Origin: Streptomyces sp. SolWspMP-5a-2
Lineage (GTDB): Bacteria; Actinomycetota; Actinomycetes; Streptomycetales; Streptomycetaceae
Assembly: GCF_900091845.1 (NCBI RefSeq)
Contig: NZ_FMCI01000044.1
Span: 62,001-126,000, forward strand
DNA length: 64,000 nt
Reading direction: 5' to 3'
Shown here: in pieces, positions 1 to 64,000 of the stretch
Layout of the letters: the number at the start of each line of letters is the position of its first letter
How positions within the stretch are numbered: position 1 is the stretch's first letter
Notes under the pieces: generated by a model
Seen by the model: the letters and a program-made list of their open reading frames with translations, nothing else
Told to the model about the DNA's origin: nothing
Database searches by the model: none
Made by a program: the position numbers and the translations under genes

Positions 1-261
1 GGCGGGGGCGTCGGCCGCCCTCGGGGTGCTGCTGCTCTCGTCCCGGGGGTCTCCGACGGCAGGGACGTCGCTGTCGCCCGGCCCCGGCAGGGTGTCGGCG
101 CCCGCCACCGGGCCGTCGCCGCTGTCCGGGGTTACGCCGGTGCTGGGGGCGCCGTCGTCCGGCGCGGACTCCTGGCTGCTGGTGGTGTCGGCTGCCGGGC
201 CCTGGGTGTCGTCCGGGTTCGCGGTGCTGGTCTTCGGCGTCGTGGTCTTACGCGCAGCCAT
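1..261 (-). CDS. Hypothetical phage protein, truncated by window edge
   Basis: The first 87 codons of a gene that continues past the left edge of the window. It starts at ATG 261 behind an AAAGGG ribosome-binding site. The visible part is a low-complexity chain rich in Ala, Pro, Asp, Ser and Thr with no predicted fold. It lies just after the capsid gene and the zinc-ribbon gene in transcription order, where head-tail connector or accessory head genes usually sit. That is position only and no function can be assigned. Confidence 0.6.
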   Translation of the reverse strand, partial: MAARKTTTPKTSTANPDDTQGPAADTTSSQESAPDDGAPSTGVTPDSGDGPVAGADTLPGPGDSDVPAVGDPRDESSSTPRAADAPA

Positions 262-281
262 GATTGCCCTTTCAGTTCTGG

Positions 282-554
282 TCAGTTGTCGCGGCGGCAG
301 GTGCCGCCGCAGCGGGAGCAGGTCGTGAAGAAGGCGCCGAACCCACAGTCGGAGCAGCGGTATCCGCCACGGGTGTGACCCCCGAGAGCGGAAGGGAACG
401 CGCCGTACTCGCGCAGGGCGCGTTCGTGCTGGGGGTTGTCGACGGTGACGGTGCCGTCGCGGCCGGCGGTGTAGGAGGTGACGGTGCCGGTCTGAGCGCC
501 CTGGATGTCGATGCCGCGGACGGCGCCGTCGGGCAGGCAGAGCTTGGGGGCCAT
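282..554 (-). CDS. Small zinc-ribbon protein after the capsid gene
   Basis: A 90-residue protein starting at ATG 554 with GGAG upstream. The C-terminus holds two CxxC-type pairs (CSDC and CSRC, then a further Cys) between residues 67 and 86, consistent with a small zinc ribbon. The N-terminal 60 residues look beta-rich. It follows the major capsid gene by 77 bases and precedes the truncated gene by 20, so it belongs to the late operon. The function is unknown; an accessory head or connector role is inferred from position only. Confidence 0.7.
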   Translation of the reverse strand: MAPKLCLPDGAVRGIDIQGAQTGTVTSYTAGRDGTVTVDNPQHERALREYGAFPSALGGHTRGGYRCSDCGFGAFFTTCSRCGGTCRRDN

Positions 555-631
555 GAGGAACTCCGGGTGAGGGTGGGGAGCAGCGCCGGGGCCGCTCAGC
601 GGCCGTAGGGCCCCGGCGCACGCGGGGCTGG

Positions 632-2350
632 TCAGGCCCGCTTGATGCCGGTGATCGCGCCGTTCCAGGCGGGGGCGTAGCAGACGAGGGTGCCCATCCA
701 GTACGAGCTGGACTCGAAGGCGAACTGGGTGACGGGCCAGTCGACGCCCATCATGTCCTGGACGTTGTAGACCGCCCAGACGTCGCTGACCTCGGAGTCC
801 GGGAGCGGGAGGGTGTCGGAGATGATCGGGGCGTTGCCCTGCGGGAGCCAGGGGTGGACTTCGACGTTGACGCCCTTGCCGGTGACCTCGTTGATGATCG
901 TGTTGACGACGTCGCCGAGGGTGACCCCGGTGAGCTGGTCCTGGGTGATCGTCATCCGGTAGTTGCTGGACGTCGACGTCTTCAGCGAGTCGCTGAGCTG
1001 CTTGCGGTCGGAGCCGTTGAGCAGCGTGCGGTCGGGGTCGGCCTTCACGTTGTCGTACAGGGCCGCGAAGGCGTCCTGCCACTCCGAGCCCGGGTTCGAT
1101 GTCGACAGGGCCGCGTTCAGACGCTTGACGTAGCCGGAGTCCGCGCCGGTGCAGATCGGCAGGATGCCGTCGTAGCCCGCGGTGTACGCCGTGGTGTCCC
1201 CGGTGACTGCCGAGGCCGCCGTGCCGGACGTCGGGAGTGCCCCCTGGAGGGTGAAGGTGTTCGTCCCCGTCCGGCCGGCGTACCAGCGGGCGGAGTCGCC
1301 GGGGTCCGAGGAGCCGGTGGACACGTACACCCGCATGCCGGTGGCGCCGGCGGGGAGGGTGACGGTGACGTCGACGACCTGGCTCGAGGGGGCGACGGTC
1401 GCCGCGCTGGAGAGCACGGACTGTCCGAAGTCGCCGGCGTCGGCGGTGACCTTGACGTAGATGTTCGTGCTGACGCCGGACAGCGCGGTCTCGCCGGTCG
1501 CCGCCGAGCGGGCGGTCAGGGTCACGTTCGAGGGCGCGGCCAGGGCCCCGAGGAAGCCTCGCCCGCTGGTGCCGCGGCCCAGGAGCAGCATCCGCTCCTC
1601 CAGCAGCATGCTCGAGTAGAGCAGGCTGGTGCGGGAGAGCTGCCGGATGTCCTGGTAGCCCTGGCCTGCGTACTGCGCGGACCAGGTGACCGCGTCCGAC
1701 ACGGAGAACTGGCTGTAGGGGACGGTCTTGTCGTAGCCCGCGTACGTGATCTTCGGGCCGCGCGCGTAGTACAGCGAGTTCGCCGCCCCGGACGGGGCGA
1801 AGTTCGTCTGCGTCGTGTCCTGGATACCGGGGTGGATGTTGGCGACGCCGCCGGTCGCCGTACCCGTGAACCCGGAGATGACCTTGAACTGGTGGGCCAG
1901 GCCGATGCCCTTGCGGCGCGGCAGCCGGTTGCGGATCGGGGTCGGCCGCGGTGTGAGCATCTTCGCCGGGGCCTCGAGGTCGTACGCGACCAGGCCGCTG
2001 GAGAGCGGGGACGTGGTGGTGATGTCCTTCATCAGGTCCGGCTGGTCCGCCTTCAGGGCGTCCAGGGCGGACGTGACGGACGCCAGGGCGTCCGGGGAGA
2101 GAGCCTTGGCCATCTCCGGCGAGATGGCCTTCGACAGGGCGTCGAAGGCCGTCGCCGGGCCGCTGGTGTCGAAGGAGATGCCGCGGCCTTCACCGAACGA
2201 CTGGGCGATGACTGCCTGGTCCACCACGCGGGTGGGCGCCTGGTCGAGAGCCGACATCAGCTCGTCGAACCGGCGGGAAACTTCGGCCTTGGTCAGTGCC
2301 GGCGCCTCCGGGGAGTCCCCGAACAGCACCTGCGCCTTGGGCAGAGCCAT
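632..2350 (-). CDS. Major capsid protein (HK97-like) with inserted Ig-like domain
   Basis: A 572-residue protein directly downstream of the prohead protease, the usual place of an HK97-type capsid gene. Residues 1-130 are helical and look like a scaffolding segment; they contain KAE/KAD tripeptides like those of the protease. Residues 140-270 and 390-572 resemble the capsid core. Residues about 272-385 are Thr/Ser/Val-rich, beta-strand-like and flanked by small-residue linkers, as expected of a surface Ig-like insertion. At 572 residues it is longer than a typical 300-400-residue HK97 subunit, and the extra length is the N-terminal segment plus the insertion. The assignment rests on order and composition; no family signature is decisive by eye. 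Confidence 0.82.
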   Translation of the reverse strand: MALPKAQVLFGDSPEAPALTKAEVSRRFDELMSALDQAPTRVVDQAVIAQSFGEGRGISFDTSGPATAFDALSKAISPEMAKALSPDALASVTSALDALKADQPDLMKDITTTSPLSSGLVAYDLEAPAKMLTPRPTPIRNRLPRRKGIGLAHQFKVISGFTGTATGGVANIHPGIQDTTQTNFAPSGAANSLYYARGPKITYAGYDKTVPYSQFSVSDAVTWSAQYAGQGYQDIRQLSRTSLLYSSMLLEERMLLLGRGTSGRGFLGALAAPSNVTLTARSAATGETALSGVSTNIYVKVTADAGDFGQSVLSSAATVAPSSQVVDVTVTLPAGATGMRVYVSTGSSDPGDSARWYAGRTGTNTFTLQGALPTSGTAASAVTGDTTAYTAGYDGILPICTGADSGYVKRLNAALSTSNPGSEWQDAFAALYDNVKADPDRTLLNGSDRKQLSDSLKTSTSSNYRMTITQDQLTGVTLGDVVNTIINEVTGKGVNVEVHPWLPQGNAPIISDTLPLPDSEVSDVWAVYNVQDMMGVDWPVTQFAFESSSYWMGTLVCYAPAWNGAITGIKRA

Positions 2351-2420
2351 AGCCCTGCTCCTTCCATGGGAAAGGCCCCACGCTGGGGGCCGGTTGAACG
2401 TGAGGGGGGTGCCGCAGGGG

Positions 2421-4169
2421 TCAGGCGTCGGCCTTGACGAGCAGCTCGCGGCGGCGCTCGAGGTAGCCCTCGCGCAGATCGCGGTCCTGGCACGCGTCTG
2501 CCTTGGCGAGGAGCGCGGCGGCGTCGGCGCGCATCTGGTCGGAGTCCGACTTGCGGGCCGCGGACGTCTCGGCCGCGGTCCGGGTCAGGGCCGGACCGCC
2601 GGGGACCGGCTGCGCCTGGAGCGCCTCGATCGTCTGCGTCGCCTTCGTCAGCTCGCCCGTGAGCGCCTGGATGCGCTCCTCCTGGGCGGTGCCGGCCTCT
2701 GCGAGCGCGGACGTCACGAGCTCGGCCACGTCGGCCTTCGTGAGGGGTGCCTCTGCCGTCGCAGACGCGGTCTTCTCCGGGGAGGCGCCGGCCTCGGGGG
2801 CCTCTTCCTTCTTCCCGGTGTCGGGCGCGTCGGCCTTGGCGGTGTCGGCCAGGGCCATCTGGTCGGCAGCGTCCTGCTCCCGCTTGAACCACTTCAGGGA
2901 GCGGACGGCATCGAGGAGGAGGCCGATGCTGATGGCCTTGCGGAGGTCGCCACCGGCGAGGCACTCGGCCTCGGCGATGATCAGCTTGGCGATGCAGGCG
3001 ACGGCGGCGTCCGCCCCGTTGATCTCCGCCTCGCCCTCCTCCTCACCGTCATCGCCGTCGGCCTTGGTGAGCGCCGGCACCAGCGCGCGAAGGTCCCGGA
3101 GGATGCTCTCCGCCTGCTCCACGACCGCCGGCTGCTCACCGGCAGCACCGGTCTCCGAGGTGTCGGCCTTCTCGCTCTCCTTGAGCGAGCCGTTGCCGTT
3201 CCAGTTCTCGGGCACCATGCCCTCCAATCCGAGGGCTCGCGCCCGCTTGATGATGTGCTTACGGATGGCGTCGTGGTCCGAGCCGCTCCGGCCGACCGCC
3301 TTGATCGCCTTGCGCAGCTCAGCCTTGCTGCGGATCGGGTACGAGCCGTCATCCATCGCCGCACCCGTCTGCGCCGCCCGGCGACGGGCGGCCGCGGAGA
3401 GGTCGGCCTTCCCCAGCTCGGACAGCCGCCGCTCGACCCGGGCGTCGACCAAGCCCTGCACCATCTCCTCGGTCACCGGCTGGCCCGCGACCTTGAGGAG
3501 GAAGGACGGCGCAGCGATCGCCACACCGGCCTCGTCGGCCTTGACGGTCTCGGTGGTCACCGAAGCACCGGCGGCGGCGAGGCTGTTGAGCGCGGCCTGC
3601 ACCGGGGCGGGGAGCTGCGCGTACAGCTCGTCGGCGATCCCGAACGAGGCGGCGTCCGACTTCTCGACGACCGTCCCCTCCACGGCCTCCAGCTCGCCGG
3701 CGCCGTCCGCCTTCGCGATCTCGAAGAGCGTGGTCGGGTTGCAGGGCCGGTCGACGATCGAGACCTCGACGATGTCCCCGCCCACGACCTCGCCGCCCGG
3801 GGCGTCCGCCTTGCCCAGGCGGACCTTCGGCCCCTTGATCCCGACCGAGTAGCCCTTGAGGACCTTGTGCTTGACCTTCAGACAGGCAACGGGGTCGACG
3901 ATGTGCGAGGCGAGCATGTGCCCGCTGTCACCGTCCCCTTTCACGAGGCCCACTCCCACCCCGACGGCCCGCTTCGCGTCGTGCTGTTCGCGCACGTTCG
4001 CGCCCTCGGCGAACCACGCGGGCATGGCGGTGTCCAGCCACGCCGAGTTGAGGCGCTGCCGGTCCCGGTCCAGGTGGGAGGACGCGGCGGGCCCGTAGAC
4101 CATGTACGTGCCGTCGTCCTGCTCCTCGGCCTTGGTGATCGGCGTCCACGCGTACGCAATGTCGTCCAC
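2421..4169 (-). CDS. Prohead serine protease with long scaffold-like C-terminus (XkdF-like)
   Basis: A 582-residue protein that should mature the capsid. The N-terminal 160 residues look like an XkdF/HK97-type prohead serine protease: candidate catalytic His63 (REQHDA) and Ser108 in GYSVGIKG, then a beta-rich stretch ending near IVDRPCNP. The rest is helical and acidic, like a scaffold, with an embedded module around residues 280-335 (YPIRSKAEL to MVPENW) of the type seen in other phage proteins. The tripeptide KAD occurs ten times, including at the very C-terminus. These may be self-cleavage or processing sites, which is inference. It lies between portal and capsid genes. Confidence 0.85.
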   Translation of the reverse strand: MDDIAYAWTPITKAEEQDDGTYMVYGPAASSHLDRDRQRLNSAWLDTAMPAWFAEGANVREQHDAKRAVGVGVGLVKGDGDSGHMLASHIVDPVACLKVKHKVLKGYSVGIKGPKVRLGKADAPGGEVVGGDIVEVSIVDRPCNPTTLFEIAKADGAGELEAVEGTVVEKSDAASFGIADELYAQLPAPVQAALNSLAAAGASVTTETVKADEAGVAIAAPSFLLKVAGQPVTEEMVQGLVDARVERRLSELGKADLSAAARRRAAQTGAAMDDGSYPIRSKAELRKAIKAVGRSGSDHDAIRKHIIKRARALGLEGMVPENWNGNGSLKESEKADTSETGAAGEQPAVVEQAESILRDLRALVPALTKADGDDGEEEGEAEINGADAAVACIAKLIIAEAECLAGGDLRKAISIGLLLDAVRSLKWFKREQDAADQMALADTAKADAPDTGKKEEAPEAGASPEKTASATAEAPLTKADVAELVTSALAEAGTAQEERIQALTGELTKATQTIEALQAQPVPGGPALTRTAAETSAARKSDSDQMRADAAALLAKADACQDRDLREGYLERRRELLVKADA

Positions 4170-4210
4170 CTGCTGCTCCTTTCAGTACCGCAGCGGACCG
4201 CGGAGGTTGG

Positions 4211-6919
4211 TCAGCCGAGGCCCTCCGGCATGAGGACGCAGCGGCAGGAGGGATGCCCCGGCGGGATGCCGTGCCCGCTGGGGAACTGCTGGCTGAGCGG
4301 GATCGCGCCCGCCGCCTCGTTGTTCATGCACACCGGGCAGACCCGCTCGTCGACCGCGGTGAACCACGACTTCTGCCGGACCCCGTTGGCCCGGTAGGTG
4401 TTGAGGCTCGCAGCGGACACGGCGCGCGCGATCTCGGTGACGGCGACGCGCTCGGCCCAGGCCGGGTCACGCAGCAGGTGCTGGATGGCCAGGGCCGTCG
4501 TGTCCGCGGAGTCGCCGCGGGCGAGGGCGTCGGAGAGCACCTTGGCGAGCCGGTTCATGCGGTTCGCGGCGACGCCCCGGATGACGATGCCGGACTCGTC
4601 CAGGAGCGCCTGCAGCCCGTTGAGGGGCCCGCCGGGGCGCAGGAGGCGGGCGGCGTCCGGGTCGCCGGGACTCCACTTCGACCAGTCGACGGTGCTGTGT
4701 CCGGCGAGGACGGCGAGGGCGGAGCGCTCGCCGATGACGTAGCCGTCGGTCTGGATCTCCCGGACGATCAGCAGGGCCCGGATCAGGCTGATGTTCTGTG
4801 CGGCCAGCCAGCCGACCGCGTCGTGCCAGGGCGTTCCCGGCATGCCCGCGCCGCCGCCTGCGGGCTGTACTCCGCCGAGGTCGGGCTCATCGGCCTTGGC
4901 GGTGATGCCGCGCTGGGCGATCCACCGCTCGGCGAGCGCCCGGGCGTCGAGGGCGCCGCCCATGGCCTTGATGATGCGCGGCTTCCAGTAGGCAGCGGCG
5001 CGCCGGTCCGCCGACCAGCCAGGCCAGTCCCGGACACGGTCAGTATCCGGGGAAGACGGTGCTTTTGGGACGGCACCACCACCGTCCACGGGCTCGGGCT
5101 CGGGCTCGGCGAAGAGGACGATCTCGCCGTTCACGTCGGGGGCGTCCGCCTTCGTGACCACGGTGAAGCGGAACGGCCGGCTCGGCGCGGGGTTGCGGCG
5201 GGCCCACCGGCGGAACGCCGCGAGCTCGACCTTGACGGCCTGCGCCCGCTCCGGGTCGGCAGCGCCCTCCTCGTCGATGTCGGCGTCGTCTTCGTCCGGC
5301 TCGTCGGCCTCCGGGGCTTCGTCGGTGCCCTTGGCCGGCCCGATGACTGCGCCCGGTGCCGCCTGGTCGGCCGCGCCCTCGAGGAAAACGACTCCGCGGG
5401 TGGTGACGAGGACCGGCTTGTCGGCCTCCGGGAAGTCGTACCGGGGCTTCCCCGCACGGTCGCGGGCCTCGTTCAGGGTGAGGCGGCCGGACTTGTAGCG
5501 GGCGTCGTCGACGGCGTCGGCGGCGGCCTCGTCCTCCTCCTCCAGGCCGAGGAACGCAAACTCGAGGTCGCGGTGCATCCGGAGGTGGAGGCGCAGGATG
5601 TCGGTGACGGTGTCCTGGAGCCAGCGGACGGTCGGCAGGGTGCCCTTGCGGCGCTGTACGGACGCCTGCCCTTCGTGCCAGCCCGTGCTGCCGAGGCCGC
5701 CCTGCTCCGTGAAGCCGAGCTCGGCGATGGTGGTGTCGAAGTGGGCCACCATCAGCTTGATCAGGAACAGGTCGTACTCCGGCCGGTACCGCTCGGCGGC
5801 ATCCGACTGCTGCCCCAGCTCCATGCCGGGCGGGAGGATCCGCAACCGGTGGCGCGCCCCGGTCGGCCCGTACGCGTCGTTGAGGAACGTCTCGTATTCC
5901 TTGAGCTGCGCCGGACTCCACCCCGAGGCGCCTGAGTTGGTGACGAGCGCGGACGGGACGGTGCCGTCGGTGTACTCGGCCTTGATCCAGGAGCGGCGGC
6001 GCAGCCACACGTCCAGATCCTCGAGGCACTGCTCGACCGCGCTGTACCCGTACGGGGTGTGGGCGCGGACGTTGCGGCGCCGGTAGACGAGGTGGTCGGA
6101 GCGGTAGCCGTTGAGGACGGCCCCGTCGGCGTCGGTGTCGGCGATGAACTCGCCGCGGGGAAAGCCCCACAGGAGCTGCTGGTAGGCGGGGTTCGGGGGC
6201 TGGGGACGTCCGCCGCGGTGGTCGCGCAGCGGCTTGATCGTGGAGCCGTCCAGCACCTCGAAGGCGTAGAGGTCGCCGCCGAAGGTGCGCCGCGGGTAGA
6301 TCGCGATGGCGTCGAGGACGAAGTGCTCCTCGAGGAGCTTGGTGAGCCAGTCGGTGGTGGTCTCGCCCTGGCCCCGGTCGGGGCGCTCGAGGAAGTCCAT
6401 GACCCGGGTGATCTCGGCGGAGTGCTGCTGGCGCAGGGCCTTGGCGACTTCGTGGTCCGGCTGCTCCGAGCCTTCCTGGGCGCGTTCGATGGCCTGCTCG
6501 GTGAGGCGCACCGTCCAGCCCAGGCTCGCGACTTCGTTCTTGCGGATCTCGATGCAGCGGCGCGGCAGCCCGCCGGCGTCCGCAGCGTCTCGCAGCACCT
6601 TCCACGGCACCAGCCGGTCCGACATGCCCGGCAGGTTGGAGCTGACGGGGTACTCGTTGAGGCGGGGCTCAGGACGGCCGCTGTCCGGGCGCGGCGGGTC
6701 AATCGCGGCCGGGTACAGCGGCACCCCGGGCCCGAACGCGACCGGCGGGTCGGTGCGCGGGAGCGGCGGGAAGACGCCGGTGGTCTGGCCGCCGAGCCGG
6801 TTGGCGGCCATGAGCGCGGCGACCTGCTCGGTGGAGAACGTCACCGCCGAGCTGCTGGCGGCCTTGTTGAGGTGTGCCGGCTGCCGGGAGCGTCCGCGCT
6901 GCTTCTTACCCACGAGCAC
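4211..6919 (-). CDS. Portal protein fused to MuF-type minor head domain
   Basis: A 902-residue protein between the terminase and protease genes. Residues about 90-480 have a phage portal composition and order. An acidic linker containing KAD tripeptides follows. The last 110 residues form a MuF-like minor capsid domain: a TEIARA-type helix, an SWFTAVDERVCPVC segment, then PPGHPSCRC near the end, the typical Cys/His pattern of that family. Separate portal and MuF genes are the commoner arrangement, so this is a fusion. The product forms the dodecameric DNA entry ring at one capsid vertex. The start at ATG 6919 is the first in the open frame. Confidence 0.9.
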   Translation of the reverse strand: MLVGKKQRGRSRQPAHLNKAASSSAVTFSTEQVAALMAANRLGGQTTGVFPPLPRTDPPVAFGPGVPLYPAAIDPPRPDSGRPEPRLNEYPVSSNLPGMSDRLVPWKVLRDAADAGGLPRRCIEIRKNEVASLGWTVRLTEQAIERAQEGSEQPDHEVAKALRQQHSAEITRVMDFLERPDRGQGETTTDWLTKLLEEHFVLDAIAIYPRRTFGGDLYAFEVLDGSTIKPLRDHRGGRPQPPNPAYQQLLWGFPRGEFIADTDADGAVLNGYRSDHLVYRRRNVRAHTPYGYSAVEQCLEDLDVWLRRRSWIKAEYTDGTVPSALVTNSGASGWSPAQLKEYETFLNDAYGPTGARHRLRILPPGMELGQQSDAAERYRPEYDLFLIKLMVAHFDTTIAELGFTEQGGLGSTGWHEGQASVQRRKGTLPTVRWLQDTVTDILRLHLRMHRDLEFAFLGLEEEDEAAADAVDDARYKSGRLTLNEARDRAGKPRYDFPEADKPVLVTTRGVVFLEGAADQAAPGAVIGPAKGTDEAPEADEPDEDDADIDEEGAADPERAQAVKVELAAFRRWARRNPAPSRPFRFTVVTKADAPDVNGEIVLFAEPEPEPVDGGGAVPKAPSSPDTDRVRDWPGWSADRRAAAYWKPRIIKAMGGALDARALAERWIAQRGITAKADEPDLGGVQPAGGGAGMPGTPWHDAVGWLAAQNISLIRALLIVREIQTDGYVIGERSALAVLAGHSTVDWSKWSPGDPDAARLLRPGGPLNGLQALLDESGIVIRGVAANRMNRLAKVLSDALARGDSADTTALAIQHLLRDPAWAERVAVTEIARAVSAASLNTYRANGVRQKSWFTAVDERVCPVCMNNEAAGAIPLSQQFPSGHGIPPGHPSCRCVLMPEGLG

Positions 6920-6946
6920 CCCCTTCTGCGGTTGTCGGGACGGGGG

Positions 6947-7180
6947 TTACAGGCCGGCCGCGGTGTAGAGGCCGGTCGGGCACAAGGCTTCGTGCGTGAT
7001 GCGCTCGAGGTCGGCCGCCGCGTGGGCGGCGGGTCCCTGGGCGAGCCACCGGCGTGTGCACAGCAGGTGGCCGGGGTGGGCGCGGCAGAGCAGGACCCGG
7101 ATGAGGGCGTGGGCCCGGTGGCAGGGGCAGCGGGGTGCGAGGCCGGGCGGCGGGGGCCGCCAGGCGGGACGGACGCGCAT
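6947..7180 (-). CDS. Small Cys/His-rich protein between terminase and portal
   Basis: A 77-residue protein with a strong ribosome-binding site (GGAGG seven bases before ATG 7180). It fills the gap between the large terminase and portal genes, 15 bases after the terminase stop. Cysteines and histidines cluster in residues 17-42 (CPCH, CRAH, LLC), suggesting a metal-binding knuckle. It has no family I recognise. Its position suggests a packaging or portal accessory, but this is inference. Confidence 0.65.
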   Translation of the reverse strand: MRVRPAWRPPPPGLAPRCPCHRAHALIRVLLCRAHPGHLLCTRRWLAQGPAAHAAADLERITHEALCPTGLYTAAGL

Positions 7181-7195
7181 CGGGGTTCCTCCGGG

Positions 7196-8671
7196 TCAGG
7201 CGGTGGCGTACTCGCGCAGCCACGCCATCTGCTGGTCGATGCCGCCGGGCGGCGTGTAGAAGGCCAAGTTCAGGGCGTCGGCGTCGTCCGGAGACCGGCC
7301 GAGCCTCTTCTTCGTGTCCTCCTTGGGCTCGACGACCGTGCGGCCGGCGCTGTCGAGCGTGTACTTCGGGGCGGTGAGCTGCGTGACGAGCTGCTCGCGG
7401 TCGCTCTCCTCGAGCTCGGAGAGGTCCCAGGACCGGTCCTCGGAGAGCTGCCGGGCGACGCGCCACCAGATCTCCGACCGCAGCCTCGGGAACCGGTCCG
7501 GCTCCTCCGACTTCACCGAGACGTTGACGGGGACGATGACGGCCTGGTGCTCGCCCTTGAGTGCCTTCTCCTGGAGGTTGCCGGCGATGCCCCACCCGAT
7601 CCCGATGGAGTCGATCTTCACGGCGGTCGGCTTGACCTCCTGGATGATCGCCAGGATCCGCGCGGTCGCCTTGACCGGATCCTTCTCCCTAAACCCCCAC
7701 CGGCGCCCGACCACCATGCCGCGCCGCTCGCGGACCACGGTCTCGTCACCGCCGGCACCCATGTCGATGCCGAGTTCGTGCGGGAGCTGCTGGTCGGCCG
7801 GGCGCTTCTCCTCGCGCTCGGCGTGGCAGGCGCGCAGGGCCGAGAGGCGCACGACGCCGTCCTCGGCCTCGTTCGGGAACTCGCCCAAGACCTTGCTGAT
7901 GTAGGTCGGGGAGGACTCGCCGAACTCGTCGCGCATGTCGTCGACGTACTCCTGGCTGACCAGGCTCGGCCGCAGCTCGTCCGGCACCGGCTCCCCGGTG
8001 AAGTTCGGGGTGTCGAACGTGCTGATGTGGATGGTGTGCCAGCGGGAGCCCGGCTGGCACACCCGCGCGAAGTGGGAGCCGGGGTCGTCCGGGTTCCCGA
8101 TCGCGAGGATCCGGCAGTGCTCGCCCGTCGCGATCGACATAGCGGCGGTCCAGAACTGCTTGTTGATGCCGCACGCCTCGTCCAGGATCACCAGGACGTA
8201 CTTGGCGTGGATGCCCTGGAAGGCGTGCGGGTTGTAGTCGGACGGCTTCCGGCCGAACGCGATCAGTTGCTTGTTGAGCTTCCAGTCGGTCTCGTTGACC
8301 CGGCCGATGAACTCCGTGCCGCGCGCTTCGGCCTTCACCCAGGCGGAGTTGATCTCGGACCAGAGGATCGCCTTGACCTGGTCGCCCGTCGGCGCCGTGG
8401 TGACGACCCGGGCCTCGCCGGGCGGGTGCGTGTCGAGCCACCAGCACGTCAACCGGGAAGCACTGAAGCTCTTGCCGCTGCCGTGGCAGGAGTGCACGGC
8501 GGTGAACCGGTTCGTTCTCACGGACTCGGCGATCTCGAGCTGTTTCGACCACAGGTGCTCGCCCAGCTTGTCCTTCGCCCACAGGCCCGGCTGCGTGACG
8601 TAGGACTGGGCCTGCTGCTCCCGCTCGATTCCCTCATCCAGCCAGTCCGCGGCGAGAGCGAGAGCATCCAT
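7196..8671 (-). CDS. terL: Terminase large subunit
   Basis: A 491-residue packaging motor ATPase and nuclease. The Walker A motif is SCHGSGKS at residues 61-68 and the Walker B motif is VILDEA at 161-166. The nuclease domain begins around GIDMGAGGDE (301-310), with further acidic residues at Asp354 and in SPDDADAL near residue 465. The length is normal for the family. It follows the putative small subunit by 15 bases and precedes the portal region. It should bind concatemeric phage DNA, cut it and drive it into proheads through the portal. Confidence 0.95.
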   Translation of the reverse strand: MDALALAADWLDEGIEREQQAQSYVTQPGLWAKDKLGEHLWSKQLEIAESVRTNRFTAVHSCHGSGKSFSASRLTCWWLDTHPPGEARVVTTAPTGDQVKAILWSEINSAWVKAEARGTEFIGRVNETDWKLNKQLIAFGRKPSDYNPHAFQGIHAKYVLVILDEACGINKQFWTAAMSIATGEHCRILAIGNPDDPGSHFARVCQPGSRWHTIHISTFDTPNFTGEPVPDELRPSLVSQEYVDDMRDEFGESSPTYISKVLGEFPNEAEDGVVRLSALRACHAEREEKRPADQQLPHELGIDMGAGGDETVVRERRGMVVGRRWGFREKDPVKATARILAIIQEVKPTAVKIDSIGIGWGIAGNLQEKALKGEHQAVIVPVNVSVKSEEPDRFPRLRSEIWWRVARQLSEDRSWDLSELEESDREQLVTQLTAPKYTLDSAGRTVVEPKEDTKKRLGRSPDDADALNLAFYTPPGGIDQQMAWLREYATA

Positions 8672-8686
8672 CGCGGGCCCCCTGCC

Positions 8687-9280
8687 CTAGACCGCCCGCA
8701 GGTGACGGGCGGCAACCGCCTTGGCCGCCGACGCCTCCGGGCCGGTGACGCCGGCGTGCGCGAGCGCGGCCTCGATCGCGCCGATCACGACGGTCGCCTG
8801 CTGCTCGCTGATCGCCGCCAGCCGCTCGTCGATCCGCAGCCGCCCGATCGTGCCCAGCACGTTCACGCACCGGTCCAGCGCCCGCTCGTACAGGGCGACC
8901 TCCGAGCGGAGCTGTTCAGCACGCTTGTCGTCGGTGTACCGGATCTGCTGGAGCTCGTTGACGCGGTCGGCGAGGGCGTCCTTCCACGCGATGACCTGCC
9001 CGGCGAGCTGGGAGAGCGCGGTGAGCGGGTTCTCCACGGCCGGGACGTCCAGGCGGGCCAGCGCGCGGCGGGTATCCGCCTCCAGACGCTCCTCGGCAAC
9101 ACGGCGCTCCCCGGCCGCGCGGTTCTGGCGGGCGGCGCCGCCGTGGACCCGGCAGACCGTCTGCCCTTTGAGCGCCCAGGCCTGGCAGCGCTCGCCTTTC
9201 TCGCCGTTCTTGCCCTTCTTGTGGGCGGTGCAGCGCCTCTTCTCCGTCGGGGCGCGGAGGTTGCCGGTGAGGTTGGCCAT
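8687..9280 (-). CDS. Putative terminase small subunit
   Basis: A 197-residue protein immediately upstream of the large terminase. An N-terminal Cys/His cluster (CTAH, RCQAW, VCRVHGG, residues 18-48) is followed by long helices with coiled-coil character, consistent with a DNA-recognising small terminase. The start ATG 9280 overlaps the previous stop as TGATG; a GTG one codon earlier is an alternative. Function is assigned mainly from gene order and this actinophage-like N-terminal Cys/His pattern. Confidence 0.7.
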   Translation of the reverse strand: MANLTGNLRAPTEKRRCTAHKKGKNGEKGERCQAWALKGQTVCRVHGGAARQNRAAGERRVAEERLEADTRRALARLDVPAVENPLTALSQLAGQVIAWKDALADRVNELQQIRYTDDKRAEQLRSEVALYERALDRCVNVLGTIGRLRIDERLAAISEQQATVVIGAIEAALAHAGVTGPEASAAKAVAARHLRAV

Positions 9281-9762
9281 CACTGGCCTGCCGGCATCCA
9301 GTGGTCCGGCAGCTCCACCAGCGGCGCCACTTCCAGGGGGGACGTGGGCAGTTGCTTCGGGGTGCAGTCGCAGTCCGGCAGGTCCGCTTCGTTCGGTGCG
9401 GTGCAGCCGCTCTGGTGGATGCGCGCGGCGGCCTCGAGGCTGATGGCGTGCTGGGCACAGGCGTATACGGCAACGAGGACGTCGTCGGCGGTCGGCAGCG
9501 GTCCGAAGTCGGGGGCAGGCTGCGAGAGCTTGACGGCCTCCGCGCGGCGCTTCTCTTCGAGGCCGCGGACGTCGGCCAGCTCGCTGTCGGTGGGGCGGCG
9601 CTGCCAGGAGACGACCGCTCGACGGCGGCAGGTGCCGCAGCCGTGGCCAGAAGTCCCCGGTTCCTGCAGCGAATCCGGGGCCGGGGAAGCGGTGGCGGGC
9701 CCGGGTGCTCCTTCGGCGGTCTGCGGTACGGGATCGGGCTGCGGCGGGCTGAGGGTGTCCAC
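9280..9762 (-). CDS. Conserved-type phage protein upstream of terminase
   Basis: A 160-residue protein with GTG start 9762. A Pro-rich N-terminus leads to CGTCRRR, then VSWQRR. A helical middle with ACAQHAI is followed by HQSGC and CDC near the C-terminus. The spaced Cys/His residues suggest a zinc-binding domain. It overlaps the small-terminase-like gene. It resembles uncharacterised actinophage proteins found next to terminase genes, but I cannot name a function. Confidence 0.7.
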   Translation of the reverse strand: MDTLSPPQPDPVPQTAEGAPGPATASPAPDSLQEPGTSGHGCGTCRRRAVVSWQRRPTDSELADVRGLEEKRRAEAVKLSQPAPDFGPLPTADDVLVAVYACAQHAISLEAAARIHQSGCTAPNEADLPDCDCTPKQLPTSPLEVAPLVELPDHWMPAGQ

Positions 9763-9788
9763 GTCGCCTCCTCTGGGTTCGGTGTCGG

Positions 9789-10109
9789 TTAGGTGACGGT
9801 GAGCTGCCCGAGAGGAATCACGGGCTGCTCGGGGGTGTCGGTGATGCGGATGAAAACTGCGTACCGGCCTCGGCTAAGGACGGGCCCCGGGCTGCCGGGG
9901 CCTACGAGGACCTGCGCCCGGTAGGTGTTGGTGCCGGGGATGGGATTGGTGCCGTCCCAGCCGCCCGTGTACCAGGTCGTGGGGCGCCCGCCGACGGCCG
10001 TGAACGCGAACTCCACTACATCGACAGTGGGGTTGTAGGGCTGCCCCTGGGAGGTGACGGTCACCTCTGCGCCGATGTACTCCCGGCTGTCGCGGTCGAT
10101 GGTCTGCAC
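9789..10109 (-). CDS. Small beta-rich structural-type protein
   Basis: A 106-residue protein with GTG start 10109. Alternating hydrophobic/polar residues with many Thr, Val and Gly indicate an all-beta fold (VEFAFTAVGGRPTTW, AVFIRITDT). It sits between the large repeat protein and the gene upstream of terminase. A virion adaptor or appendage role is plausible from fold type and position; nothing more specific can be seen. Confidence 0.65.
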   Translation of the reverse strand: MQTIDRDSREYIGAEVTVTSQGQPYNPTVDVVEFAFTAVGGRPTTWYTGGWDGTNPIPGTNTYRAQVLVGPGSPGPVLSRGRYAVFIRITDTPEQPVIPLGQLTVT

Positions 10110-10124
10110 CCGGCACCCCTTCGT

Positions 10125-12707
10125 CTACTCATCGACGCGCCAGCGGCTGCCGGTGAACCTGATCCGCCATCGGGTAACGCCCTCCTGCGCCGCCCACCGG
10201 CGCAGCGGCCCTGTCACCGTGACGGCCAGGTCCCTCAGCGCCCGAACGGTCTGCCACGCCCCGTACACGGCCGCGATCGCACCGGCCTCCAGGAGCAGCG
10301 CCGCGCCCCGCGACAGGCTGGTCTCCGTGCGGGCGGCAGCCGAGGAACTGGCTGTGCGTGCCGCGCGGCGCTGCAGCACCGCGGCGCAGAGCGCGTCGGC
10401 GCGCGCTGTCAGCGCTGCGGCGCGGGCCAGCCCGGCCGTGGTTGCGGCGGAGGCCAGTTGGACTGCCGCGGCACGGCGCAGCAGAACAGCACTCGCGACG
10501 GAGGCCGCCTGAAGGGTGATCGTCAGTGCCGAGCTCACCGTCCGGATGCTCGCGGCCGCCGCGGCGGCTGCAGCGGCGGCGCGCGCGACCGAGCGGGAAA
10601 GCGCACCGAGCCCGGAGGCTGCGGCCGAGCGCACGGTGGCGACACCACGACGCACAGCAGCGCCTGCGTGAACGGCAGTTGGGGCCACGATCCCGGCGCG
10701 GCGCGTCACGAAGGCGGTCGCGCTGCCGGTGGCGGTGAGGGGCCGGGCAAGCGTGCGCGCGGTGCTCGCGGTGCTGGTGGCACCGGTCGTCAGGGTGAGG
10801 AGCGTGCCGCGGCCGAGGGCCAGGGCGCGGGCGGCCACGCCGGAGGTCGCCAGGAGCAGGAAGAGCGCGGCGCCCGCCGACAGGACCGGTGTCCCGGAGG
10901 CCGCAGTCCGCAGCGCGAGCGCGACGAGGCGGCCGGACGCTCCGGCGCCGGTGCCTGCAGACGCGAAGGTCGGGCGCGCCGTACGGATGACGGCGGCCGT
11001 TCCGGTCGTGCCGGTGGCCTTGGTGCCGCCCAGGGCCCGGCGCACTGCGCCGGAGGCGAAGGCGGCCGTGGAGAGGACGAGGAGCGACGCCCGGCCGGGC
11101 ACGGCTGCTGCCGTTCCGGTGCCGGACACCCGCAGGGCAACGCCGGCCCAACGGGACAGAGCTGCTGACGTGCTGCTGGGCGCTGCGAGGACGACGGTGA
11201 GCAGGCGGGTGGCCGAGCTGCCCACGGTGGCGACGGCGGCGAAGGCGCGCGCTCGCGCCGCCGACACGACGGTGGAGGCCGACGCCGCGGCGGAGAGCGG
11301 CAGCGCCCGGGCGCCCGCTCGGGCGAGAACTCCCAGCCCTGCCGCGGGAGCCGTGTAGGTGGCGATGACGGCGCGACCGACCTGCGACGCCGCGAGCCCG
11401 ATGATCGCCGCCGAGCAGACCCGGCCGACCGTACGGCGCAGGGCTGCCGCGCCCGCCACGCTCGCCGTGTACGCGGCGAACAGCGCCCGGGTGAGCAGCA
11501 CCGAGCAGCCGGCGGTGGCCGCGCTGGTCCAGGTGCGGGAGACGCCCCGCCGCAGGGAGGCGGCACTGCCCGCGCTCGAGCTGTAGCTGCGCGGCAGGGA
11601 CCGGCCGCTGGTACCCGCACCGGACGCTGCCGCAGACAGACGCACCCCAGTCGCCCGGGTCAGGCCCCCGACCGCGCTCCGGGCGGATGCTGCGGTTGTC
11701 GTGAGGCCGCGCCGCAGCCCGGGAGTGGCCGCGACCGGCTGCGCGAGCACCCGGCCGATCCCCCGGCGCAGCACCGTTCCCGCCGCGACCGGCTGTGCGA
11801 GGGCGCGGACGAGGCTTCTGCCGAGCTCGGTTCCGGCGGTCACGGCGGCGGTGAGGACGAGCGTCTGCACGAGACGGACGGCCAGCGCCCGGGCGGACAC
11901 CGCGGTCGCCGCCAGCACCACGGCGCCGGCGCGCCGCGCGGTGCCTGTGGCTGCGGCACCGGCCGTGCGGAGCAGGCCGGCCCGGCGCTGGAGAACGGGC
12001 GCCCCCGTCCCGCTGCCGGACTGGCGAACACCTGCCCCGCGGACCACCTTGCTCATTCCTGCGGAGGGCGTGGTGAGGGTCACGGCTCCAATGGCGCTGA
12101 CGAGGACCCCGAGGGTCGCCGAGTTGCCCGCCGGGCTCTGCGTGCAGGCGGGCGTGGATGTGCTGGTGACAGCGGGGTTCCAGATGACCGCGTTGCCCGC
12201 GCCCGTGACGGTGTACGTGAAGCCCGGGGTGGATCCGGCCGCGCTGGTGTTGCTGACGTACGCGTACCCGACGTAGAGGCGTGCACCGGCGGTCGGGGTG
12301 AGAGCGGGGAAGGTGATCGCGGTGTTGCTGGTGGCGACGGTGTTCCCGCCGGTGCCGTCGGCCGCCCACACGGTGGAGGCGAGGCTCGAGGTGAACTGCT
12401 CGGCGCAGAGCTCGGTCGCGGTCAGCATCACGCTCGAGCTGAACGTGATGCTGACGGTGGTCGAGGCGGTCCCGGTGATGGTGCCTAGCCACCACTCAAT
12501 CGTGCCGTTGACCGTGGCCTCGGACACGGAAGCGATCCGGGTCCAGGTCGTTGGCCCGCCGCCGGTCACGCTCGCCACGGTGACGGTGCGGTCGGCGACG
12601 CGCACGGCCAGGAGCCACGCGTTGCCGACGGTCGGGCCGGAGACCGTCAGGGTGGTGACGCCCGTGCCCCGGGCCGTCTGGAGGGACCCGACAGCGGTAA
12701 TCGACAC
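10125..12707 (-). CDS. Large virion-type protein with about thirty 18-residue repeats
   Basis: An 860-residue protein. Residues 1-230 are a Thr/Ser/Gly/Val-rich beta domain of the kind found in phage appendages. From about 235 to 800 the chain is almost wholly Ala, Arg, Leu, Val, Ser, Thr and Gly, and Arg recurs about every 18 residues (for example RSLVRALAQPVAAGTVLR then RGIGRVLAQPVAATPGLR). Eighteen residues equal five alpha-helical turns, so a long amphipathic helix or a solenoid is possible. The last 60 residues are different and basic (GAWQTVRALRDL, RWRIRFTGSRW). It is co-directional with the terminase genes but upstream of them. Third-position GC supports real coding. Tail-fibre, collar or internal virion roles are all possible. 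Confidence 0.75.
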   Translation of the reverse strand: MSITAVGSLQTARGTGVTTLTVSGPTVGNAWLLAVRVADRTVTVASVTGGGPTTWTRIASVSEATVNGTIEWWLGTITGTASTTVSITFSSSVMLTATELCAEQFTSSLASTVWAADGTGGNTVATSNTAITFPALTPTAGARLYVGYAYVSNTSAAGSTPGFTYTVTGAGNAVIWNPAVTSTSTPACTQSPAGNSATLGVLVSAIGAVTLTTPSAGMSKVVRGAGVRQSGSGTGAPVLQRRAGLLRTAGAAATGTARRAGAVVLAATAVSARALAVRLVQTLVLTAAVTAGTELGRSLVRALAQPVAAGTVLRRGIGRVLAQPVAATPGLRRGLTTTAASARSAVGGLTRATGVRLSAAASGAGTSGRSLPRSYSSSAGSAASLRRGVSRTWTSAATAGCSVLLTRALFAAYTASVAGAAALRRTVGRVCSAAIIGLAASQVGRAVIATYTAPAAGLGVLARAGARALPLSAAASASTVVSAARARAFAAVATVGSSATRLLTVVLAAPSSTSAALSRWAGVALRVSGTGTAAAVPGRASLLVLSTAAFASGAVRRALGGTKATGTTGTAAVIRTARPTFASAGTGAGASGRLVALALRTAASGTPVLSAGAALFLLLATSGVAARALALGRGTLLTLTTGATSTASTARTLARPLTATGSATAFVTRRAGIVAPTAVHAGAAVRRGVATVRSAAASGLGALSRSVARAAAAAAAAAASIRTVSSALTITLQAASVASAVLLRRAAAVQLASAATTAGLARAAALTARADALCAAVLQRRAARTASSSAAARTETSLSRGAALLLEAGAIAAVYGAWQTVRALRDLAVTVTGPLRRWAAQEGVTRWRIRFTGSRWRVDE

Positions 12708-12741
12708 CGGGCGCCCTTTCAGCCGGCCGGACTGCTCAGGG

Positions 12742-13380
12742 TCAGGAGAACGACAGCTTCGTCGTCGCGGTGAGGCTGTCGCCGGAGTTGAGTGCGAGCC
12801 CGGTGAACGACGCGTGGAGCAGGAGCGAGCCGTTCGCGATGGCCGTGGAGCCGGGGGTGTTTCCGCCGGTGACGACCGCGCCGCTGGAGTGGGTGGCGGC
12901 GGTGGAGCCGTTGACGCCGCGGGTGACCGTCCACGTGGTGGTGCCCTGGCCGGCGGTTACGGTCATGACCTCCCCGTCGACCTGGATGTTGTAGTTACCC
13001 GAGCCGGGGAAACCCGAGGCGGACGCCACCGTCAGGGAGGTCGAGCTGGTCGAGGCGATCGCGGCGGACAGGGTCGTCGCGGCGGGCTTCGACGCGGAGT
13101 CGGACAGGAACGTTTCGGTGATGGTCTGACCGGATGCGGAGGTCAGGGTGCCCACGACCTGGTAGGTGTCGTTCGTCGAGGTCGTCGTCACCAGCGAACT
13201 CGTGCCCGCTACCCGGGATTCGGCGGCCTCGGCGAAGGGGGCGACGTCCGAGGCCGCGGCGGTCGGGGTGCCGATCCCCCAGCCGAGGTTCTTCGGCTCG
13301 GCCTGGGTGGGCGAGGTACCGATCAGGCGGCCGGCCACGATCTCCCGGCCCTTGGCGGTGAACACGACGGTCGTGGGCAT
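12742..13380 (-). CDS. Phage appendage/tail-type protein with inserted beta domain
   Basis: A 212-residue protein starting at ATG 13380. The N-terminus (KNLGWGIGT, a segment rich in small residues, then YQVVGTLTSASG) looks like the base domain of phage tail-fibre or collar proteins. A central module, about residues 105-170 (SLTVASASGFPGSGNYNI, then a VDGEVMTV-type strand and TWTVTRGVNGSTAA), is an add-on beta domain seen in many phage structural proteins. The outer domain then resumes (LLHASFTGLAL). It is coupled closely to the 860-residue protein downstream, so the two may form one appendage. Confidence 0.7.
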   Translation of the reverse strand: MPTTVVFTAKGREIVAGRLIGTSPTQAEPKNLGWGIGTPTAAASDVAPFAEAAESRVAGTSSLVTTTSTNDTYQVVGTLTSASGQTITETFLSDSASKPAATTLSAAIASTSSTSLTVASASGFPGSGNYNIQVDGEVMTVTAGQGTTTWTVTRGVNGSTAATHSSGAVVTGGNTPGSTAIANGSLLLHASFTGLALNSGDSLTATTKLSFS

Positions 13381-13382
13381 GC

Positions 13383-13595
13383 CTACTCCTCCTGGGTGCT
13401 GGCGGACTGGGCCGCGCGGTTGGCCGCTCTGGCGCGGCGGTTGAAGCGGCGCTGGCCCCACACCCGCCACCAGGCGCGGCGCAGCGGGTTGCGATGCCAG
13501 TACACGCCGGTGCCGATGTCGACCGTGGTGCCGTCGGCGCGGGTGATCACGAAGTCCTGCGAGGCGGACTTGTGTGCCTTCGCGTTCTCGCTCAC
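13383..13595 (-). CDS. Small basic protein of the late operon
   Basis: A 70-residue protein with GTG start overlapping the upstream stop as GTGA. The first half is a short beta segment (DFVITRADGTTVDIGTGVYW) and the second half is strongly basic (RRAWWRVWGQRRFNRRARAA). It stops two bases before the next gene. It could bind DNA or an acidic partner protein, but that is inference from charge. Confidence 0.6.
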   Translation of the reverse strand: MSENAKAHKSASQDFVITRADGTTVDIGTGVYWHRNPLRRAWWRVWGQRRFNRRARAANRAAQSASTQEE

Positions 13596-13903
13596 CCGTG
13601 GCCGCTCTCCGGCTGGTCACCCGCGGCGCGGGCGGCGGCGTGCTCGGCGCGGATCTCGGCGAGGCACTCGGTGTACGGGCGGCCGGTGGCCGCCTGCCGC
13701 TCCCGGGCAAGCCGCTTCACCTTCGCGTTGTTCTTCGGCACGGTCCCCTCCTGCTGCGCTCGCGTGGCCCGTTCCTTCTGCCGGGCTGCGGCCTTGCGCT
13801 GCCCGCAGACCGGCTCCTTCACCGGCCCGTCCAGGAGCCGCTTGACAACCTCCCGCTGCCGACGGCGCCGCTCAGCACGCCCGAACTTCGGCTGCTCCGG
13901 CAT
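13592..13903 (-). CDS. Small basic helical protein
   Basis: A 103-residue protein starting at ATG 13903, which shares one base with the preceding stop (TGATG). It is highly basic and helical with Arg/Lys/Ala/Gln-rich runs (AERRRRQREVVKRLL, RKAAARQKERATRAQQ), consistent with nucleic-acid binding or a coiled-coil. It overlaps the next gene by GTGA. The family is not recognised. Confidence 0.6.
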   Translation of the reverse strand: MPEQPKFGRAERRRRQREVVKRLLDGPVKEPVCGQRKAAARQKERATRAQQEGTVPKNNAKVKRLARERQAATGRPYTECLAEIRAEHAAARAAGDQPESGHG

Positions 13904-14217
13904 CAGCACCTCCCAGGCCGTGGGGAGCAGAAGGCTTCCGCCGCGCCCCGGGCCAGACCGAGCGCGAACTCAGCGGATTCTGGTGGTCGTTGGACGTGCA
14001 CGACCACGTTCTGACCCGCGTCCTGGGGGTGCCCGGGAACGGCGACCGCCTCGAGGTGCGCGGTGCGGACGTGGGCTTTCAGCGGGTCGGCATCCACGGT
14101 GAGCGGCACGTACGGGCGCCCTGCGTTCGTCTCTACGTGGCCCGCCGACAGCGGGAGGTCGACGGGGGTTCCGCAGATCGGGCAGTCGACCGGGATCTTG
14201 GCGAGCAATGCAGTCAT
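13903..14217 (-). CDS. Small protein with N-terminal zinc knuckle
   Basis: A 104-residue protein starting at ATG 14217 (MTALLAKIPVD). CPICGTPVDLPLS at residues 12-24 and the later HVRTAHLEA supply a possible C2H2-type zinc site, as in many actinophage proteins that begin with a CPxCG ribbon. The rest is beta-rich. It overlaps its downstream neighbour by TGATG and follows its upstream neighbour by one base. The function is unknown. Confidence 0.6.
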   Translation of the reverse strand: MTALLAKIPVDCPICGTPVDLPLSAGHVETNAGRPYVPLTVDADPLKAHVRTAHLEAVAVPGHPQDAGQNVVVHVQRPPESAEFALGLARGAAEAFCSPRPGRC

Positions 14218-14218
14218 C

Positions 14219-14557
14219 TCAGGCCTCCGGAGCTGGCGTTGGCCACGCCCAGGTGCCGTCGGTGTCACCGTTGATGACGTGCTCGGCCCAGTACACGTCG
14301 GGGCCGTCCAGGAGCACCTTGAGGTTGACTGCGCCGGCCGCGCTGCCTGCGCGGACCACGATGGCCGGAAGCAGTTGGCCGGTGCGGACGTGCGGGGCGC
14401 GGGTCGGTGTGGCGGCGCGCTGTCGGGCGATGGCGCGGACGTCGGCGTGGCTGAGGCGGTAGAGAACCTGGCCCCCGAGTTGCGGGACGCGGGGCGGCCA
14501 GAACGTGCTGGGCCCCGGCGCGGGTGCGGGGCAGGGCTGGTCGGCGGGGTGGGACAT
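14219..14557 (-). CDS. Hypothetical small late-operon protein
   Basis: A 112-residue protein with a good ribosome-binding site (GGAGGG) before ATG 14557. A Pro-rich N-terminus is followed by one compact alpha/beta segment (VLYRLSHADVRAIARQ, LLPAIVVRAG, NLKVLLDGPDVYWAEHV). The pattern suggests a small globular structural or assembly factor. I do not recognise a family. Confidence 0.6.
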   Translation of the reverse strand: MSHPADQPCPAPAPGPSTFWPPRVPQLGGQVLYRLSHADVRAIARQRAATPTRAPHVRTGQLLPAIVVRAGSAAGAVNLKVLLDGPDVYWAEHVINGDTDGTWAWPTPAPEA

Positions 14558-14566
14558 CGGGCCCTC

Positions 14567-14926
14567 CTAGGGGCGGGTGGGCGGTGCCGGTTCGACAGCG
14601 ATCAGTTCAGTGACCGTGAGAAGTCCGGCGCGGGAGGGGTGGGGGTCGTGGGACATGTGGTCGGCCTCCCAGCACACGGCGTGCCGGACGCCCCGCGGTG
14701 ACAGCCCCCACGCCATCCCGTACGGGCAGGGGGCGCCGTCGGGGACGGTGTAGAGGGCGTAGCCGTGGCCGTGGCAGAAGCCGACGAGCCGCTCGAGCCA
14801 GTCCTCGCCGCCGGCGGCGAAGTGCGGGACGGTGTGCAGCGGCAGCTCAAGGAGGCTGGCGACGACGGCCTGGAGGCAGTTGCCGGGGCGCCCGGCGGGG
14901 TCGTCGTGGAGGATCGTCTGGGTCAC
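14567..14926 (-). CDS. Papain-like (C39-type) cysteine hydrolase-like protein
   Basis: A 119-residue protein with GTG start 14926. The N-terminal GNCLQAVVASLLELPLHTVP holds a candidate nucleophile Cys17 at the head of a helix. His82 in RHAVCWEADH and the segment HDPHPSRAGL near residue 93 match the His/Asp part of small papain-like domains. Proteins of this pattern are common in Streptomyces phages and usually remain unannotated. The substrate is unknown; processing of a virion protein or a host target are both possible. Confidence in the fold is moderate, and there is no evidence of activity. Confidence 0.6.
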   Translation of the reverse strand: MTQTILHDDPAGRPGNCLQAVVASLLELPLHTVPHFAAGGEDWLERLVGFCHGHGYALYTVPDGAPCPYGMAWGLSPRGVRHAVCWEADHMSHDPHPSRAGLLTVTELIAVEPAPPTRP

Positions 14927-15087
14927 CGGTCGCACGTCCGCGCCCCCGATCAGTTCCGTGGTGGTGGACAGCGGCCGGTGAGGCAACGGGACTGGCCCTC
15001 GGCCACGCGGCCTCGAGGGCGCTCGCAGCGCCGAAGGGGGTGTTGACCTCTGGGCAGAACCGCGCCCGCGGGCGGAGGCTGCGGGGG

Positions 15088-15498
15088 TCACCAGGAGCCC
15101 GTCCAGTCGCCGGGCCCGTCCCACATCGCCTCCACCGTCTGCCGGCTGCGGTGGGCGCCGCACAGGGGCCGGTAGAAGAGCAGCCCGGGGAGCGCGGCGA
15201 CCTTGTCGGTCGGCTCCGCGCAGACGCCGGACGGCGTGGGGGCTTCGCAGCCCGACCAGCCCAGCACCTGCCGCTCCAAGTCCACGCGGTCGAGGAGTAC
15301 TTCCCGCATGTGGGCGTACGCGCCGACAGGTGTGGGATGCCCGATGTCCCGCCACGCCTCGCTGCGCGCGCGACGGCCGCGGGGCTGGGCCATGACGCGC
15401 CTCGCTGCGTCCGCGCAGCACTCGATGTACCGGCCTGCGTACACCCATGTCCCGGCGCGTGGCCCGGTGGCGAGCTGCTTCACGGTGTGCTCCTGCAC
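15088..15498 (-). CDS. Hypothetical protein, first gene of the late operon
   Basis: A 136-residue protein. I start it at GTG 15498 because GAGGGGG lies at the right distance; an upstream ATG at 15564 would add 22 Pro/Arg-rich residues and run into a hairpin. It contains ECCADAARRV, CEAPTPSGVC and LCGAH, a possible metal-binding set. No gene lies within 328 bases upstream, and two hairpins do, so it probably opens the late transcription unit. The function is unknown. Confidence 0.55.
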   Translation of the reverse strand: MQEHTVKQLATGPRAGTWVYAGRYIECCADAARRVMAQPRGRRARSEAWRDIGHPTPVGAYAHMREVLLDRVDLERQVLGWSGCEAPTPSGVCAEPTDKVAALPGLLFYRPLCGAHRSRQTVEAMWDGPGDWTGSW

Positions 15499-15536
15499 GG
15501 CAGCACCCCCTCGGTGGCGTGGTGGGCGTGGTGTTG

Positions 15537-15579
15537 CCCGCGCGCCCGCCCGGGCCTGCTTCACCGGAGGGCGCGCGGG
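15537..15579. terminator. GC-rich hairpin
   Basis: An 11-bp perfect inverted repeat (CCCGCGCGCCC and its complement) with a 21-base loop lies between the HTH gene and the first late gene. There is no T-tract, as is usual for Streptomyces terminators. It could also fold in the leader of the late operon. Confidence 0.45.
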
Positions 15580-15718
15580 AGGGGGTTCCTCACGCCGTGG
15601 GTCTGGGAGTGCCCGCGCGGTGAGGAGAAGGGTCCGCTGCCCGGGGGCGCGCCGCAGTCCCGGCGGCGTGCCCAGCGATCCGCCCAGATGCCGGTCCGGG
15701 CAGCGGAGATTGGGGGGT

Positions 15719-15766
15719 GGACCACCGCACGCGCGGCGACCCTCGGCGCCGTGCGTGCGGCGGTCC
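15719..15766 (-). terminator. Long hairpin downstream of the HTH gene
   Basis: Arms at 15719-15738 and 15747-15766 match at 18 of 20 positions with an 8-base loop, about 60 bases after the stop of the HTH gene. This is the best candidate for ending the 15.8-17.0 kb unit before late genes. The 328-base gap 15499-15826 holds this hairpin and the one at 15537, and no convincing gene. Confidence 0.6.
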
Positions 15767-15826
15767 GTCTCCCCGTACCCGCGGCTCGCAGGCGGCAGGT
15801 GCGGGAAGAGCTCGAGGGGCGGTGCT

Positions 15827-16081
15827 TCAGACGGTGGTCGTGGCCGGCATGCCGTAGGTGCGGCGGGCGCGAGCCCGGGTGGTTCGCTCGGCGCGGATCA
15901 CGTCTGTTGCGCGGAAGAGGGGCTGTCCGGCGGGGGTGGTCATCGGCCGGCCACTCTCGGTCCGGGCCTGCGGCAGGTGGCCGCGATATTTCCAGTTCCG
16001 GACGGTGTTCGGCTCGACGCCGGCGGCCTCGGCCGCCTCCTGGGCCGTCCAGAGTCGGGATTGCAGGTCTGACAGGTCCAT
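15827..16081 (-). CDS. Small excisionase/MerR-type HTH protein
   Basis: An 84-residue protein starting at ATG 16081 after GGAGG. Residues 12-35 (TAQEAAEAAGVEPNTVRNWK) fit the HTH_17/MerR-like winged helix of excisionases and small phage activators; a basic tail follows (RAERTTRARARRTYG). It stands just before the late structural operon and is preceded by two palindromes (16152-16164 and 16165-16180). A role in switching on late genes or assisting excision is plausible. The fold is clear and the role is inferred. Confidence 0.7.
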   Translation of the reverse strand: MDLSDLQSRLWTAQEAAEAAGVEPNTVRNWKYRGHLPQARTESGRPMTTPAGQPLFRATDVIRAERTTRARARRTYGMPATTTV

Positions 16082-16151
16082 CGCCGGGCCTCCGTCCGGT
16101 GTGGGAAACGTGAAAGGCCCCGCGCTGGCGAGGCCCTGGATGCGGACATGG

Positions 16152-16180
16152 TGATCCGGGATCAGCATCACGCGTGATGC
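16152..16180. promoter_or_regulatory. Paired palindromic operators upstream of the HTH gene
   Basis: Two abutting palindromes lie 71-99 bases upstream of the HTH start. TGATCC-G-GGATCA occupies 16152-16164 and the perfect 16-mer GCATCACGCGTGATGC occupies 16165-16180. The core TCACGCGTGA of the second is identical to the core of the operator at 53409-53426 between the divergent regulators, which suggests one regulator binds both places. Confidence 0.6.
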
Positions 16181-16188
16181 GCAGGGCG

Positions 16189-16992
16189 TCAAGCAGCGGT
16201 TTCTCCGGGCGCGCCGTCCGGGTGAACCGGCGTGCGCCGTGCCGCGAGTTCGGTGGCCGCGAGTTCTTTCACGTAGTGGGCGTACTCGGCGTGGGTGAGG
16301 AGGAGGCCGCACTGGGGGTCCTGGCACTCGATGTACGGGGAGTCGTCGACGAGCCGGAGGTCTCGGGACTCGGCGAGCCACGGCCCCCCGCACCGCTTGC
16401 AGGGGGCGAATCGTTTCGCCTCGGGGGCGGTGTCGCGGCGGGTGAAGCGGGTGGCCGCCCGGTGCCAGGCGGCGATCTGCGCCGCCGGGTTCCCGGACGG
16501 CACCAGGACGCGGCCCAGGCGCCCCGGCTCGTGCGTCTCGGTCGCGCACGGGTGTTCCTGGAGGAGCCAGACGATGTGCGCGGACAGCAGCTTGACCGTG
16601 CCGCTGGCCCAGATCCCCTCCCGCTGCCCGGTCGGCCGGACCGGCCGCTCACGGAGGCGCCGGTGGAAGGCGACGTCGGCGGCCATCTCGCCCAGGCCGC
16701 CCACGATGTGGTCGATGAGAAGGCGGGCGGCCTGCCCGGGCCACGGGGTGGTGTCCGTCGGCGCTGACGTCGTCGACGCGGTCGGCACACCGCGCTGCCC
16801 ATACACCGGCTCAAGGCTGACGGCCGCAAGGAGTTCGGGCAGTTCGGCGAGGTGCCGCCGCGCGCGGTCGACGCAGCCTTCGCAGTGGACGGGTTCACCC
16901 CAGACGACGGGCATGTCCTGCCCTGCTCCGCTGCGTTCGGCACGCCGCAGGGCGGTGTTGCAGACTCCGGGGCACGGGATCGAGGCGGCCAT
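16189..16992 (-). CDS. Hypothetical protein with N- and C-terminal zinc motifs
   Basis: A 267-residue protein starting at ATG 16992. The N-terminus carries CPGVC and HCEGCVDRARRHL. The middle is helical (LIDHIVGGLGEMAADVAFHRRLRE). The C-terminal third carries CKRCGGPWL and ECQDPQCGLLLTHAEYAHYVK. This two-ribbon layout recurs in actinophage proteins of unknown role. It lies in its own unit between the terminator at 17045-17078 and the HTH gene, with which it is probably co-transcribed. DNA binding is possible but not shown. Confidence 0.7.
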   Translation of the reverse strand: MAASIPCPGVCNTALRRAERSGAGQDMPVVWGEPVHCEGCVDRARRHLAELPELLAAVSLEPVYGQRGVPTASTTSAPTDTTPWPGQAARLLIDHIVGGLGEMAADVAFHRRLRERPVRPTGQREGIWASGTVKLLSAHIVWLLQEHPCATETHEPGRLGRVLVPSGNPAAQIAAWHRAATRFTRRDTAPEAKRFAPCKRCGGPWLAESRDLRLVDDSPYIECQDPQCGLLLTHAEYAHYVKELAATELAARRTPVHPDGAPGETAA

Positions 16993-17044
16993 GAGGTCCC
17001 CCTTCGGGCATGGGCGGGGAAGAACTGTGCGGGCTCGGGAAAGC

Positions 17045-17078
17045 GAACTGCCCGCCTCCGTCTGGAGGCGGGCAGTTC
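17045..17078 (-). terminator. Perfect 15-bp hairpin terminator
   Basis: GAACTGCCCGCCTCC at 17045-17059 pairs perfectly with 17064-17078 around a GTCT loop. It lies about 100 bases after the stop of the leftmost gene of the neighbouring cluster (17176) and before the gene starting at 16992. It should isolate the 15.8-17.0 kb unit from leftward transcription. A short CATGCA-type tandem repeat (17095-17113) lies beside it. Confidence 0.75.
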
Positions 17079-17175
17079 ACCGTGGACTCAACTCCATGCA
17101 CATGCACATGCACAGCTACCCAGGCACGCACCATGATCCTGCACCACAAACCACCCGAATCGCAAGCAATACCGC

Positions 17176-17382
17176 CTACCGGGACCGGCACCAGCGGTGC
17201 CCGCACTCGATCAGCGCCGGATTCGTCCATGCGTGCACGAAGTCCGGCGGGCAAGCCGACGGCTCGACCTGCAACTCCTCCTCGAGCGCGCTGATCGCGG
17301 GGTACGACGGCCGGTCGTGAACCTCGCAGCGCCGAGCCGCGCGGCGCAGCAGCGCCTCCACGGGTCCGGGCAAGCCCCTCAT
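17176..17382 (-). CDS. Small hypothetical protein with terminal Cys/His
   Basis: A 68-residue protein whose ATG 17382 overlaps the upstream stop as ATGA, so translation is coupled. A basic N-terminal helix is followed by an acidic segment (SALEEELQVE) and the C-terminal motif ACPPDFVHAW then ECGHRWC, which could hold a metal. It is the last gene before the terminator at 17045-17078. The family is unknown. Confidence 0.6.
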   Translation of the reverse strand: MRGLPGPVEALLRRAARRCEVHDRPSYPAISALEEELQVEPSACPPDFVHAWTNPALIECGHRWCRSR

Positions 17383-17990
17383 CCGGCGGCTCCCCCGGGC
17401 CGGGGCTGCGGGGTGCACGGCTGGTGGGCAATCAGGTCCAGATGCGCCCTCCATTCGCCCTCTGGCGGAGGCGTGTACCAGTACACCCGGAGCTCCGAGC
17501 ACTGCGGCCAGAAGTGGGCGTAGGCGCGGCGACCGTCCGCGACTGTCCCGTCGCAGACCCAGCGGGGTTCGTCGTTCCCGCAGGACGGACAGACCGGTCC
17601 TCCGCCCCCGCGCCCGCTGGAGTCGACCAGGTGCTCCTGCCACGCCGTCCAGTCGACGGACCGGTCCTCGTGAGCGGCCGGCAAGGAGACCGCGCTGAAC
17701 GCCCACCGCGTGTACAGCCCGCGCCAGCGCTCGATGCCGACAGGGCTTTCACCATCGGCGGCCTCGTCCCAGAGGATCCAGCAGCCGGCCGCGCGGTACG
17801 CGGCGCGTACCGCCTCGAGGGCCGGAGCCAGCAGCTCGGGGCTGGCCTGGCCCCAGGAGCGTGGCGAGCCGTGGAGGAGCCGCCACACCTCGTACTCGGT
17901 TCCGTCCATCCAGCCCGCGCAGTAGGCGGTCTCAGACACCCCTGACATGGCGTCGGCCAGCGCGCTCTGCTCGGGAGCCAGGGCGGTCAC
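17379..17990 (-). CDS. Hypothetical Trp-rich protein with zinc ribbon
   Basis: A 203-residue protein starting at ATG 17990, overlapping the previous stop. It is rich in Trp and acidic residues (WMDGTEYEVWRLL, CWILWDEAADG). A ribbon-like segment near residue 138 (CPSCGNDEPRWVC) is followed by beta strands. It is coupled at both ends to its neighbours. I do not recognise the family; it reads as a cytoplasmic globular protein. Confidence 0.6.
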   Translation of the reverse strand: MTALAPEQSALADAMSGVSETAYCAGWMDGTEYEVWRLLHGSPRSWGQASPELLAPALEAVRAAYRAAGCWILWDEAADGESPVGIERWRGLYTRWAFSAVSLPAAHEDRSVDWTAWQEHLVDSSGRGGGGPVCPSCGNDEPRWVCDGTVADGRRAYAHFWPQCSELRVYWYTPPPEGEWRAHLDLIAHQPCTPQPRPGGAAG

Positions 17991-18454
17991 GGTCGCTCCC
18001 GGAAAGCAGGGCAGACGCAGCGCCGTGACGACTGGACGCTCAGGCCGGCGATCGTCTCGGTGACGCGCACGGACAGGTTGCGCAGGCGAAGTCCCTCAAC
18101 GGCGCACTGAGGCTCGGCGAACGCGGTCATGGAGCCAAGGGCCCGCAGCAAGTTGGCGGCTTCCTCGATCACGGCGGAGGACGGCGTCCCCTGGTCCTCC
18201 CACGGCTCGTGTCCGGCCTGTACGCGCCGGAGGACCGTGCGGGCCACGCCGTCTTCGACCCCCAGGCCCTTGGCGAGGTTCTGGTACCGGTCGAGGCCGG
18301 CTCTGGCCTGCCGCGCCGCGGCTTCAACTTCGGTGTGCTCTCTGGCCATCCGCTCGCGCAGTCCGGCGAAGGCTGAGAAGTCGAGGCCGGCAAATTCCGG
18401 CTCGCGGGAGGCGTGCCGTTGGAGAACGGGCGGGTTCGGCAGGCCATTGATCAT
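17987..18454 (-). CDS. Hypothetical helical protein
   Basis: A 155-residue protein starting at ATG 18454 with GGAAGG upstream and overlapping the previous gene by ATGA. Residues 25-90 are long helices with charged faces (LRERMAREHTEVEAAARQARAGLDRY), suggesting a coiled-coil. The tail is more beta-like with a Cys pair (RRCVCPAF). The function is unknown. Confidence 0.6.
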   Translation of the reverse strand: MINGLPNPPVLQRHASREPEFAGLDFSAFAGLRERMAREHTEVEAAARQARAGLDRYQNLAKGLGVEDGVARTVLRRVQAGHEPWEDQGTPSSAVIEEAANLLRALGSMTAFAEPQCAVEGLRLRNLSVRVTETIAGLSVQSSRRCVCPAFRERP

Positions 18455-18915
18455 GGCGTCCACCTTCCGCTCGGTACGAGTGCGGCTCGGATGGCGCGCG
18501 GCGTGACGATGAGGCGTCGGCCGAGCTCCATCATCCGCACCTCCATGGCGGACAGCAGTCGGTTCCTCTCGGAGAGGTCGCGCAGGGACCGCTGTTGGTC
18601 GCAGTGCCACAGCAGGTGCATCTCCTGGTCGGCGGCTGCCGCTACGGTCTCTGGCGAGGCGTCGGGGTCGACGAGCAGCCGGGCCCGCCACGGCGAGCCG
18701 ATGTCGTCGCCGACTCCGTACGCGGTGTAGCCGCGGTCGAGGCGCCAAGACAGCCAGAACTCGGAGAACCGCATCGGGTGACTGGTCTCCGGGTCGGGAA
18801 AGGTGATCTTCGCTTCGCTGTTCGTGACGTACTCGGGATCCCAGCCTCGCCCCTCAAGGGTGGTGGAGAGCCGGCCGAGGAAGTCCTCCTGGTGATGAAC
18901 GGCAGGGGTGAGCAT
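18451..18915 (-). CDS. Hypothetical protein
   Basis: A 154-residue protein starting at ATG 18915. The central region (ITFPDPETSHPMRFSEFWLSWRLDRGYTAYG) looks like a small alpha/beta domain, followed by a helical C-terminus (LSERNRLLSAMEVRMMELGRRL). It is the second gene of the set after the lipoprotein gene. The family is not recognised. Confidence 0.6.
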   Translation of the reverse strand: MLTPAVHHQEDFLGRLSTTLEGRGWDPEYVTNSEAKITFPDPETSHPMRFSEFWLSWRLDRGYTAYGVGDDIGSPWRARLLVDPDASPETVAAAADQEMHLLWHCDQQRSLRDLSERNRLLSAMEVRMMELGRRLIVTPRAIRAALVPSGRWTP

Positions 18916-18933
18916 GCGGGCCAGTATGACCCG

Positions 18934-19269
18934 TCACGCGTGGGACAGTTTGCCCTTTTGATCCGGGCAGTAGACGGCGACGGCGGCCGAGAGCAGCGCC
19001 GCTGACTCCCGGTCGGAGAATCCCTTCCTGGCGTAGGAGAGGGCGCTGGCGGCCGAGCCCGCTTTCAACTGGTCGCAGAGGTCGCGCCCCTCGGAGCCGA
19101 GCGTGCCGGCGAGCTTGTCGGTGGGGATCCCGCCGAAGTCGTCGGGGTCCGCCGCGGCCACGGCGTCGGCGTAGCGCTTGTCGCTCTCGGACGGGCTGCT
19201 GGAACAGCCGACGAGGACCAGGACGGCGAGGCCGGTTGCGGCTACGGCTGCGGGGAGTGTGTGTCGCAT
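18934..19269 (-). CDS. DUF732-like lipoprotein
   Basis: A 111-residue protein starting at ATG 19269. A signal peptide (hydrophobic core AVAATGLAVLVLV) ends in the lipobox LVGC at about residue 22, so it should be anchored outside the membrane. The mature part (DKRYADAVAAADPD, RDLCDQLKAG, AAVAVYCPDQ) matches the short two-cysteine DUF732 pattern known from actinomycete secreted proteins. It follows a strong terminator and probably has its own promoter, which fits an accessory cargo gene expressed in the lysogen. Confidence 0.75.
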   Translation of the reverse strand: MRHTLPAAVAATGLAVLVLVGCSSSPSESDKRYADAVAAADPDDFGGIPTDKLAGTLGSEGRDLCDQLKAGSAASALSYARKGFSDRESAALLSAAVAVYCPDQKGKLSHA

Positions 19270-19340
19270 GCAGGCGATGGTGCAGCCACGTGAGGGGGCT
19301 TGCGGCCGGTATGGCCAAGTTGTGACCGCGCGTCCGCCGC

Positions 19341-19374
19341 GGGCGCCCGGCGACGGGGAGGCCGCCGGGCGCCC
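19341..19374 (-). terminator. Perfect 12-bp hairpin after the methyltransferase gene
   Basis: GGGCGCCCGGCG at 19341-19352 pairs perfectly with 19363-19374 around a 10-base loop, 106 bases after the methyltransferase stop. It separates that gene from the lipoprotein gene. Confidence 0.7.
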
Positions 19375-19479
19375 CTCTGCGGGGGGATGTTCAGCCTGAC
19401 AGGACACCGGGCACGGCAGGAACGTTTCCGCCCCTGCTTCACCCGTCCGTGTCACCGGCCCCTGGCCACCCCGCGGGCT

Positions 19480-20211
19480 CTATGCGGCGACGAGTTCGAT
19501 GAACCGGTCGCGGGCAACCCGCCAGTAGGTCGCGGACTGCTCGATCCCGATGAAGCTGCGGCCCTCGAGAAGTGCGGCGGTGCCGGTCGTGCCGCTGCCA
19601 GCGAACGGGTCCAGCACCAGTCCCGGCTCCGGGACGATGCGGACCAACTGCTGCATGACGTCGAGGGGCTTCTGGGTGATGTGCACGCGGGCGTTTCCCC
19701 GCGGCTGGCTGCCGGTGAAGTGGCCAGGCAGGTAGACCGGCTGGTTGCCCGGCACCATCGCGCCGTTGCTGCCCCAGACGATGAACTCGCACTCCTGGCG
19801 CAGGCGTCCGGGCTGGGGGCGGGCGATCGGCTTGTGCCAGACGGCGACGCCGCGCCAGGTGTAACCGGCGGCCTGGAGGGCGTCGGTGGTGGCTGGGAGC
19901 TGGCGCCAGTCCGTGAAGACGAGCGCAGCGCCGCCGGGCCGTGTGAGGCGGTAGGCATGGGCGAGGATGAGGGACAGCCACGCAGTGTAAGAGCGCTGGT
20001 CACGGTTCTCGCCAGTGAAGTCACCGAGGTCGAACCCGTGGTTGCGGCCGCCCTCAGTGAGGTACTTCTCGCGGGCTGTGCGGCTCGTGCGCTCATGCAT
20101 GGTCCGGCCGCCGGAGTTGTAGGGCGGATCGCAGATCACCGCGTCCACCGGGTCTGTGAGCGCGGGCAGGACGGTGAGGGCATCGCCTCGGTGGAGCTGC
20201 CAGGAGGGCAT
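19480..20211 (-). CDS. Site-specific DNA methyltransferase (beta-class, N6-adenine/N4-cytosine type)
   Basis: A 243-residue protein. I start it at ATG 20211; an upstream GTG would add 18 residues. Motif IV is DPPYNSGG at residues 28-35 and motif I is DPFAGSGTTGTAA near residue 207, the C-terminal motif I order of beta-class enzymes. It should use S-adenosylmethionine to methylate an exocyclic amino group in a specific sequence. No partner restriction gene lies nearby, so it looks like an orphan phage methylase protecting phage DNA from host restriction. It is flanked on both sides by strong hairpins and so forms a single-gene unit. Confidence 0.88.
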   Translation of the reverse strand: MPSWQLHRGDALTVLPALTDPVDAVICDPPYNSGGRTMHERTSRTAREKYLTEGGRNHGFDLGDFTGENRDQRSYTAWLSLILAHAYRLTRPGGAALVFTDWRQLPATTDALQAAGYTWRGVAVWHKPIARPQPGRLRQECEFIVWGSNGAMVPGNQPVYLPGHFTGSQPRGNARVHITQKPLDVMQQLVRIVPEPGLVLDPFAGSGTTGTAALLEGRSFIGIEQSATYWRVARDRFIELVAA

Positions 20212-20346
20212 GCGGTACTGCCTCTCGTGCGGTCGCGTACGCCGGTGGCGAGCGAGTCGGTGCACGGCCCCGGACGGGGCGCCCTCGAGCAGTTCCCGGT
20301 CATGATGCGGTTCAAGGTGCCCTGGTGAGCACTTCTCACCGCACGC

Positions 20347-20386
20347 GGGAGCGGGCGCCCAGCCAGGTGGCCAGGCGCCCGCTCCC
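20347..20386 (-). terminator. Perfect 13-bp hairpin upstream of the methyltransferase
   Basis: GGGAGCGGGCGCC at 20347-20359 pairs perfectly with 20374-20386, just past the stop of the next gene to the right. It should end leftward transcription from the 20.4-22 kb genes and so isolates the methyltransferase. Confidence 0.7.
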
Positions 20387-20397
20387 CTGCCCTACGT

Positions 20398-21288
20398 TCA
20401 GGTACCCGCGACGGCGACCGGGTTGTCTCCGACCCAGCCGATCCGCGCGTCGACGTTGGCCTCCGCGGTGCGGCGCCGCACCTTGTGCGTCAGCTCCGCC
20501 AGGCGACCGGTCTTCGTCCGGCACCGCTGCTGCGCCCCGGCATCGCAGCTCTCGCACTCGATCCGCAGCTCCTCCTCCTGGACGGCTGCGTCCCGCTCCC
20601 GTCGGCGCCGTTCCTGCGCCGTCTTCGATTCCCATGACAACAGCAGGGACTTGCGCACGCCGGCCATCCCCTCGGGGTAGGTGACCGTGTTCTCCGCGTA
20701 CGAGGCGTCGCGGGCCAGGAGGAGGAGCTGGTTCGCGGTGGGGATGATCGCCGGGCCCCCGTACGTCTCGCGGTCGGTGTTCATCGCGGCGGCACCCCAT
20801 CGGTCGCCGGCCGCGAAGCCGGTGGCGAGGGGGACGTCGCCGTCGATGATGCGGGCGATGCGCTGCAGGCGCCCAGCGCGGTCCCGCAGGGTGGTTGCCT
20901 CGCGGCGCAGGCAGTCGATGTCGTCGGCGAGTTCGACCGGTGTGTCCGGGGTTTCGGCGGCGCGCGCGAGCTGGTCCAACCAGACCGCCGCAGCGGAACA
21001 GTGCACGGCCAGTTCGTCGAGCGTGATCCGGTCCCCCGCTGACAGATGGTCCGTTGAGGCGTCGGAGGTGTCCTGCTGGCCAGGCAGAGGACGGTCCGGT
21101 GCGTCGACGATGGCGTGAATCCGCATCCCCTCCTTTCCGCGGGCGCGCCGCTCGACCGGACGCCCCACTACACCGAGCGCAGTAGCTGCCGCCTCCCAGG
21201 TGCGCCGAGCGGCATCGATGTCGGCGGACGTGACGGAGAGTTCGGCGCGGCCGTCATCCGGCAGCGGACCGTACGAGGTAGTGATCAT
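20398..21288 (-). CDS. Hypothetical protein with C-terminal phage zinc-binding motif
   Basis: A 296-residue protein starting at ATG 21288 after AGGGGA. Most of it is helical. The C-terminus has CESCDAGAQQRCRTKTG followed by HKVRRR, the C-x2-C / G-x-x-C / H arrangement of the small zinc domain that also occurs in the products of 46850-47155 and 47168-48181. Such tails often bind nucleic acid or tether proteins. The overall role is unknown. Confidence 0.65.
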   Translation of the reverse strand: MITTSYGPLPDDGRAELSVTSADIDAARRTWEAAATALGVVGRPVERRARGKEGMRIHAIVDAPDRPLPGQQDTSDASTDHLSAGDRITLDELAVHCSAAAVWLDQLARAAETPDTPVELADDIDCLRREATTLRDRAGRLQRIARIIDGDVPLATGFAAGDRWGAAAMNTDRETYGGPAIIPTANQLLLLARDASYAENTVTYPEGMAGVRKSLLLSWESKTAQERRRRERDAAVQEEELRIECESCDAGAQQRCRTKTGRLAELTHKVRRRTAEANVDARIGWVGDNPVAVAGT

Positions 21289-21333
21289 CAGGTTTCCCCT
21301 AGGTGAAGCAGTTCGGGTGTTCGATTGCGGTGT

Positions 21334-21534
21334 TCAGTCGTCCGGTGCCGTGTTGCCGGCGTCGAGCTGGAGATAGGTCCGCCCGCCGTCGTAGGGGCGT
21401 GGGTCGGTCGTGTGGAACGACGCCTCGAGGACGGCGAGGACGGCGCGGGTGGTGGCTTCGTCAGCCGTGATCCGGATGTCGGCGATGCCCGGCAGGAACG
21501 CGCGTTCCCGGCGGGGCCGCGGCTCCCGGGCCAT
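21334..21534 (-). CDS. Small hypothetical protein
   Basis: A 66-residue protein starting at ATG 21534, which shares one base with the upstream stop (TGATG). A basic N-terminus is followed by a beta-alpha segment (IADIRITADEATTRAVLAVLEA) that resembles the RITADE strand found in some phage helper proteins. The function is unknown. Confidence 0.55.
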   Translation of the reverse strand: MAREPRPRRERAFLPGIADIRITADEATTRAVLAVLEASFHTTDPRPYDGGRTYLQLDAGNTAPDD

Positions 21535-21917
21535 CAGGCGGTTCGGTAGGGGTCGCTGGCGCTGATGCGGGCGAGCCACACCGTCAGGGTCGCCTCGTCG
21601 ACGGCGTCGAGGGCCGCCAGCAGGGTGGCCAGGGACTGCCTCATCGCAGCCTCCTTGGCGGTCATCCCGGCGGGCGTGATGCGCATCCGGAGGCTGCCGA
21701 GGACGTCCTCGGCGCTGGGCCGGGCCTGACCGTCTACGGGGTCGGCGCTCCAGGCGCGCCCGCGGAGGGCGCCCCAGGCTGCGCGGGCGAGACCGGTGCG
21801 CATGTGGTGAACGTCGGTGCCCATGCGGGCGACGAGGTGGTGGAGTTCGTCCATCGAGCGGACGGTGCCGCCGTGGTCGACCCAGTCGGTGCGGTCGCTG
21901 GTGTGCTGGTGGTCCAT
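21534..21917 (-). CDS. Hypothetical helical protein
   Basis: A 127-residue protein starting at ATG 21917. It is mostly helical (MDELHHLVARMGTDVHHMRTGLARAAW) with a beta-like centre (GSLRMRITPAGMTAKEAA). Its RMRITPAG segment recalls the strand of its downstream neighbour. It is coupled by TGATG. The family is not recognised. Confidence 0.55.
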   Translation of the reverse strand: MDHQHTSDRTDWVDHGGTVRSMDELHHLVARMGTDVHHMRTGLARAAWGALRGRAWSADPVDGQARPSAEDVLGSLRMRITPAGMTAKEAAMRQSLATLLAALDAVDEATLTVWLARISASDPYRTA

Positions 21918-21930
21918 GGTTCCTCGGTGT

Positions 21931-22161
21931 TCAGAGCGCCTTGATGATCAGGGCGAGGACAACGACTGCGACGATCGCTGCGAGGATCCGCGCCTGGACC
22001 AGGTCGAGCTGGTACGAGACGGGCTGGATGGTCTCGCCGATCGGGTGGTCGCCACCGTGAAACTCGTCGCGATGCCGCTGCCCGTGCTGCTGCGCGCCTG
22101 CCTCGAGCTCGTAGGGGCTCGACTCGGTGCGGCAGCCGGGGCAGACGTACTTGTGGGGCAT
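21931..22161 (-). CDS. Small membrane protein with N-terminal zinc ribbon
   Basis: A 76-residue protein starting at ATG 22161. CPGC near residue 7 and His residues in the next 30 suggest a small metal site. A C-terminal helix (ARILAAIVAVVVLALIIKAL) is a clear transmembrane anchor. The topology would place the ribbon in the cytoplasm. A short set of direct repeats lies upstream of the start. The role is unknown. Confidence 0.6.
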   Translation of the reverse strand: MPHKYVCPGCRTESSPYELEAGAQQHGQRHRDEFHGGDHPIGETIQPVSYQLDLVQARILAAIVAVVVLALIIKAL

Positions 22162-22192
22162 CGTGTGCCTGCTCTCAAGGTCGGGTGCAGGT

Positions 22193-22235
22193 GGTAGACG
22201 AGGACGGTAGACGACCGGTAGATGAGGGCGGTAGA
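22193..22235. repeat. Four short direct repeats (GGTAGA)
   Basis: GGTAGA followed by C or T then G occurs at 22193, 22206, 22217 and 22230, spaced 13, 11 and 13 bases apart. The array lies in the 93-base gap upstream of the 76-residue membrane protein gene. It is close to one helical turn per repeat, so it could be a small binding array, but it may be chance. Confidence 0.4.
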
Positions 22236-22254
22236 TGGCGTCTGACCTGGGCTT

Positions 22255-23406
22255 CTACCTCCTTCCAGGGGTGGGGGCGAGAGCGGCCGGGAGCGGGGTG
22301 TGACTGGTGGTGCTGACGGGGGTCGAGGGGCGCCCCCCGTCGTCCTGCTGGAGCCGCCCCGCGAGCACCTCCACAGCGGCCTCCTCCTCGCCCCCGGCGG
22401 GGGCCCCGCTCTCGCCCCCAGCGGGGGCCTGCGGGGAGGCGTCCGTCCCCTCTCCCGAGGGGCCCGCGGGGAGGTCTGCGGCCGGTGCGTCAGCTGGGGT
22501 GCGGAGACGGTGCAGAGCATGCGCGACGGGCACCCCCAGAGCAGTAACCAGCTCGTCCACGTGGACGCCGTGGGTGGGCCCGGTCCCGGACCCCCGGATC
22601 TGCATCTGCTTCACCGGGATCCCCACCCGGCCACAGTGGGCGCGGAGCACGCTCACGTCCCACGTGTCGGGGACACCCGGTTCATCCAGCAGGTCTCGGA
22701 GGTGGATGCCCTTGCGACCGGCGGCGACCGCCGCGGCTACGCGTTCACACACCGTGCGCAGCAGCCAGTGGGCGCCGCCGCGCACCGCTGCTTCGTCCGG
22801 TGGCCCGTCCGGCTCGTCCACTTCTTCAGCGGCATCCGGCTCACCGTCCAGAGTCTCCTCGCCCCCGTCGTCTTCTCGGGCCTTGGAGCGCTTCTCGAGG
22901 CGGGCTGCGGCCACCGCGGCGGCGCACCAGGCGACGGGCATACCCGGGGCGACGGCGACGAGTTCAGGGACCAGCGCGTGAAGGCCGGCCTGGACGGGTC
23001 GGTGCAGGAAGCACCAGCCGACCCAGCCGACTCCGGCGACCAGAGCCGCCCGGTCCGCCGAAACGGCGAACAAGACGAACCCGCGCTTCGGCGCCTTCGG
23101 CTTCCCCTTCGCGGACTTCGACTTCTCACTCCCCGGCTTCTCGGCCTTCGGCTCCTCCGAGTCCGGCGGCCCCTGTCCGGGCTTCTCCGGCGCCTTGCTG
23201 GCCTCGGGCGCCGGGGCTTCTTGTTCCTTCGTCTCCTCCGAAGACCTGTCCTTCTTCACCGGCGTGGCCGTCGGGACACCGCGGGCCGCCTGGATGCCTT
23301 CGCGCGCGGCGTTGCGGGCGAGCCGGACCAGGATGCGGCTGCCGGTGCCGATGTCGAAGTACACGTCCAGGAGCCGCTGGTACGGCTCGGCCTCGGGCTC
23401 GGTCAT
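22255..23406 (-). CDS. Membrane-associated protein with charged linker
   Basis: A 383-residue protein starting at ATG 23406, overlapping the upstream stop as ATGA. Residues 45-105 form a Lys/Glu/Pro-rich linker. Two hydrophobic segments (about 106-165) look membrane-inserted. Residues about 205-290 form a soluble domain (HWLLRTVCERVAAAVAAGRKGIHLRDLLDEP, then HCGRVGIPV) resembling a small winged helix. The tail is low complexity. It is the last of four or five consecutive membrane-protein genes. Such sets occur on actinomycete plasmids and integrative elements; the specific function is unknown. Confidence 0.65.
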   Translation of the reverse strand: MTEPEAEPYQRLLDVYFDIGTGSRILVRLARNAAREGIQAARGVPTATPVKKDRSSEETKEQEAPAPEASKAPEKPGQGPPDSEEPKAEKPGSEKSKSAKGKPKAPKRGFVLFAVSADRAALVAGVGWVGWCFLHRPVQAGLHALVPELVAVAPGMPVAWCAAAVAAARLEKRSKAREDDGGEETLDGEPDAAEEVDEPDGPPDEAAVRGGAHWLLRTVCERVAAAVAAGRKGIHLRDLLDEPGVPDTWDVSVLRAHCGRVGIPVKQMQIRGSGTGPTHGVHVDELVTALGVPVAHALHRLRTPADAPAADLPAGPSGEGTDASPQAPAGGESGAPAGGEEEAAVEVLAGRLQQDDGGRPSTPVSTTSHTPLPAALAPTPGRR

Positions 23407-23858
23407 GACGGGCTGCCGAGGTTGCCGAGGGTGGTCCGCGCCGCATTGAGGATGATCGCGCCGATGCCACCGGCCTCGACGAAGTACATGCTGGCGGCGA
23501 GGGCCAGCACAGCGGGGATCCACTTCCGCTTCCAGCCGGGCCCGACCGCCAGGAGCGTCAGGGCGATCGCCATGCCGCCGGCGCCGGGATCGTTGAATCC
23601 CGACTGCTGGACGGTCGACGCGGGGATGCTGCCGAGGCCAGTGATGACGTCGCGCCAGTTCCCGCCCGCGGCAAGGCACACCGACCCGGTGACCAGCGCC
23701 CAGCCGGTGATCCTCTCCTTCGTGTTGATGGGGATCCGGTTGGAGCCGCTCACGCCCAGGCACAGGGCGAGGAACATGATCAAGGCGATCCCGGACAGCG
23801 TGATCGTGCCGAGCCAGTTGCCCTTGGCCAAGGCGCCGGGGGCAGCGAGGGTGAACAT
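23403..23858 (-). CDS. Integral membrane protein
   Basis: A 151-residue protein starting at ATG 23858. It has three to four hydrophobic helices (WLGTITLSGIALIMFLALCLGV, ITGWALVTGSVCLAAG, MAIALTLLAVGPGW, WIPAVLALAASMYFV). It overlaps its downstream neighbour by ATGA and probably works with the adjacent membrane proteins. The family is not recognised. Confidence 0.65.
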   Translation of the reverse strand: MFTLAAPGALAKGNWLGTITLSGIALIMFLALCLGVSGSNRIPINTKERITGWALVTGSVCLAAGGNWRDVITGLGSIPASTVQQSGFNDPGAGGMAIALTLLAVGPGWKRKWIPAVLALAASMYFVEAGGIGAIILNAARTTLGNLGSPS

Positions 23859-23871
23859 GTGCAGGGGCCTT

Positions 23872-24960
23872 TCAGCGAGGTCCGGGAGCGTAGAGAACAA
23901 CCGCGAGGAGCGCGGAGGCGAGCGGGATCCGTGCGAGCCACCGCAGGAACCAAGGCTGGTACCTGAAACGGCGGTCGATGGCCCAGTAGAGGCCGCCGCA
24001 CATGCCGGTGGAGGCCACCAGGAGCGCGACGCCGGAGGGATCCAGGCCCGCGTAGTGCCCGTACTGGCCCAGGACGCCGACGAGTTCGTGGGCGATGCCG
24101 GGCGCGTAGCTGGCGCCCATCGCTGTGACGACGGCACGGCCTACGAGACCGCCGGGCAGGATGCTCGCCACGACGTGCGTACCCGAGAGCCGCCAGGCGC
24201 CGTACCCGCAGCCCAGCGCGAGGATCGCGCCAGCGATGCCCACGGCCCCGTGATCGGCCGTGTACAGGCACTCCCCGAGGACGTCGACCGCGCCGATGCT
24301 GTAGCCGACCGCGGCGGCGGTCCCGGTGAACAGGATCGGGCGCATGTAGTTGGTGGATGTGCTGCTCTTGCTGGAGGCCGGGGCCTTCCCCGTGGGGGCG
24401 ACGGCGCCGGGGCGCACATCCGGCTCCTGGGCTGGGGTGCCAGCGGCGTCCGGGGGTTCCGGTTCGAGCTGCTCGTCGCAGATCACGCAGAGGTGAGCGA
24501 CGAGTTCGCCGTACGGCTGGGCATGGACGGGCACCGTGCGCTCGTGCGTGCACTCTGGTTCGGGCGGGTTCGACGCGGGCTTCGGAAAGGGCAGCATGTC
24601 GCGTATCCGGAGGCGGGGCGTGTCGGTGGCGGCCTGCGCGCTCGGAGCCTTGGCCGCAGGGGGCGGTCCGGCCGGAGGCCGCAGTTCCTCGGTGCCCGTC
24701 GGCTCGTGGCGTGCCGGTTGCGAGGAAGGAGGGGCGTCCTCACGGTCCTCCTGGTGGTGCCCGTCGTTCTCGTCGAAGTCGAAGTTGTCCCAGTCGGACG
24801 GGAACGGGCGCGAGGGCGGCGGCGGGGGTGGCGCGATGAAGGTGTCGTCCGGGGCGGCGGACGTACCCGCCGAGCGCGGGGTGAGCTGCACCGGAGATTC
24901 GGGCCCGGTCGGTGTGCTCTCCCCGCCGCTGGTCTCCTCGGTGCCTGACGTGTGGGTCAT
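23872..24960 (-). CDS. Membrane protein with disordered N-terminal domain
   Basis: A 362-residue protein starting at ATG 24960. Residues 1-200 are Pro/Ser/Glu-rich and likely disordered, with one small Cys/His cluster (ECTHERTVPV to LCVICDEQ, about residues 135-160). Residues 210-360 contain five or six hydrophobic helices (ILFTGTAAAVGYSIGAV, IAGAILALGCGYGAW, LLVASTGMCGGLYWAI). It is coupled to the 55-residue membrane peptide upstream by ATGA. Possibly part of a transfer, export or exclusion complex; this is inference from context. Confidence 0.65.
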   Translation of the reverse strand: MTHTSGTEETSGGESTPTGPESPVQLTPRSAGTSAAPDDTFIAPPPPPPSRPFPSDWDNFDFDENDGHHQEDREDAPPSSQPARHEPTGTEELRPPAGPPPAAKAPSAQAATDTPRLRIRDMLPFPKPASNPPEPECTHERTVPVHAQPYGELVAHLCVICDEQLEPEPPDAAGTPAQEPDVRPGAVAPTGKAPASSKSSTSTNYMRPILFTGTAAAVGYSIGAVDVLGECLYTADHGAVGIAGAILALGCGYGAWRLSGTHVVASILPGGLVGRAVVTAMGASYAPGIAHELVGVLGQYGHYAGLDPSGVALLVASTGMCGGLYWAIDRRFRYQPWFLRWLARIPLASALLAVVLYAPGPR

Positions 24961-25124
24961 GACGACCGCACCCAGGTGTCGAGGAAGGCGAATGCGAGGG
25001 CCGCGGCAGCGAGGGTGATCGTGGCCTTTGCCCCGTCCCGGCCGGGCGCCAGCACGGTCAGCGTGAGCGCTCCGGCCAGGCAGAGCATGTACAGGCCGGT
25101 CAGGGCGAGGTGGAGGGTGTGCAC
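24957..25124 (-). CDS. Small two-helix membrane peptide
   Basis: A 55-residue protein with GTG start 25124 preceded by GAAGAGGA. Two hydrophobic helices (LALTGLYMLCLAGALTLTVL and TITLAAAALAFAFL) are separated by a short charged turn (APGRDGAK). It overlaps the next gene by ATGA and follows the DUF2637 gene closely. It is probably an accessory subunit of the neighbouring membrane proteins. Confidence 0.6.
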   Translation of the reverse strand: MHTLHLALTGLYMLCLAGALTLTVLAPGRDGAKATITLAAAALAFAFLDTWVRSS

Positions 25125-25155
25125 AGCGGGGTCCTCTTCGGGAATCGGGCGCGGG

Positions 25156-27183
25156 TCAGACCAGCGCGGCGATCTTGGGCAGGGTGTAGCCGCGCGCGAT
25201 GAGGTCAGCGGCTTCGCGGCGGCGGTCGCTCGCGGTGGACACGGACACGGAGAGGGCCTCGGCGATCTCGGCGAGTTCGACCGCGTCCGGGAGACCGCCG
25301 GCGGTGAGGATCATCCGGGCGACGCGGCGGGTGTCCCGCTCCCGCGGGGTGAGCCGGGCGGCGTCTTCCGCTTCGACGGCGCGGAGTTCCGTTTCGGCGG
25401 CGCGGCGCCGCGCTTCGACCGCGTCGAGACGCTCCGTCTCGGCAGCGCGCCGGGCTTCAGCGGCGCGCCGCTCAGACACTGCGGCATCCTCGTTGATCTT
25501 GGCGGCGCGCAGCCGTTCTTCAGCGGTCCGCGCCTCCGTTCCGACCGCGCGCCGGTCCGTTTCGGCAGCAGCGGCACGCGCTTCGGCCGCGCACCGTTCC
25601 GCGTCGGCGGCGGCCGTCAGACGGCGGCTCCGCTCCTCGGCGGCCTCCACCGCGGCCTGCTGCGCGGCGGTGACGTCCTGCTCCGTTTCGAGCGCGCGTC
25701 GGCGCGTTTCGACAGCGGCCTTGTGGGCTTCGGCGGCGGCCTTCTCGTTCTGCGCGATCTCCTGCTCGCGGCGCGCGGTTTCGGCCAGGGCGGCGAGGGT
25801 CTCCGCGTCGCTGTCGGCGGCGGCGCGGCGGGCTGCCGCCGCTTCGGCCTCGAGCCGGTCGGCCTCGGCTGTCGCGGCGGCCGCCGCGGCACGGTCCTCG
25901 GCGGCCTGCCGCGCGGCGGCGGCGGCGAGCGCCGACTCGGTGGCCTCCGCTTCCTGGATCGCGACCCGCTCCTCCGCCTCCGCGACCGCGGACGCCTTGG
26001 CGTACGCGGCGCGGGAAGCGACCGAAGCGACCGACTTCCGAGCCTCGGCCCGCTCCTCCGCTTCGGCGACCTCGGCCTGCTTGGCCAGGAGACGGATCCG
26101 GGCGTCGGCCGCGCGGATCTGGGCATCGACTGCCTCCTGCTCAGCGGTCTCCTGCTGCTGCGCCGTCTGGTCTGCCTCGGCCTGGCGGGCCTGCTCCGGG
26201 ATCGCGAGCGCCTCGGCGACCGTGAGCCCGTAGCGCGCCATCGTGATCGGCAGCAGCGCCTCCTTCGGCGCGGACTTCCAGCCGCGCGGGTACCGCTCCC
26301 CCTTGGGGTAGAGGCGGTCCAGCTCCGCTCGGTAGATGAGCTGGTCACAGCGCCTGTCTACCGCTTCCTGGTAGGAGCTGATGCGCAGCAGGACCATGTC
26401 CCGGAACAGCAGGTAGGCGCCGAGCGGGTTCAGGAGCCAGCGCTCGCGCGGGATGCTTTCCCGCGCCTCCTCACCGGCCTCGATGGCCTCGAGGCGGGTC
26501 ACCTGCACGATGACCTTCCGCGCGGCCTCGACGGCGATGACGAACATCACCGGGATCACCGCGTGCATGCCGACACCGACCGGGTCCGCGGTCAGCGACC
26601 GTCCGCCGGACGCCGCGTTGAAGATGATCGTCGCGGCGGTGAAGGCGTGGGCGGTGAGGCGTACGAGGGGCCAGCGGATCCGGCGGCGGGTGAGGACGAG
26701 GTCGAGGGCGTAGAGGACGACGATGCCGACGTCGACGCCGATCGGGAAGACAGCGGCGAAGTCGCCGAAGCCTCGTTTTTCGGCCATGCGGACGAGGGCC
26801 CGGTAGGAGCCGTAGAAGCCGATCCCGGCGAGCCCGAGGCCGCCGAGGAGTGCGAGGAGGTTGAGGCCGTGGTGGGCTGCCCTCGGAACAGATTCCTGCG
26901 CGCTCGGAACGCCCGGGCGCGCGCCCGGAACGGCAACCGGTGCGCTCGGAACGGCCCGGGTACGCGTCTTCGCACTGCGGGTGCGGCGCTGCGCGAAGGG
27001 CAGCCACGGACGGCGCTGGACGTCTGCGCTCGGAACGCCCGGGCGCGCGCTCGGAATGGTGGGCGGTGCGCTCGGAACGCCCGGGCGCGCGGTCGGAATG
27101 GTGGGCGGTGCGCTCGGAACGGCGGCGGGTGTGCCCGGGGCGGGGCGGCGGCGCCGGGTCACGAAGCGCGGCAGGAGGGGCAT
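25156..27183 (-). CDS. DUF2637-type membrane protein with long coiled-coil and C-terminal HTH
   Basis: A 675-residue protein starting at ATG 27183. Residues 1-107 are Pro/Ala-rich with a duplicated 14-residue unit. Residues 108-228 hold four hydrophobic helices typical of DUF2637 (GIGFYGSYRALVRMAEKRGF, FPIGVDVGIVVLYALD). Residues about 335-600 are an Ala/Glu/Arg coiled-coil full of REAE-like heptads. The last 55 residues (LAEIAEALSVSVSTASDRRRE) look like a helix-turn-helix. DUF2637 proteins are known from Streptomyces plasmids, integrative elements and phages, mostly uncharacterised. A membrane-tethered DNA- or partner-binding scaffold is a reasonable inference. Confidence 0.8.
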   Translation of the reverse strand: MPLLPRFVTRRRRPAPGTPAAVPSAPPTIPTARPGVPSAPPTIPSARPGVPSADVQRRPWLPFAQRRTRSAKTRTRAVPSAPVAVPGARPGVPSAQESVPRAAHHGLNLLALLGGLGLAGIGFYGSYRALVRMAEKRGFGDFAAVFPIGVDVGIVVLYALDLVLTRRRIRWPLVRLTAHAFTAATIIFNAASGGRSLTADPVGVGMHAVIPVMFVIAVEAARKVIVQVTRLEAIEAGEEARESIPRERWLLNPLGAYLLFRDMVLLRISSYQEAVDRRCDQLIYRAELDRLYPKGERYPRGWKSAPKEALLPITMARYGLTVAEALAIPEQARQAEADQTAQQQETAEQEAVDAQIRAADARIRLLAKQAEVAEAEERAEARKSVASVASRAAYAKASAVAEAEERVAIQEAEATESALAAAAARQAAEDRAAAAAATAEADRLEAEAAAARRAAADSDAETLAALAETARREQEIAQNEKAAAEAHKAAVETRRRALETEQDVTAAQQAAVEAAEERSRRLTAAADAERCAAEARAAAAETDRRAVGTEARTAEERLRAAKINEDAAVSERRAAEARRAAETERLDAVEARRRAAETELRAVEAEDAARLTPRERDTRRVARMILTAGGLPDAVELAEIAEALSVSVSTASDRRREAADLIARGYTLPKIAALV
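27025..27120. repeat. 42-bp tandem repeat inside the DUF2637 gene
   Basis: Two nearly identical 42-bp copies (27025-27066 and 27067-27108; one base differs) and a 12-base start of a third encode a Pro-rich 14-residue unit. A degenerate further copy starts near 26899. The unit keeps the reading frame and lies in the disordered N-terminal part of the protein. Confidence 0.8.
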
Positions 27184-27269
27184 CAGCGGGGGCCTTCCAG
27201 GAGCGAACCGAGCGGCTTCGGGCGGGCAGACCGACGCCCTCGGAACGGGGCGTCGGCCGGTGGGGCGGG

Positions 27270-27623
27270 TCAGTAGCGGTCGCCGACGTGGGTCCGGCGC
27301 CAACGGGAGCTGCTGACGCAGACCGTGGTGCCGGTGTCGAGCAGGAGCTGCCAGCACTCGGCGGTGCGGTGCGGTACACGGCGGGTTCCGGCGGGTACCT
27401 GGCGGCACGTGCGGACGGTTGTGGTCTTCCGCAGGCGGTGCTTGGTCTGGGTGGTGCACACGCTGCGGTTGCGGCGTTCGCTGGTCCACGTGGTGTGCGC
27501 CGCGGTGTGCGTCTTCTCGACGACCCGGCCGTGCGCCGGGCTGCTGGAGTGGCCCGGCGTGCAAGCGGTGAGCGCGACGGCGAGCACGACCGCGGCCGCC
27601 GCGCCCCGCGCGGCCCTGTTCAT
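27270..27623 (-). CDS. Small lipoprotein
   Basis: A 117-residue protein starting at ATG 27623. A signal peptide (RGAAAAVVLAVALTAC) ends in the lipobox LTAC at residues 18-21. The mature part is basic with four or five cysteines (RSVCTTQTKHRLRKTTTVRTC, ECWQLLL, VCVSSSRW), so disulphides outside the cell are likely. It overlaps the upstream gene by ATGA and precedes the DUF2637 gene in the transcript. A surface-exposed role in exclusion or transfer is possible but unproven. Confidence 0.7.
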   Translation of the reverse strand: MNRAARGAAAAVVLAVALTACTPGHSSSPAHGRVVEKTHTAAHTTWTSERRNRSVCTTQTKHRLRKTTTVRTCRQVPAGTRRVPHRTAECWQLLLDTGTTVCVSSSRWRRTHVGDRY

Positions 27624-27994
27624 TCCTGCCCTCCGGAGGGCAGGAACTTGGTCGCGGTCGCATGGACCGTCAGCCCGTCGACGACGCTGCGGACATCGAC
27701 GTAAAGCGAACTGGAGCTGAAGGGCGTCTCCGCGACGGGGGCGCCCCAGTGCTCCGCCCACTGCCGGACGTCCTCCGGGCTCTCACAGAGGATCTGGATC
27801 CAGCTCGAGTCGCCGGGCTTCTCTCGGCTCCCGAAGTGGACGTCGACCGAGGAGGGAAGGGGCAGATGAGTGGGGAGCGAGGGGATGAGGGCGCGCGCTC
27901 GCTGGCCGAAGCGGAACGCGGCAGCCTCGACCTGGTCGACGCCGTGCTGGAGCTGCGACTCGATTGCGGCCCATCCGGGTCCGGGGCTGGTCAC
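27620..27994 (-). CDS. Hypothetical protein
   Basis: A 124-residue protein with GTG start 27994 overlapping the upstream stop as GTGA. An N-terminal amphipathic helix leads into a compact alpha/beta segment (SSVDVHFGSREKPGDSSWIQ, EDVRQWAEHWG, LYVDVRSVVDGLTVHATATK). It is coupled to the lipoprotein gene. The family is not recognised. Confidence 0.6.
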   Translation of the reverse strand: MTSPGPGWAAIESQLQHGVDQVEAAAFRFGQRARALIPSLPTHLPLPSSVDVHFGSREKPGDSSWIQILCESPEDVRQWAEHWGAPVAETPFSSSSLYVDVRSVVDGLTVHATATKFLPSGGQE

Positions 27995-28566
27995 AGGTCA
28001 CCGTCCAGCTCGGCGCGCTGGTCGGCGGCGGCGAGGGTCTCACCGGCGCGGGCCAGGGCGTTGGAGACGCAGGTGGGGGTGCAGTACCAGCGGTAGACGT
28101 CGTCGGTGCCGGCGACCAGGAGCCGGGTCCAGCCGAACATGTCGACGGGGTCGAAGTCGTGGTCGGTCCCGCAGCCGCGGGTGGGGCAGACGGCGGCGAG
28201 GTCGCGGAGCTCCACGTCGAGGAGCGACGCGAGCCGGACCCGCTCCTCCGGCAGGATCTCGACGTTCACAGCGATGCCGGCGTCGCTGGCGCACCTGATG
28301 ACGGCCCTTTCTGTGAGCGCGGTCCCGTCCGGGTAGTCGACGCTGCCCGCCCAGTCGAGGTTGAGGGCGACGGGTGTGGAGGACTGCGCCCACTGGCGCA
28401 GATGGAGGACAGCGTCGCCGCGGCCGGGGTCAAGCTCCCAGTCCTGCGGGAGGCTCTCGATCTGGTTGGCGGCGTCGGAGAGGACGCCGAGCCGAACGGC
28501 GCTGCCGAGGATCTTCCGCAGGGCCCGGTGACGGGCGGTGAAGAGGTGTTCGGGCGTGTGCTTCAC
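27991..28566 (-). CDS. Hypothetical protein downstream of the glycosyltransferase
   Basis: A 191-residue protein starting at ATG 28566, 22 bases after the glycosyltransferase stop. An alpha/beta N-terminal domain (VALNLDWAGSVDYPDGTALTERAV, VNVEILPEERVRLASLL) is followed by a Cys-containing part (VCPTRGCGTDHDFD, YCTPTCVSNAL) that may be a zinc site. The same alpha/beta pattern is present in weaker form in the next gene. No function can be given. Confidence 0.6.
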   Translation of the reverse strand: MKHTPEHLFTARHRALRKILGSAVRLGVLSDAANQIESLPQDWELDPGRGDAVLHLRQWAQSSTPVALNLDWAGSVDYPDGTALTERAVIRCASDAGIAVNVEILPEERVRLASLLDVELRDLAAVCPTRGCGTDHDFDPVDMFGWTRLLVAGTDDVYRWYCTPTCVSNALARAGETLAAADQRAELDGDL

Positions 28567-28588
28567 GATCTGGTGCTCCCTGTCTGGG

Positions 28589-29953
28589 TCAGCGTCGCCG
28601 GAGAGCGAGCTGGAGGGTCGTTTCGTTGTCGGCGTGGGGGTCCAGGAGCTTCGCGACGGGCGGCAGTTGCTGGGTTGCGTCAGGGGCCGGGCGCGGGGCG
28701 GGGAGGGTGGGGCCGGCGTGAGCGTTGCCGCGGGTGACCCATCCGCGGTCGCGGAGCTTGGCGACGGCCCAGTACTTCGCCGGGTAGATCACGGCGACCT
28801 TGACGATGAGCTCGACCGGGGTGGCCCACAGCCACGTGAGCAGCTTGGTGGTCCAGTGCATGTGCGGCCGGCGGATCATGTACTGGGCGGTCTCGGCGTA
28901 CCGGATGGCGAGGTAAGAGCCGAAGGCGATGGCCACGTACTCGGGGGCGGTGTGGAAGAAGACGCCGGACGCGGTCATGGTGAGCAGGACCGGCAGCATG
29001 ATCCACTGGGTGACGGCGAGGAGGGGGAAGAGGAGCTTCTTCCACTCCAGGTTGATCACCGCGAACGGCAGAGCCTGCCAGGACGACTTGCCCCAGCGGA
29101 GACGCTGTTTGAAGAGGCCGCCCAGACTGTCGGGCATCGCGGAGTGGACGACGGCGTCGTTGACGACGACGACGTCTCCCCGCAGCAGCGCATACATGGT
29201 GAGGCGGCGGTCGTCGCCGTTGGTGCCGGAGGACACGTAGTCGGCCAAGTTGTCGAAGACCACGTGGGCCCGGTAGAGGGCCAGAGCGCCGGAGGTGGTC
29301 TCCACGGCACCCAGGACGGACCGGGACGAGCGGATCATCAGGCAGGACGTGCCGATGTTCAGGTCCGAGATCCGGGTGATCCAGTTGTCGGCGAAGTTCC
29401 GGGTCAGGATCAGGCCCGTCGCCGCCATGACGCGCCGCTTCGACATGGCGCGCATGAGGTGCTCGAGGGCGTCGTCCCCGGGCACGGAGTCGGAGTCGAC
29501 GGTGAGGATGAAGTCCCAGTCCTGGCGGCGCAGCGTCTGCAGGACGCCGGCCTGCGCGCAGCGCTTACCGCCGTTGGGTTGCCGGTGCCAGCGGATCTTC
29601 GGGTGTGGAAACGGGCGGACCGGGGCCTTTGCGGAGCCGTCGTCCATGACGTGGATCTCGGTGACGGGGTAGGTCTGCCGCAGCAGCGCGTCGAGCGCGG
29701 CGCGCAGCAGCTCGGGTTCTTCCTCGAAGGCGGGGACGATCGCGACGACCCGCCCGGTCGCGATGCGGCGCCGCGACCAGTGCGAGTTGACCTCGAGGGA
29801 GGAGATGTAGAAGGTGATGAGCCCTGCGTCGAACAAGTACAGGGCGGTCAGGAAGTGCCGGTCGCTGTCGCCGATGGCGAGGTGGTAGGTGGCCGCCCAG
29901 GCGGCCACCCCCACCGCGCCAAAGACGCAGGCGGCGAGCCTGCTGTACCTCAT
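28589..29953 (-). CDS. Hyaluronan-synthase-like family 2 glycosyltransferase
   Basis: A 454-residue processive membrane glycosyltransferase. Two N-terminal membrane helices (about 5-27 and 36-54) precede the GT2 catalytic domain: DD at 104-105, DSD at 153-155, GDD at 246-248 within TNGDDRRLT, and QRLRW at 283-287. These are the D, DxD, (T/E)D and QxxRW motifs of the hyaluronan/chitin/cellulose synthase group, and GDDR plus RWGKS recall class I hyaluronan synthases. Three or four C-terminal helices (305-395) would form the export channel. It should polymerise a UDP-sugar and extrude the chain. The adjacent UDP-sugar dehydrogenase suggests a uronic-acid-containing polymer. The exact product cannot be read from sequence. 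Confidence 0.88.
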   Translation of the reverse strand: MRYSRLAACVFGAVGVAAWAATYHLAIGDSDRHFLTALYLFDAGLITFYISSLEVNSHWSRRRIATGRVVAIVPAFEEEPELLRAALDALLRQTYPVTEIHVMDDGSAKAPVRPFPHPKIRWHRQPNGGKRCAQAGVLQTLRRQDWDFILTVDSDSVPGDDALEHLMRAMSKRRVMAATGLILTRNFADNWITRISDLNIGTSCLMIRSSRSVLGAVETTSGALALYRAHVVFDNLADYVSSGTNGDDRRLTMYALLRGDVVVVNDAVVHSAMPDSLGGLFKQRLRWGKSSWQALPFAVINLEWKKLLFPLLAVTQWIMLPVLLTMTASGVFFHTAPEYVAIAFGSYLAIRYAETAQYMIRRPHMHWTTKLLTWLWATPVELIVKVAVIYPAKYWAVAKLRDRGWVTRGNAHAGPTLPAPRPAPDATQQLPPVAKLLDPHADNETTLQLALRRR

Positions 29954-30111
29954 CAGCCCGCGTACCTCTTTCCGCGGTTCGCGGCGCGGTAGATCAACGC
30001 ACCGCCCACGACGAGCGCGATGATCGCGGCAATGGTCCAGCTGAATGCCGCGGTGCCTCCGAAGAGCGCGACGGACGCGCCGGTCTTCGCGAGGGTTCCT
30101 CTCCCGTACAT
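29953..30111 (-). CDS. Single-helix membrane peptide between synthase and dehydrogenase
   Basis: A 52-residue protein starting at ATG 30111; its stop shares one base with the synthase start (TGATG). One hydrophobic helix (FSWTIAAIIALVVGGALIYRA) is followed by a basic tail (RAANRGKRYAG). Its position between the two glycan genes and the translational coupling suggest a small partner of the synthase. It is too short for a family assignment. Confidence 0.65.
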   Translation of the reverse strand: MYGRGTLAKTGASVALFGGTAAFSWTIAAIIALVVGGALIYRAANRGKRYAG

Positions 30112-30138
30112 GACCTGTTTCTCCTGTGAGTTGGGCGG

Positions 30139-31389
30139 CTAGAGCCGCTCGATGTGCGGGGCGACGGGCATGACGCCCCGCGTGTCCAGCACGTAGGCCG
30201 ACCCGTCGGCGACGCGCTGGAGGTCGAACTCGTCGTGCGGTGTGAGCAGCACGACGGCGTCGTAGTGGCTCAGGTCGTCCGGCACCCGCGAGCCGGTGAT
30301 CCCCACGTAGTTGGGCATCGGGCTCGGGTCGATGACGGTGACGAGCGCTCCCTTCGCAGTGAGGCGCCTGATGACCTCGAGCGCCGGGGACTGGCGCATG
30401 TCGGCGGTGCCGGGCTTGTAGGCCGCGCCGAGCGCGAGGATCCGGGCTCCGAACATGCCCAGGTGGTGGCGCTGGTTGATGCCGTCCTGAAGGCGCTGGA
30501 CCACGTAGTCGGGCTGGACGCTGTTGATGTCCTGGGCGAGCTCGACGAGGCGGACGGCGTGGCCGTGGCGGGTGCGGGCGTGGTGGGTGAGGTAGACGGG
30601 ATCAACCGGCAGGCAGTGCCCCCCGACGCCCGGCCCCGGCAGGAACTTGGCGAACCCGAACGGCTTGGTGCCCGCCAAGTCGAGGGTGCGCCAGACGTCG
30701 GCGCCCAGGACGTGCGCGAGCTGGGCGAGTTCGTTGACGAGGGCGATGTTGACGTGCCGGAACGTGTTCTCGAAGACCTTCGCGAGCTCGGCTTCCTCGA
30801 GGGTCTCGGCGAGGACGGTGCATTGGGTGATCCCGGCGTAGAAACGCTCGGCCAGGTCGCGGCAGCCGCGGGTGAGTCCGGACACGATCTTCGGGGTGTT
30901 CCCGAACGTCCACGCCGGATTGCCGGGGTCGATCCGCTCGGGGCTGAAGCCGACGTGGAAGTCCTCACCGGCGGTCCATCCGGTGGCCTTCTCCAGGATC
31001 GGGACGACGATGTCGCGGGTGGTGCCCGGGTACGTCGTGGACTCCAGCACGACCAGCGCACCGGCCTGCAGGTGTGCGGCGAGGGTGCGGGTCGCGTTCT
31101 CGACGAAGGACAGATCGGGCTGGCCGTTGGCGAGGGGCGTGGGCACGGTGATGACGGCGACGTCGTAGTCGGCGAGCTCTGCCGGGTGGCGGGTGGGCTC
31201 GTAGCGGCCGGTCAGCAGAGCTCCGGCCAGCGCCTGGTCGTCGACGTCGTCGACGTACGACTTGCCGTTCATGAGGTGGAGCAGTCGCTCCTCGGCGGGT
31301 TCGAACCCGATGACGGTGTGGCCGGCGGTGACGGCGGCCATGGCGAGGGGCAGGCCGACGTAGCCCTGCCCCATCACGGCGATCTTCAC
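30139..31389 (-). CDS. UDP-glucose/UDP-N-acetylhexosamine 6-dehydrogenase
   Basis: A 416-residue NAD-dependent dehydrogenase that oxidises C6 of a UDP-hexose to a uronic acid. The NAD-binding GQGYVG is at residues 7-12, ESTTYPGTT at 116-124, and the catalytic Cys259 lies in GVGGHCLPVDP. The FSPERIDPGN segment (148-157) is closer to the WbpA/VipA-type UDP-N-acetylglucosamine dehydrogenases than to simple UDP-glucose dehydrogenases, so either substrate is possible. Length and domain order (Rossmann, helical middle, C-terminal UDP-binding) are normal. With the synthase and membrane peptide it forms a compact glycan cassette inside the phage element. Confidence 0.92.
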   Translation of the reverse strand: MKIAVMGQGYVGLPLAMAAVTAGHTVIGFEPAEERLLHLMNGKSYVDDVDDQALAGALLTGRYEPTRHPAELADYDVAVITVPTPLANGQPDLSFVENATRTLAAHLQAGALVVLESTTYPGTTRDIVVPILEKATGWTAGEDFHVGFSPERIDPGNPAWTFGNTPKIVSGLTRGCRDLAERFYAGITQCTVLAETLEEAELAKVFENTFRHVNIALVNELAQLAHVLGADVWRTLDLAGTKPFGFAKFLPGPGVGGHCLPVDPVYLTHHARTRHGHAVRLVELAQDINSVQPDYVVQRLQDGINQRHHLGMFGARILALGAAYKPGTADMRQSPALEVIRRLTAKGALVTVIDPSPMPNYVGITGSRVPDDLSHYDAVVLLTPHDEFDLQRVADGSAYVLDTRGVMPVAPHIERL

Positions 31390-31439
31390 GAGTGGAGGTC
31401 CTTCCAGATACCGGAAGCTGGGGTCAGCGGAGGCGGGGC

Positions 31440-31673
31440 CTAGACGTGTCCGGTCGAGGGCGCCCAGTCGGCGGCGTGCTTCCGGGCGGGGCAGGGGCTG
31501 TTCCCCGGGAGAAGCCCCTCGCGGATTCCGGACTCTCCGGTCGTCTCGCGCTGCTGCTGGGCCGTGCGCGAGTTCCGGAGGTCGGCGGCGCAGCGCGCCA
31601 GGAGCTCGGGGGCCGTGGCGCCCAGGTCCTCGACGACGTCGGTGAGGTCGACGGGTCCCAGGTCGCGGCTCAC
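31440..31673 (-). CDS. Small hypothetical protein
   Basis: A 77-residue protein starting at ATG 31673, overlapping the upstream stop as ATGA. The first 40 residues are helical (LTDVVEDLGATAPELLARCAADLRNSRTAQQQ). The rest is coil with one Cys. It is transcribed ahead of the dehydrogenase gene. The function is unknown. Confidence 0.55.
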   Translation of the reverse strand: MSRDLGPVDLTDVVEDLGATAPELLARCAADLRNSRTAQQQRETTGESGIREGLLPGNSPCPARKHAADWAPSTGHV

Positions 31674-32008
31674 TGCGCCACCGCCAGCGTGCGCAGCCGC
31701 GCCGCGTACTCGGCGATCGTTCCGTCCACCGGGGGCAGCGCCTGTGTGACGAGCGGGCCGACGAGGGCTCGGTGGTCGTAGGACACGGCGGGCAGGAGGC
31801 TGCCGATGATGCTGGGGGTGAGGGTGGCGAGGTAGCCGCTGGTCATGCAGGGCTGCCAGGTGCCGCCGAGGGGGTGCTGGCGGGTGGCGAGCTGGGCGAG
31901 CCGACCGGCGAGGGCGATGAAGGCGCGGGCGGTGGTGGTGCGGCGCCAGGTGGAGTCGTCGTGGGGTGCGGGCCCGTTGCCGGTGGTGTGGTCGGTACGG
32001 TTGGGCAT
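31670..32008 (-). CDS. Hypothetical protein, first gene of the glycan/membrane unit
   Basis: A 112-residue protein starting at ATG 32008. It is helical with a hydrophobic centre (RAFIALAGRLAQLATRQ, LTPSIIGSLLPAVSYDHRAL). It is the first leftward gene after the palindrome at 32105-32144, so its promoter should lie in 32009-32170. The family is not recognised. Confidence 0.6.
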   Translation of the reverse strand: MPNRTDHTTGNGPAPHDDSTWRRTTTARAFIALAGRLAQLATRQHPLGGTWQPCMTSGYLATLTPSIIGSLLPAVSYDHRALVGPLVTQALPPVDGTIAEYAARLRTLAVAQ

Positions 32009-32104
32009 GTCTGCCCTTTCGTCGCTGTCAGGGTGGACGCCCCCCGTCCCAATGGGCATGCAGGCCCGGGTCGGGGGGCTTTGTGCATCAGCAGCCATCG
32101 GGCT

Positions 32105-32144
32105 GCTTCCGCCACTGTATGGCATGCCATACGCTTGCGGAAGC
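32105..32144. promoter_or_regulatory. Concentric double palindrome between divergent genes
   Basis: The perfect 16-mer GTATGGCATGCCATAC (32117-32132) is centred inside a second perfect repeat, GCTTCCGC (32105-32112) and GCGGAAGC (32137-32144), with the same centre. It lies between the leftward unit starting at 32008 and a rightward HTH gene at 32171. An autoregulated operator for that HTH protein is the simplest reading. A recombination or partition-type site is an alternative. Confidence 0.65.
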
Positions 32145-32170
32145 GGCCTGCCCAAATCCCGAAGGAGCAG

Positions 32171-32497
32171 GTGTTGATCGAGGAGGAGGTCCAGCGGGTG
32201 GTCGACGCGGTGAACGCAGTGAGGGTCATCGAGGATCCCGAACGCCGGGGGCGAGCCATCACCCAGCTCCTCAAGGCGCAGTCCGAGGGGGAGCCGGACC
32301 TGCGCGAAGAGCGCCGCCGAATCGTGCTCGACTGGCGCGCGGAGGTTCCGCCCGTGTCTTTCCGTGTGATCGCGACGCGCCTCGGTGTGTCCCTGGGCAC
32401 GGTGCAGGACATCGTGCGCGGACATTCCGGCCCCTGGGGCAACCGGAGGAAGCCGAAAAAGGGGGAGGCGGAACCCGAGGCGCCCGAAGGCGCCTGA
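32171..32497 (+). CDS. Small HTH DNA-binding protein
   Basis: A 108-residue protein on the rightward strand. It starts at GTG 32171 or TTG 32174; GGAG lies six to nine bases upstream. A helical N-terminus (EEEVQRVVDAVNAVRVIEDPERRGRAI) is followed by a helix-turn-helix at residues 64-90 (SFRVIATRLGVSLGTVQDIV) and a basic/acidic tail. It is one of few plus-strand genes in the element. The 40-bp concentric palindrome immediately upstream is the likely target, controlling both this gene and the leftward glycan/membrane unit. The target is inferred. Confidence 0.7.
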   Translation: MLIEEEVQRVVDAVNAVRVIEDPERRGRAITQLLKAQSEGEPDLREERRRIVLDWRAEVPPVSFRVIATRLGVSLGTVQDIVRGHSGPWGNRRKPKKGEAEPEAPEGA

Positions 32498-32498
32498 C

Positions 32499-32526
32499 CC
32501 CCCGCCGGGTTTGCCGCAGGCGGGGG
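32499..32526 (+). terminator. 8-bp hairpin just after the HTH gene
   Basis: CCCCCGCC at 32499-32506 pairs with GGCGGGGG at 32519-32526, starting at the stop codon of the rightward HTH gene. It probably ends that transcript. Confidence 0.6.
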
Positions 32527-32564
32527 ATCCGTGTGGCCTCCCGTGGGGAGCCGGGAGGCGCGGC

Positions 32565-32595
32565 GGGTCCTGCCGCCATCAGTGCGGCAGGACCC
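32565..32595. terminator. Perfect 12-bp hairpin between convergent genes
   Basis: GGGTCCTGCCGC at 32565-32576 pairs with 32584-32595 around a 7-base loop. It separates the rightward HTH gene from the leftward gene ending at 32843 and can work in both directions. The rest of the 345-base gap 32498-32842 holds no gene I can support; it contains an 11-mer (TGCACCACAAA, 32640-32650) also found at 17140-17150. Confidence 0.7.
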
Positions 32596-32842
32596 GACTT
32601 GGGGGCTTCACCTGGGGGGCTCAACCACCAGGACCACCATGCACCACAAATCGGCCACACCGATAGACGTCGGCCGAAACTAACTCCCCGAGTGCCGGAG
32701 GCGGCCCCCCTTCAGCTCGCCGAGCGCGGGCCGACAGCCGACTCCTCCGTCCCGCCGCCGCGAGGACGTCACCCAGCCGCGCGAAGCGGCCGGGCAGCAC
32801 CACAAGGTGTTCGGGTGCCCAGGACGTACGGCCGATAGGTAG

Positions 32843-33208
32843 TCAGGCGTCGGAGGCGGACGGTGAGGTCTCGTCTCCCGAGCGCGACTGGAGATCTTGT
32901 GTAAGCACCCATGCCTCGTGCTCCTGGCGGGCGTAGCTGCGGGGGTGGTCCGTCCAGCGGAGGTCCCCGGCCGGGATGGGCCCGCGGCTGGTGCCGTGGG
33001 CCAGGTCGTGAGCGAGGAGCGCGCGGGCGTACGTGTCGGCGTCGACGAGCTGCTGTGCGGCCTCGTCGGGATCGAGTGGGCTGTCCGCCAGGCGGTCGAT
33101 GACGGCGGCGCGGCGGACCAGGAACTCGCGGGTGCGGTCTTCGCCGTCCGGCTCGGCAGAGGCGAGGTGGAGGCGCTGTACCTCGTAGATCTCGGATAGC
33201 AGGTCCAT
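32843..33208 (-). CDS. Hypothetical helical protein
   Basis: A 121-residue protein starting at ATG 33208 with only a weak ribosome-binding site. It is helical and acidic (DLLSEIYEVQRLHLASAEPDGEDRTREFLVRRAAVIDRLAD, DPDEAAQQLVDADTYARALLAHD), resembling small actinomycete proteins of unknown function. It is the last gene before the terminator at 32565-32595. The 166 bases between it and the kinase gene hold no evident gene. Confidence 0.6.
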   Translation of the reverse strand: MDLLSEIYEVQRLHLASAEPDGEDRTREFLVRRAAVIDRLADSPLDPDEAAQQLVDADTYARALLAHDLAHGTSRGPIPAGDLRWTDHPRSYARQEHEAWVLTQDLQSRSGDETSPSASDA

Positions 33209-33374
33209 GCTGTCACTGTCGCCGTGACGTGGACCCGGCGGGGCGGGGTCCTTCCGCCTTGTCTGAATTGGGGTGGCGGGTGGCCTGTTGCGGTAGATGG
33301 CGGGGTTCTTCGTCACCCAGCCCGGGCCGCGGTCACCGTTCTCGAGGGGATGCTCGGCATCTGCTCGTAGCGGG

Positions 33375-34178
33375 TCAGGCAGCGGGTGCGCCCTGTGCCC
33401 GCTCCGTGGCCAGCGCCTGGTGCCGGTCGTTGCTGCGTCGGGCCCCATCAGGGCCTACTGCAGCAGTCAGGGCCCGGCATCGCAGTTCCGCCCACAGTGC
33501 GACGGCAGCCGGGTCGGCGGCACGCCACGCGGGTACGGTGCTGGCCCAAGCGCTGGCGCCGGCCGCAGTGTGGCCGTCCTCGATGAGCCGGATGGCGGTT
33601 TCGGCGGTGTCGGCCCAGGCGGGGCCGCGTGCGGCGAGCGCCCAGTCGACCAGCCAGATACGGGTGCTGTCGGCGAGGAGGTTGTGGGGGTTGATGTCGC
33701 CGTGGACGAGGTGGGTTCCGTGCAACTGCTCAAGCTCCCCTGGCGTGGCGTGTGCGGCCCACTGGTCGGACCAGGAGGGGAGGTGAGGTGTGCTGGGGGC
33801 CGGCAGCTCGGCGGCGGTGAGGAGGTCGGCGACGGCGGCGAGGTGCGGGGAGCCGGGGGTGAGGTCGGCGTGGAGGCCGTCGACGGCGTGGAAGGCGATC
33901 AGGTCCCAGTCCCAGGAGGAGCAGGAGGAGGTGGTGCGCCACAGGAGTGCGGGCGCCGCGGGGCCGGTGTGGGGTGCGACGGCGGCTTCTCGGTCATGGC
34001 CGGCGGAGTGCCCCCGGGTGGCCTTCACGAAGAGTGCTCCGCTGCCGGTGTCGAGGACGGCTGCAGCGTGGCAGTTGAACCCGGCGGTGATGTCGCGTAC
34101 GGCGGTGATGGTCCCGTGCCGGGTCGTCACGGCGTCGTGGATGTGGGCCGGGAGCCCGGCCCACGGGATGTGGGTCAC
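33375..34178 (-). CDS. Aminoglycoside-phosphotransferase-like kinase
   Basis: A 267-residue protein. GTG 34178 is preferred because it overlaps the preceding stop as GTGA; an in-frame ATG 34196 would add six residues. The catalytic loop is HGDINPHNLL near residue 165 and the metal-binding Asp lies in IWLVDWALA near 180, as in the APH/choline kinase superfamily. The N-lobe has FVKATRGH with a candidate ATP-binding Lys. The substrate is unknown: an antibiotic, an amino sugar or a small metabolite are all possible. It looks like cargo rather than a core phage gene. Confidence 0.8.
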   Translation of the reverse strand: MTHIPWAGLPAHIHDAVTTRHGTITAVRDITAGFNCHAAAVLDTGSGALFVKATRGHSAGHDREAAVAPHTGPAAPALLWRTTSSCSSWDWDLIAFHAVDGLHADLTPGSPHLAAVADLLTAAELPAPSTPHLPSWSDQWAAHATPGELEQLHGTHLVHGDINPHNLLADSTRIWLVDWALAARGPAWADTAETAIRLIEDGHTAAGASAWASTVPAWRAADPAAVALWAELRCRALTAAVGPDGARRSNDRHQALATERAQGAPAA

Positions 34179-34252
34179 TGCTGGGTGGCCCCGCATTTGC
34201 GGCAGCGGTTCGCGCCGCTCCACTGGACCCATTCGTGATCGCATTCGGCCAT
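34175..34252 (-). CDS. 25-residue zinc-ribbon peptide
   Basis: A very short gene starting at ATG 34252, nine bases after AAAGG. CDHEWVQWSG followed by RCRKCGATQ gives a C-H / C-x2-C zinc ribbon filling the entire peptide. Its stop overlaps the kinase start as GTGA, so it may serve mainly as a translational leader for the kinase, or act as a free zinc peptide. Similar mini-ribbons are frequent in actinophages. Confidence 0.55.
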   Translation of the reverse strand: MAECDHEWVQWSGANRCRKCGATQQ

Positions 34253-34490
34253 GGCGGGCATCCTTTCGTGCTGGTACGGGCGGCACTGTAGTGGTGGCGG
34301 GGGCGTGCCGGGAGGGCGCACGGAGGCGTGGACGGCTCGGTCCGGCTCCCTGTTCGTTCGTCTCGAACGCTCGGCAACGCGAGCGCTACGGGTGTCACAG
34401 CCAGGTGACGAGGCACCGGTTCGTCGTCGACGGCTGGGGCTGCGGGTGGATGCTCGCTGCTCCGAAGTTGATCTGAATCGAGGGGGCGTC

Positions 34491-34736
34491 ATGTTGACGA
34501 GACTGAGGGCCGCAGTTGCGGGAGCGCTGCTGGCGGGAGCGCTGCTGGCGCCGGTGGCCGTGGCGACGGATGCGGTGGCAGCTACCTGTGCCCGGCACAC
34601 GACGGGGGTGTGCCGGGCGAACTCGCCGCACCCGCGCGGGGCGATGGCGCGGTGCAAGGACGGCAGCTACTCCTACAGCGCTCACGCGCGGGGGACCTGC
34701 TCGAGGCACCACGGCGTGCGGTACTGGTACCGGTAG
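34491..34736 (+). CDS. Secreted DUF3761-like peptide
   Basis: An 81-residue protein on the plus strand starting at ATG 34491 after GAGGGGG. A signal peptide (LRAAVAGALLAGALLAPVAVA) ends near residue 30. The mature 50 residues contain four Cys (CARHTTGVC, RCKDGSYSYS, GTCSRHHGV), the pattern of small secreted DUF3761-type domains. It has its own terminator and lies opposite to the surrounding operons, the layout of a phage moron expressed by the lysogen. Confidence 0.78.
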   Translation: MLTRLRAAVAGALLAGALLAPVAVATDAVAATCARHTTGVCRANSPHPRGAMARCKDGSYSYSAHARGTCSRHHGVRYWYR

Positions 34737-34764
34737 CCGTCGCTGCTCGGGAAGTCTTCGGCCT

Positions 34765-34800
34765 GCTGCGCCCCGCCTCTTCGGGAGGACGGGGCGCAGC
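34765..34800. terminator. Bidirectional hairpin between convergent genes
   Basis: GCTGCGCCCCG at 34765-34775 pairs perfectly with 34790-34800, with further CCTC/GAGG pairing in the loop. It ends the rightward DUF3761-like gene and the long leftward operon that stops at 34818. Confidence 0.75.
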
Positions 34801-34817
34801 GGCGTTCGCAGGTACTC

Positions 34818-35150
34818 CTACTCCGTCATCTGCCTCTGCGCCGCCAGGAGGGTGGTCACCGTGGCGCCCTTGAGCGTGGTGGACATGGCCTCGACGAGGG
34901 CGTCCGCGGCCTCGGGCCCGTGCGTGGCCGCGACGTGCCGGACTCCGGCGACGATCGCCTCGGCGAAGGCCGCGGCGCCCGCGGCCAGGTTCGCTTTCCC
35001 TTGCGGGAGGTGGGCGGCGAGGGCGTGGTCGGTGGCGGTGCCCTGGTGGATCTGCATGGCCTGGATGAAGGCGCTGCGGCGGGGGTTGGTCATGCCGTCA
35101 GGGTCCCAGCCGGAGGGCGTGGGCATGCGCACTTCCAGGAGCTTCGGCAC
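34818..35150 (-). CDS. Hypothetical helical protein, last gene of the early operon
   Basis: A 110-residue protein with GTG start 35150; ATG 35126 is an alternative with a better-placed GGAAG. It is helical, with an Ala-rich half (AHLPQGKANLAAGAAAFAEAIVAGVRHV, EAADALVEAMSTTLKG). It begins one base after the upstream stop and ends at a terminator. The function is unknown. Confidence 0.55.
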   Translation of the reverse strand: MPKLLEVRMPTPSGWDPDGMTNPRRSAFIQAMQIHQGTATDHALAAHLPQGKANLAAGAAAFAEAIVAGVRHVAATHGPEAADALVEAMSTTLKGATVTTLLAAQRQMTE

Positions 35151-35151
35151 C

Positions 35152-35370
35152 TCAGAGCGGCCAGCCGGTGACGGGCGGGCGTTCGCCGACGGCCGCGACG
35201 TAGGAGATGACGTCGTCGACCTCGTCGGCCGACGTGTCGTCGAGGTCGACGGTGGCGGCGCCGAGGGCGGGGATGAGGCCGGGCTGGATTTCCCCGGTGG
35301 CGTAGAAGCGGCTGATGGGTCCGCCGTCGCGGATCGGGCGGACGATGGCGCGGATTTGGGTCTCGGTCAC
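35152..35370 (-). CDS. Small hypothetical protein
   Basis: A 72-residue protein starting at 35370. An N-terminal strand-helix (ETQIRAIVRPIRDGGPISRF) is followed by an acidic helix (TSADEVDDVISYVAAVGE). Compact, cytoplasmic and coupled to its downstream neighbour. The family is not recognised. Confidence 0.55.
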   Translation of the reverse strand: MTETQIRAIVRPIRDGGPISRFYATGEIQPGLIPALGAATVDLDDTSADEVDDVISYVAAVGERPPVTGWPL

Positions 35371-35423
35371 AGGTACTCCCCCGTGGTCGTGGTGGCGAGT
35401 TGGGTGGCGGCGGGGTCGGGTGG

Positions 35424-35654
35424 TCAGGCGGGGCCGACGTAGCGGTAGCCGGTGCTGGTCGGCCGGAAGCGGTCGAGGCGGATCCGCGTGCGTCGACCCG
35501 GCTTGGAGCCGCGGTGGCCGACGCTGCGGAGCACGACGAGTTCGACGATCGCGTGAGTGCCGTCGATCTCGGTGATGCGCACCTTGCGTCCGTGGCTGCG
35601 CGGGTCGTTGTCCTGCCAGATCTGGTCGATTGCGGGGGCGGGTGTGTCGGTCAC
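35424..35654 (-). CDS. Small basic beta protein (SH3/KOW-like)
   Basis: A 76-residue protein with GTG start 35654. The sequence AIDQIWQDNDPRSHGRKVRI, AIVELVV and RIRLDRFRPT suggests a five-strand SH3-like barrel of the type that binds nucleic acid or protein, common among small actinomycete phage proteins. The charge is strongly positive in the second half. Role unknown. Confidence 0.6.
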   Translation of the reverse strand: MTDTPAPAIDQIWQDNDPRSHGRKVRITEIDGTHAIVELVVLRSVGHRGSKPGRRTRIRLDRFRPTSTGYRYVGPA

Positions 35655-35707
35655 GTGTTTCTCCTCGCTGGGGCCCGGCCGATGGGCCCAGTCAAGCGGT
35701 CGAGTGG

Positions 35708-35899
35708 TCAGACGGTGGGCTCGGTTCCGTCGAAGGCGCTCGGGGCTGGGGCCTCGTAGTTGCCGTCCGCTCCGTTGCGGTCGCGGACTCCGCAGCAGCG
35801 CTCGCGCACGCGCTTGATGGCTGCTTGCGCCGCCTCCAGCTCGGCGCGCTGCGCTTCCTCGTCGTCGGCCGGGCGCTGCTCCGGGATGGGCGGGGTCAT
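35708..35899 (-). CDS. Small hypothetical helical protein
   Basis: A 63-residue protein starting at ATG 35899, overlapping the upstream stop by ATGA. One helix of about 30 residues (DDEEAQRAELEAAQAAIKRVRERCC) is followed by a coil. The function is unknown. Confidence 0.5.
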   Translation of the reverse strand: MTPPIPEQRPADDEEAQRAELEAAQAAIKRVRERCCGVRDRNGADGNYEAPAPSAFDGTEPTV

Positions 35900-36096
35900 G
35901 GGCCCTCCAGGGTTGTGCAGTGGTCGCCGTGGGTGATCTGGCGGTGCAGGGTGCGCACGCGGCGGACGGAGCGGGCGTAGCTGATGGCGGTGCAGAGGGC
36001 GATGACGCCCGCGGTGACGAACGTCAGTAGACCGCCTGCGATGCAGAGGAGGGCGGCCAGGACGAGGAGGCCGGGGCCGGCGGACAGGTCATGCAT
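35896..36096 (-). CDS. Small membrane protein
   Basis: A 66-residue protein starting at ATG 36096. Two hydrophobic stretches (GLLVLAALLCIAGGLLTFV and AGVIALCTAISYARSV) precede a basic cytoplasmic tail (RRVRTLHRQITHGDH). It overlaps the upstream gene by eight bases. The role is unknown. Confidence 0.6.
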   Translation of the reverse strand: MHDLSAGPGLLVLAALLCIAGGLLTFVTAGVIALCTAISYARSVRRVRTLHRQITHGDHCTTLEGP

Positions 36097-37438
36097 CGCG
36101 CACCACGTCCTCGCCCTCGCCCAGCGCCAGGAGTCGGACGTGCCCGCGCATCCGCTCGTACTTCTGCTCCGTGTCGTGCCCGTCCCACTGCGCCCGCTCA
36201 TCGTCGGCGTTGACGGGCGTCACGTGCTGGACGAGGTCGGCGTCGCGCGGGTGGATGTGCCAGGACATCTGCCGTCCGCCGACGGTCAGGTAGAGGAGCT
36301 GCCAGCCCTCCTGGTCCTCGACGTCCAGGGCGGGGGTGCGGACGGCGTTCGCGGGGTGGAGGGCGGCGAGCCAGGCGAGGAGCTGCGCGCGCTCGCGGTA
36401 TGCGGCGTCGCGCTCGGCCTCCGCGCGGCTGAGGTGGCAGGCGTAGCACCAGTCCGCGCAGGGGAGTTGCTCGGTGCTTCCGTCGGGGTTGCGGAGACTG
36501 AAGCGGATGTGGTTGTTCATGCCGCGGTCGATGAAGGCCAGCCAGTGAGCGGTCTCTGTGCGAGCGGCTTCGACGTCGCGGATCTCTGCGTCGATGAGGG
36601 TGCGCAGGAGGTGGCTGTCTTCGGGGGTGAGGCTGTGGGTGGCGCGAGCGGCGAGCAGCCGCATGGTGTGACGGCGGCCGTCGGGGTTGTCCTCGTCCGA
36701 GGGAAGCGGGGTGATCGCGGTGTGCAGCTCGGCGAGTCGGGCGTCCCACCACCGGGCCATGGAGACGCCGAGCGGCGGTGCTCCGGCGGCGATCCACCGC
36801 TCGTACAGGGCGACGACCCGGGCGTCCGGTGTCAGCGGTGTGGACGACGGGGGCGTGGCGTCGAGTTGGCGGACGAGCTCGAGGCGGGCCGCGTCATCGA
36901 TGCCGGGGCGGGGAGTGACCAGAGACTCGCGGAGGGCGGCGAGGCGTTGTTCGGCGTCGCCGTCGCAGCGGTGCTCGGGGCCACCCCAGGTGCGGAGGCA
37001 TGCCTTGCACCATGCCTCCGCGTCGTCGATGTCGAGGTACTCCTCCAGGACGGCGAGCGCCGTGGCGGAGGCCTTCTCCGCGTCGAATCCGGCTTCCTGT
37101 CCGTGGCCACTGCTGCAGGCCGTCTTCAGCGCGGTGGCAAGGCGATCCTGGAGGGGGTGCGTCGGGTCGGGTGCGGGGCGTGCCTGGATGGTGCAGGGGT
37201 CGATGGTGATGGTGCGGTGTTCCGTCTGTGGGGAGCCGCCGGTGGTGACCTTCCGCCAGGCGCTGCCGTCCTCGTCGTCGAGGTAGAAGGTGTGGCTTGC
37301 GTAGGTGACTTCGACGACATCGCGGAGGGTGCCGGTGAGGTGCCGGGCCCAGTAGGCGGGGAAGGCGGTGTTGTCGGTGACGACGGCTCGGAGGCGGCGA
37401 GCGGTGCAGGGGTCGCCGTTCCAGCGGGTCTCGGTCAT
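36089..37438 (-). CDS. Large early protein with C-terminal actinophage domain
   Basis: A 449-residue protein. I choose ATG 37438 because GAGGG then sits six bases upstream; ATG 37444 is too close to it. The middle has CKACLRTWGGPEHRC (zinc-like), and CADWCYACHLSRAEAERDAAY appears near residue 340. The C-terminal 110 residues (LAWLAALHPANAV, WQLLYLTVGGRQMSWHI, WDGHDTEQKYERMRGH) match a compact domain I recognise as recurrent in Streptomyces phages without assigned function. The protein may be a fusion of a helical N-terminal part with that module. Confidence 0.65.
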   Translation of the reverse strand: MTETRWNGDPCTARRLRAVVTDNTAFPAYWARHLTGTLRDVVEVTYASHTFYLDDEDGSAWRKVTTGGSPQTEHRTITIDPCTIQARPAPDPTHPLQDRLATALKTACSSGHGQEAGFDAEKASATALAVLEEYLDIDDAEAWCKACLRTWGGPEHRCDGDAEQRLAALRESLVTPRPGIDDAARLELVRQLDATPPSSTPLTPDARVVALYERWIAAGAPPLGVSMARWWDARLAELHTAITPLPSDEDNPDGRRHTMRLLAARATHSLTPEDSHLLRTLIDAEIRDVEAARTETAHWLAFIDRGMNNHIRFSLRNPDGSTEQLPCADWCYACHLSRAEAERDAAYRERAQLLAWLAALHPANAVRTPALDVEDQEGWQLLYLTVGGRQMSWHIHPRDADLVQHVTPVNADDERAQWDGHDTEQKYERMRGHVRLLALGEGEDVVRDA

Positions 37439-37440
37439 GG

Positions 37441-37944
37441 TCATCCCTCGGTGCGGGGTGTGGTTGCTTCAGCGGCCGGCTCGGTGAGGATGTGCGGGGT
37501 GTGTCCCCATAGGGCTTCGACGTGGTTGGCGGTGACGGGGACGTCTCGGTAGGGCTTGCCGGGCAGTGGTTCGCCGGTCTGGGCAGCCCACCAGCCGGCG
37601 CAGACCATCGCGCCGAGGGGCAGCCCGCGGAACGTCGCGACGGGGGTGTATGCGCCGGTGGCGGAGATGGGCAGTCCCTGGTGGCAGAAGAACGGCTCGT
37701 TCTCGGGGAGCTGCGCGCCGAGGGCTTCGCGTTCGGGCGAGCCGGGCCGGTAGGCGCAGTCGGCGCACGGGGTGCGCATGACGGCGGGTGGGCGTGGGGC
37801 GCGGTCTGCGGGGCCGCACGGGTCGTCGGTGAGTCCCTCACCCGTGCAGTGGTGGCATCGCTCACCGAGGGACTCGTCGGGGTCGGGGAGTCGTCCGCCT
37901 ACGCAGAAGGGGCACTTGAAGGGCGTGATCCGGAGGTCTGTCAC
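37441..37944 (-). CDS. Cysteine-rich zinc protein
   Basis: A 167-residue protein with GTG start 37944, coupled by GTGA. CPFCVGGRLPDPDE and CHHCTGEGL (residues 11-36) form a DnaJ-like CxxCxGxG ribbon, followed by TPCADCAYRPG and FFCHQGLP. The last pair could bind a second metal. The pattern is found in actinophage early proteins. It probably binds nucleic acid or protein; no function is known. Confidence 0.65.
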   Translation of the reverse strand: MTDLRITPFKCPFCVGGRLPDPDESLGERCHHCTGEGLTDDPCGPADRAPRPPAVMRTPCADCAYRPGSPEREALGAQLPENEPFFCHQGLPISATGAYTPVATFRGLPLGAMVCAGWWAAQTGEPLPGKPYRDVPVTANHVEALWGHTPHILTEPAAEATTPRTEG

Positions 37945-38039
37945 CTGGCTGCTCCGCCGAAGCGGCTGGTGGTGCCGCAGTAGGGGCCGTTGGAGCCGTC
38001 TTCGTCATCGTCTTCGGGTACGGGCTCGCGGGTGATCAT
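37941..38039 (-). CDS. 32-residue acidic peptide
   Basis: A very short gene from ATG 38039 with a strong GAGGAGA ribosome-binding site. It overlaps both neighbours by ATGA/GTGA, which supports translation. The peptide is acidic (PEDDDEDGS) then small and basic. It may only couple translation of its neighbours. Confidence 0.5.
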   Translation of the reverse strand: MITREPVPEDDDEDGSNGPYCGTTSRFGGAAR

Positions 38040-38239
38040 GAGGTCTCCTCGTCAGCGAAGTGGACGGTTCCCGCGTGGAGTTCGCCGACGTGGGTGATGT
38101 CGGTGGCTCCCCCGAGGCCCTGGTCGGGGAGGTCGAAGATGACGCGGCCGGAGGGGAACTCCACTCCGTGGAGGTCGGGTTGGTCCGGGGCGCGGATGAC
38201 GAAGCGTCGGGCGTACTGGATCTGATCGGGCTGCTGCAC
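38036..38239 (-). CDS. Small beta-rich protein
   Basis: A 67-residue protein with GTG start 38239 after AGGAG. Strand-like segments (YARRFVIRAPDQPDLHGVEF, GRVIFDLPDQG, ELHAGTVHFAD) suggest a small beta barrel. The function is unknown. Confidence 0.6.
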   Translation of the reverse strand: MQQPDQIQYARRFVIRAPDQPDLHGVEFPSGRVIFDLPDQGLGGATDITHVGELHAGTVHFADEETS

Positions 38240-38301
38240 AGTTCTGCTCCTGGTAGGTAGTGGCGGCGGCGTGGGGCTTTGCGGCTGATGAGGGTGGGCC
38301 G

Positions 38302-38853
38302 TCATCGGGCGCGGTTGCGCTGGATGGCTCGGGCGAGGAGGAATACCTCGGCGGGGATGGGTTTCTGGGTGTTGCGGTGGCTGCCGAGGATCTGCGCGAG
38401 GAGTCGCGCGGCGACGGGGTCGAGGAGGCCGGCGAGGACTCCTGGTGGGCCGCTGACGGCGTTGCCGACACCGTTCGTGAACCAGAGCCCCCGCTCGGCG
38501 TTCTCGGAGTGCCAGTAGGGGTTGGTGACGATCTCGTGGCTGGTGGCCGCTGCGAGGGTGCGGAGCTCCCTGGCTGCGGTGTCGCAGGTCTCGAGGGGCG
38601 TGGGACCTTCGGGAGCGCCCTGGTGCTGGGCAGGTCCGGCGGACTGGGTGAGGTAGAAGACGTTCGACGCCGGCGTCGGCGAGGTGCCGGAGTGGCCGGG
38701 GCAGAAGTCCTGGCCGCTGGGGTGGGTGCGCCAGCCGAGGCCGCGGCCGATCCCGCGTGCTTCCGTGATGCTGGGCGCGTCGGTGTAGAGGCGCACCGTG
38801 CAGGCGCCGTCGGCCCATGAGCGGTTGCAGTGGAGGGTGATGGTGGTGCTCAC
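38302..38853 (-). CDS. Hypothetical protein with N-terminal zinc-like domain
   Basis: A 183-residue protein with GTG start 38853 overlapping the upstream stop. The N-terminal 55 residues (LHCNRSWADGACTVRLYTD to DFCPGHSG) hold four Cys/His and recall small Streptomyces phage domains. The C-terminal half is helical (VLAGLLDPVAARLLAQIL). The role is unknown. Confidence 0.6.
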   Translation of the reverse strand: MSTTITLHCNRSWADGACTVRLYTDAPSITEARGIGRGLGWRTHPSGQDFCPGHSGTSPTPASNVFYLTQSAGPAQHQGAPEGPTPLETCDTAARELRTLAAATSHEIVTNPYWHSENAERGLWFTNGVGNAVSGPPGVLAGLLDPVAARLLAQILGSHRNTQKPIPAEVFLLARAIQRNRAR

Positions 38854-39224
38854 CGGCCGCCCTCCGTCTGCCGCCCGGCGGGCTGCACAGAGCCGTTGAG
38901 GGTGGCCCGGGAGTTGTCGACGATCACCGTGGAGGGGAGCTTTTCGAGCGTCTCCCGGTCCGGGTGCCGGTCCAGGACCGGGGTGGTGCCGAGGAGGGCT
39001 CGGGCGAACTGGACGGCGGGCTCGTCGTCGGGGCGATCGATCCGGGCGCCCAGGAGCGAGAGCCGTTCCTGTTCTTCCTCGAGCCAGGTCGTCAGCGGGT
39101 CACGGAGTCGCATGAGGGCGGCGAGGTAGATGAGGAGGTGCTCGCTGTTGCTGTCGACGCGTCCTCGGGGTTGGGGTGCTCGGAGGAGGGTGATCGCGTT
39201 GTCGATGTCGGCAAGTGGGTGCAT
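38850..39224 (-). CDS. Hypothetical helical protein
   Basis: A 124-residue protein starting at ATG 39224. It is mostly helical (HPLADIDNAITLLRAP, EHLLIYLAALMRLRDPLTTWLEEEQERLS) with an Asp/Arg-rich loop. It overlaps the next gene by four bases. The family is not recognised. Confidence 0.6.
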   Translation of the reverse strand: MHPLADIDNAITLLRAPQPRGRVDSNSEHLLIYLAALMRLRDPLTTWLEEEQERLSLLGARIDRPDDEPAVQFARALLGTTPVLDRHPDRETLEKLPSTVIVDNSRATLNGSVQPAGRQTEGGR

Positions 39225-39294
39225 CGGGTGGGCCTTTCACGCCGGGGAAGGGGCGGGGGCGCGGCTCGTGCGCGCCCCGCGAGAGGGGCTTTTG

Positions 39295-39696
39295 TCAGGC
39301 TCGGGGCGCGGCGGGCTGGAGGATGGCGAGGACGTCACGGGCCGCGGCGTGGTACGCCTCGTGGTCCACGGCCGTGAGGCTCGAGTACGGGATGGACTGA
39401 CGTCCGGTTGCCTGGTCGTGGGCGGCGAGGGTGCGGGCGACGTCGTCGAGGGACGGCTGGGCGGGGCGCTCGCGCTCGTAGCTCACGATGATCTCGTCGA
39501 CACCGGGCCAGAAGGCGACCGCGCCTTCGGGGATCGTGGCGTCCGCGGGGAGTTGGTGGTCGGCGCGGTAGGAGCGGATGGCGTCCTGCCAGGCGGCGTT
39601 GACGGCGGTGTGGTTGGCGCCGTGCGTTTGGTCGACGGGGACTACGAACTCACGCCGGGTGTACGAGATAGCACGCTGCGTGTGCGACTGAGGCAT
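39295..39696 (-). CDS. Hypothetical protein
   Basis: A 133-residue protein starting at ATG 39696. An alpha/beta layout (SYTRREFVVPVD, HTAVNAAWQDAIRSYRAD, DEIIVSYERERP, DVARTLAAHDQATGR) suggests a compact soluble domain of a type seen in other Streptomyces elements. No family name can be given. Confidence 0.6.
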   Translation of the reverse strand: MPQSHTQRAISYTRREFVVPVDQTHGANHTAVNAAWQDAIRSYRADHQLPADATIPEGAVAFWPGVDEIIVSYERERPAQPSLDDVARTLAAHDQATGRQSIPYSSLTAVDHEAYHAAARDVLAILQPAAPRA

Positions 39697-39736
39697 GGCA
39701 ACTCCACTGTCAGATAGAGGTTGTTGGCGGTTTGGG

Positions 39737-39922
39737 TCAGGTGCGGGAGTGGTCTGGTCGAGGACGCGGCAGGGTCTGGGGCATCCTGCGGCGGGCGGCG
39801 CGGGCGGCGCGGGCGGCGAAGAAGAGAGCGAGAGCGCCCGCGGTGACGAGCAGCGCGATGGCGACGGTTGCGAGGGCGGCCCAGCCGATGAGCGCGCCGA
39901 CGAAGATGAATAGGCCGTTCAC
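39737..39922 (-). CDS. Small membrane protein
   Basis: A 61-residue protein starting at ATG 39922, overlapping the exonuclease stop. A long hydrophobic stretch (FIFVGALIGWAALATVAIALLVTAGALALFF, broken here into one or two helices) is followed by a basic tail (RAARAARRRMPQ). Role unknown. Confidence 0.6.
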   Translation of the reverse strand: MNGLFIFVGALIGWAALATVAIALLVTAGALALFFAARAARAARRRMPQTLPRPRPDHSRT

Positions 39923-41595
39923 TCGACGCTGCCGGATTCGTCGGTGATGCCCGGGCCGTTGTGGTCAAGCAGCTCGGGCCCGAGCCGGGCCGGATCGGCA
40001 GGCCTGGCGAGCAGGCGCTGCAGTCGGCCGACAACCGCGCGGGCCTCTTCGGGGCTGGCCACGAGGACGCGCACTTCGTCGACCAGGTCGACGGCGAGGT
40101 CACGCTCTCGGCGAAGCCGGGCCTGTTCAGCGTCCGCGACCTTGAGCACGGCGTCAGCGCACTGCACGTAGAGGTGTTGCTCCGGGTCACGGTCCCACCT
40201 CGAGACCGCTGTGGCGTACAACTCGCGGCGGGCAAAGGCGTCCGGTGTCCTGGGCTCTGGCTGTTCCGCCTCGGCGGCCAGGCTGTGCAGCATGGCGGCG
40301 GGGTCGCCGGTGTGCTGGGCTACGGCGTTGGCTGCCTCGTGGAGCATCGCCGCCTTGTAGGTGGGCAGCAGGGCCAGCAGCGCGGCGGCGGCCAGGCCGA
40401 CGTCGACGGTGATGGTGCGGCAGGCGTCGGCCGCGCTCACCCCCAGGGCGTGGACGGGGCACTCGGGGTGTGTGACTGTGCCTCCGCATTCGCACGACCT
40501 GGCTTCATACCTGCGCCGCGCCGCGCGGACGATCTCCTGCACAAGGTCGGGGTCCTGACCGGGCAGGCCACTGACGGAGACTGGTTCGTCGTCGACGACG
40601 GTTCGGCACAGGTCCGGGATCTCCACCTCGGGCTGGGTGTCGGGCGTCAGAGCGAAGCCCGCCTGGCGGACCCCAGCCGCGCGCGACACGGCGTCGGTGA
40701 TGATGCGTCCGGCCTGCTCGGTCCAGGCGCTGACGCAGGAGAGGACCGCGTCGATACCGCCGACCTGGGCTTCACGGGTGTCGGCGTAGAGGTGGAGGCG
40801 GTCGAGGATCTCGCGGTAGATGTCGGCGCGGACCGCGACCGCGTACGGCCGCTCCGCGGCGGCGGCCAGCGCGCGGATCGCGGCGTCGGCGTCGGCGCCG
40901 TAGGCCACCCGGTCGTGCGGGTGGGCGTCGGCCCAGGTACGGCCGCGGTTCCAGTGGGCGTAGAGGGTGCCGGCGACGAGGTCCCGCAGTTCCGCGTGCG
41001 GGCGGACAACCTGCGTGCGGGCGGCGTCGTACAGGTCACGGACCCAGCGGGCGTCTCCGAGCGCGGTGTGCGCGACGTCGTCGGCGGGCGGTTCGACTCC
41101 GAGGGTGCGGGAGAGGGTGCGGGAGGACCAGGGCAGGGGGCCTGCGGCCTCGAGGCCGGTGCGGGCCGCGGCGAGCTGGACGATGTCGTAGGGGCGGTAG
41201 TGCCACTGGGCGCGGCCGGGGCCGAGGAGGCGGCGCAGGTGCCGGTCGTCGAACCCGGGGTTGGAGCCGATGACCACGGTGCCGGACAGGAGGCTGGTGA
41301 TGGCGGTGACCACCTCCGCGCGGGTCATGGCCACGAGGGCTTCGCTGCCGTCGCCGGTGTAGGCGGCCTCGGCGTGCGGGGGCACGGCGAAGCGCTCCAG
41401 GTAGCGGCCGATCTGAAGGGCCTCGCGGTCGGCGGTGGCGAGGCTGGGGCGGATCTGCCACACGTACTCGGTGTCGGTGTGGTGGCCACCCTCGAACTCT
41501 CTGAGGATCACGGCGACCTCCCAGGCGACACCGATCTCGGCGTCGAGGTGGGTGGTCTCGCAGTCCACGAAAGCCAGCGGCATCATGCTCGGCAC
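39919..41595 (-). CDS. DnaQ-like 3'-5' exonuclease with long C-terminal region
   Basis: A 558-residue protein with GTG start 41595. The N-terminal 175 residues carry the DEDDh motifs: VDCETTHLD at about 10-18 (Exo I), GSNPGFDDRHL near 109 (Exo II) and HTALGDARW near 176 (Exo III). The remaining 380 residues are helical with a Cys/His cluster (CECGGTVTHPECPVHALG near residue 365) and no polymerase motif. It could trim DNA or RNA ends during phage replication or host takeover. It lies within the long early operon. Confidence 0.82.
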   Translation of the reverse strand: MPSMMPLAFVDCETTHLDAEIGVAWEVAVILREFEGGHHTDTEYVWQIRPSLATADREALQIGRYLERFAVPPHAEAAYTGDGSEALVAMTRAEVVTAITSLLSGTVVIGSNPGFDDRHLRRLLGPGRAQWHYRPYDIVQLAAARTGLEAAGPLPWSSRTLSRTLGVEPPADDVAHTALGDARWVRDLYDAARTQVVRPHAELRDLVAGTLYAHWNRGRTWADAHPHDRVAYGADADAAIRALAAAAERPYAVAVRADIYREILDRLHLYADTREAQVGGIDAVLSCVSAWTEQAGRIITDAVSRAAGVRQAGFALTPDTQPEVEIPDLCRTVVDDEPVSVSGLPGQDPDLVQEIVRAARRRYEARSCECGGTVTHPECPVHALGVSAADACRTITVDVGLAAAALLALLPTYKAAMLHEAANAVAQHTGDPAAMLHSLAAEAEQPEPRTPDAFARRELYATAVSRWDRDPEQHLYVQCADAVLKVADAEQARLRRERDLAVDLVDEVRVLVASPEEARAVVGRLQRLLARPADPARLGPELLDHNGPGITDESGSVE

Positions 41596-41631
41596 AGGGA
41601 GAATTCCGTTTCATTCAGGGTGAGTTGACCG

Positions 41632-41733
41632 TCACCAGCGGGTGCGGGAGGCCAGGAGCAGACATCCGGCGGCGAGACCGAGACCGAGACCGGTCAGGGC
41701 CAGGAGGCCGGGGAGCTGCGGCACCGGCCTCAC
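41632..41733 (-). CDS. 33-residue membrane peptide (tentative)
   Basis: A short open frame from GTG 41733, or GTG 41724 with a weak GAGG, encoding one hydrophobic helix (LPGLLALTGLGLGLAAGCLL) and a basic end (ASRTRW). Good third-position GC and position in the operon support it; the weak ribosome-binding site argues against. It would fill the gap before the exonuclease. Confidence 0.4.
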   Translation of the reverse strand: MRPVPQLPGLLALTGLGLGLAAGCLLLASRTRW

Positions 41734-41742
41734 GGGCTGATC

Positions 41743-42150
41743 TCAATCCGGGTGAAGGGGACGCGGGCGGTCAGCAAGCCGGGGAACGCCAGCCGCAAGG
41801 TGGTCGGCGCGGTCGGCTGCGGCCAGAAGAGCCATCGCCAGACGCCGGGCATCCGAGGGGTGCATGGACACGAAGTCGAGTTCGCGTTCCCAGTCGTAGA
41901 TGACGTAGGGATCGGGCTGCGCGACGTACACGCAGTCGCGGGTCTCAGCCTCATCCACGGCGCGCACGACCCAGAGCGGTGGCCGTGCGGCGAACGGCGC
42001 TTGCTGGTCGACACGCCATTCGAGTCCGGGCATCGAGTGGTCCGGCGGGTTGATGAGGTCCGGCTTCGGGCGTTCGGCGCTGTCGGCGATGGCTACGAGG
42101 TGGCGTAGTTCGCGGCGGAGTTGGGCGAGCGTCAGGTCGTCTGCGGCCAC
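41743..42150 (-). CDS. Hypothetical protein
   Basis: A 135-residue protein with GTG start 42150 inside the end of the upstream gene. A helical N-terminus (LTLAQLRRELRHLVAIADSAE) leads to an alpha/beta part (PPLWVVRAVDEAETRDCVYVAQ, YDWERELDFVSMHPSDARRLAMALLAAADRA), a pattern common in Streptomyces phage early genes. A competing 94-residue frame (41730-42014) has poor codon use and was rejected. Confidence 0.6.
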   Translation of the reverse strand: MAADDLTLAQLRRELRHLVAIADSAERPKPDLINPPDHSMPGLEWRVDQQAPFAARPPLWVVRAVDEAETRDCVYVAQPDPYVIYDWERELDFVSMHPSDARRLAMALLAAADRADHLAAGVPRLADRPRPLHPD

Positions 42151-43304
42151 GGTCGAGCCTCCGTCTCGGGCGCAGGGAGGAACAGATGCTTGCCGTCGGC
42201 GGACTGGCAGTACGCCTCCGGGTGTCCGGCAGGGCGGTCGCAGGGCCGGTAGTAAATGCCGCTCACGCCCTTGGTCTTGCCGCAGTGGCGGGCCTCCGTC
42301 TCGGGCGCGGCGGGCCACGGGGCGAGGAGGTCGCGTCCGCAGCGCGGGTGCACGCAGATCCCGCCGTCGTCCAGCTCGTCGGCGGTCACCTCGTGGAAGT
42401 CGGCCCACCGGCTCGCGGGTACCGGCTTGTGGGCGAGGCAGTGCAGGAGGGTGCCCCGGCCCTGCCGGTAGCCGACGAGGCCGCTGGCCGCGCGCTCCGC
42501 GATCTCACGCTCGGTGGGCACCTCGGTGGCGCCCGCCCACGAGGTCGTCTCGGGCGCGGCCGAGGTCTCCGGCTCGGGCGCGGCGGCGACACCCGGGCAG
42601 TGGACCGGGCGCATACCGGGCTGCGGCTCCCAGGCGTGCGGCCCGTGGCCGCCACGGAGGAAGGCGAGGCTGCACGAGACGGTGGGCGCCGCCTCGTCCG
42701 GCTGCGCCACGGTGCGGGGCCCGCCCGCCTCGGCAGCCAGACGGCGCAGCAGAGCGGCGGCGGCCCGCATGCCCGCTTCCCGGCCCTCGTCCTCGTACCG
42801 ACCCCACCGGTCCCGCCGGGACCACGAGTCGGCCTCGACGGCGTCGGCGGCCTCCTCCAGCGCGGCGGTTCGGGTGGCGGCCAGCTCCTGCGCGTGCAGG
42901 GCGAGCGCGCGGGCGGTCACGTCCTCGGGCAGCCCGTGCCGGTGCAGCACCGCGCGGGCGGTCTCGGTGCGCGGGCACTGCTCGGGCGGCCGGTGTGAGT
43001 TGTTGAAGCAGGTGTCCGGGCTGACGCCTTCGCAGTTGTCGCAGGTGTGCGTCTCGGCGTCTGCCGTCTCGTCGGCGAGCGCCAGCACATCGGCGTCCTC
43101 GTCTAGGTCGGCCAGGACACCGCCACCCTCCTGCTCGTTCAGCCCGCGGATGGCGGCGGCGATGCGGTCGCGGAGGGCGGCCCGGTCCTCAACGGCGAAG
43201 GCGGCGCAGGGCGTGGCCAGCGTGAGCGGCCCCTTGCGCGCGGCGGCCCGGTCGGCGGCAGGCGGCAGGGCGAGCGCGCGGGCGGTCTCGGTCGGGTCGG
43301 TCAT
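42132..43304 (-). CDS. Large early protein with several zinc-like clusters
   Basis: A 390-residue protein starting at ATG 43304 after GGAG. It is a string of small modules: a helical N-terminus, CDNCEGVSPDTC near residue 88, a long helical region containing ADSWSRRDRWGRYEDEGREAGMRAAAALLRRL (quoted in parts), then HCLAHKPVPASRW, CVHPRCGRDLL, HCGKTKGVSGIYYRPCDRPAGH near the C-terminus. Proteins built this way are typical of Streptomyces phages and have no known function. Confidence 0.65.
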   Translation of the reverse strand: MTDPTETARALALPPAADRAAARKGPLTLATPCAAFAVEDRAALRDRIAAAIRGLNEQEGGGVLADLDEDADVLALADETADAETHTCDNCEGVSPDTCFNNSHRPPEQCPRTETARAVLHRHGLPEDVTARALALHAQELAATRTAALEEAADAVEADSWSRRDRWGRYEDEGREAGMRAAAALLRRLAAEAGGPRTVAQPDEAAPTVSCSLAFLRGGHGPHAWEPQPGMRPVHCPGVAAAPEPETSAAPETTSWAGATEVPTEREIAERAASGLVGYRQGRGTLLHCLAHKPVPASRWADFHEVTADELDDGGICVHPRCGRDLLAPWPAAPETEARHCGKTKGVSGIYYRPCDRPAGHPEAYCQSADGKHLFLPAPETEARPWPQTT

Positions 43305-43306
43305 GG

Positions 43307-43461
43307 TCAACTCCAGGTGAGGGTGTGGGAGGGTTCGGGCAGGCCGCCCGCCGCTGGCTCCAACAGCAGCGGGCGGCCGTTCTGGGCGCCGGACTGGCGG
43401 GGGTGGAACCGGGTCACGCCGCGGGCCGTGCGCAGCAGGCGGGGCAGAGGTGCGCGGTCAC
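43307..43461 (-). pseudogene. Small zinc-type gene split between two frames
   Basis: GTG 43461 overlaps the upstream stop as GTGA and opens a frame with a CPACC zinc-like start, but a stop comes after 15 residues. A second frame with excellent third-position GC continues for 36 residues from GTG 43417, again overlapping as GTGA, and ends at 43307. The two halves together would make a normal 50-residue ribbon peptide. Either a frameshift has broken it, or two tiny coupled genes exist, or ribosomes shift frame. Confidence 0.4.
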
Positions 43462-44198
43462 TCGACCCCCGCAGCGGCGGCCCGGAGCATCGCCGCCACA
43501 TTCGTGCGGGTACGGCCAGGGGCCCGCTCCCACGGGACGGTGAGTTCCTCGCCGAGATGGGTGACTACGGCATCCCAGAGATCGACCTCATCGAGTCGCC
43601 CCTCCCGCGCGGCCTCGCTGAGGAGTGAGCAGATTCCGGGACCCGACGGTTCGGGTGTCCAGCAGGCGGTGGCTCGGTCGGCTGCTTGCCTCAGTGCCTC
43701 GCCGATGGGTGTGGTCACGGGTGTTCCTTCCTGCGGTGAGTTCTTGGTGGAGGCCCAGGCGGTGACGGCTTCACTCGCGGCCACGAAGTGCAGCCAGAGC
43801 CGCGGGTCGCCACCGGCCGGCACCGGCAGACCGGCCAGGAGGACCCGGACGACGTCCACGACGGCCGCCGGGTCGGCCCATCGGTGCAGCGGGAGCGGCT
43901 CCGGCTGCCGTTTCCGCGCCTCGGGCTTCTTGCAAGGCGCCCACTGCCACTGCTCGACCGGGTGCTCCCAAAGCAGGACAAACCCGGTCCTGTGTTTGCT
44001 CTCGTTCAGTCCCGGGGCGTCGACGTCCCAGGTGAGCAGGGACTGGAGCTGGGTGATGCATCCGGCGTCGGGGCCGGTCTCGTACCGGTTGGTCTCGGAG
44101 TCGGACGTCTCGGCACTGGTCGGCCCGAGACCGGCGGCGGCCAGGGCGTCGACCACCGCGGTGATGTACCGGTCGTGGGGCAGACGACGACTGTTCAT
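43458..44198 (-). CDS. Two-domain protein (DUF6292-like N-terminus) with internal start
   Basis: A 246-residue protein starting at ATG 44198 after GGAGG. Residues 1-150 (RYITAVVDALAAAGLG, HRTGFVLLWEHPVEQWQW, DPAAVVDVVRVLLAGLPVP) resemble DUF6292-type proteins of actinomycetes. The last 85 residues (PIGEALRQAADRATACW, LWDAVVTHLGEEL) form a separate helical domain. A near-ideal ribosome-binding site (GAAGGA) and GTG at 43718 lie exactly at the domain junction, so the second domain may also be made alone. Confidence 0.65.
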   Translation of the reverse strand: MNSRRLPHDRYITAVVDALAAAGLGPTSAETSDSETNRYETGPDAGCITQLQSLLTWDVDAPGLNESKHRTGFVLLWEHPVEQWQWAPCKKPEARKRQPEPLPLHRWADPAAVVDVVRVLLAGLPVPAGGDPRLWLHFVAASEAVTAWASTKNSPQEGTPVTTPIGEALRQAADRATACWTPEPSGPGICSLLSEAAREGRLDEVDLWDAVVTHLGEELTVPWERAPGRTRTNVAAMLRAAAAGVE

Positions 44199-44590
44199 CG
44201 GTTTCCCTCCGAGACGGGCGCGATGGTGGCGGGGGCCGGCGCGAGGGCGAAGGAGTGCACGGTCCGGCCGTTCGGGAGCTGGATGCTCCAGGGGCCGCCG
44301 ATGAGGCCGTAAGCGGCCCAATCGCAGCCGCGCCCGCTGTACGGCGCGCGCCCGAGCGCGCCGAGGGTGCGGCCGATGCACTCCTGGCCGAGGACGTCCG
44401 AGGCGAGGACTTCCTCACCGGAGCGGTTGGCTCGGGGGGCGTCGGCCAGCGCCTGCTGGAAGTCCGCGCCGGTGGCGACGTCGCCGCACGAGGGGCAGAC
44501 GAACGCCCATGCGAGCGGGTCGGTGCCGAACCGCTCGGTGGCCTCGGCGACGAGCGCGGCCTGGCTGAGGGTGCGGTGCGCGGTGCTCAT
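44195..44590 (-). CDS. VVA0879-family protein
   Basis: A 131-residue protein starting at ATG 44590, coupled by ATGA. It has the family layout as I know it: a helical start (LVAEATERFGTDPLAWAFVC), CPSCGDVA, then GQECIGRTLG and GCDWAAYGL, ending in a beta segment (TVHSFALAP). The Cys residues probably bind zinc. The family is widespread in actinophages and has no experimentally known role that I can cite. Confidence 0.78.
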   Translation of the reverse strand: MSTAHRTLSQAALVAEATERFGTDPLAWAFVCPSCGDVATGADFQQALADAPRANRSGEEVLASDVLGQECIGRTLGALGRAPYSGRGCDWAAYGLIGGPWSIQLPNGRTVHSFALAPAPATIAPVSEGNR

Positions 44591-44973
44591 CGCTGCGCCG
44601 CCTCGTCGTGGAAGCGGACGGCGCGGTACCGGGCGGCCTCGAGGAGGCGCTGGATGGTCTTGGGGTCGCCGTCGAGGAGGCGCCGGATCGTCTTCTGCAC
44701 GAGGGCGTAGCCGATCTCGTAGTCGGGTTCGCCGAGCGAGGTGGTGGGGCCGCGCTGGAGCCACACGCGGAGGGCGCGGTCCATGGAGGTGACGACGTCG
44801 ACGGGGCGGTGGTCGTCCTGGTGGCAGTCGCTCATCAGGTTGCGGGCGACGGTGCGGGCTTCCCCGCCTCCGTCGGAGCGCACCTGGTTGCGGTGGGCCG
44901 GCTTGTCGGGGTAGCGGGTGGCCTCGTCCAGGGCGGCCAGGATGAGGTGCGGCTGGGTGATGCGGTCGGGCAT
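44587..44973 (-). CDS. Hypothetical helical protein
   Basis: A 128-residue protein starting at ATG 44973. It is helical throughout (HLILAALDEATRYPDK, TVARNLMSDCHQDDHRPVDVV, YALVQKTIRRLLDGDPKTIQRLLEAARY). It overlaps its downstream neighbour by ATGA. The preceding frameshifted gene could be fused to it in one reading frame. The function is unknown. Confidence 0.6.
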   Translation of the reverse strand: MPDRITQPHLILAALDEATRYPDKPAHRNQVRSDGGGEARTVARNLMSDCHQDDHRPVDVVTSMDRALRVWLQRGPTTSLGEPDYEIGYALVQKTIRRLLDGDPKTIQRLLEAARYRAVRFHDEAAQR

Positions 44974-44984
44974 GGGGTCGTCTT

Positions 44985-45192
44985 TCAGAAGAGGAGGAGG
45001 TCGTCGGGCTGCACTGCGGGTGCTTCGGTCTGCGGGGCGGGCGCGGGAGCCGGTGCGCTGGGAGCTGCGGGCGCTGAGGGCCTGGGAGGGGACTTCTTCG
45101 CGGGCGGGGGCCCGGCAGCGGGGGCCGAGCCCGTCGGGGCTCGGCCTCAGCAGGCGGTGCTTGCAGTCCGCGCACCGGAGGTCTGCAGTCAC
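44985..45192 (-). pseudogene. Small zinc-ribbon gene needing a +1 frameshift
   Basis: GTG 45192 overlaps the upstream stop as GTGA and encodes a ribbon (LRCADCKHRLLRPSPDG, then GPRC) with good codon use for about 30 codons. Codon quality then collapses in that frame and becomes ideal in the +1 frame, which runs as an Ala/Pro-rich tail to PDDLLLF and stops at 44985. The total length is 69 codons plus one base. It is either a frameshift mutation (or sequencing error) or a programmed +1 shift. Without the shift the frame runs on into the next gene. Confidence 0.5.
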
Positions 45193-45485
45193 GCTGAGGT
45201 CGGTTCCGTGTGCAGGGTGTCGAGGTGCTCCAGGAACGCGACGATGGCGGCGCCGGCGGCGACGGTCTCCTCGCGGACGTTCGCGAGGCACGCGACCGGG
45301 TTGTCGGTGTCGCGGCCGGCGGTGAGCACGGCGGTCGCGATTCCGCCGGTGTGCTCGGTGAGAGCGAGCGCCCACTCCTCGAGGTTGTGGTGCTCGGCGC
45401 CGAGGCGGCCCTTCTGCGCCTCGCGCTCGGTGTGGAGGTCGAGGTAGGGGCCGGTGAGGCGCGGGGCGTCGTAGTCGGGGTACAC
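45189..45485 (-). CDS. MazG-like nucleotide pyrophosphohydrolase
   Basis: A 98-residue protein with GTG start 45485. The helices LDLHTEREAQKGRLGAEHH, WALALTEHTGGIATAVLTAG and REETVAAGAAIVAFLEHL follow the all-alpha MazG/NTP-PPase layout. The usual EExxE is only partly kept (ALTEHTG), so catalytic competence is doubtful. If active it would hydrolyse (d)NTPs or alarmones during infection. Confidence 0.65.
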   Translation of the reverse strand: MYPDYDAPRLTGPYLDLHTEREAQKGRLGAEHHNLEEWALALTEHTGGIATAVLTAGRDTDNPVACLANVREETVAAGAAIVAFLEHLDTLHTEPTSA

Positions 45486-45512
45486 GGTGGCTCCGTTCGT
45501 CGCGGGGGCGGG

Positions 45513-45800
45513 TTAGTGGAGGTGGGCGATGGTGCGGAGGGTGGAAATTCCGGTGGGGCTGGTGCGGGCGAGCTGCACGGCGGCGACCAGGCCCGGGTAA
45601 CCGGTGGCGAGGGCCATCCGGTTGGCGTGATCGGCCTCGGCGACGAGAGCGGTCAACCGGCCCCGGAACGTCGCGCGCCGGTCGGGCCCGGGGGTGGAGT
45701 GTCCGAAGTGCTGGAGCACGTGGACGGCGTCGGCGGCGGTGATGCGCGCCCCGGCGGCCGGGACCGGGTGCGGTGGGACGGCACAGGAGGCGGTGCTCAC
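45513..45800 (-). CDS. Small hypothetical protein
   Basis: A 95-residue protein with GTG start 45800 overlapping the upstream stop as GTGA. Helices with Ala/Leu/Val faces (ITAADAVHVLQHFG, RLTALVAEADHANRMALAT, LVAAVQLARTSPTGISTLR) suggest a three-helix bundle. The family is not recognised. Confidence 0.55.
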   Translation of the reverse strand: MSTASCAVPPHPVPAAGARITAADAVHVLQHFGHSTPGPDRRATFRGRLTALVAEADHANRMALATGYPGLVAAVQLARTSPTGISTLRTIAHLH

Positions 45801-46261
45801 GGGGTGTCTCCGTACAGGGCGGTGAGGGCGACCGCGAGGACGTCGCGGGCGTGACGGTCGAGGAGGTGCTCGCGGTCGACACACAGGCCGAGCCCGCACC
45901 ACGGCAGGACGGGCCCGTGGGGCGCCCGGCCGTGCGCGAGGCGGTAGGCGGTCAGCCGGGCGGACCGCAGGTGCTTGCCGACCTGGACGTAGGGGTGGCC
46001 GTCGGCGGTGACATCGCCGACCCAGAGGAGGTGTCCGTCGGGCAGGTGCCTCACCGATCCCCAGAAGGCCTCCTCGAGCGAGCGGGGCCGGAATCCGCGG
46101 GCGAGCCGGTGGCCCACGCCGCTCTGACGGCGGACGTCCCGGATCGTGGCGGTGGTGACGCGGAGAAGCCGGCGGATGTCGTCGTCCAGGCGGCCTGCCC
46201 GGATGTGCGCGGCGACGTCGGCGCGCACCAGGACCGCCATGCGGGCGCGGGTGTCGGTCAC
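45797..46261 (-). CDS. HTH plus HNH-like protein (degenerate)
   Basis: A 154-residue protein with GTG start 46261. The N-terminal 50 residues contain an HTH-like segment (DDIRRLLRVTTATIRDVRRQ). The C-terminal part (HLLWVGDVTADGHPYVQVG, RLTAYRLAHGRAPHG, CGLGLCVDREHLLDR) follows the arrangement of phage HNH homing endonucleases, whose final CVNP-HL motif it resembles, but key His/Asn residues are partly replaced. A related layout is encoded at 48883-49392. Confidence 0.6.
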   Translation of the reverse strand: MTDTRARMAVLVRADVAAHIRAGRLDDDIRRLLRVTTATIRDVRRQSGVGHRLARGFRPRSLEEAFWGSVRHLPDGHLLWVGDVTADGHPYVQVGKHLRSARLTAYRLAHGRAPHGPVLPWCGLGLCVDREHLLDRHARDVLAVALTALYGDTP

Positions 46262-46509
46262 CGGGCCCTCCGCACGGGCAGGAGGGGCTGCAGGGAGCGC
46301 AGGGCGGTCTGTGCCTGGGTGCGCTCGCGGGCGGCGCCAGCGAGCAGGTGCAGGGCGTGTGCGAGGCCTCGGTGGAGTTGACGTTCGCGCCGGTGTGACG
46401 CCTGAAGGCGGACGCGGTCGAACTCCGCTGCTACGTAGGCGCGTTGAAGTAGAGCCTCGGTGGCGCGGAGGCGCTTGGTGGTGGTGAGGCCGAGCATGGG
46501 GTTCTCCAT
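46258..46509 (-). CDS. Small basic helical protein
   Basis: An 83-residue protein starting at ATG 46509, which shares one base with the upstream stop (TGATG). It is one long basic helix region (RATEALLQRAYVAAEFDRVRLQASHRRERQLHRGL in part) with a coiled-coil tendency. It may bind nucleic acid or oligomerise. The function is unknown. Confidence 0.55.
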   Translation of the reverse strand: MENPMLGLTTTKRLRATEALLQRAYVAAEFDRVRLQASHRRERQLHRGLAHALHLLAGAARERTQAQTALRSLQPLLPVRRAR

Positions 46510-46853
46510 CAGGTGCGGCGCTGGCGGTAGTCGGAGAGGCGGATCACGCCTTCGGGCAGCGGCTTCTGCCTGGGGGTAGGGCTGGCCTTGCTTGTGTCGA
46601 GGGGCAGTTGGGGCTGCTGGGCCTCGCACGTAGCCGCGTGGGGCATGTGGAGGCGCTCGTAGCCCATGAGGGGCTGCTGCTCGGTCACCCGGCGGGACAC
46701 GACCGCCCCGGTCCCGTCTCGGCGCACCCCGGTGTTGCCAGCCGGGTCCGGGTCCGGGTTGACCGCGAGGCGCTTCCCGCCGGCGGTGGTCTTGCCCGGC
46801 AGGGTCCGGGTCACCAGCACGGGGAGCCCGCAGTCGGGGCAGCGGCTGGTCAT
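46509..46853 (-). CDS. Small protein with N-terminal zinc ribbon
   Basis: A 114-residue protein starting at ATG 46853. CPDCGLPVLVTRTLPGK opens the protein, followed by KRLAVNPDPDPAGNTGV and, near residue 70, HMPHAATC, which completes a possible zinc site. The tail is Pro/Gln-rich and ends EGVIRLSDYRQRR. Similar ribbon proteins are common in Streptomyces phages. Function unknown. Confidence 0.6.
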   Translation of the reverse strand: MTSRCPDCGLPVLVTRTLPGKTTAGGKRLAVNPDPDPAGNTGVRRDGTGAVVSRRVTEQQPLMGYERLHMPHAATCEAQQPQLPLDTSKASPTPRQKPLPEGVIRLSDYRQRRT

Positions 46854-47155
46854 CGCACGTCCCGAGAGGCTGCCTCGATGGCCTGCGCGTACGCGGCCTC
46901 GGCAGCGCGTGCCCGCCCGGTGCAGACGCCCTGGGCGACCGGGGCGCCGTTCGCCGTGCAGTAGTGCGCGGCGGGGGCGGTGCAGTCCGGGCAGGTGAAG
47001 TGCGCCCGGATCCAGGCGTCCTTGCGGCCGGGGTGCGGTCTCGGGCGTACGTCGCCGCGGCGGTTGGTGCACGGGCTGCCGGGTGCAGCGCGGCAGGGTT
47101 CCCAGTCGCACGTCTGCTCGGTCTCGGGGTGCCGTCGTTCGGCTCGTGAAGCCAT
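46850..47155 (-). CDS. Double zinc-domain protein
   Basis: A 101-residue protein starting at ATG 47155. Two copies of the small phage zinc module follow each other: CDWEPCRAAPGSPCTNRRG with a later HPGRKDAW, then CPDCTAPAAHYCTANGAP. The spacing C-x2/4-C, G/H-x-x-C, H is that of the C-terminal modules in the products of 47168-48181 and 20398-21288. It is probably a nucleic-acid-binding adaptor. Confidence 0.65.
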   Translation of the reverse strand: MASRAERRHPETEQTCDWEPCRAAPGSPCTNRRGDVRPRPHPGRKDAWIRAHFTCPDCTAPAAHYCTANGAPVAQGVCTGRARAAEAAYAQAIEAASRDVR

Positions 47156-47167
47156 CTCCGTGTCCTG

Positions 47168-48181
47168 TCAGGTTCCTGTGCTGGTGTGGTCGGTGGCGGT
47201 GCGCGTTCGGGCGCCGAGGGCGGCTCGCTGAGGGTGGATGCCGTGGCGCCGGGTGCCGCCCGGGCCGGTGCAGGGGTCGCCGGGCCGGGCCGGGCAACTC
47301 GGGCAGGGGACGGTGGCGGTGTCCCATACCTCGAGCCGGGCTTCGTGCACGGCGCCACGGCGACCGGCGCCGCTGACGCACGGGGCGTCGACGGAGGCCT
47401 GGCACTCGGGGCACGGCACCGCCCACTCGGCCGGGGCCGGGCCGGCTGTCGGGGGAATGGTGGCGAGGCTGTCGGCGAGCGCCTGGAGAACGGGGCCGCG
47501 TCCGTAGAGCCGCATCGCCGCGGGTACGCCCTGGGTCTCGAGCGCCTGGCGGAGGTCGGCGTCCGTCGCCGCTTGCTGTCCCGGTACGGAGAGCAGCAGG
47601 GGCGGCTGGGTCGGAGCGGACACCCTGCTCGCGCGGTCGGGGCGGCGGACCGCGGGCACGAGGGTGAGTGCCGCTCCCTCCTCCTGCTCGGACGCGGTAG
47701 GCGCGGGGCCCGCGCCGGGATCCGCGGGGGCCGGAACGGCCGGCTCGGATCCCGGCGCGGTGGCCGCTCTCGGTTCTTCGTCCAGGGCGGCCACTGCCGC
47801 CGCGATCGACTTCTCCTTGGCCGCCTTCTTCCGCCGCTCCTGCCTGGTGTCCACGTACAGGTGAAGGTGCTCCTCCCACTCCAGCCTGTCGGCGACGTCG
47901 GCGAGCACGTACACGGAGGGGAGGTTGGGGCGGCGCCGCTCCGTCAGCGCCCCGACGGCCTTCAGGACCTTCTTGGCCCGGGTGACGGTCTCGGGGTCGC
48001 TGCCGACGATCGCGGCGATCGTCGGCAGCGGGCACTCGGCGGTGCCATCAGGCCCGATGTAGGACGCGATGGCCCACCCGACGTGAACGATCTTCGAGAC
48101 GTCGGGGCGGCGCATCCGCAGGGCTTCGTCCCGCATGCGGTTCATCCACGCCGTCATGGGGGCCTGCTCGCCGGTGTTCAC
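47168..48181 (-). CDS. Winged-helix protein with two C-terminal zinc modules
   Basis: A 337-residue protein with GTG start 48181. Residues 25-110 form a helix-turn-helix or winged helix (IAAIVGSDPETVTRAKKVLKA, then GALTERRRPNLPSVYVL). A disordered Ala/Pro-rich linker follows. The C-terminus has two zinc modules (CPECQASVDAPCVSGAG; CPSCPARPGDPCTGPGG with HGIHPQR). The layout suits a phage replication initiator or early transcription regulator. No replication motif is visible, so I keep the description general. Confidence 0.7.
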   Translation of the reverse strand: MNTGEQAPMTAWMNRMRDEALRMRRPDVSKIVHVGWAIASYIGPDGTAECPLPTIAAIVGSDPETVTRAKKVLKAVGALTERRRPNLPSVYVLADVADRLEWEEHLHLYVDTRQERRKKAAKEKSIAAAVAALDEEPRAATAPGSEPAVPAPADPGAGPAPTASEQEEGAALTLVPAVRRPDRASRVSAPTQPPLLLSVPGQQAATDADLRQALETQGVPAAMRLYGRGPVLQALADSLATIPPTAGPAPAEWAVPCPECQASVDAPCVSGAGRRGAVHEARLEVWDTATVPCPSCPARPGDPCTGPGGTRRHGIHPQRAALGARTRTATDHTSTGT

Positions 48182-48257
48182 GAGAGGACGCTCCTGGTGG
48201 CTGCGTGGGGCACGGTGGCTCCGATCTAGCGGCGGCGGGACAAGGGGGTTGGGCCGG

Positions 48258-48578
48258 TCACTCGCGCTGGGGGCGTTGGGCGTCGAGGGCGGCCCGGTAG
48301 ACGTGCGGGCTCGAGCGGCGCTTCCCGGACCGGATAGCGGCCTCGTCGAACACCGCGGACGCGGACTGCGGCGACGGCGTCGTCCAGGCGCCGGCCGGGA
48401 GACCGGCGCCGGGCACGGGCTCGGGCGCGTTCGCCAGCTTGGCCGGGGTATGCCGGGGGCAGCGCAGGCCGCTCAGGTACTCGCGCAGATCCTGGCGGGC
48501 TAGGCAGTGGCGGCGCTCGGCGCCTATCCAGTGCCCGCACACCGGCGGCCGTGGATGCTGACTGTCCGGAGCGGTCAC
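48258..48578 (-). CDS. Hypothetical protein with N-terminal Cys/His cluster
   Basis: A 106-residue protein with GTG start 48578 overlapping the WhiB-like gene as GTGA. VCGHWIGAERRHCLARQDLRE and LRCPRHTPAKL (residues 13-50) give four metal ligands, a pattern frequent in actinophage proteins. The rest is low complexity ending in SSPHVYRAAL. Role unknown. Confidence 0.6.
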   Translation of the reverse strand: MTAPDSQHPRPPVCGHWIGAERRHCLARQDLREYLSGLRCPRHTPAKLANAPEPVPGAGLPAGAWTTPSPQSASAVFDEAAIRSGKRRSSPHVYRAALDAQRPQRE

Positions 48579-48883
48579 TCCTCTTCCTCCAGCTCCGCCT
48601 CGGCGGCCTTGCGGCGTTGTGCGGCGAGCTGCCTGCGGGCTCTCGCGCTCATCCCGCCGCGCACCCCGAACCGCTCGCGGTGGCTCTCCTCCATCCGCAT
48701 GGCGTCCTCGAGGCACTCCTCCTGCACGGGACAGCGGGAGGTGCAGTACCGCTTCACCGCGGCGATGTCCGCGAGCCCCCTGGCGAAGAACGCGTCGTGC
48801 GGGACGCTGCTGCCCCGGCCGCAGGCGGCGTCGGCCGCCCATGCCTGTCCCCCGATGGTGGTCAGGACGTCCATGACCGGCAT
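48575..48883 (-). CDS. WhiB-like iron-sulphur regulator
   Basis: A 102-residue protein; ATG 48883 overlaps the upstream stop as TGATG. Four cysteines match the WhiB cluster: AACGRG, YCTSRC (C-x3-C) and EECLED. The turn motif reads GVRGGMS instead of the usual G[VI]WGG. A basic tail (SARARRQLAAQRRKAAEAE) follows. WhiB proteins bind a [4Fe-4S] cluster and modulate the major sigma factor; actinophage copies can repress host whiB genes. The Trp-to-Arg change may alter sigma binding. Confidence 0.85.
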   Translation of the reverse strand: MPVMDVLTTIGGQAWAADAACGRGSSVPHDAFFARGLADIAAVKRYCTSRCPVQEECLEDAMRMEESHRERFGVRGGMSARARRQLAAQRRKAAEAELEEEE

Positions 48884-49392
48884 CAGCACGCCTCCAGCCG
48901 GAGGAACGCCTCGTCCAGTTGCCGTGCCGTATCCAGCGTCGGTACCTCGTCGGGCACGTCCGCTTCCTTTTCCTTCTTAGCGCGCAGGGCCTGCCGGTCC
49001 TCGGCGTCGGCCTGGCACTCGGGCGCGACGCACCACGGGTAGGCGCAGGCGGACTTGACGTTGCCGACCGGGGGGCGCCCGTTCTCCATGGCGTAGGCGA
49101 TGGGCCGGACCGACAGCTTCTGCCCCCGGTAGGTGATGACCGGCGCGCAGTCCTGCGTGCGCTCGCCGGTCCACACCATGTGGCCGCCGGGCAAGAGCAC
49201 GGTGTCGCGGGTGAACTTCTCCTGCGGGGTGAGGCGCGGGCGCGCGGGCGGGTACGCGTGCTCCGCGCGGATCCGGGCCGCGGTCGCCGTTCCGACGTGG
49301 AGCTGCCGCGCGATCTCCTCGTTGGTGCGCCCGTCACTGAGGGCGTGCAGGATCTGGGGTTCCTTGGGGTGGGGGCGTCGGTGCGACGTCAT
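48883..49392 (-). CDS. HTH plus HNH-like protein
   Basis: A 169-residue protein starting at ATG 49392 after GAGAGGTGA. The N-terminal 45 residues hold a LuxR-like helix-turn-helix (LSDGRTNEEIARQLHVGTATA). The C-terminal part (HMVWTGERTQDCAP, SVRPIAYAMENGRPPVGNV, CAYPWCVAPEC) follows the same HNH-like plan as the product of 45797-46261, again with incomplete catalytic residues. It may be a sequence-specific DNA-binding protein derived from a homing nuclease. Confidence 0.62.
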   Translation of the reverse strand: MTSHRRPHPKEPQILHALSDGRTNEEIARQLHVGTATAARIRAEHAYPPARPRLTPQEKFTRDTVLLPGGHMVWTGERTQDCAPVITYRGQKLSVRPIAYAMENGRPPVGNVKSACAYPWCVAPECQADAEDRQALRAKKEKEADVPDEVPTLDTARQLDEAFLRLEAC

Positions 49393-49397
49393 GGCGG

Positions 49398-49634
49398 TCA
49401 CCTCTCGCGTCGTGGACCGGGCAGGAACACCCGCGTGCGGGGGCGGGAGGCGGGGTGGCGGTGCACGGCGGCCTCCACCTCGGCGTCGCGGTCCGCGGCC
49501 GCTCCCGGCTCGTAGCCCCGGGCGCTCTCCTCGCCGCGCATGCCGCCTGCAGCGTCGCGGGCCAGAGCGTGCAGGGCCCTGCCAACACCGACAGCGAGGG
49601 CGGCCGAGGCGAGCGCTACGTAGAGCCAGGTCAC
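49398..49634 (-). CDS. Small membrane protein
   Basis: A 78-residue protein with GTG start 49634 overlapping the upstream stop as GTGA. One N-terminal membrane helix (TWLYVALASAALAVGVGRAL) is followed by a charged cytoplasmic tail (MRGEESARGYEPGAAADRDAEVEAAVHRH in part). Role unknown. Confidence 0.6.
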   Translation of the reverse strand: MTWLYVALASAALAVGVGRALHALARDAAGGMRGEESARGYEPGAAADRDAEVEAAVHRHPASRPRTRVFLPGPRRER

Positions 49635-49972
49635 CGACCACCACCGCCCTGGGGAACGGAGACGTGCCGATACCGGCGGCACCCGGCGCCGGAGTCGTCA
49701 GGCGCCAGACGCCCCGCGCACTGAAGGTCGGCCAGGTCGTTTCGGACCGTCCTCTCGGAGAGCCCCTTCCATCCCCAGCAGAGGTAGATCCGACGGACGC
49801 CGGAGAGGCTGACGGGGCGTCCGATCTTCGCGATCCAGGTGATGAGCCGGGCCTGTCGCTCTGCCGCGGAAGGCGTCCCCGGGCTGAGCCGCTCGGCGGC
49901 GGGTGCCTTTCGGGGGGCAGCGACCGTCCCGCTCAGTCTCAGTACGGCGAGGTCGGGAAAAATCTTGGCCAT
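49631..49972 (-). CDS. Winged-helix DNA-binding protein
   Basis: A 113-residue protein starting at ATG 49972. Residues 35-95 (AAERQARLITWIAKIG, SLSGVRRIYLCWGWKGLSE, RTVRNDLADLQCAGRLAPDD) form a clear winged helix with a recognition helix in RTVRNDLADL. It is a candidate early transcription regulator. Its ATG shares one base with the upstream stop. Confidence 0.65.
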   Translation of the reverse strand: MAKIFPDLAVLRLSGTVAAPRKAPAAERLSPGTPSAAERQARLITWIAKIGRPVSLSGVRRIYLCWGWKGLSERTVRNDLADLQCAGRLAPDDSGAGCRRYRHVSVPQGGGGR

Positions 49973-50271
49973 CAGCGTGGTCCCTTCCCGCGCACGGGGA
50001 TTGCGCGGAGTTCGGCACGGGCGTGCCCGATCGCCGCGCAGCGCCCGTCGCAGTACCAGTGAGTTCGTGCGCCGTCCCTGCTGCCCGTGACGCGGACCAT
50101 GCCTTCGGCCGGGGCAGCGCCGATTGCGGGTGTCGCGCACAGCGGGTTCGCGCAGGGGGCAATGACGGTGGTGTGGGCGTCAGGGCGGCCCGGGCCGACG
50201 AGCCCCTGGGTGAAAGCCCGGTGGGCCGCCTGCTGGCCCGGGCTGCCCTCGCCGAGGCTCGGGCGGCTCAC
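49972..50271 (-). CDS. Small zinc-type protein
   Basis: A 99-residue protein with GTG start 50271. ANPLCATPAIGAAPAEGMVRV and HWYCDGRCAAIGHARAELRA give a split Cys set (C-x5-C, C-x3-C, H) resembling a small treble-clef finger. It is coupled on both sides. The function is unknown. Confidence 0.6.
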   Translation of the reverse strand: MSRPSLGEGSPGQQAAHRAFTQGLVGPGRPDAHTTVIAPCANPLCATPAIGAAPAEGMVRVTGSRDGARTHWYCDGRCAAIGHARAELRAIPVRGKGPR

Positions 50272-50654
50272 GCGGCCTCACCCTTCTCGGCGAGCAGGCG
50301 CCCGAGCGTGACCATGCCGTCCACTGGGTCAACCTGGGTGCGCGCGCACTTCGCGCAGGCCCTCACCAGCTCGAAGTAGACGCAGCCGCCCTGGCTGTGG
50401 TCGACGCGGTACTGGAGGCGGTCGTCGTCCTCGAGGAGGGCGGTCGCCTGCTCCACGGACTCCGGGAGCCGGGAGCTCGGCGTGTAGCTCCAGGTGAGCG
50501 TCGCGGCGGGCGCGCCAAGTACGTCTTCGGCGTGCTCGGCGGCGGCCTGGACGAACTCGTCGCGGGTACGGGCGAACTCGGCGGCGTCCCAGTCGGGTGT
50601 CCGGGCCTCGTGGGCGTACCAGGCAGCGCGCGCGGCCTCGACGATCCCGGTCAT
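50268..50654 (-). CDS. Hypothetical protein
   Basis: A 128-residue protein starting at ATG 50654. Helical first half (VEAARAAWYAHEARTPDWD, FVQAAAEHAEDVLG), then strands with a CVYFELVRACAKCARTQVD segment that may bind a metal. It overlaps both neighbours by four bases. The family is not recognised. Confidence 0.6.
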   Translation of the reverse strand: MTGIVEAARAAWYAHEARTPDWDAAEFARTRDEFVQAAAEHAEDVLGAPAATLTWSYTPSSRLPESVEQATALLEDDDRLQYRVDHSQGGCVYFELVRACAKCARTQVDPVDGMVTLGRLLAEKGEAA

Positions 50655-51256
50655 ACCTTCACCTCGACCCTCTGGGGCTTGTACTGGGCGTCGACCCAGG
50701 AAGCGGCCTGGTCGAGCGAGGCCATGAGGTTGCGGGCCCGGGCCCAGCGCATCTCTCCGTCGAGGTGCTGGCCCTTCGGGTCCGCGACGGCGCGCGCCTG
50801 CCAGGGGCTCGTCTGCAGGGGGTCCCAGTGCCGTGTGATGGTCCCGGCGACGTCCTCCACGCAGACGGGCGGCGTGGGCGTCCGCGTGACGAACCACTCC
50901 CGCGGCTCGGACCGCATCCCCGGCAGCGTGAGCTCGCCGGGCCACAGCCACACGTCGAGGTGTCGCCGGGCCGGGTGGCCGTAGCCGTACTGAGCGGTGG
51001 TGGTGGTCTGGGTCCCGACGTTCTCGCTGGTGAAAACGTGGACGGCGCCGCATCCCCGGCACACGAACCGGATGGTGGTGCGCGGGAAGCGGGTCGCGTG
51101 GGTGCACTCCTCGCTCTCGCACCCGTGGGGCGCGTCGGAGAGGCGGCCGCGGCGCCCGAGGTCGAACCGCAGGCCCTCCTCCCACAGCCGTTCCTCGCAG
51201 GGCTCGTTGTGGGCGAGTCGTGTCCACCCCAGGTAGAGGTCCCGGACGATGTTCAT
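50651..51256 (-). CDS. Hypothetical actinophage-type protein
   Basis: A 201-residue protein starting at ATG 51256. Features include CESEECTHATRFPRTTIRFV with CRGCGAVHVF (zinc site, residues 46-75) and a beta-rich domain (LDVWLWPGELTLPG, REWFVTRT). The C-terminal helix is acidic. The same layout is familiar in Streptomyces phage early regions, without an assigned function. Confidence 0.62.
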   Translation of the reverse strand: MNIVRDLYLGWTRLAHNEPCEERLWEEGLRFDLGRRGRLSDAPHGCESEECTHATRFPRTTIRFVCRGCGAVHVFTSENVGTQTTTTAQYGYGHPARRHLDVWLWPGELTLPGMRSEPREWFVTRTPTPPVCVEDVAGTITRHWDPLQTSPWQARAVADPKGQHLDGEMRWARARNLMASLDQAASWVDAQYKPQRVEVKV

Positions 51257-52242
51257 TCCTCACCGCCAGCGGGCGCGGCCGGCTGCTCGGCGGCCGGTGC
51301 CGTCCGGGCCGCGTCGACGGGGGTCAGGTGGCCGTGCGCCACCACGATCGAGGTCAGGGGGTACAGCGCGCTGGCGCCGCCGCGCACCGTGAGGAGGGGC
51401 ATGCCGTTCTCCTGGCGCTGGCCGAGGTAGAGCCAGGTGATGCCGCGGCTGTCGAGCTGTCCTCGGGAGAGGTCGTACATCCGGCCCCAGAGGAAGTACG
51501 GTTCGCCAGCGGCCAGTTCGGCGTCCCGCAGCAGGCGTGGGACGTCGTGCGCGACGAGCCGGGTCTCCACGCCGTCGATCGAGCCGAGAGCCATCTGGGC
51601 GTACCCGGCGGTCCAGGTCCGCAGTTCGAGCGGTGCCCCGATCGCCGTCAGCCAGTACGTCCAGTCGTCCAGCGAGGCGGCCCTGATGGCGACTCCGACG
51701 CGCTCGCGGTCCGGACTGATCTCCGTTACTCCGGCCTGCTCGCCGTGCTGCTCTCGGAGGCGGCTGGCCAGGGTGACCGCGCGCGCCTGCGCGGCCGTCC
51801 AGGCGGCGGGCCGGTCCACCGGCGTCGCTGCGACCGGGGTGATCGGGACGGCGGTGAAGGGCGGGCGGGGGCGGCCGATCTGGACGACCCGTGCGCCGCG
51901 GACCGGCGATGTGTCCGGCGAGGGGCTGGGGAACGCGTGCTGCGACTCGGGCTCGCCGTCGTCGCAGAGCAGCCTCTTGCGCTGTAGCGCGGTGACGACT
52001 CGGACGGCCGCATCGCGGGGGTAGCCGCAGTCGTCGATGATCGTGTCGACTGCGAGCTGGAACGTCGGGGGCAGGTTCTTCCGTGCCTCGACGTGGGTGC
52101 GCAGTTGCTCGAGGGCGATGGCGCCGCCGGGGCCGACGATTCGGCCCTGGGCCTCAAGGTCGGCGACGAAAGCGGCGGCCAAGGCGCCCAGGCGCTCGCG
52201 GAGTTCCTGCTCGATCAGGGCAGAGGAGGGAATGTTCGTCAC
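51253..52242 (-). CDS. Hypothetical protein downstream of the sigma factor
   Basis: A 329-residue protein with GTG start 52242 overlapping the sigma-factor stop as GTGA. Helical N-terminal 100 residues (SALIEQELRERLGALAAAF, FQLAVDTIIDDCGYPRDAAVRVV), a Pro-rich linker, then two alpha/beta stretches (WTYWLTAIGAPLELRTWTAG, ITWLYLGQRQENGMPLLTV). I tentatively place it near the BN159_2729-type proteins of Streptomyces elements. Role unknown; its coupling to the sigma factor suggests a regulatory partner. Confidence 0.62.
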   Translation of the reverse strand: MTNIPSSALIEQELRERLGALAAAFVADLEAQGRIVGPGGAIALEQLRTHVEARKNLPPTFQLAVDTIIDDCGYPRDAAVRVVTALQRKRLLCDDGEPESQHAFPSPSPDTSPVRGARVVQIGRPRPPFTAVPITPVAATPVDRPAAWTAAQARAVTLASRLREQHGEQAGVTEISPDRERVGVAIRAASLDDWTYWLTAIGAPLELRTWTAGYAQMALGSIDGVETRLVAHDVPRLLRDAELAAGEPYFLWGRMYDLSRGQLDSRGITWLYLGQRQENGMPLLTVRGGASALYPLTSIVVAHGHLTPVDAARTAPAAEQPAAPAGGEE

Positions 52243-52847
52243 GCCGCCTCCAAGTACGCGTTGCGGAGCTGGTGGTTGTGCTGGAGGGTGCGCAGCGCCC
52301 GGTACACGCAGGTCTTCACGGCACCCGGGGTCATCCCCAGCAGGGATGCGGTCTCACCGACCGACATCTCGTTGAGGTAGCGGCAGATGAGCACCTGCCG
52401 CTGGGTCTGCGTGAGGTGGGTCAGCGCAGTCCGCAAGGCCGTCGACGTCTCGGCGGCCATGAGCCCGTGGTCGAGCGGCGGGGTGTCGGCCCAGAGCGAA
52501 TCCAGGTCCCGCATGTCGGCGACGAACCGGAGCTTCTGGGTGGGCCAGGCCTTGAAGTGGTCGGCGATGATCCTTCGGGCGATCGTGTAGAACCAGGACA
52601 GGATCGACTTGCCGGTCCACGTGAAGGTGTGCAGGCGCCGGAGTCCTCGCACGAACGTCTCGGCGGTGATGTCCCCGGCCCTCTGCCAGTTCTCACCGAG
52701 CAGGCGCTTGGCGAAGGCGGTGACCGCAGCGTGGTGCATCCGGTACAGCTCGCCGTACGCGTCCGCGTCGCCTTGCTGCGCCCGGGCGACAAGGGCCGGT
52801 TCTCTCGTGTCGTCGCACGGTGGCGCGACGTTAGCCTCAGTGATCAA
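52239..52847 (-). CDS. ECF-type RNA polymerase sigma factor
   Basis: A 202-residue protein with TTG start 52847 eight bases after GGAG. Region 2 spans about residues 20-95 (ALVARAQQGDADAYGELYRM, TAETFVRGLRRL, SWFYTIARRIIADHF) and region 4 about 135-190 (LTQTQRQVLICRYLNEMSVG, TPGAVKTCVYRALRTL). No anti-sigma gene is adjacent. Heading the long leftward operon, it could direct host polymerase to phage promoters or allow host signals to trigger the element. Target promoters are unknown. Confidence 0.88.
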   Translation of the reverse strand: MITEANVAPPCDDTREPALVARAQQGDADAYGELYRMHHAAVTAFAKRLLGENWQRAGDITAETFVRGLRRLHTFTWTGKSILSWFYTIARRIIADHFKAWPTQKLRFVADMRDLDSLWADTPPLDHGLMAAETSTALRTALTHLTQTQRQVLICRYLNEMSVGETASLLGMTPGAVKTCVYRALRTLQHNHQLRNAYLEAA

Positions 52848-52940
52848 GGCCTACTCCTGTTCATGAGCAGATGAACTGTGGGCTGGGACGAATCGGGCTG
52901 CTCCGATGGCCATGGCCCGGCCGCGGGGCAGCCCTCGTTC

Positions 52941-53225
52941 TCAGGCGGAGGTGCGCTGCCGCCGGGCTGCGGGGCGCTTGCGCTGGTGCGGAGCGCCGTC
53001 GGCTTCCGCGCCGGGCACGGTCGGGACTTCCAGAAGGATCGACTCAATCCGGGCTCCGAGGAGCCGTGCGATCCGCCAGACCGTCGGCAGGCTCGGCTCG
53101 TTGCCGTTGGCCAGCCGGTAGAGCGTCGGTTCGCTGAGACCGGTCTGCACGGCAAGGTCAGGAATGGTCTCGATGCCCTTTGACCTGGCCCTCTTCAAGA
53201 CCTTGTCCATGTCGACGCAGAGCAT
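52941..53225 (-). CDS. XRE-family repressor (leftward)
   Basis: A 94-residue protein starting at ATG 53225; ATG 53210 is an alternative. Residues 10-65 are a typical HTH_3 domain (IPDLAVQTGLSEPTLYRLAN, LPTVWRIARLLG). A basic tail follows. It is transcribed leftward from the regulatory hinge and opposes the XRE gene at 53465, like the cro/cI pair of temperate phages. Which of the two maintains lysogeny cannot be decided from sequence. Confidence 0.82.
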   Translation of the reverse strand: MLCVDMDKVLKRARSKGIETIPDLAVQTGLSEPTLYRLANGNEPSLPTVWRIARLLGARIESILLEVPTVPGAEADGAPHQRKRPAARRQRTSA

Positions 53226-53245
53226 TTCAGGGGTCCCCCTCCGGG

Positions 53246-53440
53246 ACTCTCACGCATGCAACTAACTTGCATGGATGAGAGTCAAGCAACTAACTCACGC
53301 GTACGCAAGTTGCATCGCCACATTGCCTGGAGATTTTTTCGGGGCACGCATCCGGACATGCGGGCAGCCCCTGCCTGCGCAAACGAAAAACCAGCCACTG
53401 ACCTGCGAACTCTCACGCGTGAGAGTGCAGTGCAAGTTGC
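53246..53440. promoter_or_regulatory. Operator array between divergent XRE genes
   Basis: Two motif families recur in the 239-base gap. Family A: ACTCTCA (53246) with TGAGAGT (53276), and the perfect 18-mer ACTCTCACGCGTGAGAGT at 53409-53426. Family B: CATGCAA/TTGCATG with a 5-base spacer at 53255-53273 nested inside the first A pair, GCAACT/AGTTGC at 53286/53308, and GCAAGTTGC at 53305 and 53432. A TTGACT -35 for the leftward gene (53285-53280) lies between sites. The rightward -10 TACTCT (53453-53458) would give a leaderless transcript at ATG 53465. Confidence 0.8.
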
Positions 53441-53464
53441 GCACGTGCGCGCTACTCTCGCGAA

Positions 53465-53965
53465 ATGCGGAGTATGGAAGATCCCCCCACCGGCGCCATC
53501 GGCGCCGTCGGCGGCCCAGCCGCCCGCGAGGAACGGCAGGCCCTCGCACGCCGCGTTGGCGACTACCTCACCCACGCCGCCAGCGCGGCGGGCTTCGACG
53601 TCCGGCAGAGGGCCGGCGGCCGAGCGCAACTTGCGGGGAAGCTGGGCGTCAGCATCACGACGGTCAGCCGCACCCTGGAGGGCAAAACCCTCCCTCTCCC
53701 TTCACAGCTCACAACCTGGGCATCGGTGCTCGGGCTGGATCACCAGCAGCTCCTGCGAGAATCCGGCCTCATTCCACCCGAACCGGGCGCGGAGCGATCA
53801 ACGAGAGCGGTAGCCTCAACGCCACCCACCCCGGACGAGGCGATGGACGCCTGGGGGATCACTGATCCCAAAATTCGCACCATGCTCTCCGGGAGCATTG
53901 AGCAGGCACGCGGCCTACAGCGACAGGTCGACGACGCCGACCGGGGGGCCACAGCAAGGGGGTAA
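53465..53965 (+). CDS. XRE-family regulator (rightward, leaderless)
   Basis: A 166-residue protein at ATG 53465; an internal ATG at 53474 is possible. Residues 40-105 hold the HTH (GRAQLAGKLGVSITTVSRTL, LPSQLTTWASVLGLDHQQLL). A TACTCT -10 box ends seven bases before the start, and there is no ribosome-binding site, which suggests a leaderless mRNA as known for several phage repressors. The C-terminal 60 residues may dimerise. It overlaps the next gene as TAATG. Confidence 0.82.
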   Translation: MRSMEDPPTGAIGAVGGPAAREERQALARRVGDYLTHAASAAGFDVRQRAGGRAQLAGKLGVSITTVSRTLEGKTLPLPSQLTTWASVLGLDHQQLLRESGLIPPEPGAERSTRAVASTPPTPDEAMDAWGITDPKIRTMLSGSIEQARGLQRQVDDADRGATARG

Positions 53966-54567
53966 TGATCGTGGGCTACAGACTGGCCGGGAGCTCCGTG
54001 CTCACCTGCACGGCCGGGGGGATCCTGATCGCCGACGGAGTCTTCACGCACACGTGGGAGACCGCGGCCATCGGAACCGGATTACTCGCCGTCGGCGCCA
54101 CGGCCATGCTCGCTGCCGTCGTCCAGCACGCGCTCGCCCGGTTCGCGCAGCGCAACCGTAGGGAACTCGGCGAGGTCGCCGACCAGCGCCGTGAACTCGA
54201 GCTGGAGATGCAGCGCCGCGAGAGCGCCGTCGCGGGCCGCGAGCAGGCACTGAAGCGGTCACAGGTGACGCTCCGGCTCTTGATGGGCAGTCGCGACTAC
54301 GCGCTCGACGAGGCACGGGAGGAGAACCGCCGGCTGCGGGAGCAGGTGGCGAGTCTGCAGGCGGAGATGGACGAGGTGAACGACGAGCGCAACCGGCTCA
54401 TCGCCCAGGAGCTGACGATGGCCTCCGAACAGTTCACCGGGCGCGCCTACGGCAGCCTGCAGGCTGTGGCGGGCGGCGCCACCACAGCAGCGTGTGAGAG
54501 CGAGCAGGCTGGGCCGTCGGCCGAAGTGGCCGTTCTGTTCGCCCATCATGGCCGTGAGCACAGGTGA
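53965..54567 (+). CDS. Membrane-anchored coiled-coil protein co-transcribed with the regulator
   Basis: A 200-residue protein starting at ATG 53965. Two N-terminal membrane helices (SVLTCTAGGILIADGVF, AAIGTGLLAVGATAMLAAVV) are followed by an 80-residue coiled-coil (REENRRLREQVASLQAEMDE and flanks). It is translated together with the rightward XRE regulator. Expression in the lysogen and membrane anchoring fit a superinfection-exclusion or signal-sensing role, but this is inference. It is the last element gene before the chromosome. Confidence 0.7.
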   Translation: MIVGYRLAGSSVLTCTAGGILIADGVFTHTWETAAIGTGLLAVGATAMLAAVVQHALARFAQRNRRELGEVADQRRELELEMQRRESAVAGREQALKRSQVTLRLLMGSRDYALDEAREENRRLREQVASLQAEMDEVNDERNRLIAQELTMASEQFTGRAYGSLQAVAGGATTAACESEQAGPSAEVAVLFAHHGREHR

Positions 54568-54596
54568 ATCGATCCGCCAACATCGTCGGCAGCAGT

Positions 54597-54628
54597 GGCC
54601 TGGAGACCGTTCGTCGGGCCTCCAGGCC
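54597..54628 (+). terminator. First of two tandem hairpins ending the rightward unit
   Basis: GGCCTGGAG at 54597-54605 pairs perfectly with 54620-54628, starting 30 bases after the coiled-coil gene. No T-tract follows. Confidence 0.72.
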
Positions 54629-54631
54629 GTC

Positions 54632-54660
54632 GCCTTGAGGACGGTTGCCGCCCTCAAGGC
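54632..54660 (+). terminator. Second tandem hairpin, chromosomal side
   Basis: GCCTTGAGG at 54632-54640 pairs perfectly with 54652-54660. With the preceding hairpin it should insulate purB from the element. The 193-base gap 54568-54760 otherwise holds only the purB promoter and an ACTCTCAC half-site (54670-54677). The right attachment site should lie in this stretch but cannot be defined without the left end. Confidence 0.72.
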
Positions 54661-54724
54661 ATCTCACGAACTCTCACAGGCCCCCGGGACCGGAGGGTGC
54701 AGACCGAGGATTGAACGGGCACGT

Positions 54725-54752
54725 TTGGGCACGTGAGGACATGACCTAGACT
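54725..54752 (+). promoter_or_regulatory. Predicted purB promoter, leaderless
   Basis: TTGGGC at 54725-54730 and TAGACT at 54747-54752 are 16 bases apart and fit an HrdB-type promoter. A start site about seven bases after the -10 box falls at the GTG start 54761, so the mRNA is probably leaderless. A GGGCACGT direct repeat (54717 and 54727) overlaps the -35 box. Confidence 0.6.
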
Positions 54753-54760
54753 CCGTCCAC

Positions 54761-56203
54761 GTGACTTCTGCGCCCGCCAAGCCCCGCATCCCGAACGTCC
54801 TCGCCGGACGCTACGCCTCCGCCGAGCTCGCCACGCTCTGGTCGCCCGAGCAGAAGGTGAGGCTGGAGCGGCAGCTCTGGCTCGCCGTGCTGCGCGCCCA
54901 GAAGGACCTGGGCATCGAGGTGCCGGACGCGGCGATCGCCGACTACGAGCGCGTCCTGGACACCGTCGACCTGGCGTCCATCGCGGAGCGCGAGAAGGTC
55001 ACCCGGCACGACGTGAAGGCGCGGATCGAGGAGTTCAACGACCTCGCCGGGCACGAGCACGTCCACAAGGGCATGACCTCGCGCGACCTCACCGAGAACG
55101 TCGAACAGCTCCAGGTCCGGCTCTCGCTCGAATTGGTGCGCGACCGCGCGGTGGCCGTCCTGGTGCGCCTGGGCAGGCTCGCGGGCGAGTACGGCGAGCT
55201 GGTCATGGCCGGACGCTCGCACAACGTCGCCGCGCAGGCCACCACCCTCGGCAAGCGCTTCGCGACCGCCGCCGACGAACTCCTCGTCGCCCACGCGCGC
55301 GTGGAGGAGCTGCTCGGCCGCTACCCGCTGCGCGGCATCAAGGGTCCGGTGGGCACCGCCCAGGACATGCTGGACCTGCTCGGCGGGGACGCGGCGAAGC
55401 TCGCCGACCTGGAGGACCGGATCGCCGGGCACCTGGGCTTCTCGCAGGCGTTCACCTCGGTCGGCCAGGTGTACCCGCGCTCGCTCGACTACGAGGTCGT
55501 CACCGCGCTGGTGCAGGTCGCGGCGGCGCCGTCCTCGCTGGCGAAGACGATCCGGCTGATGGCCGGGCACGAGCTGGTCACCGAGGGCTTCAAGCCCGGC
55601 CAGGTCGGCTCCTCGGCGATGCCGCACAAGATGAACACCCGCTCCTGCGAGCGCGTCAACGGCCTGACGGTGATCCTGCGCGGCTACGCGTCGATGACCG
55701 GCGAGCTGGCGGGCGACCAGTGGAACGAGGGCGACGTGTCCTGCTCGGTGGTGCGCCGGGTCGCGCTGCCGGACGCGTTCTTCGCCCTCGACGGCCTCCT
55801 GGAGACGTTCCTGACGGTCCTCGACGAGTTCGGCGCCTTCCCCGCCGTCGTCGCCCGCGAACTCGACCGCTACCTGCCGTTCCTGGCGACCACCAAGGTC
55901 CTCATGGGCGCGGTGCGGGCCGGGGTCGGCCGCGAGGTCGCGCACGAGGCCATCAAGGAGAACGCCGTCGCGACCGCGCTGGCCATGCGCGAGCAGGGCG
56001 CCGAGCGCAACGAACTCCTCGACAGGCTGGCCGCCGACGAGCGCATCCCGCTCGACCGCGCCCAGCTCGACGCGCTGATGGCCGACAAGCTGTCCTTCAC
56101 CGGCGCCGCCGCCGACCAGGTCGGCGTGGTCGTCGCGCGGATCGCGGAGATCGCCGAGCGGCACCCGCAGGCCGCCGGGTACACCCCCGGGGCGATCCTC
56201 TGA
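54761..56203 (+). CDS. purB: Adenylosuccinate lyase
   Basis: A 480-residue fumarase-superfamily enzyme acting twice in purine synthesis: it splits SAICAR to AICAR and adenylosuccinate to AMP, releasing fumarate. The signature SSAMPHKMN is near residue 285, and GRSHNVAAQATTLGKRF (about 150) and KGPVGTAQDML (about 200) hold the other catalytic His/Ser regions. The length is normal. The GTG start coincides with the predicted transcription start. It is a core chromosomal gene and marks the host side of the element boundary. Confidence 0.96.
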   Translation: MTSAPAKPRIPNVLAGRYASAELATLWSPEQKVRLERQLWLAVLRAQKDLGIEVPDAAIADYERVLDTVDLASIAEREKVTRHDVKARIEEFNDLAGHEHVHKGMTSRDLTENVEQLQVRLSLELVRDRAVAVLVRLGRLAGEYGELVMAGRSHNVAAQATTLGKRFATAADELLVAHARVEELLGRYPLRGIKGPVGTAQDMLDLLGGDAAKLADLEDRIAGHLGFSQAFTSVGQVYPRSLDYEVVTALVQVAAAPSSLAKTIRLMAGHELVTEGFKPGQVGSSAMPHKMNTRSCERVNGLTVILRGYASMTGELAGDQWNEGDVSCSVVRRVALPDAFFALDGLLETFLTVLDEFGAFPAVVARELDRYLPFLATTKVLMGAVRAGVGREVAHEAIKENAVATALAMREQGAERNELLDRLAADERIPLDRAQLDALMADKLSFTGAAADQVGVVVARIAEIAERHPQAAGYTPGAIL

Positions 56204-56739
56204 CCCGCCTCACCCGCGACGACCTGGAGGCCGCCCGCGACCGTCTCGTCCCGGACGTCGTCGCGGACGGCCTCCGCGTCCTGTTCTGCGGCATCAACCC
56301 CGGCCTCATGACGGCGGCGACGGGCCACCACTTCGCCCGCCCCGGCAACCGCTTCTGGCCGGTGCTGCACCTCTCCGGCTTCACGCCCCGGCGGCTGGCA
56401 CCCGCCGAACAGGGCGAACTGCTCACGTACGGGCTCGGCATCACCAACGTCGTCGCGCGGGCCACGGCGCGCGCGGACGAGCTGACCGCCGAGGAGTACC
56501 GCGAGGGCGGGCGGCTGCTGGCCGACAAGGTGACCCGGCTGCGCCCCGACTGGCTGGCCGTCGTCGGCGTCACCGCGTACCGGGCCGCCTTCGCCGACCG
56601 CGGGGCCGCCGTCGGCCCGCAGGACCGCGTGTTCGGCACCACGCGCGTGTGGGTGCTGCCCAATCCCAGCGGCCTCAACGCCCACTGGACGGCCGCCACG
56701 ATGGCCGAGGAGTACGCCCGCCTGCGCGCCCGGACCTGA
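56200..56739 (+). CDS. mug: G/U mismatch-specific DNA glycosylase
   Basis: A 179-residue uracil-DNA glycosylase of the Mug/TDG family, which removes uracil or thymine opposite G and starts base-excision repair. The active-site segment is FCGINPGLMTAATGHHFARP near residue 28; VLPNPSGLNAHW near 150 is the second motif. The only start that gives a full-length protein is CTG 56200, overlapping the purB stop; the next in-frame ATG would delete the catalytic Asn. The TRLTRDDLEAARDR N-terminus matches what the family normally has after its initiator Met. Confidence 0.9.
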   Translation: MTRLTRDDLEAARDRLVPDVVADGLRVLFCGINPGLMTAATGHHFARPGNRFWPVLHLSGFTPRRLAPAEQGELLTYGLGITNVVARATARADELTAEEYREGGRLLADKVTRLRPDWLAVVGVTAYRAAFADRGAAVGPQDRVFGTTRVWVLPNPSGLNAHWTAATMAEEYARLRART

Positions 56740-56768
56740 CCGCGGGTCGCGCAGGCGGGCGTACTCCT
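56708..56768 (+). terminator. 21-bp perfect hairpin formed with the 3' end of mug
   Basis: Bases 56708-56728, which encode the last residues of mug, are repeated in perfect inverse at 56748-56768 around a 19-base loop. This would make a very stable terminator or mRNA 3' end. It implies an inverted duplication of coding sequence. Confidence 0.65.
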
Positions 56769-56785
56769 GGGCGTCCGGACACGGA

Positions 56786-56811
56786 CCGAGGGGCCCGCGC
56801 GGGCCCCTCGG
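56786..56811. terminator. 26-bp perfect palindrome
   Basis: CCGAGGGGCCCGC and its complement join without a loop at 56786-56811, after the mug hairpin and before the ROK gene. A terminator is likely; an operator is possible. Confidence 0.55.
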
Positions 56812-56952
56812 CAGGCCGTTCAGGACCGGTCGGCGGATCGAACGCCGTTCGGTCCGGCCGGTGGTGACGGCGGGTCCGCCCCGGCACTCGCCCGGGTCCG
56901 CCGCGCCGAGTACGATCCGCCCCACACGCGCACGAGCTGGGAGGACGGGACG

Positions 56953-58110
56953 TTGGGGCGGCTGACCGGCGGGGATCCCTCGCTGCTGCGAAGGATCAAC
57001 TCCGCGGTGGTGCTGCACGCGCTGCGTGCCGCGGACTGCGCCACACTCACCGAGATCACCCGGCTGACGGGTCTGTCCCGGCCCACCGTCGAGGGGGTCG
57101 TCGAGGGCCTGATCGAGGCCGGTCTCGTCGTGGAGACGGCGGCGGAGGAGGGGGCCGCGCGGCGGCAGGGGCGACCGGCCCGCCGCTTCCGGTTCCGGGC
57201 CGAGGCCGGACACCTGCTGGGCCTGGAGATCGGCCCGCACCGCGTCGCCGCGCTCCTCGCCGACCTGGACGGCCGGGTGCTGGGCGCACAGGCCAAGGAC
57301 GTCGACGAGACGGCGTCGGCCGACGAGCGGCTGGAGCGGCTGCGCACCACCGTCGCCGAGCTGCTGCGCCGGGCCGGGGTGGCCCGGGGCTCGCTGCGCG
57401 CGGTGGGCGTCGCGACGCCCGGGATCGTCGAGGCGGACGGCACCGTGCGGCTGGGCACCGCGCTGCCCGGGTGGACGGGGCTGCCGCTGGGCGAGCGGCT
57501 GAGCCGGTCGTTCAAGTGCCCGGTGCTGGTCGAGAACGACGCCAACGCGGCGGCCGTCGCCGAGCACTGGAAGGGGTCGGCTACCGACTCCGACGACGTG
57601 GTGTTCGTCCTGGCCGGGCTCAGTCCCGGGGCCGGTTCGCTGATCGGCGGGCGGCTGCACCGGGGCTTCGGCGGGGCGGCCGGGGAGATCGGCGCGCTGC
57701 ACCTGCTGGGCCGGGGGGTGACGCCGGAGACGCTGCTGTCCACCACGAGCGAGCCGCTGCACCCGCTGGACGAACGCGCCGTCGCCGCGGTCTTCGCGCA
57801 GGCCCGCGAGGGCGACGAGGAGGCGCGGGCGGCCGTGGAGCGCTTCATCCAGCGGCTGATCCACGACGTGGCCGCGCTGGCGCTCGCCCTCGACCCCGAG
57901 CTGGTGGTGATCGGCGGCTGGGCGGCCGGGCTCGACGACGCCCTGGAGCCGCTGCGCCGCGAGCTGGCGCGCTACTGCCTGCGTCCGCCGAAGGTGACGC
58001 TGTCCCTGCTCGGCGAGGCCGCCGTGGCGACGGGCGCGCTGCGCCTGGCCCTGGACCACGTGGAGGAGCAGTTGTTCGCGGTCGAGGGCACGGTGACCGC
58101 GCGCCGCTGA
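56953..58110 (+). CDS. ROK-family transcriptional regulator
   Basis: A 385-residue protein with TTG start 56953 after GGGAGGA. A winged helix (residues 10-70: LTEITRLTGLSRPTVEGVVE) is followed by an ASKHA fold (LLGLEIGPHRVAALLADLDG, GVATPGI, VENDANAAAVAEHW). ROK repressors respond to sugars. The usual zinc motif CxCGxxGC after the GH site is absent (GEIGALHLLGRG). Sugar or sugar-phosphate response is inferred from family. Confidence 0.88.
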   Translation: MGRLTGGDPSLLRRINSAVVLHALRAADCATLTEITRLTGLSRPTVEGVVEGLIEAGLVVETAAEEGAARRQGRPARRFRFRAEAGHLLGLEIGPHRVAALLADLDGRVLGAQAKDVDETASADERLERLRTTVAELLRRAGVARGSLRAVGVATPGIVEADGTVRLGTALPGWTGLPLGERLSRSFKCPVLVENDANAAAVAEHWKGSATDSDDVVFVLAGLSPGAGSLIGGRLHRGFGGAAGEIGALHLLGRGVTPETLLSTTSEPLHPLDERAVAAVFAQAREGDEEARAAVERFIQRLIHDVAALALALDPELVVIGGWAAGLDDALEPLRRELARYCLRPPKVTLSLLGEAAVATGALRLALDHVEEQLFAVEGTVTARR

Positions 58111-58120
58111 CGGCGACGGC

Positions 58121-58139
58121 GCCCCGGGGATCCCGGGGC
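58121..58139. terminator. Hairpin between convergent ROK and GntR genes
   Basis: GCCCCGGG at 58121-58128 pairs with CCCGGGGC at 58132-58139 around a three-base loop, in the 53-base gap between the two stop codons. Confidence 0.6.
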
Positions 58140-58163
58140 ACCGGCCTTGCTCCGTACGGGTGA

Positions 58164-58925
58164 TCAGGAGGCGGCGCGCTCCGGGTCCTGGTGGATCTCC
58201 ACGCCGCCCGCGTCGCCGAAGGTCAGCCGGCAGGTGTCGGCGCGGTAGGTCGCGACGGAGAGGGCGGCCGTGCGGCCGTCGGCGAGGAAGCGCGTGGTGA
58301 CGACGAGGACGGGCGCCCCCGGCAGCCGGTCCAGCTCCTTCGCGTCGTCGGCCCGCGCCGAGCCCAGTTCGACGGCGCTGTCCTGGCTCTCCAGCTCCAG
58401 CCGCTGCAGCTCGCGCAGCACGGCACGCGCGCGGGCGGCGCCGGAGGGCGCGTCGATGCCGGACAGGTCGGCCACCGACGCCTCGGGCACGTACAGCAGC
58501 TCCGCGGCGACGGGCTGGCCGTGCGAGACCCGGGACCTGCGGACCGTCAGGACGGGCGCGTCGGCGGCGCTCTCCAGCACGGCGGCGACGGACGCGGGCG
58601 GCACCGCGAGCACGCAGTCGACGGCCTGCCAGACATCACCCGTGGCGCCCGGCCAGGCGTGCTGCTCGGTGCCGACGGCGACGCCCACCCGGGGCGGCGC
58701 CACGGTCGTCCCCACGCCGCGCCTGCGCTGGAGCCTGCCTTCCAGTTCGAGCTGTTCGAGGGCCTGCCTGAGCGTGGCGCGCGCGACGCCGAACCGGGCT
58801 GCCAGGTCACGCTCGTTGGGCAGGATCTCGCCCACGGCGAACTCGGAGTCGAGCGCCTCGGTCAGCACGGTCCTGAGATGCCAGTACTTCGGTTCCGGTA
58901 CCGCTTCCAGCTGCGTGGTCCCCAC
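58164..58925 (-). CDS. GntR/HutC-family regulator
   Basis: A 253-residue protein with GTG start 58925 after GGAGG. The N-terminal winged helix is at about 10-78 (LPNERDLAARFGVARATLRQ, LEGRLQRRRGVGTTV). A UTRA effector domain follows (VLTVRRSRVSHGQPVAAELL, LPGAPVLVVTTRFLADG). The family binds sugars, amino-acid derivatives or sugar phosphates and includes DasR. A dre-like site lies 97 bases upstream, so autoregulation is likely. Confidence 0.88.
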   Translation of the reverse strand: MGTTQLEAVPEPKYWHLRTVLTEALDSEFAVGEILPNERDLAARFGVARATLRQALEQLELEGRLQRRRGVGTTVAPPRVGVAVGTEQHAWPGATGDVWQAVDCVLAVPPASVAAVLESAADAPVLTVRRSRVSHGQPVAAELLYVPEASVADLSGIDAPSGAARARAVLRELQRLELESQDSAVELGSARADDAKELDRLPGAPVLVVTTRFLADGRTAALSVATYRADTCRLTFGDAGGVEIHQDPERAAS

Positions 58926-59022
58926 CCTGTCCTCCGCGATCGCTGTGGTCCGGCGGCGTTTAAGCGCCCTTGTTTATTAAAGGTTGTTGCACTTATCTGC
59001 GACCATAGGGCGGCCCCCACCC

Positions 59023-59036
59023 TTGGTCAAGACCAA
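59023..59036. promoter_or_regulatory. dre-like operator for a GntR/HutC regulator
   Basis: TTGGTCAAGACCAA has perfect 6-bp arms around AA and contains TGGTC-N2-GACCA, the core of the DasR responsive element as I know it. It lies in the 466-base gap (58926-59391) between the GntR gene and the hydrolase gene. The rest of that gap has an AT-rich patch (58971-58996) near the GntR promoter and a short tandem repeat (59213-59242), but no gene I can support. Confidence 0.6.
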
Positions 59037-59391
59037 TCCTCGATCCCTGGGACAACGCATACGCGCCGCGCCGCGCAGCGTTCACAGGGCGTTCGCGCGG
59101 TGCGGGATTCGTGACATCGCGGCAAAGCTCCCGTCGCGGAACGGGGCGCGCGACGGGCCCGGCGACTCCGGAGGATCGGGCACCGGGGCCCGGACGGCCG
59201 GAGCACCGCGGCCCGGACGATCAGGACCCGGACGATCAGGACCCCGGGGGGGCTACCCGTCGGTAGCAATTGCTGACAAGGTGTCTACTCCAGGTCCCCG
59301 GCGCGGCACGGCCCCGGCCGTCCGTCCGGCCGGGCCCGGCACCCGGTTCAGCGCGTCCCGGTTCAACGAGTCCCAGACGAGGAGCAGCCCC

Positions 59392-60222
59392 ATGTCCGCG
59401 ACCGTCACGTTCGATGTCCCCACCCCGGGCGGCCCGCGCCCCGTGACCGTCTCCTACGCGCGCGTGGGGCGCGGCGCGCCGCTGCTCCTGCTGCACGGCA
59501 TCGGCCACCACCGGCAGGCCTGGGACCCGGTGGTGGACATCCTCGCCACCGAACGCGAGGTGATCAGCGTGGACCTGCCTGGCTTCGGCGCCTCCGCCGC
59601 CCTGCCGGACGGCCTCGGCCACGACCTGGCCACCACGTCCCGCGTCTTCGGCGCGCTCTGCGCGGCGCTCGGCCTCGACCGGCCGCACGCGGTCGGCAAC
59701 TCCCTCGGCGGTCTGATCGCCCTGGAGCTGGGCCGCGCGCAGCTCGTACGGTCCGTCACCGTCTTCTCCCCCGCCGGGTTCTGGTCCCCGGGGGAACGCC
59801 GCTACGCCTTCGGGGTGCTGCTCACCATGCGGCACATCGCCCGCAGGCTGCCGCTGCCGCTGGTCGAGCGGCTGTCCCGCACGGCCGTCGGCCGCACCGC
59901 GCTCACCAGCACCGTCTACGCGCGCCCCGGCCGCCGTTCACCCGAGGCCGTGGTCGCCGAGACGCTCGCCCTCGCGGGCGCCCCCGGCTTCGATGACACC
60001 CTCAGGGCGGGCGCCACCGTGCGCTTCACCGACGACGTCCCGGCGGTGCCCGTCACCGTCGCCTGGGGCACCCGGGACGTGCTCCTGCCGCGCCGTCAGG
60101 GGGTGCGCGCCAAGCGGATCATCCCCCGCGCCCGGCTCGTGCGGCTCCCCGGCTGCGGGCACTGCCCGATGAACGACGACCCCGCGCTGGTCGCCCGCGT
60201 CATCCTCGACGGCAGCCGCTGA
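59392..60222 (+). CDS. Alpha/beta hydrolase
   Basis: A 276-residue protein starting at ATG 59392 after GAGGAG. The oxyanion segment is LLLLHGIGHHRQAW (residues 33-46), the nucleophile elbow VGNSLGGL has Ser104, and the catalytic His is in GCGHCPMND near the end with Asp in GTRDVLLP. The substrate is unknown; esters, lactones or meta-cleavage-type compounds are all possible. No export signal. It is divergent from the GntR gene across the dre-like site. Confidence 0.88.
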   Translation: MSATVTFDVPTPGGPRPVTVSYARVGRGAPLLLLHGIGHHRQAWDPVVDILATEREVISVDLPGFGASAALPDGLGHDLATTSRVFGALCAALGLDRPHAVGNSLGGLIALELGRAQLVRSVTVFSPAGFWSPGERRYAFGVLLTMRHIARRLPLPLVERLSRTAVGRTALTSTVYARPGRRSPEAVVAETLALAGAPGFDDTLRAGATVRFTDDVPAVPVTVAWGTRDVLLPRRQGVRAKRIIPRARLVRLPGCGHCPMNDDPALVARVILDGSR

Positions 60223-61095
60223 CCGGCGCCGCGTCACCCCGGAGCCGACGGCGACCCCCGCGCCGACGAGGGCGCTGCCCACGGCCTGGGCGGCCCCGTA
60301 GGAGCCCGTCCCGACCAGCGGGGCGGTCGCGGCGGCGGCCACCGGGACGAGGCCGGAGAAGAGCGTCGCGCGCTCGACGCCGATGAGCCGCATCCCGGTG
60401 TACCAGCAGACGAATCCGACGACGGTGACGACGACGGACTGCCACAGCAGCGCCGCCGTCTCCACCGCGTCGGGCCGGCGCAGCCAGGCCGGTCCGTCGA
60501 GCAGCGCCCCGGCCGCCGCGGATCCGGCGGCGGCCAGCGCGCACACCGTCGCGGACAGCAGCCGGGGGCCCAGGGGCCGCAGCAGCGGCACCGCCAGGAC
60601 GGCGAACCCGACCTCGCCCGCCAGCGCGCAGAGCGAGAAGGCGACGCCTGCGGCGTCGGTCCGCCCCCATCCCTGCGTGGTGAGGGCGCCCGCGGCCACC
60701 AGGGACGCGCCGTACACGACGGCCCGCCGGGGTCCGCGTCCCGCCAGGAGCGGCACGAGCACCGCCACGACGACCGGCGCGCAGCCCACCAGGACGCCGG
60801 GAACGGCCGGTTCCGCGGTGCGCTCGGCGGCGATGACCGCCAGGTTGAAGCCGACCGTGCCGACGGCCGCGAGCAGCCCGAGCCTGGCCCACTGCCGGAA
60901 CGTGAGCGCGCGCAGGAGGGCGGCCGAGCCCCGTCCGGCGAGCGGGAGGAGCAGCAGGCAGGCCAGTCCGTAGCGGACGAACTGGCCCCCCGCGTACGGG
61001 TAGGCGCCGAGGACGCTGTTGGCGGTGAAGGACCCGCCGACGAGGACGCAGGCGGAACCGGCGAGCAGGGAGCCGCGGACGGTGGTGGCGTTCAT
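59938..61095 (-). CDS. EamA/DMT-family transporter with antisense C-terminal extension
   Basis: A 385-residue frame from ATG 61095. The first 290 residues are a normal ten-helix EamA permease (SLLAGSACVLVGGSF, FVRYGLACLLLLPLAG, AVGTVGFNLAVIAAE, VVTVVGFVCWYTGMRL). No stop follows the last helix, so the frame runs 95 residues further, antisense to the hydrolase gene, as a hydrophilic tail. It faces the PdxR-type regulator, a frequent pairing. It probably exports an amino acid or a vitamer. Confidence 0.85.
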   Translation of the reverse strand: MNATTVRGSLLAGSACVLVGGSFTANSVLGAYPYAGGQFVRYGLACLLLLPLAGRGSAALLRALTFRQWARLGLLAAVGTVGFNLAVIAAERTAEPAVPGVLVGCAPVVVAVLVPLLAGRGPRRAVVYGASLVAAGALTTQGWGRTDAAGVAFSLCALAGEVGFAVLAVPLLRPLGPRLLSATVCALAAAGSAAAGALLDGPAWLRRPDAVETAALLWQSVVVTVVGFVCWYTGMRLIGVERATLFSGLVPVAAAATAPLVGTGSYGAAQAVGSALVGAGVAVGSGVTRRRSAAAVEDDAGDQRGVVVHRAVPAAGEPHEPGAGDDPLGAHPLTARQEHVPGAPGDGDGHRRDVVGEAHGGARPEGVIEAGGAREGERLGDHGLG

Positions 61096-61142
61096 GACGG
61101 CGACGCTAGGCACCCGGGCGGTCCGGTTTAAGGTCCACTTCC

Positions 61143-62639
61143 ATGACGTCATCGGGGACCGATCGGGGCGGGGAACGGGCGGCGCGGGACGTCCCCTCAC
61201 CCGCCTGGGAGCTGCTGCTGCCCGCGGTCGCCGCTCCCGCACGCGCGCGTGGCCGGTCGTTGCGGGCCGCGCTGCGGGAGGCGGTGCGGTCGGGGCGGCT
61301 CGGTCCCGGTACCCGGCTGCCCGCCAGCCGCGAGCTGGCCGCCGACCTCGGCGTGTCGCGGGGCCTGGTGACCGAGGCGTACGAGCAGTTGACGGCGGAG
61401 GGCTACCTGCGCAGCGGCCGGGGCGCGGGCACCTGGGTGGCCGGTGCCGTGCGGGCCGCGTCGGCACCCGCGCGTGACCTCGCGCCCCGGCCGCAGGGCG
61501 CGGTGGTGGACTTCGTCCCCGGCTCGCCCGACCTCGCGCTCTTCCCGCGCGCGGCCTGGACCGCCGCGCACCGCGCCGTGCTCGCCGGGCTCCCCCACCA
61601 CGACCTGGGCTATCCCGACCCGCGCGGACTGCCCCGGCTGCGTTCCGCGCTGGCGGAGCTGCTGACCAGGCGGCGGGGCGTGGTCGCGGACCCGGAGCGG
61701 ATCGTGGTGGTCTCCGGGGTGGCGCAGGCGATGACCCTGCTCGGGCTCGCGCTGCACGCGCGCGGGTGGTCCGCCGTCGGCGTGGAGGACCCCGGCAGCC
61801 CGCAGCACGACGCCCTGTACGCGGCGGCGGGGGTGCGCGCGGTGCCGCTGCCCCTGGACGACGAGGGGCTGTCCCTGGCCGCGCTGCGCGCGTCCGGGGT
61901 GCGCGCGGTGGTGACGACGCCCTCGCACCAGTTCCCCACCGGCATCGCGTACTCCGCGCGCCGCCGCGCCGAACTCCTCGACTGGGCGCGGGCGGTGGAC
62001 GGTTACGTCGTCGAGGACGACTACGACGGCGACTTCCGCTACGACAGGGCACCGGTGGGCGCGCTGCACGGGCTCGATCCGGACCGGGTGGCCTACACCG
62101 GGTCGGTCAGCAAGTCCCTCGCGCCGGGGCTGCGTCTGGGGTGGCTGCTGGTGCCGCCCGCGCTCGCGGAGTCCGTCGTCGAGCGGAAGCGGACCCTCGA
62201 CCTCGGCCATCCCGCCCTGGACCAGGCCCTGTTCGCGCGGTTCCTGGAGCGCGGCGACCACGACCGCCAGCTCCGCCGCTGCCAGCGCGCGTACCGGGAG
62301 CGCCGGGGCGTGCTGACGGAGGCCCTGGCGACGTACTTCCCCGGCGCGGAGGTGTCCGGGATCGCGGCGGGACTGCACGCCGTCGTCACCCTTCCGCGGC
62401 GGTACGGGCCCCAGGAGCGGTTCCTCGCGCGCGTGCGCGTTGCGGGCGTCGCGGTGCGCTCCCTGGCGGAGTACACGCACGCGCGTGCGGCACGGGAGCG
62501 GACGGCGGGACGGGGCGAGCCGGGAGGAGGTGAGGACGCCGGGCCCCGGCTGGTGCTGGGGTACGCGCACCTGCCGCCGACGCGGATCAGGGAGGGCGTG
62601 CGGCTGATGGCCGAGGCGGTCGGCGGCGGAACGTCCTAG
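61143..62639 (+). CDS. pdxR: PdxR/MocR-family regulator (GntR HTH plus aminotransferase fold)
   Basis: A 498-residue protein starting at ATG 61143, 47 bases from the divergent EamA start. The winged helix spans about 35-105 (LPASRELAADLGVSRGLVTE). A class I aminotransferase fold follows, with the PLP-binding Lys in SVSKSLAPGLRLGW near residue 321 and the cofactor Asp in VVEDDYDGDFRY. MocR proteins sense PLP and control vitamin B6 or amine genes and adjacent exporters. The stop codon TAG is provided by the MITE-like repeat. Confidence 0.88.
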   Translation: MTSSGTDRGGERAARDVPSPAWELLLPAVAAPARARGRSLRAALREAVRSGRLGPGTRLPASRELAADLGVSRGLVTEAYEQLTAEGYLRSGRGAGTWVAGAVRAASAPARDLAPRPQGAVVDFVPGSPDLALFPRAAWTAAHRAVLAGLPHHDLGYPDPRGLPRLRSALAELLTRRRGVVADPERIVVVSGVAQAMTLLGLALHARGWSAVGVEDPGSPQHDALYAAAGVRAVPLPLDDEGLSLAALRASGVRAVVTTPSHQFPTGIAYSARRRAELLDWARAVDGYVVEDDYDGDFRYDRAPVGALHGLDPDRVAYTGSVSKSLAPGLRLGWLLVPPALAESVVERKRTLDLGHPALDQALFARFLERGDHDRQLRRCQRAYRERRGVLTEALATYFPGAEVSGIAAGLHAVVTLPRRYGPQERFLARVRVAGVAVRSLAEYTHARAARERTAGRGEPGGGEDAGPRLVLGYAHLPPTRIREGVRLMAEAVGGGTS

Positions 62640-62815
62640 GGCGTGTCTGACCATGCGCGTCGTTGCCCGGAGGGCGGCCTCGCGGGGTCAGGTGCGTGCT
62701 CTCGGCGTGCCGGGCGCAGGCCCTCGTACTGGGCGTACTCGGGTCTGCGCCCGGTGCGGCGGGAGTGCGTGCAGGGCGCCGCGAGGCAGACGGGAATGGT
62801 CAGACACGCCCTAGG
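62635..62815. mobile_element. MITE-like element with 20-bp perfect terminal repeats
   Basis: CCTAGGGCGTGTCTGACCAT at 62635-62654 is repeated in perfect inverse at 62796-62815. The 141 bases between contain further nested pairs (for example GCCTCGCGG with CCGCGAGGC), so the whole unit folds as a long hairpin and has no gene. Both ends carry CTAG, consistent with a CTAG/TA target duplication of an IS630- or IS5-like family. It is non-autonomous. It supplies the TAG stops of the two flanking genes. Confidence 0.75.
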
Positions 62816-63188
62816 AGGCCTGCGGTCCGATCTCGCCCGCGAAGACGATGATCTGGTCGATGAGGCTCCGCCGCAGGTGGACGACGTCCGTCCCGGCGAG
62901 GCGGGGGCCTCCGTCCGGTGTGGTGAAGACCCACTGGTAGCGGGCCCACTCGTCGGGCATGTCCACCGCCGAGCAGCGCACCATGGTGCCGGTGCCCGCC
63001 GGGTGGCGCCGGATGTCCAGCACGAACCGTTCGACCTCCGCGATCCCCTCGCTGCGGCCCAGCGGCCCCCAGAAGACCACGTCCGAGGTCAGCGCCTGGG
63101 AGAGCAAGGACGTCACATAGTTGTCGTCCGAGGCGTTGAACGCGGAGACGAACGTGTCGATCGCGGAGCGTGCCATCTCTTCCTGCAT
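62811..63188 (-). CDS. SnoaL-like (NTF2-fold) protein
   Basis: A 125-residue protein starting at ATG 63188. The layout RSAIDTFVSAFNASDDNYVT, LTSDVVFWGPLGRSEG, RRHPAGTG, RYQWVFTTPDGG, AGTDVVHLRRSLIDQIIVF is typical of NTF2-like/SnoaL proteins, a cone-shaped fold used by isomerases, hydrolases and dimerising domains. No catalytic His/Asp pair is obvious. The TAG stop lies within the right end of the MITE-like element. Confidence 0.8.
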   Translation of the reverse strand: MQEEMARSAIDTFVSAFNASDDNYVTSLLSQALTSDVVFWGPLGRSEGIAEVERFVLDIRRHPAGTGTMVRCSAVDMPDEWARYQWVFTTPDGGPRLAGTDVVHLRRSLIDQIIVFAGEIGPQAS

Positions 63189-63456
63189 GCCCCAGTAATA
63201 CCAGCCGTTCCGCGCACGCCCGTCCCGCGAGCCGTCCCGCTCCGCGCCCGCGGTCGGCCGGGGCGTCGGCGGTGATCGGGGCCGACGGGGCGTCAGGGAG
63301 CTTGGCCCGGAACGTGCGTCCGCGGGGGCGCCTCGCGCGCGTGCCGGTTCCCTGGACACGCCGCCCGGTTGTTCACTTGTGGTTTCCACGGGCGCTGCGG
63401 CGCACGCGTAGGTGTGGGATCGCACATCCGCCGGACCACGTCCTGGAGGCACCCCC

Positions 63457-64000
63457 ATGTCAGACCGTCCGCTCCCCGGCCGCCGCAGTGTGCTGCGCGG
63501 CTCCCTCGCCGCGTCGGCGGCCCTGTCCCTGCCCACCGCCCTCGCCGCGGCACCGGCGTTCGCCAGGTCGGGACGGCCCGGCGCCGCCTGGGGCGTGCAG
63601 ACGGGCGACGTGACCACCGACTCGGGGCTGGTCTGGGTGCGCTCCGACCGGCCCGCCCGGATGATCGTCGAGACGTCCGCGACGGATTCGTTCCGCAACC
63701 CGCGCCGTCTGCGCGGCCCGCTGCTCGGCCCCGGTACGGACTTCACCGGCACCACCCGGCTGCGCGGGCTGCCCGCGGGCGAGCAGATCCACTACCGGGT
63801 GCTGCTGGCCGACCCGGACGACCCGCGCCGCACCGGCGAGCCGGTGACCGGCACGTTCCGCACCGCGTCCGTGAAACGCCGGCAGGGCGTCAGGTTCGTC
63901 TGGTCGGGCGACCTGGCCGGGCAGGGCTGGGGCATCAACGAGGCGATCGGCGGCTACCGGATCTACGACGCCATGGCCGCGGTGGACCCGGACTTCTTCC
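63457..64000 (+). CDS. phoD: PhoD-type alkaline phosphatase/phosphodiesterase, 5' part
   Basis: The first 181 codons of a gene that leaves the window. ATG 63457 follows GGAGG. A Tat signal (GRRSVLRGSLAASAALSL) directs folded export. An N-terminal beta domain (AWGVQTGDVTTDSGLVWVRS to TGEPVTGTFRTA) precedes the start of the metallophosphatase domain, VWSGDLAGQGWGIN near residue 149. Enzymes of this family release phosphate from diesters such as teichoic acids and are induced by phosphate starvation. A single PHO-box-like GTTCACT is at 63371. Confidence 0.88.
   Translation, partial: MSDRPLPGRRSVLRGSLAASAALSLPTALAAAPAFARSGRPGAAWGVQTGDVTTDSGLVWVRSDRPARMIVETSATDSFRNPRRLRGPLLGPGTDFTGTTRLRGLPAGEQIHYRVLLADPDDPRRTGEPVTGTFRTASVKRRQGVRFVWSGDLAGQGWGINEAIGGYRIYDAMAAVDPDFF

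Follow-up and report, generated by a model that had tools for sequence, protein, structure and literature searches.

A three-gene prophage cassette of Streptomyces suggests a sortase-dependent route for fastening a polysaccharide to the cell surface

Known systems and the prophage cassette

The wall glycopolymers known from Gram-positive bacteria are delivered to peptidoglycan by lipid carriers and LCP ligases. The PNAG synthases PgaC/IcaA work with a small transmembrane (TM) partner, PgaD/IcaD, in which we know of no sorting signal. The hyaluronan synthases (HAS) of Chlorella virus (CvHAS) and Xenopus (HAS1; PDB 7sp6-9, 8snc, and 8smn) carry DxD, GDD, and QxxRW motifs and a W-x-T-R gating loop, which reads WGTR in CvHAS; its Trp and Gly are essential, the change G455A inactivating the enzyme (PMC11750622). 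Class E sortases of Streptomyces cut LAXTG motifs (PMC5148588), and the chaplins ChpA-C are among their substrates. Here, we analyzed a cassette of three linked genes inside an apparently complete prophage of about 74 kb in Streptomyces, and compared it with these systems. The stretch of DNA analyzed, 64,000 nucleotides in all, is referred to as the window, and its relevant features are the following:

28589..29953, minus strand: processive-type GT2 glycosyltransferase with predicted hyaluronan-synthase fold, 454 aa (Pfam GT2, AlphaFold2 model)
29953..30111, minus strand: 52-aa mini sorting-signal peptide, MYGRGT-LAKTG-TM-basic tail (pattern scan)
30079..30093, minus strand: LAKTG sortase motif, class E type, peptide residues 7-11 (sequence)
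29989..30045, minus strand: predicted TM stretch of the 52-aa peptide, covering roughly residues 23-41 (hydropathy)
30139..31389, minus strand: nucleotide-sugar 6-dehydrogenase (DH), 416 aa (Pfam PF03721/PF00984/PF03720)
1..52847, minus strand: prophage part within the window, extending to window coordinate about -21247
7196..8671, minus strand: terminase large subunit of the prophage (phrog_2, E 4.7e-36)
4211..6913, minus strand: portal fused to a head-morphogenesis domain (phrog_2662, E 1.2e-87)
Contig C259:40753-41928, beyond the window: prophage integrase

The location inside a phage element, claimed in a preliminary description of this DNA, was borne out: the cassette lies amid prophage genes, including those for integrase, endolysin, tape measure, portal, protease, and terminase, and the copy of the provirus in IMG/VR is 74,095 bp long. 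Neither a tRNA nor a direct repeat was found for the att site. The three open reading frames called beforehand were all present at their given coordinates, with Pfam domains assigned to the GT2 and the DH, and are read from the minus strand in the order DH, peptide, and GT2; the gap between DH and peptide is 27 nt, and the peptide stop overlaps the GT2 start (TGATG). No cassette-specific promoter was seen in a scan confined to the sigma-70 type among Streptomyces promoters. None of the three genes matched the known anti-phage defense systems of PADLOC-DB, and a known defense system was thus rejected.

The synthase and its partner dehydrogenase

The GT2 is organized as two N-terminal TM helices, a GT-A domain, and C-terminal TM helices, and contains the motifs DDGS (residues 104-107), DSD (153-155), GDDR (246-249), QRLRW (283-287), and WVTR (405-408). 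The catalytic residues DSD, DD, and RW were unchanged throughout a 25-sequence alignment. When the AlphaFold2 model (pLDDT 80.3, pTM 0.81) was compared with the PDB, the best 13 matches were all HAS; CvHAS gave Z 35.4 and rmsd 2.5 over 359 residues, and the next best Z was 27.5. In this predicted, not solved, structure, the enzyme has the TM-flanked channel fold of HAS over its full length, in agreement with the processive synthase proposed earlier from the DxD, GDDR, and QxxRW motifs. However, it is only 16-19% identical to HAS. The best sequence profiles were NodC (TIGR04242, 117 bits) and PgaC/IcaA (TIGR03937, 68 bits), far under the respective cut-offs of 550 and 422 bits, placing the GT2 in neither family, and both systems differ from the present one, where a uronate-type DH is linked. 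Moreover, two HAS residues are replaced. The acceptor-pocket Cys267 of CvHAS aligned with Thr219, a position occupied by T or P in 11/11 sequences of the window clade and by C in eight of nine sequences of a clade mostly without the peptide. In the gating loop, W405 and R408 are retained, and the Gly is changed to Val406, at a position that is variable in the clade.

All three UDPG_MGDP_dh domains were detected in the DH, along with the catalytic motif GVGGHC, and the protein scored 380.7 bits against the nucleotide sugar dehydrogenase model TIGR03026 of NCBIfam (cut-off 189.8). The previous assignment as a UDP-hexose 6-dehydrogenase with intact Cys was therefore right about the enzyme class and the Cys, but the scores are nearer to UDP-HexNAc than to UDP-glucose enzymes: NCBIfam models gave 257 bits for UDPMaNacDH_Arch, 207 for TviB, and 200 for WecC vs 129 for TuaD. 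The closest PDB entry was 4r16, a UDP-ManNAcA dehydrogenase. The substrate-loop motif, ENTFRHVNIALVNE, is of the UDP-HexNAc type and differs from the NAFLATKISFxNE-type of UDP-glucose 6-dehydrogenase, so that neither the motif nor the best score is that of the latter enzyme. This resemblance to UDP-N-acetylhexosamine enzymes points to an N-acetylhexosaminuronate more than glucuronate as the product. In contrast, two related plasmids, L010 and L151, have the peptide-GT2 pair accompanied by a TuaD-like UDP-glucose dehydrogenase, which in L010 scored 445 bits with TuaD. Our literature search found no paper on the residues that set specificity for UDP-HexNAc vs UDP-glucose.

These data bear on the uronic-acid polymer envisaged in the preliminary description, read here as hyaluronan-like, secreted either free or in the manner of a capsule, and coating the lysogen, with the peptide incidental to it. 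The HAS fold, the linked UDP-sugar dehydrogenase, and the two plasmids with a TuaD-like enzyme are consistent with such a coat; the Thr at the Cys267 position, the Val in the gating loop, the HexNAc-type DH scores, and a conservation of the peptide-GT2 pair far over background argue against it, making it improbable. Hyaluronan itself is, from the residues present, an unlikely product, because the DH is UDP-HexNAc-like and the acceptor-pocket Cys is replaced; together with the lost gating-loop Gly, these changes also speak against a hyaluronidase-sensitive polymer.

The mini sorting-signal peptide and its linkage to GT2

A coupled 52-residue membrane peptide had been described previously, and it was indeed present, overlapping the GT2 gene; its sorting signal had been overlooked. 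The peptide starts MYGRGTLAKTG, with 6 residues ahead of the motif, and LAKTG is followed by the hydrophobic helix and the positively charged tail RAANRGKRYAG, elements that the chaplins share and that stand in the order of class E substrates. Unlike the chaplins, the peptide has no passenger domain and no evident conventional signal peptide, and a GT2 gene lies alongside in the loci examined. Read from these features, the peptide is a putative minimal class E sorting signal for the LAXTG sortase of the host, in which a SrtE1 orthologue was found (match to 5CUW at 1.9e-105).

We collected 35 non-redundant relatives of the peptide, each directly 5' of a GT2 gene. Selected with the permissive pattern [LI][APVGQ]x[TS]G, they contained LAxTG in 34 cases and LPVTG in one. 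In a contig with 47% GC (L103), LPVTG takes the place of LAXTG. The motif was preceded by 4-24 residues (median 6), and since so little lies ahead of it, such a peptide has no obvious use in the wall unless it carries something. In the actinobacterial peptides, LAXTG recurs in nearly all, while the remaining N-terminus varies.

The linkage was observed well beyond the window, among loci that were found through GT2. A mini-LAXTG peptide was directly 5' of GT2 in 21 of the 29 viral contigs; the rest of the viral loci gave 4 pattern matches in 1.17 Mb strand-bases, with 0.0024 expected per 700-nt interval, and this background count rejected a chance LAXTG next to GT2. The order DH-peptide-GT2 was found in 17 Streptomyces species and two viral contigs (L006 and L088), indicating that the three genes recur linked and not scattered, a point that the preliminary description had put up for checking. 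In many related viral loci, the DH was absent within the fetched flank. The profile search of genome contigs relied on a narrower GT2 alignment that left out the clade of the Streptomyces phage Kromp, because the eight GT2 types, taken together, diverge too far for such a search. In Kromp itself, gp78 and gp79, annotated as hypothetical protein and glycosyltransferase, form a mini-peptide-GT2 pair in which a LASTG peptide overlaps a GT2 31% identical to that of the window; no DH was detected in the Kromp record. The pair also occurs in plasmids and chromosomes, and next to it in the Pseudonocardia plasmid pBCI2-2 lies a gene identified as a class E sortase by NF033747 at 204.8 bits. This was the only sortase gene near the large loci when these were searched with one plasmid sortase and four host ORF extractions, two of them being the same ORF.

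A TM peptide lacking LPXTG occupies the middle of the same arrangement in Enterococcus and in a further lactobacillales genome, implying that the peptide has a function of some kind apart from sorting. It could belong to the synthase as a small membrane subunit, comparable to PgaD/IcaD alongside PgaC/IcaA: its TM segment and basic tail would dock onto the GT2, this docking would be needed for polymerization or export, the polymer would be released or loosely held, and LAXTG would be an add-on letting sortase process the complex or localize it to where the wall grows. In agreement, the lactobacillales peptides, lying between DH and GT2, retain the TM segment and a YRxxTRKxxY tail (YRxxTRxxRY-like in Enterococcus), and start/stop overlaps or very short gaps suggest co-translation. 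Moreover, the Actinomyces oris GT2 has an additional N-terminal TM segment and stands without a separate peptide, as would fit a fusion. The near-constant LAXTG of actinobacterial peptides amid an otherwise varying N-terminus and the sortase neighbor in one locus count against this explanation, because a plain subunit needs no sorting motif, and we consider it somewhat unlikely, though the strongest rival to the reading that follows.

Proposed glycan anchoring and the lysogen surface

Our preferred reading is that the cassette is a prophage-borne module for a cell-surface glycan, fixed to peptidoglycan by host sortase E. The DH would supply a UDP-uronate, which the GT2 would polymerize, perhaps alternating with a second UDP-sugar of the host, and extrude through its own membrane channel. 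The peptide would lie next to the synthase, the short N-terminus facing outward and the basic tail inward, and would anchor the chain in the membrane or carry it. Sortase E would then cleave LAKT|G and move the N-terminal stub with its glycan onto peptidoglycan. The lysogen would thus gain a covalently wall-bound acidic polymer, and the altered surface would most likely lower adsorption of other phages. We give this reading a probability of roughly 0.4. The HAS fold, the conserved peptide-GT2 linkage and recurring DH-peptide-GT2 order, the few residues ahead of the motif, the LPVTG of L103, the sortase neighbor on pBCI2-2, the host SrtE1 orthologue, and the dN/dS estimates given below support it. 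Against it stand the Enterococcus-type peptides without LPXTG, Kromp without a detectable DH, the many related viral loci lacking one in the fetched flank, the failure of the sigma-70 scan to show a separate promoter for expression in the lysogen, and the at least six gains or losses needed for the sorting-signal label on the tree. In addition, HAS enzymes work without a protein primer, and an N-terminus on the outside would be hard to prime from a cytosolic active site. We are more doubtful about its extension to a general mechanism, in which HAS-fold synthases of actinobacterial chromosomes, plasmids, and phages build a polymer on, or pass it to, a LAXTG carrier peptide that a class E sortase links to peptidoglycan, prophages using it to remodel the lysogen surface.

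The distribution of the pair also bears on whether the phage draws any benefit from the cassette. If the peptide were a decoy, engaging host SrtE during infection so that chaplins or other surface proteins fail to be anchored, with the GT2 merely co-transcribed, one could understand that it is phage-encoded and little beyond a sortase substrate. However, it is tied to GT2 and not to other phage genes, and a decoy makes little sense when the same pair sits in chromosomes and plasmids, so this seems a very remote prospect. The chromosomal relative L118, whose GT2 is 82% identical, is a stand-alone operon among apparently ordinary host genes, as would suit a host surface operon acquired by the prophage as neutral cargo. 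Nevertheless, all reading frames of the cassette are intact, and the point estimates of dN/dS (NG86) for GT2 were below 0.3 (0.21-0.26; 0.16-0.33 for the peptide). Moreover, the viral contig L088, syntenic with the window phage downstream, retains the cassette at 43-64% identity with matching neighbors. Neutral cargo is thus quite improbable.

According to the preliminary description, such a module is not known to have been described from Streptomyces prophages, and in agreement, a search of the PMC open-access set yielded no paper on a LAXTG mini-peptide paired with GT2. Collectively, the data suggest a previously undescribed phage and bacterial route for fastening polysaccharide to the surface. 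If this is true, sortase attachment through a minimal peptide is a route different from that of lipid carriers and LCP ligases, phages have a compact means to rewrite the host surface, and a function can be assigned to small proteins that databases name solely by motif. The NCBIfam model NF058583 (LAXTG_small_WW, "LAXTG motif-containing small protein"), whose name gives no function and on which our literature search yielded no paper, describes proteins similar in size and layout; the peptide matched it weakly (22 bits, cut-off 65) and is not a member by that model. As a probe for further mini-peptides, NF058583 was rejected, since its matches lay mostly inside long open frames, presumably the C-termini of larger proteins.

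Cassette genes and their prophage

The three open reading frames of the cassette were found at the positions proposed in the preliminary description, and Pfam analysis supported the identities of the glycosyltransferase (GT2) and the nucleotide-sugar dehydrogenase. Coordinates are those of the window, except for the integrase, which is placed on C259, the contig holding the window.

30139-31389, minus strand: dehydrogenase (Pfam; GVGGHC motif)
29953-30111, minus strand: peptide with sorting-signal layout
28589-29953, minus strand: GT2 (Pfam; GT2 motifs)
C259:40753-41928: integrase, prophage gene

The dehydrogenase and peptide genes were separated by 27 nt, and the peptide stop overlapped the GT2 start in TGATG. 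The GT2 contained DDGS, DSD, GDDR, QRLRW, and WVTR, and the catalytic Cys described as intact in the dehydrogenase was found within GVGGHC. The contig is part of an 8.95-Mb, 399-contig Streptomyces genome. Reading outward from the cassette, we found genes for an integrase, endolysin, tape measure, portal, protease, and terminase, confirming the phage setting; the element is a prophage. The same provirus measures 74,095 bp in IMG/VR and, by coordinates, ends near window position 52847; its limits are only approximate, because searches of the ends yielded neither a tRNA nor an att repeat. Most of its called genes read leftward. A sigma-70 scan revealed no cassette-specific promoter, and PADLOC gave no family matching the cassette.

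The right end of the prophage (51253-52847) has a gene for an ECF-type sigma factor, followed by a partner gene downstream, and this factor may control the prophage. An APH-like kinase gene with a weak Pfam APH match lies upstream of the cassette (33375-34178), and an N4/N6 DNA methyltransferase is encoded at 19480-20211 (PADLOC type II methyltransferase match, 8e-58). The gene at 25156-27663, whose start codon is uncertain, adjoins the cassette and encodes a DUF2637 protein whose matches are to phage families without a known function (phrog_32569). The downstream genes at 27991-28566 and 27270-27623 are also found 3' of the GT2 in viral contig L088, with 54% identity each, and thus may share one phage block with the cassette.

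Synthase fold and dehydrogenase type

The AlphaFold2 model of the GT2 (25 sequences) had a pLDDT of 80.3 and a pTM of 0.81. In the Foldseek search of the PDB, hyaluronan synthases (HAS) were the top 13 matches, and VIA-align against the Chlorella virus enzyme (CvHAS, 8snc) gave a Z of 35.4 with an rmsd of 2.5 Å over 359 residues, in agreement with the HAS-like glycosyltransferase previously proposed; the next-best Z values corresponded to an archaeal mannosyltransferase (27.5), Chs1 (26.0), and BcsA (25.3). DSD, the DD of GDD, RW, and W-x-x-R were near-invariant in 49 relatives. However, C267, the acceptor-pocket Cys of CvHAS, aligned with Thr219, and this position was T or P in 11/11 window-clade sequences and C in eight of nine sequences from a clade in which the peptide is mostly missing. 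Moreover, the gating-loop Gly, which is required in CvHAS (PMC11750622), was replaced by Val406. Because both residues are absent, we regard the modelled enzyme as HAS-like, not as a HAS. Its matches to the NodC and PgaC profiles were far under their cut-offs.

The dehydrogenase scored 257, 207, and 200 bits with profiles of UDP-ManNAc/UDP-GlcNAc dehydrogenases versus 129 for TuaD, and its best PDB match was 4r16, annotated as UDP-ManNAcA dehydrogenase. By these scores, it appears nearer to the former enzymes than to TuaD. The plasmid dehydrogenases of two Kromp-type loci (L010 and L151) were of the UDP-glucose type, suggesting that the linked sugar probably varies from locus to locus. Pairwise comparison of the window, L006, and L012, at about 70% GC, gave NG86 point estimates of dN/dS of 0.21-0.26 for the GT2, 0.16-0.33 for the peptide (52 codons), and 0.40-0.64 for the dehydrogenase.

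The peptide and its proposed role

In the peptide, MYGRGTLAKTGASVALFGGTAAFSWTIAAIIALVVGGALIYRAANRGKRYAG, LAKTG precedes a hydrophobic helix, and the tail after it is basic; the peptide gave a weak match (22 bits; cut-off 65) to NCBIfam NF058583, 'LAXTG motif-containing small protein'. LAXTG is the class E sortase motif, used by Streptomyces SrtE1 and SrtE2 for chaplins (PMC5148588). The host has eight sortase-domain genes, and the product of one matched the solved SrtE1 structure 5CUW (1.9e-105). A mini sorting signal was defined as [LI][APVGQ]x[TS]G, a hydrophobic stretch, and a net basic tail within a small ORF. Of 29 IMG/VR contigs carrying a relative of the GT2, 21 had such a signal directly upstream of the GT2; these are not all independent, as several contigs are near-copies of each other. 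Elsewhere in the same loci the pattern matched four times in 1.17 Mb of strand-bases, with strict L-A-x-T-G in only one, and the expectation was 0.0024 per 700-nt window.

The 78 peptides of all fetched loci were reduced to 35 below 85% identity. Some motif is present in all of them by selection, since the permissive pattern chose the set; LAxTG in 34 is not a product of that selection. The remaining peptide, from a viral contig of 47% GC (L103, 9569-9784), has LPVTG, and both features fit a host with a different sortase, without proving it. With start codons picked on ribosome-site score plus a slight weight for the distance to the motif, 4 to 24 residues (median 6) preceded the motif, and Tyr or Ser was found within the first four residues in 35/35.

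In two Enterococcus loci and a further Lactobacillales locus (L159), the order dehydrogenase, small transmembrane peptide, and GT2 was kept, and the peptide had a helix and a YRxxTRKxxY-like tail but no LPXTG; the L160 genome had the dehydrogenase and a shorter GT2 frame, with no visible peptide. The order kept in Enterococcus without LPXTG indicates that the peptide has a role beyond sorting, probably synthase contact. The main rival explanation treats the peptide as a PgaD/IcaD-like subunit. We consider anchoring by synthase, peptide, and sortase E most likely: the synthase would make and export an acidic chain, the coupled peptide would keep it at the membrane, and sortase E would move the peptide stub and chain onto peptidoglycan. 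The carrier step is proposed because a 10-residue stub would otherwise be pointless on the wall. The benefit to the phage would probably be changed adsorption of other phages. Individually, HAS-fold synthases, UDP-uronate dehydrogenases, and LAXTG signals have been described before; the three joined in one three-gene unit, borne by phages among others, were not found in the literature searched.

Distribution of the linked genes

Whether the linked genes recur in phage DNA, as raised earlier, was answered positively by L088, which has the dehydrogenase, the GT2, and seven genes further downstream in common with the window phage. In the named Streptomyces phage Kromp, gp78 (LASTG) overlaps gp79 (GT2); of the 23 Kromp neighbours tested, viral contigs L096 and L107 shared 16 and 17, respectively. 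Plasmid occurrences were found in S. coeruleorubidus, NBC_01361, S. canus, and Pseudonocardia (pBCI2-2), those of NBC_01361 and S. canus with the dehydrogenase downstream. On pBCI2-2 (L150, 4774-7542), a class E sortase gene is divergent from a LAYTG peptide and GT2, possibly a self-contained anchoring locus. Among genomes, window-type GT2 occurred in 17 species of Streptomyces, in two Enterococcus, and in a single Sphaerisporangium bin, the Streptomyces loci having the dehydrogenase and a LAXTG peptide. At ≥41% identity, seven of 199 Streptomyces genomes drawn, the window's own included, had the GT2; in the nearest chromosomal relative (L118), the operon stands alone.

In the GT2 tree, which has several long branches, the Enterococcus pair (L119 and L134) formed the sister group of the window clade (98/94), which makes transfer between phyla likely. 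Both deep clades contained the sorting-signal label, whose distribution forces a minimum of six changes. Four viral relatives (L104, L105, L109, and L116) had no transmembrane peptide upstream; L104, representing them in the tree, fell in the clade keeping the HAS-type Cys. On an Actinomyces oris plasmid (L149, 4305-7176), a polysaccharide deacetylase gene, which hints at an N-acetylated polymer, adjoins a GT2 with an additional transmembrane segment at its N-terminus; there is no separate peptide, and this GT2 looks like a fusion.
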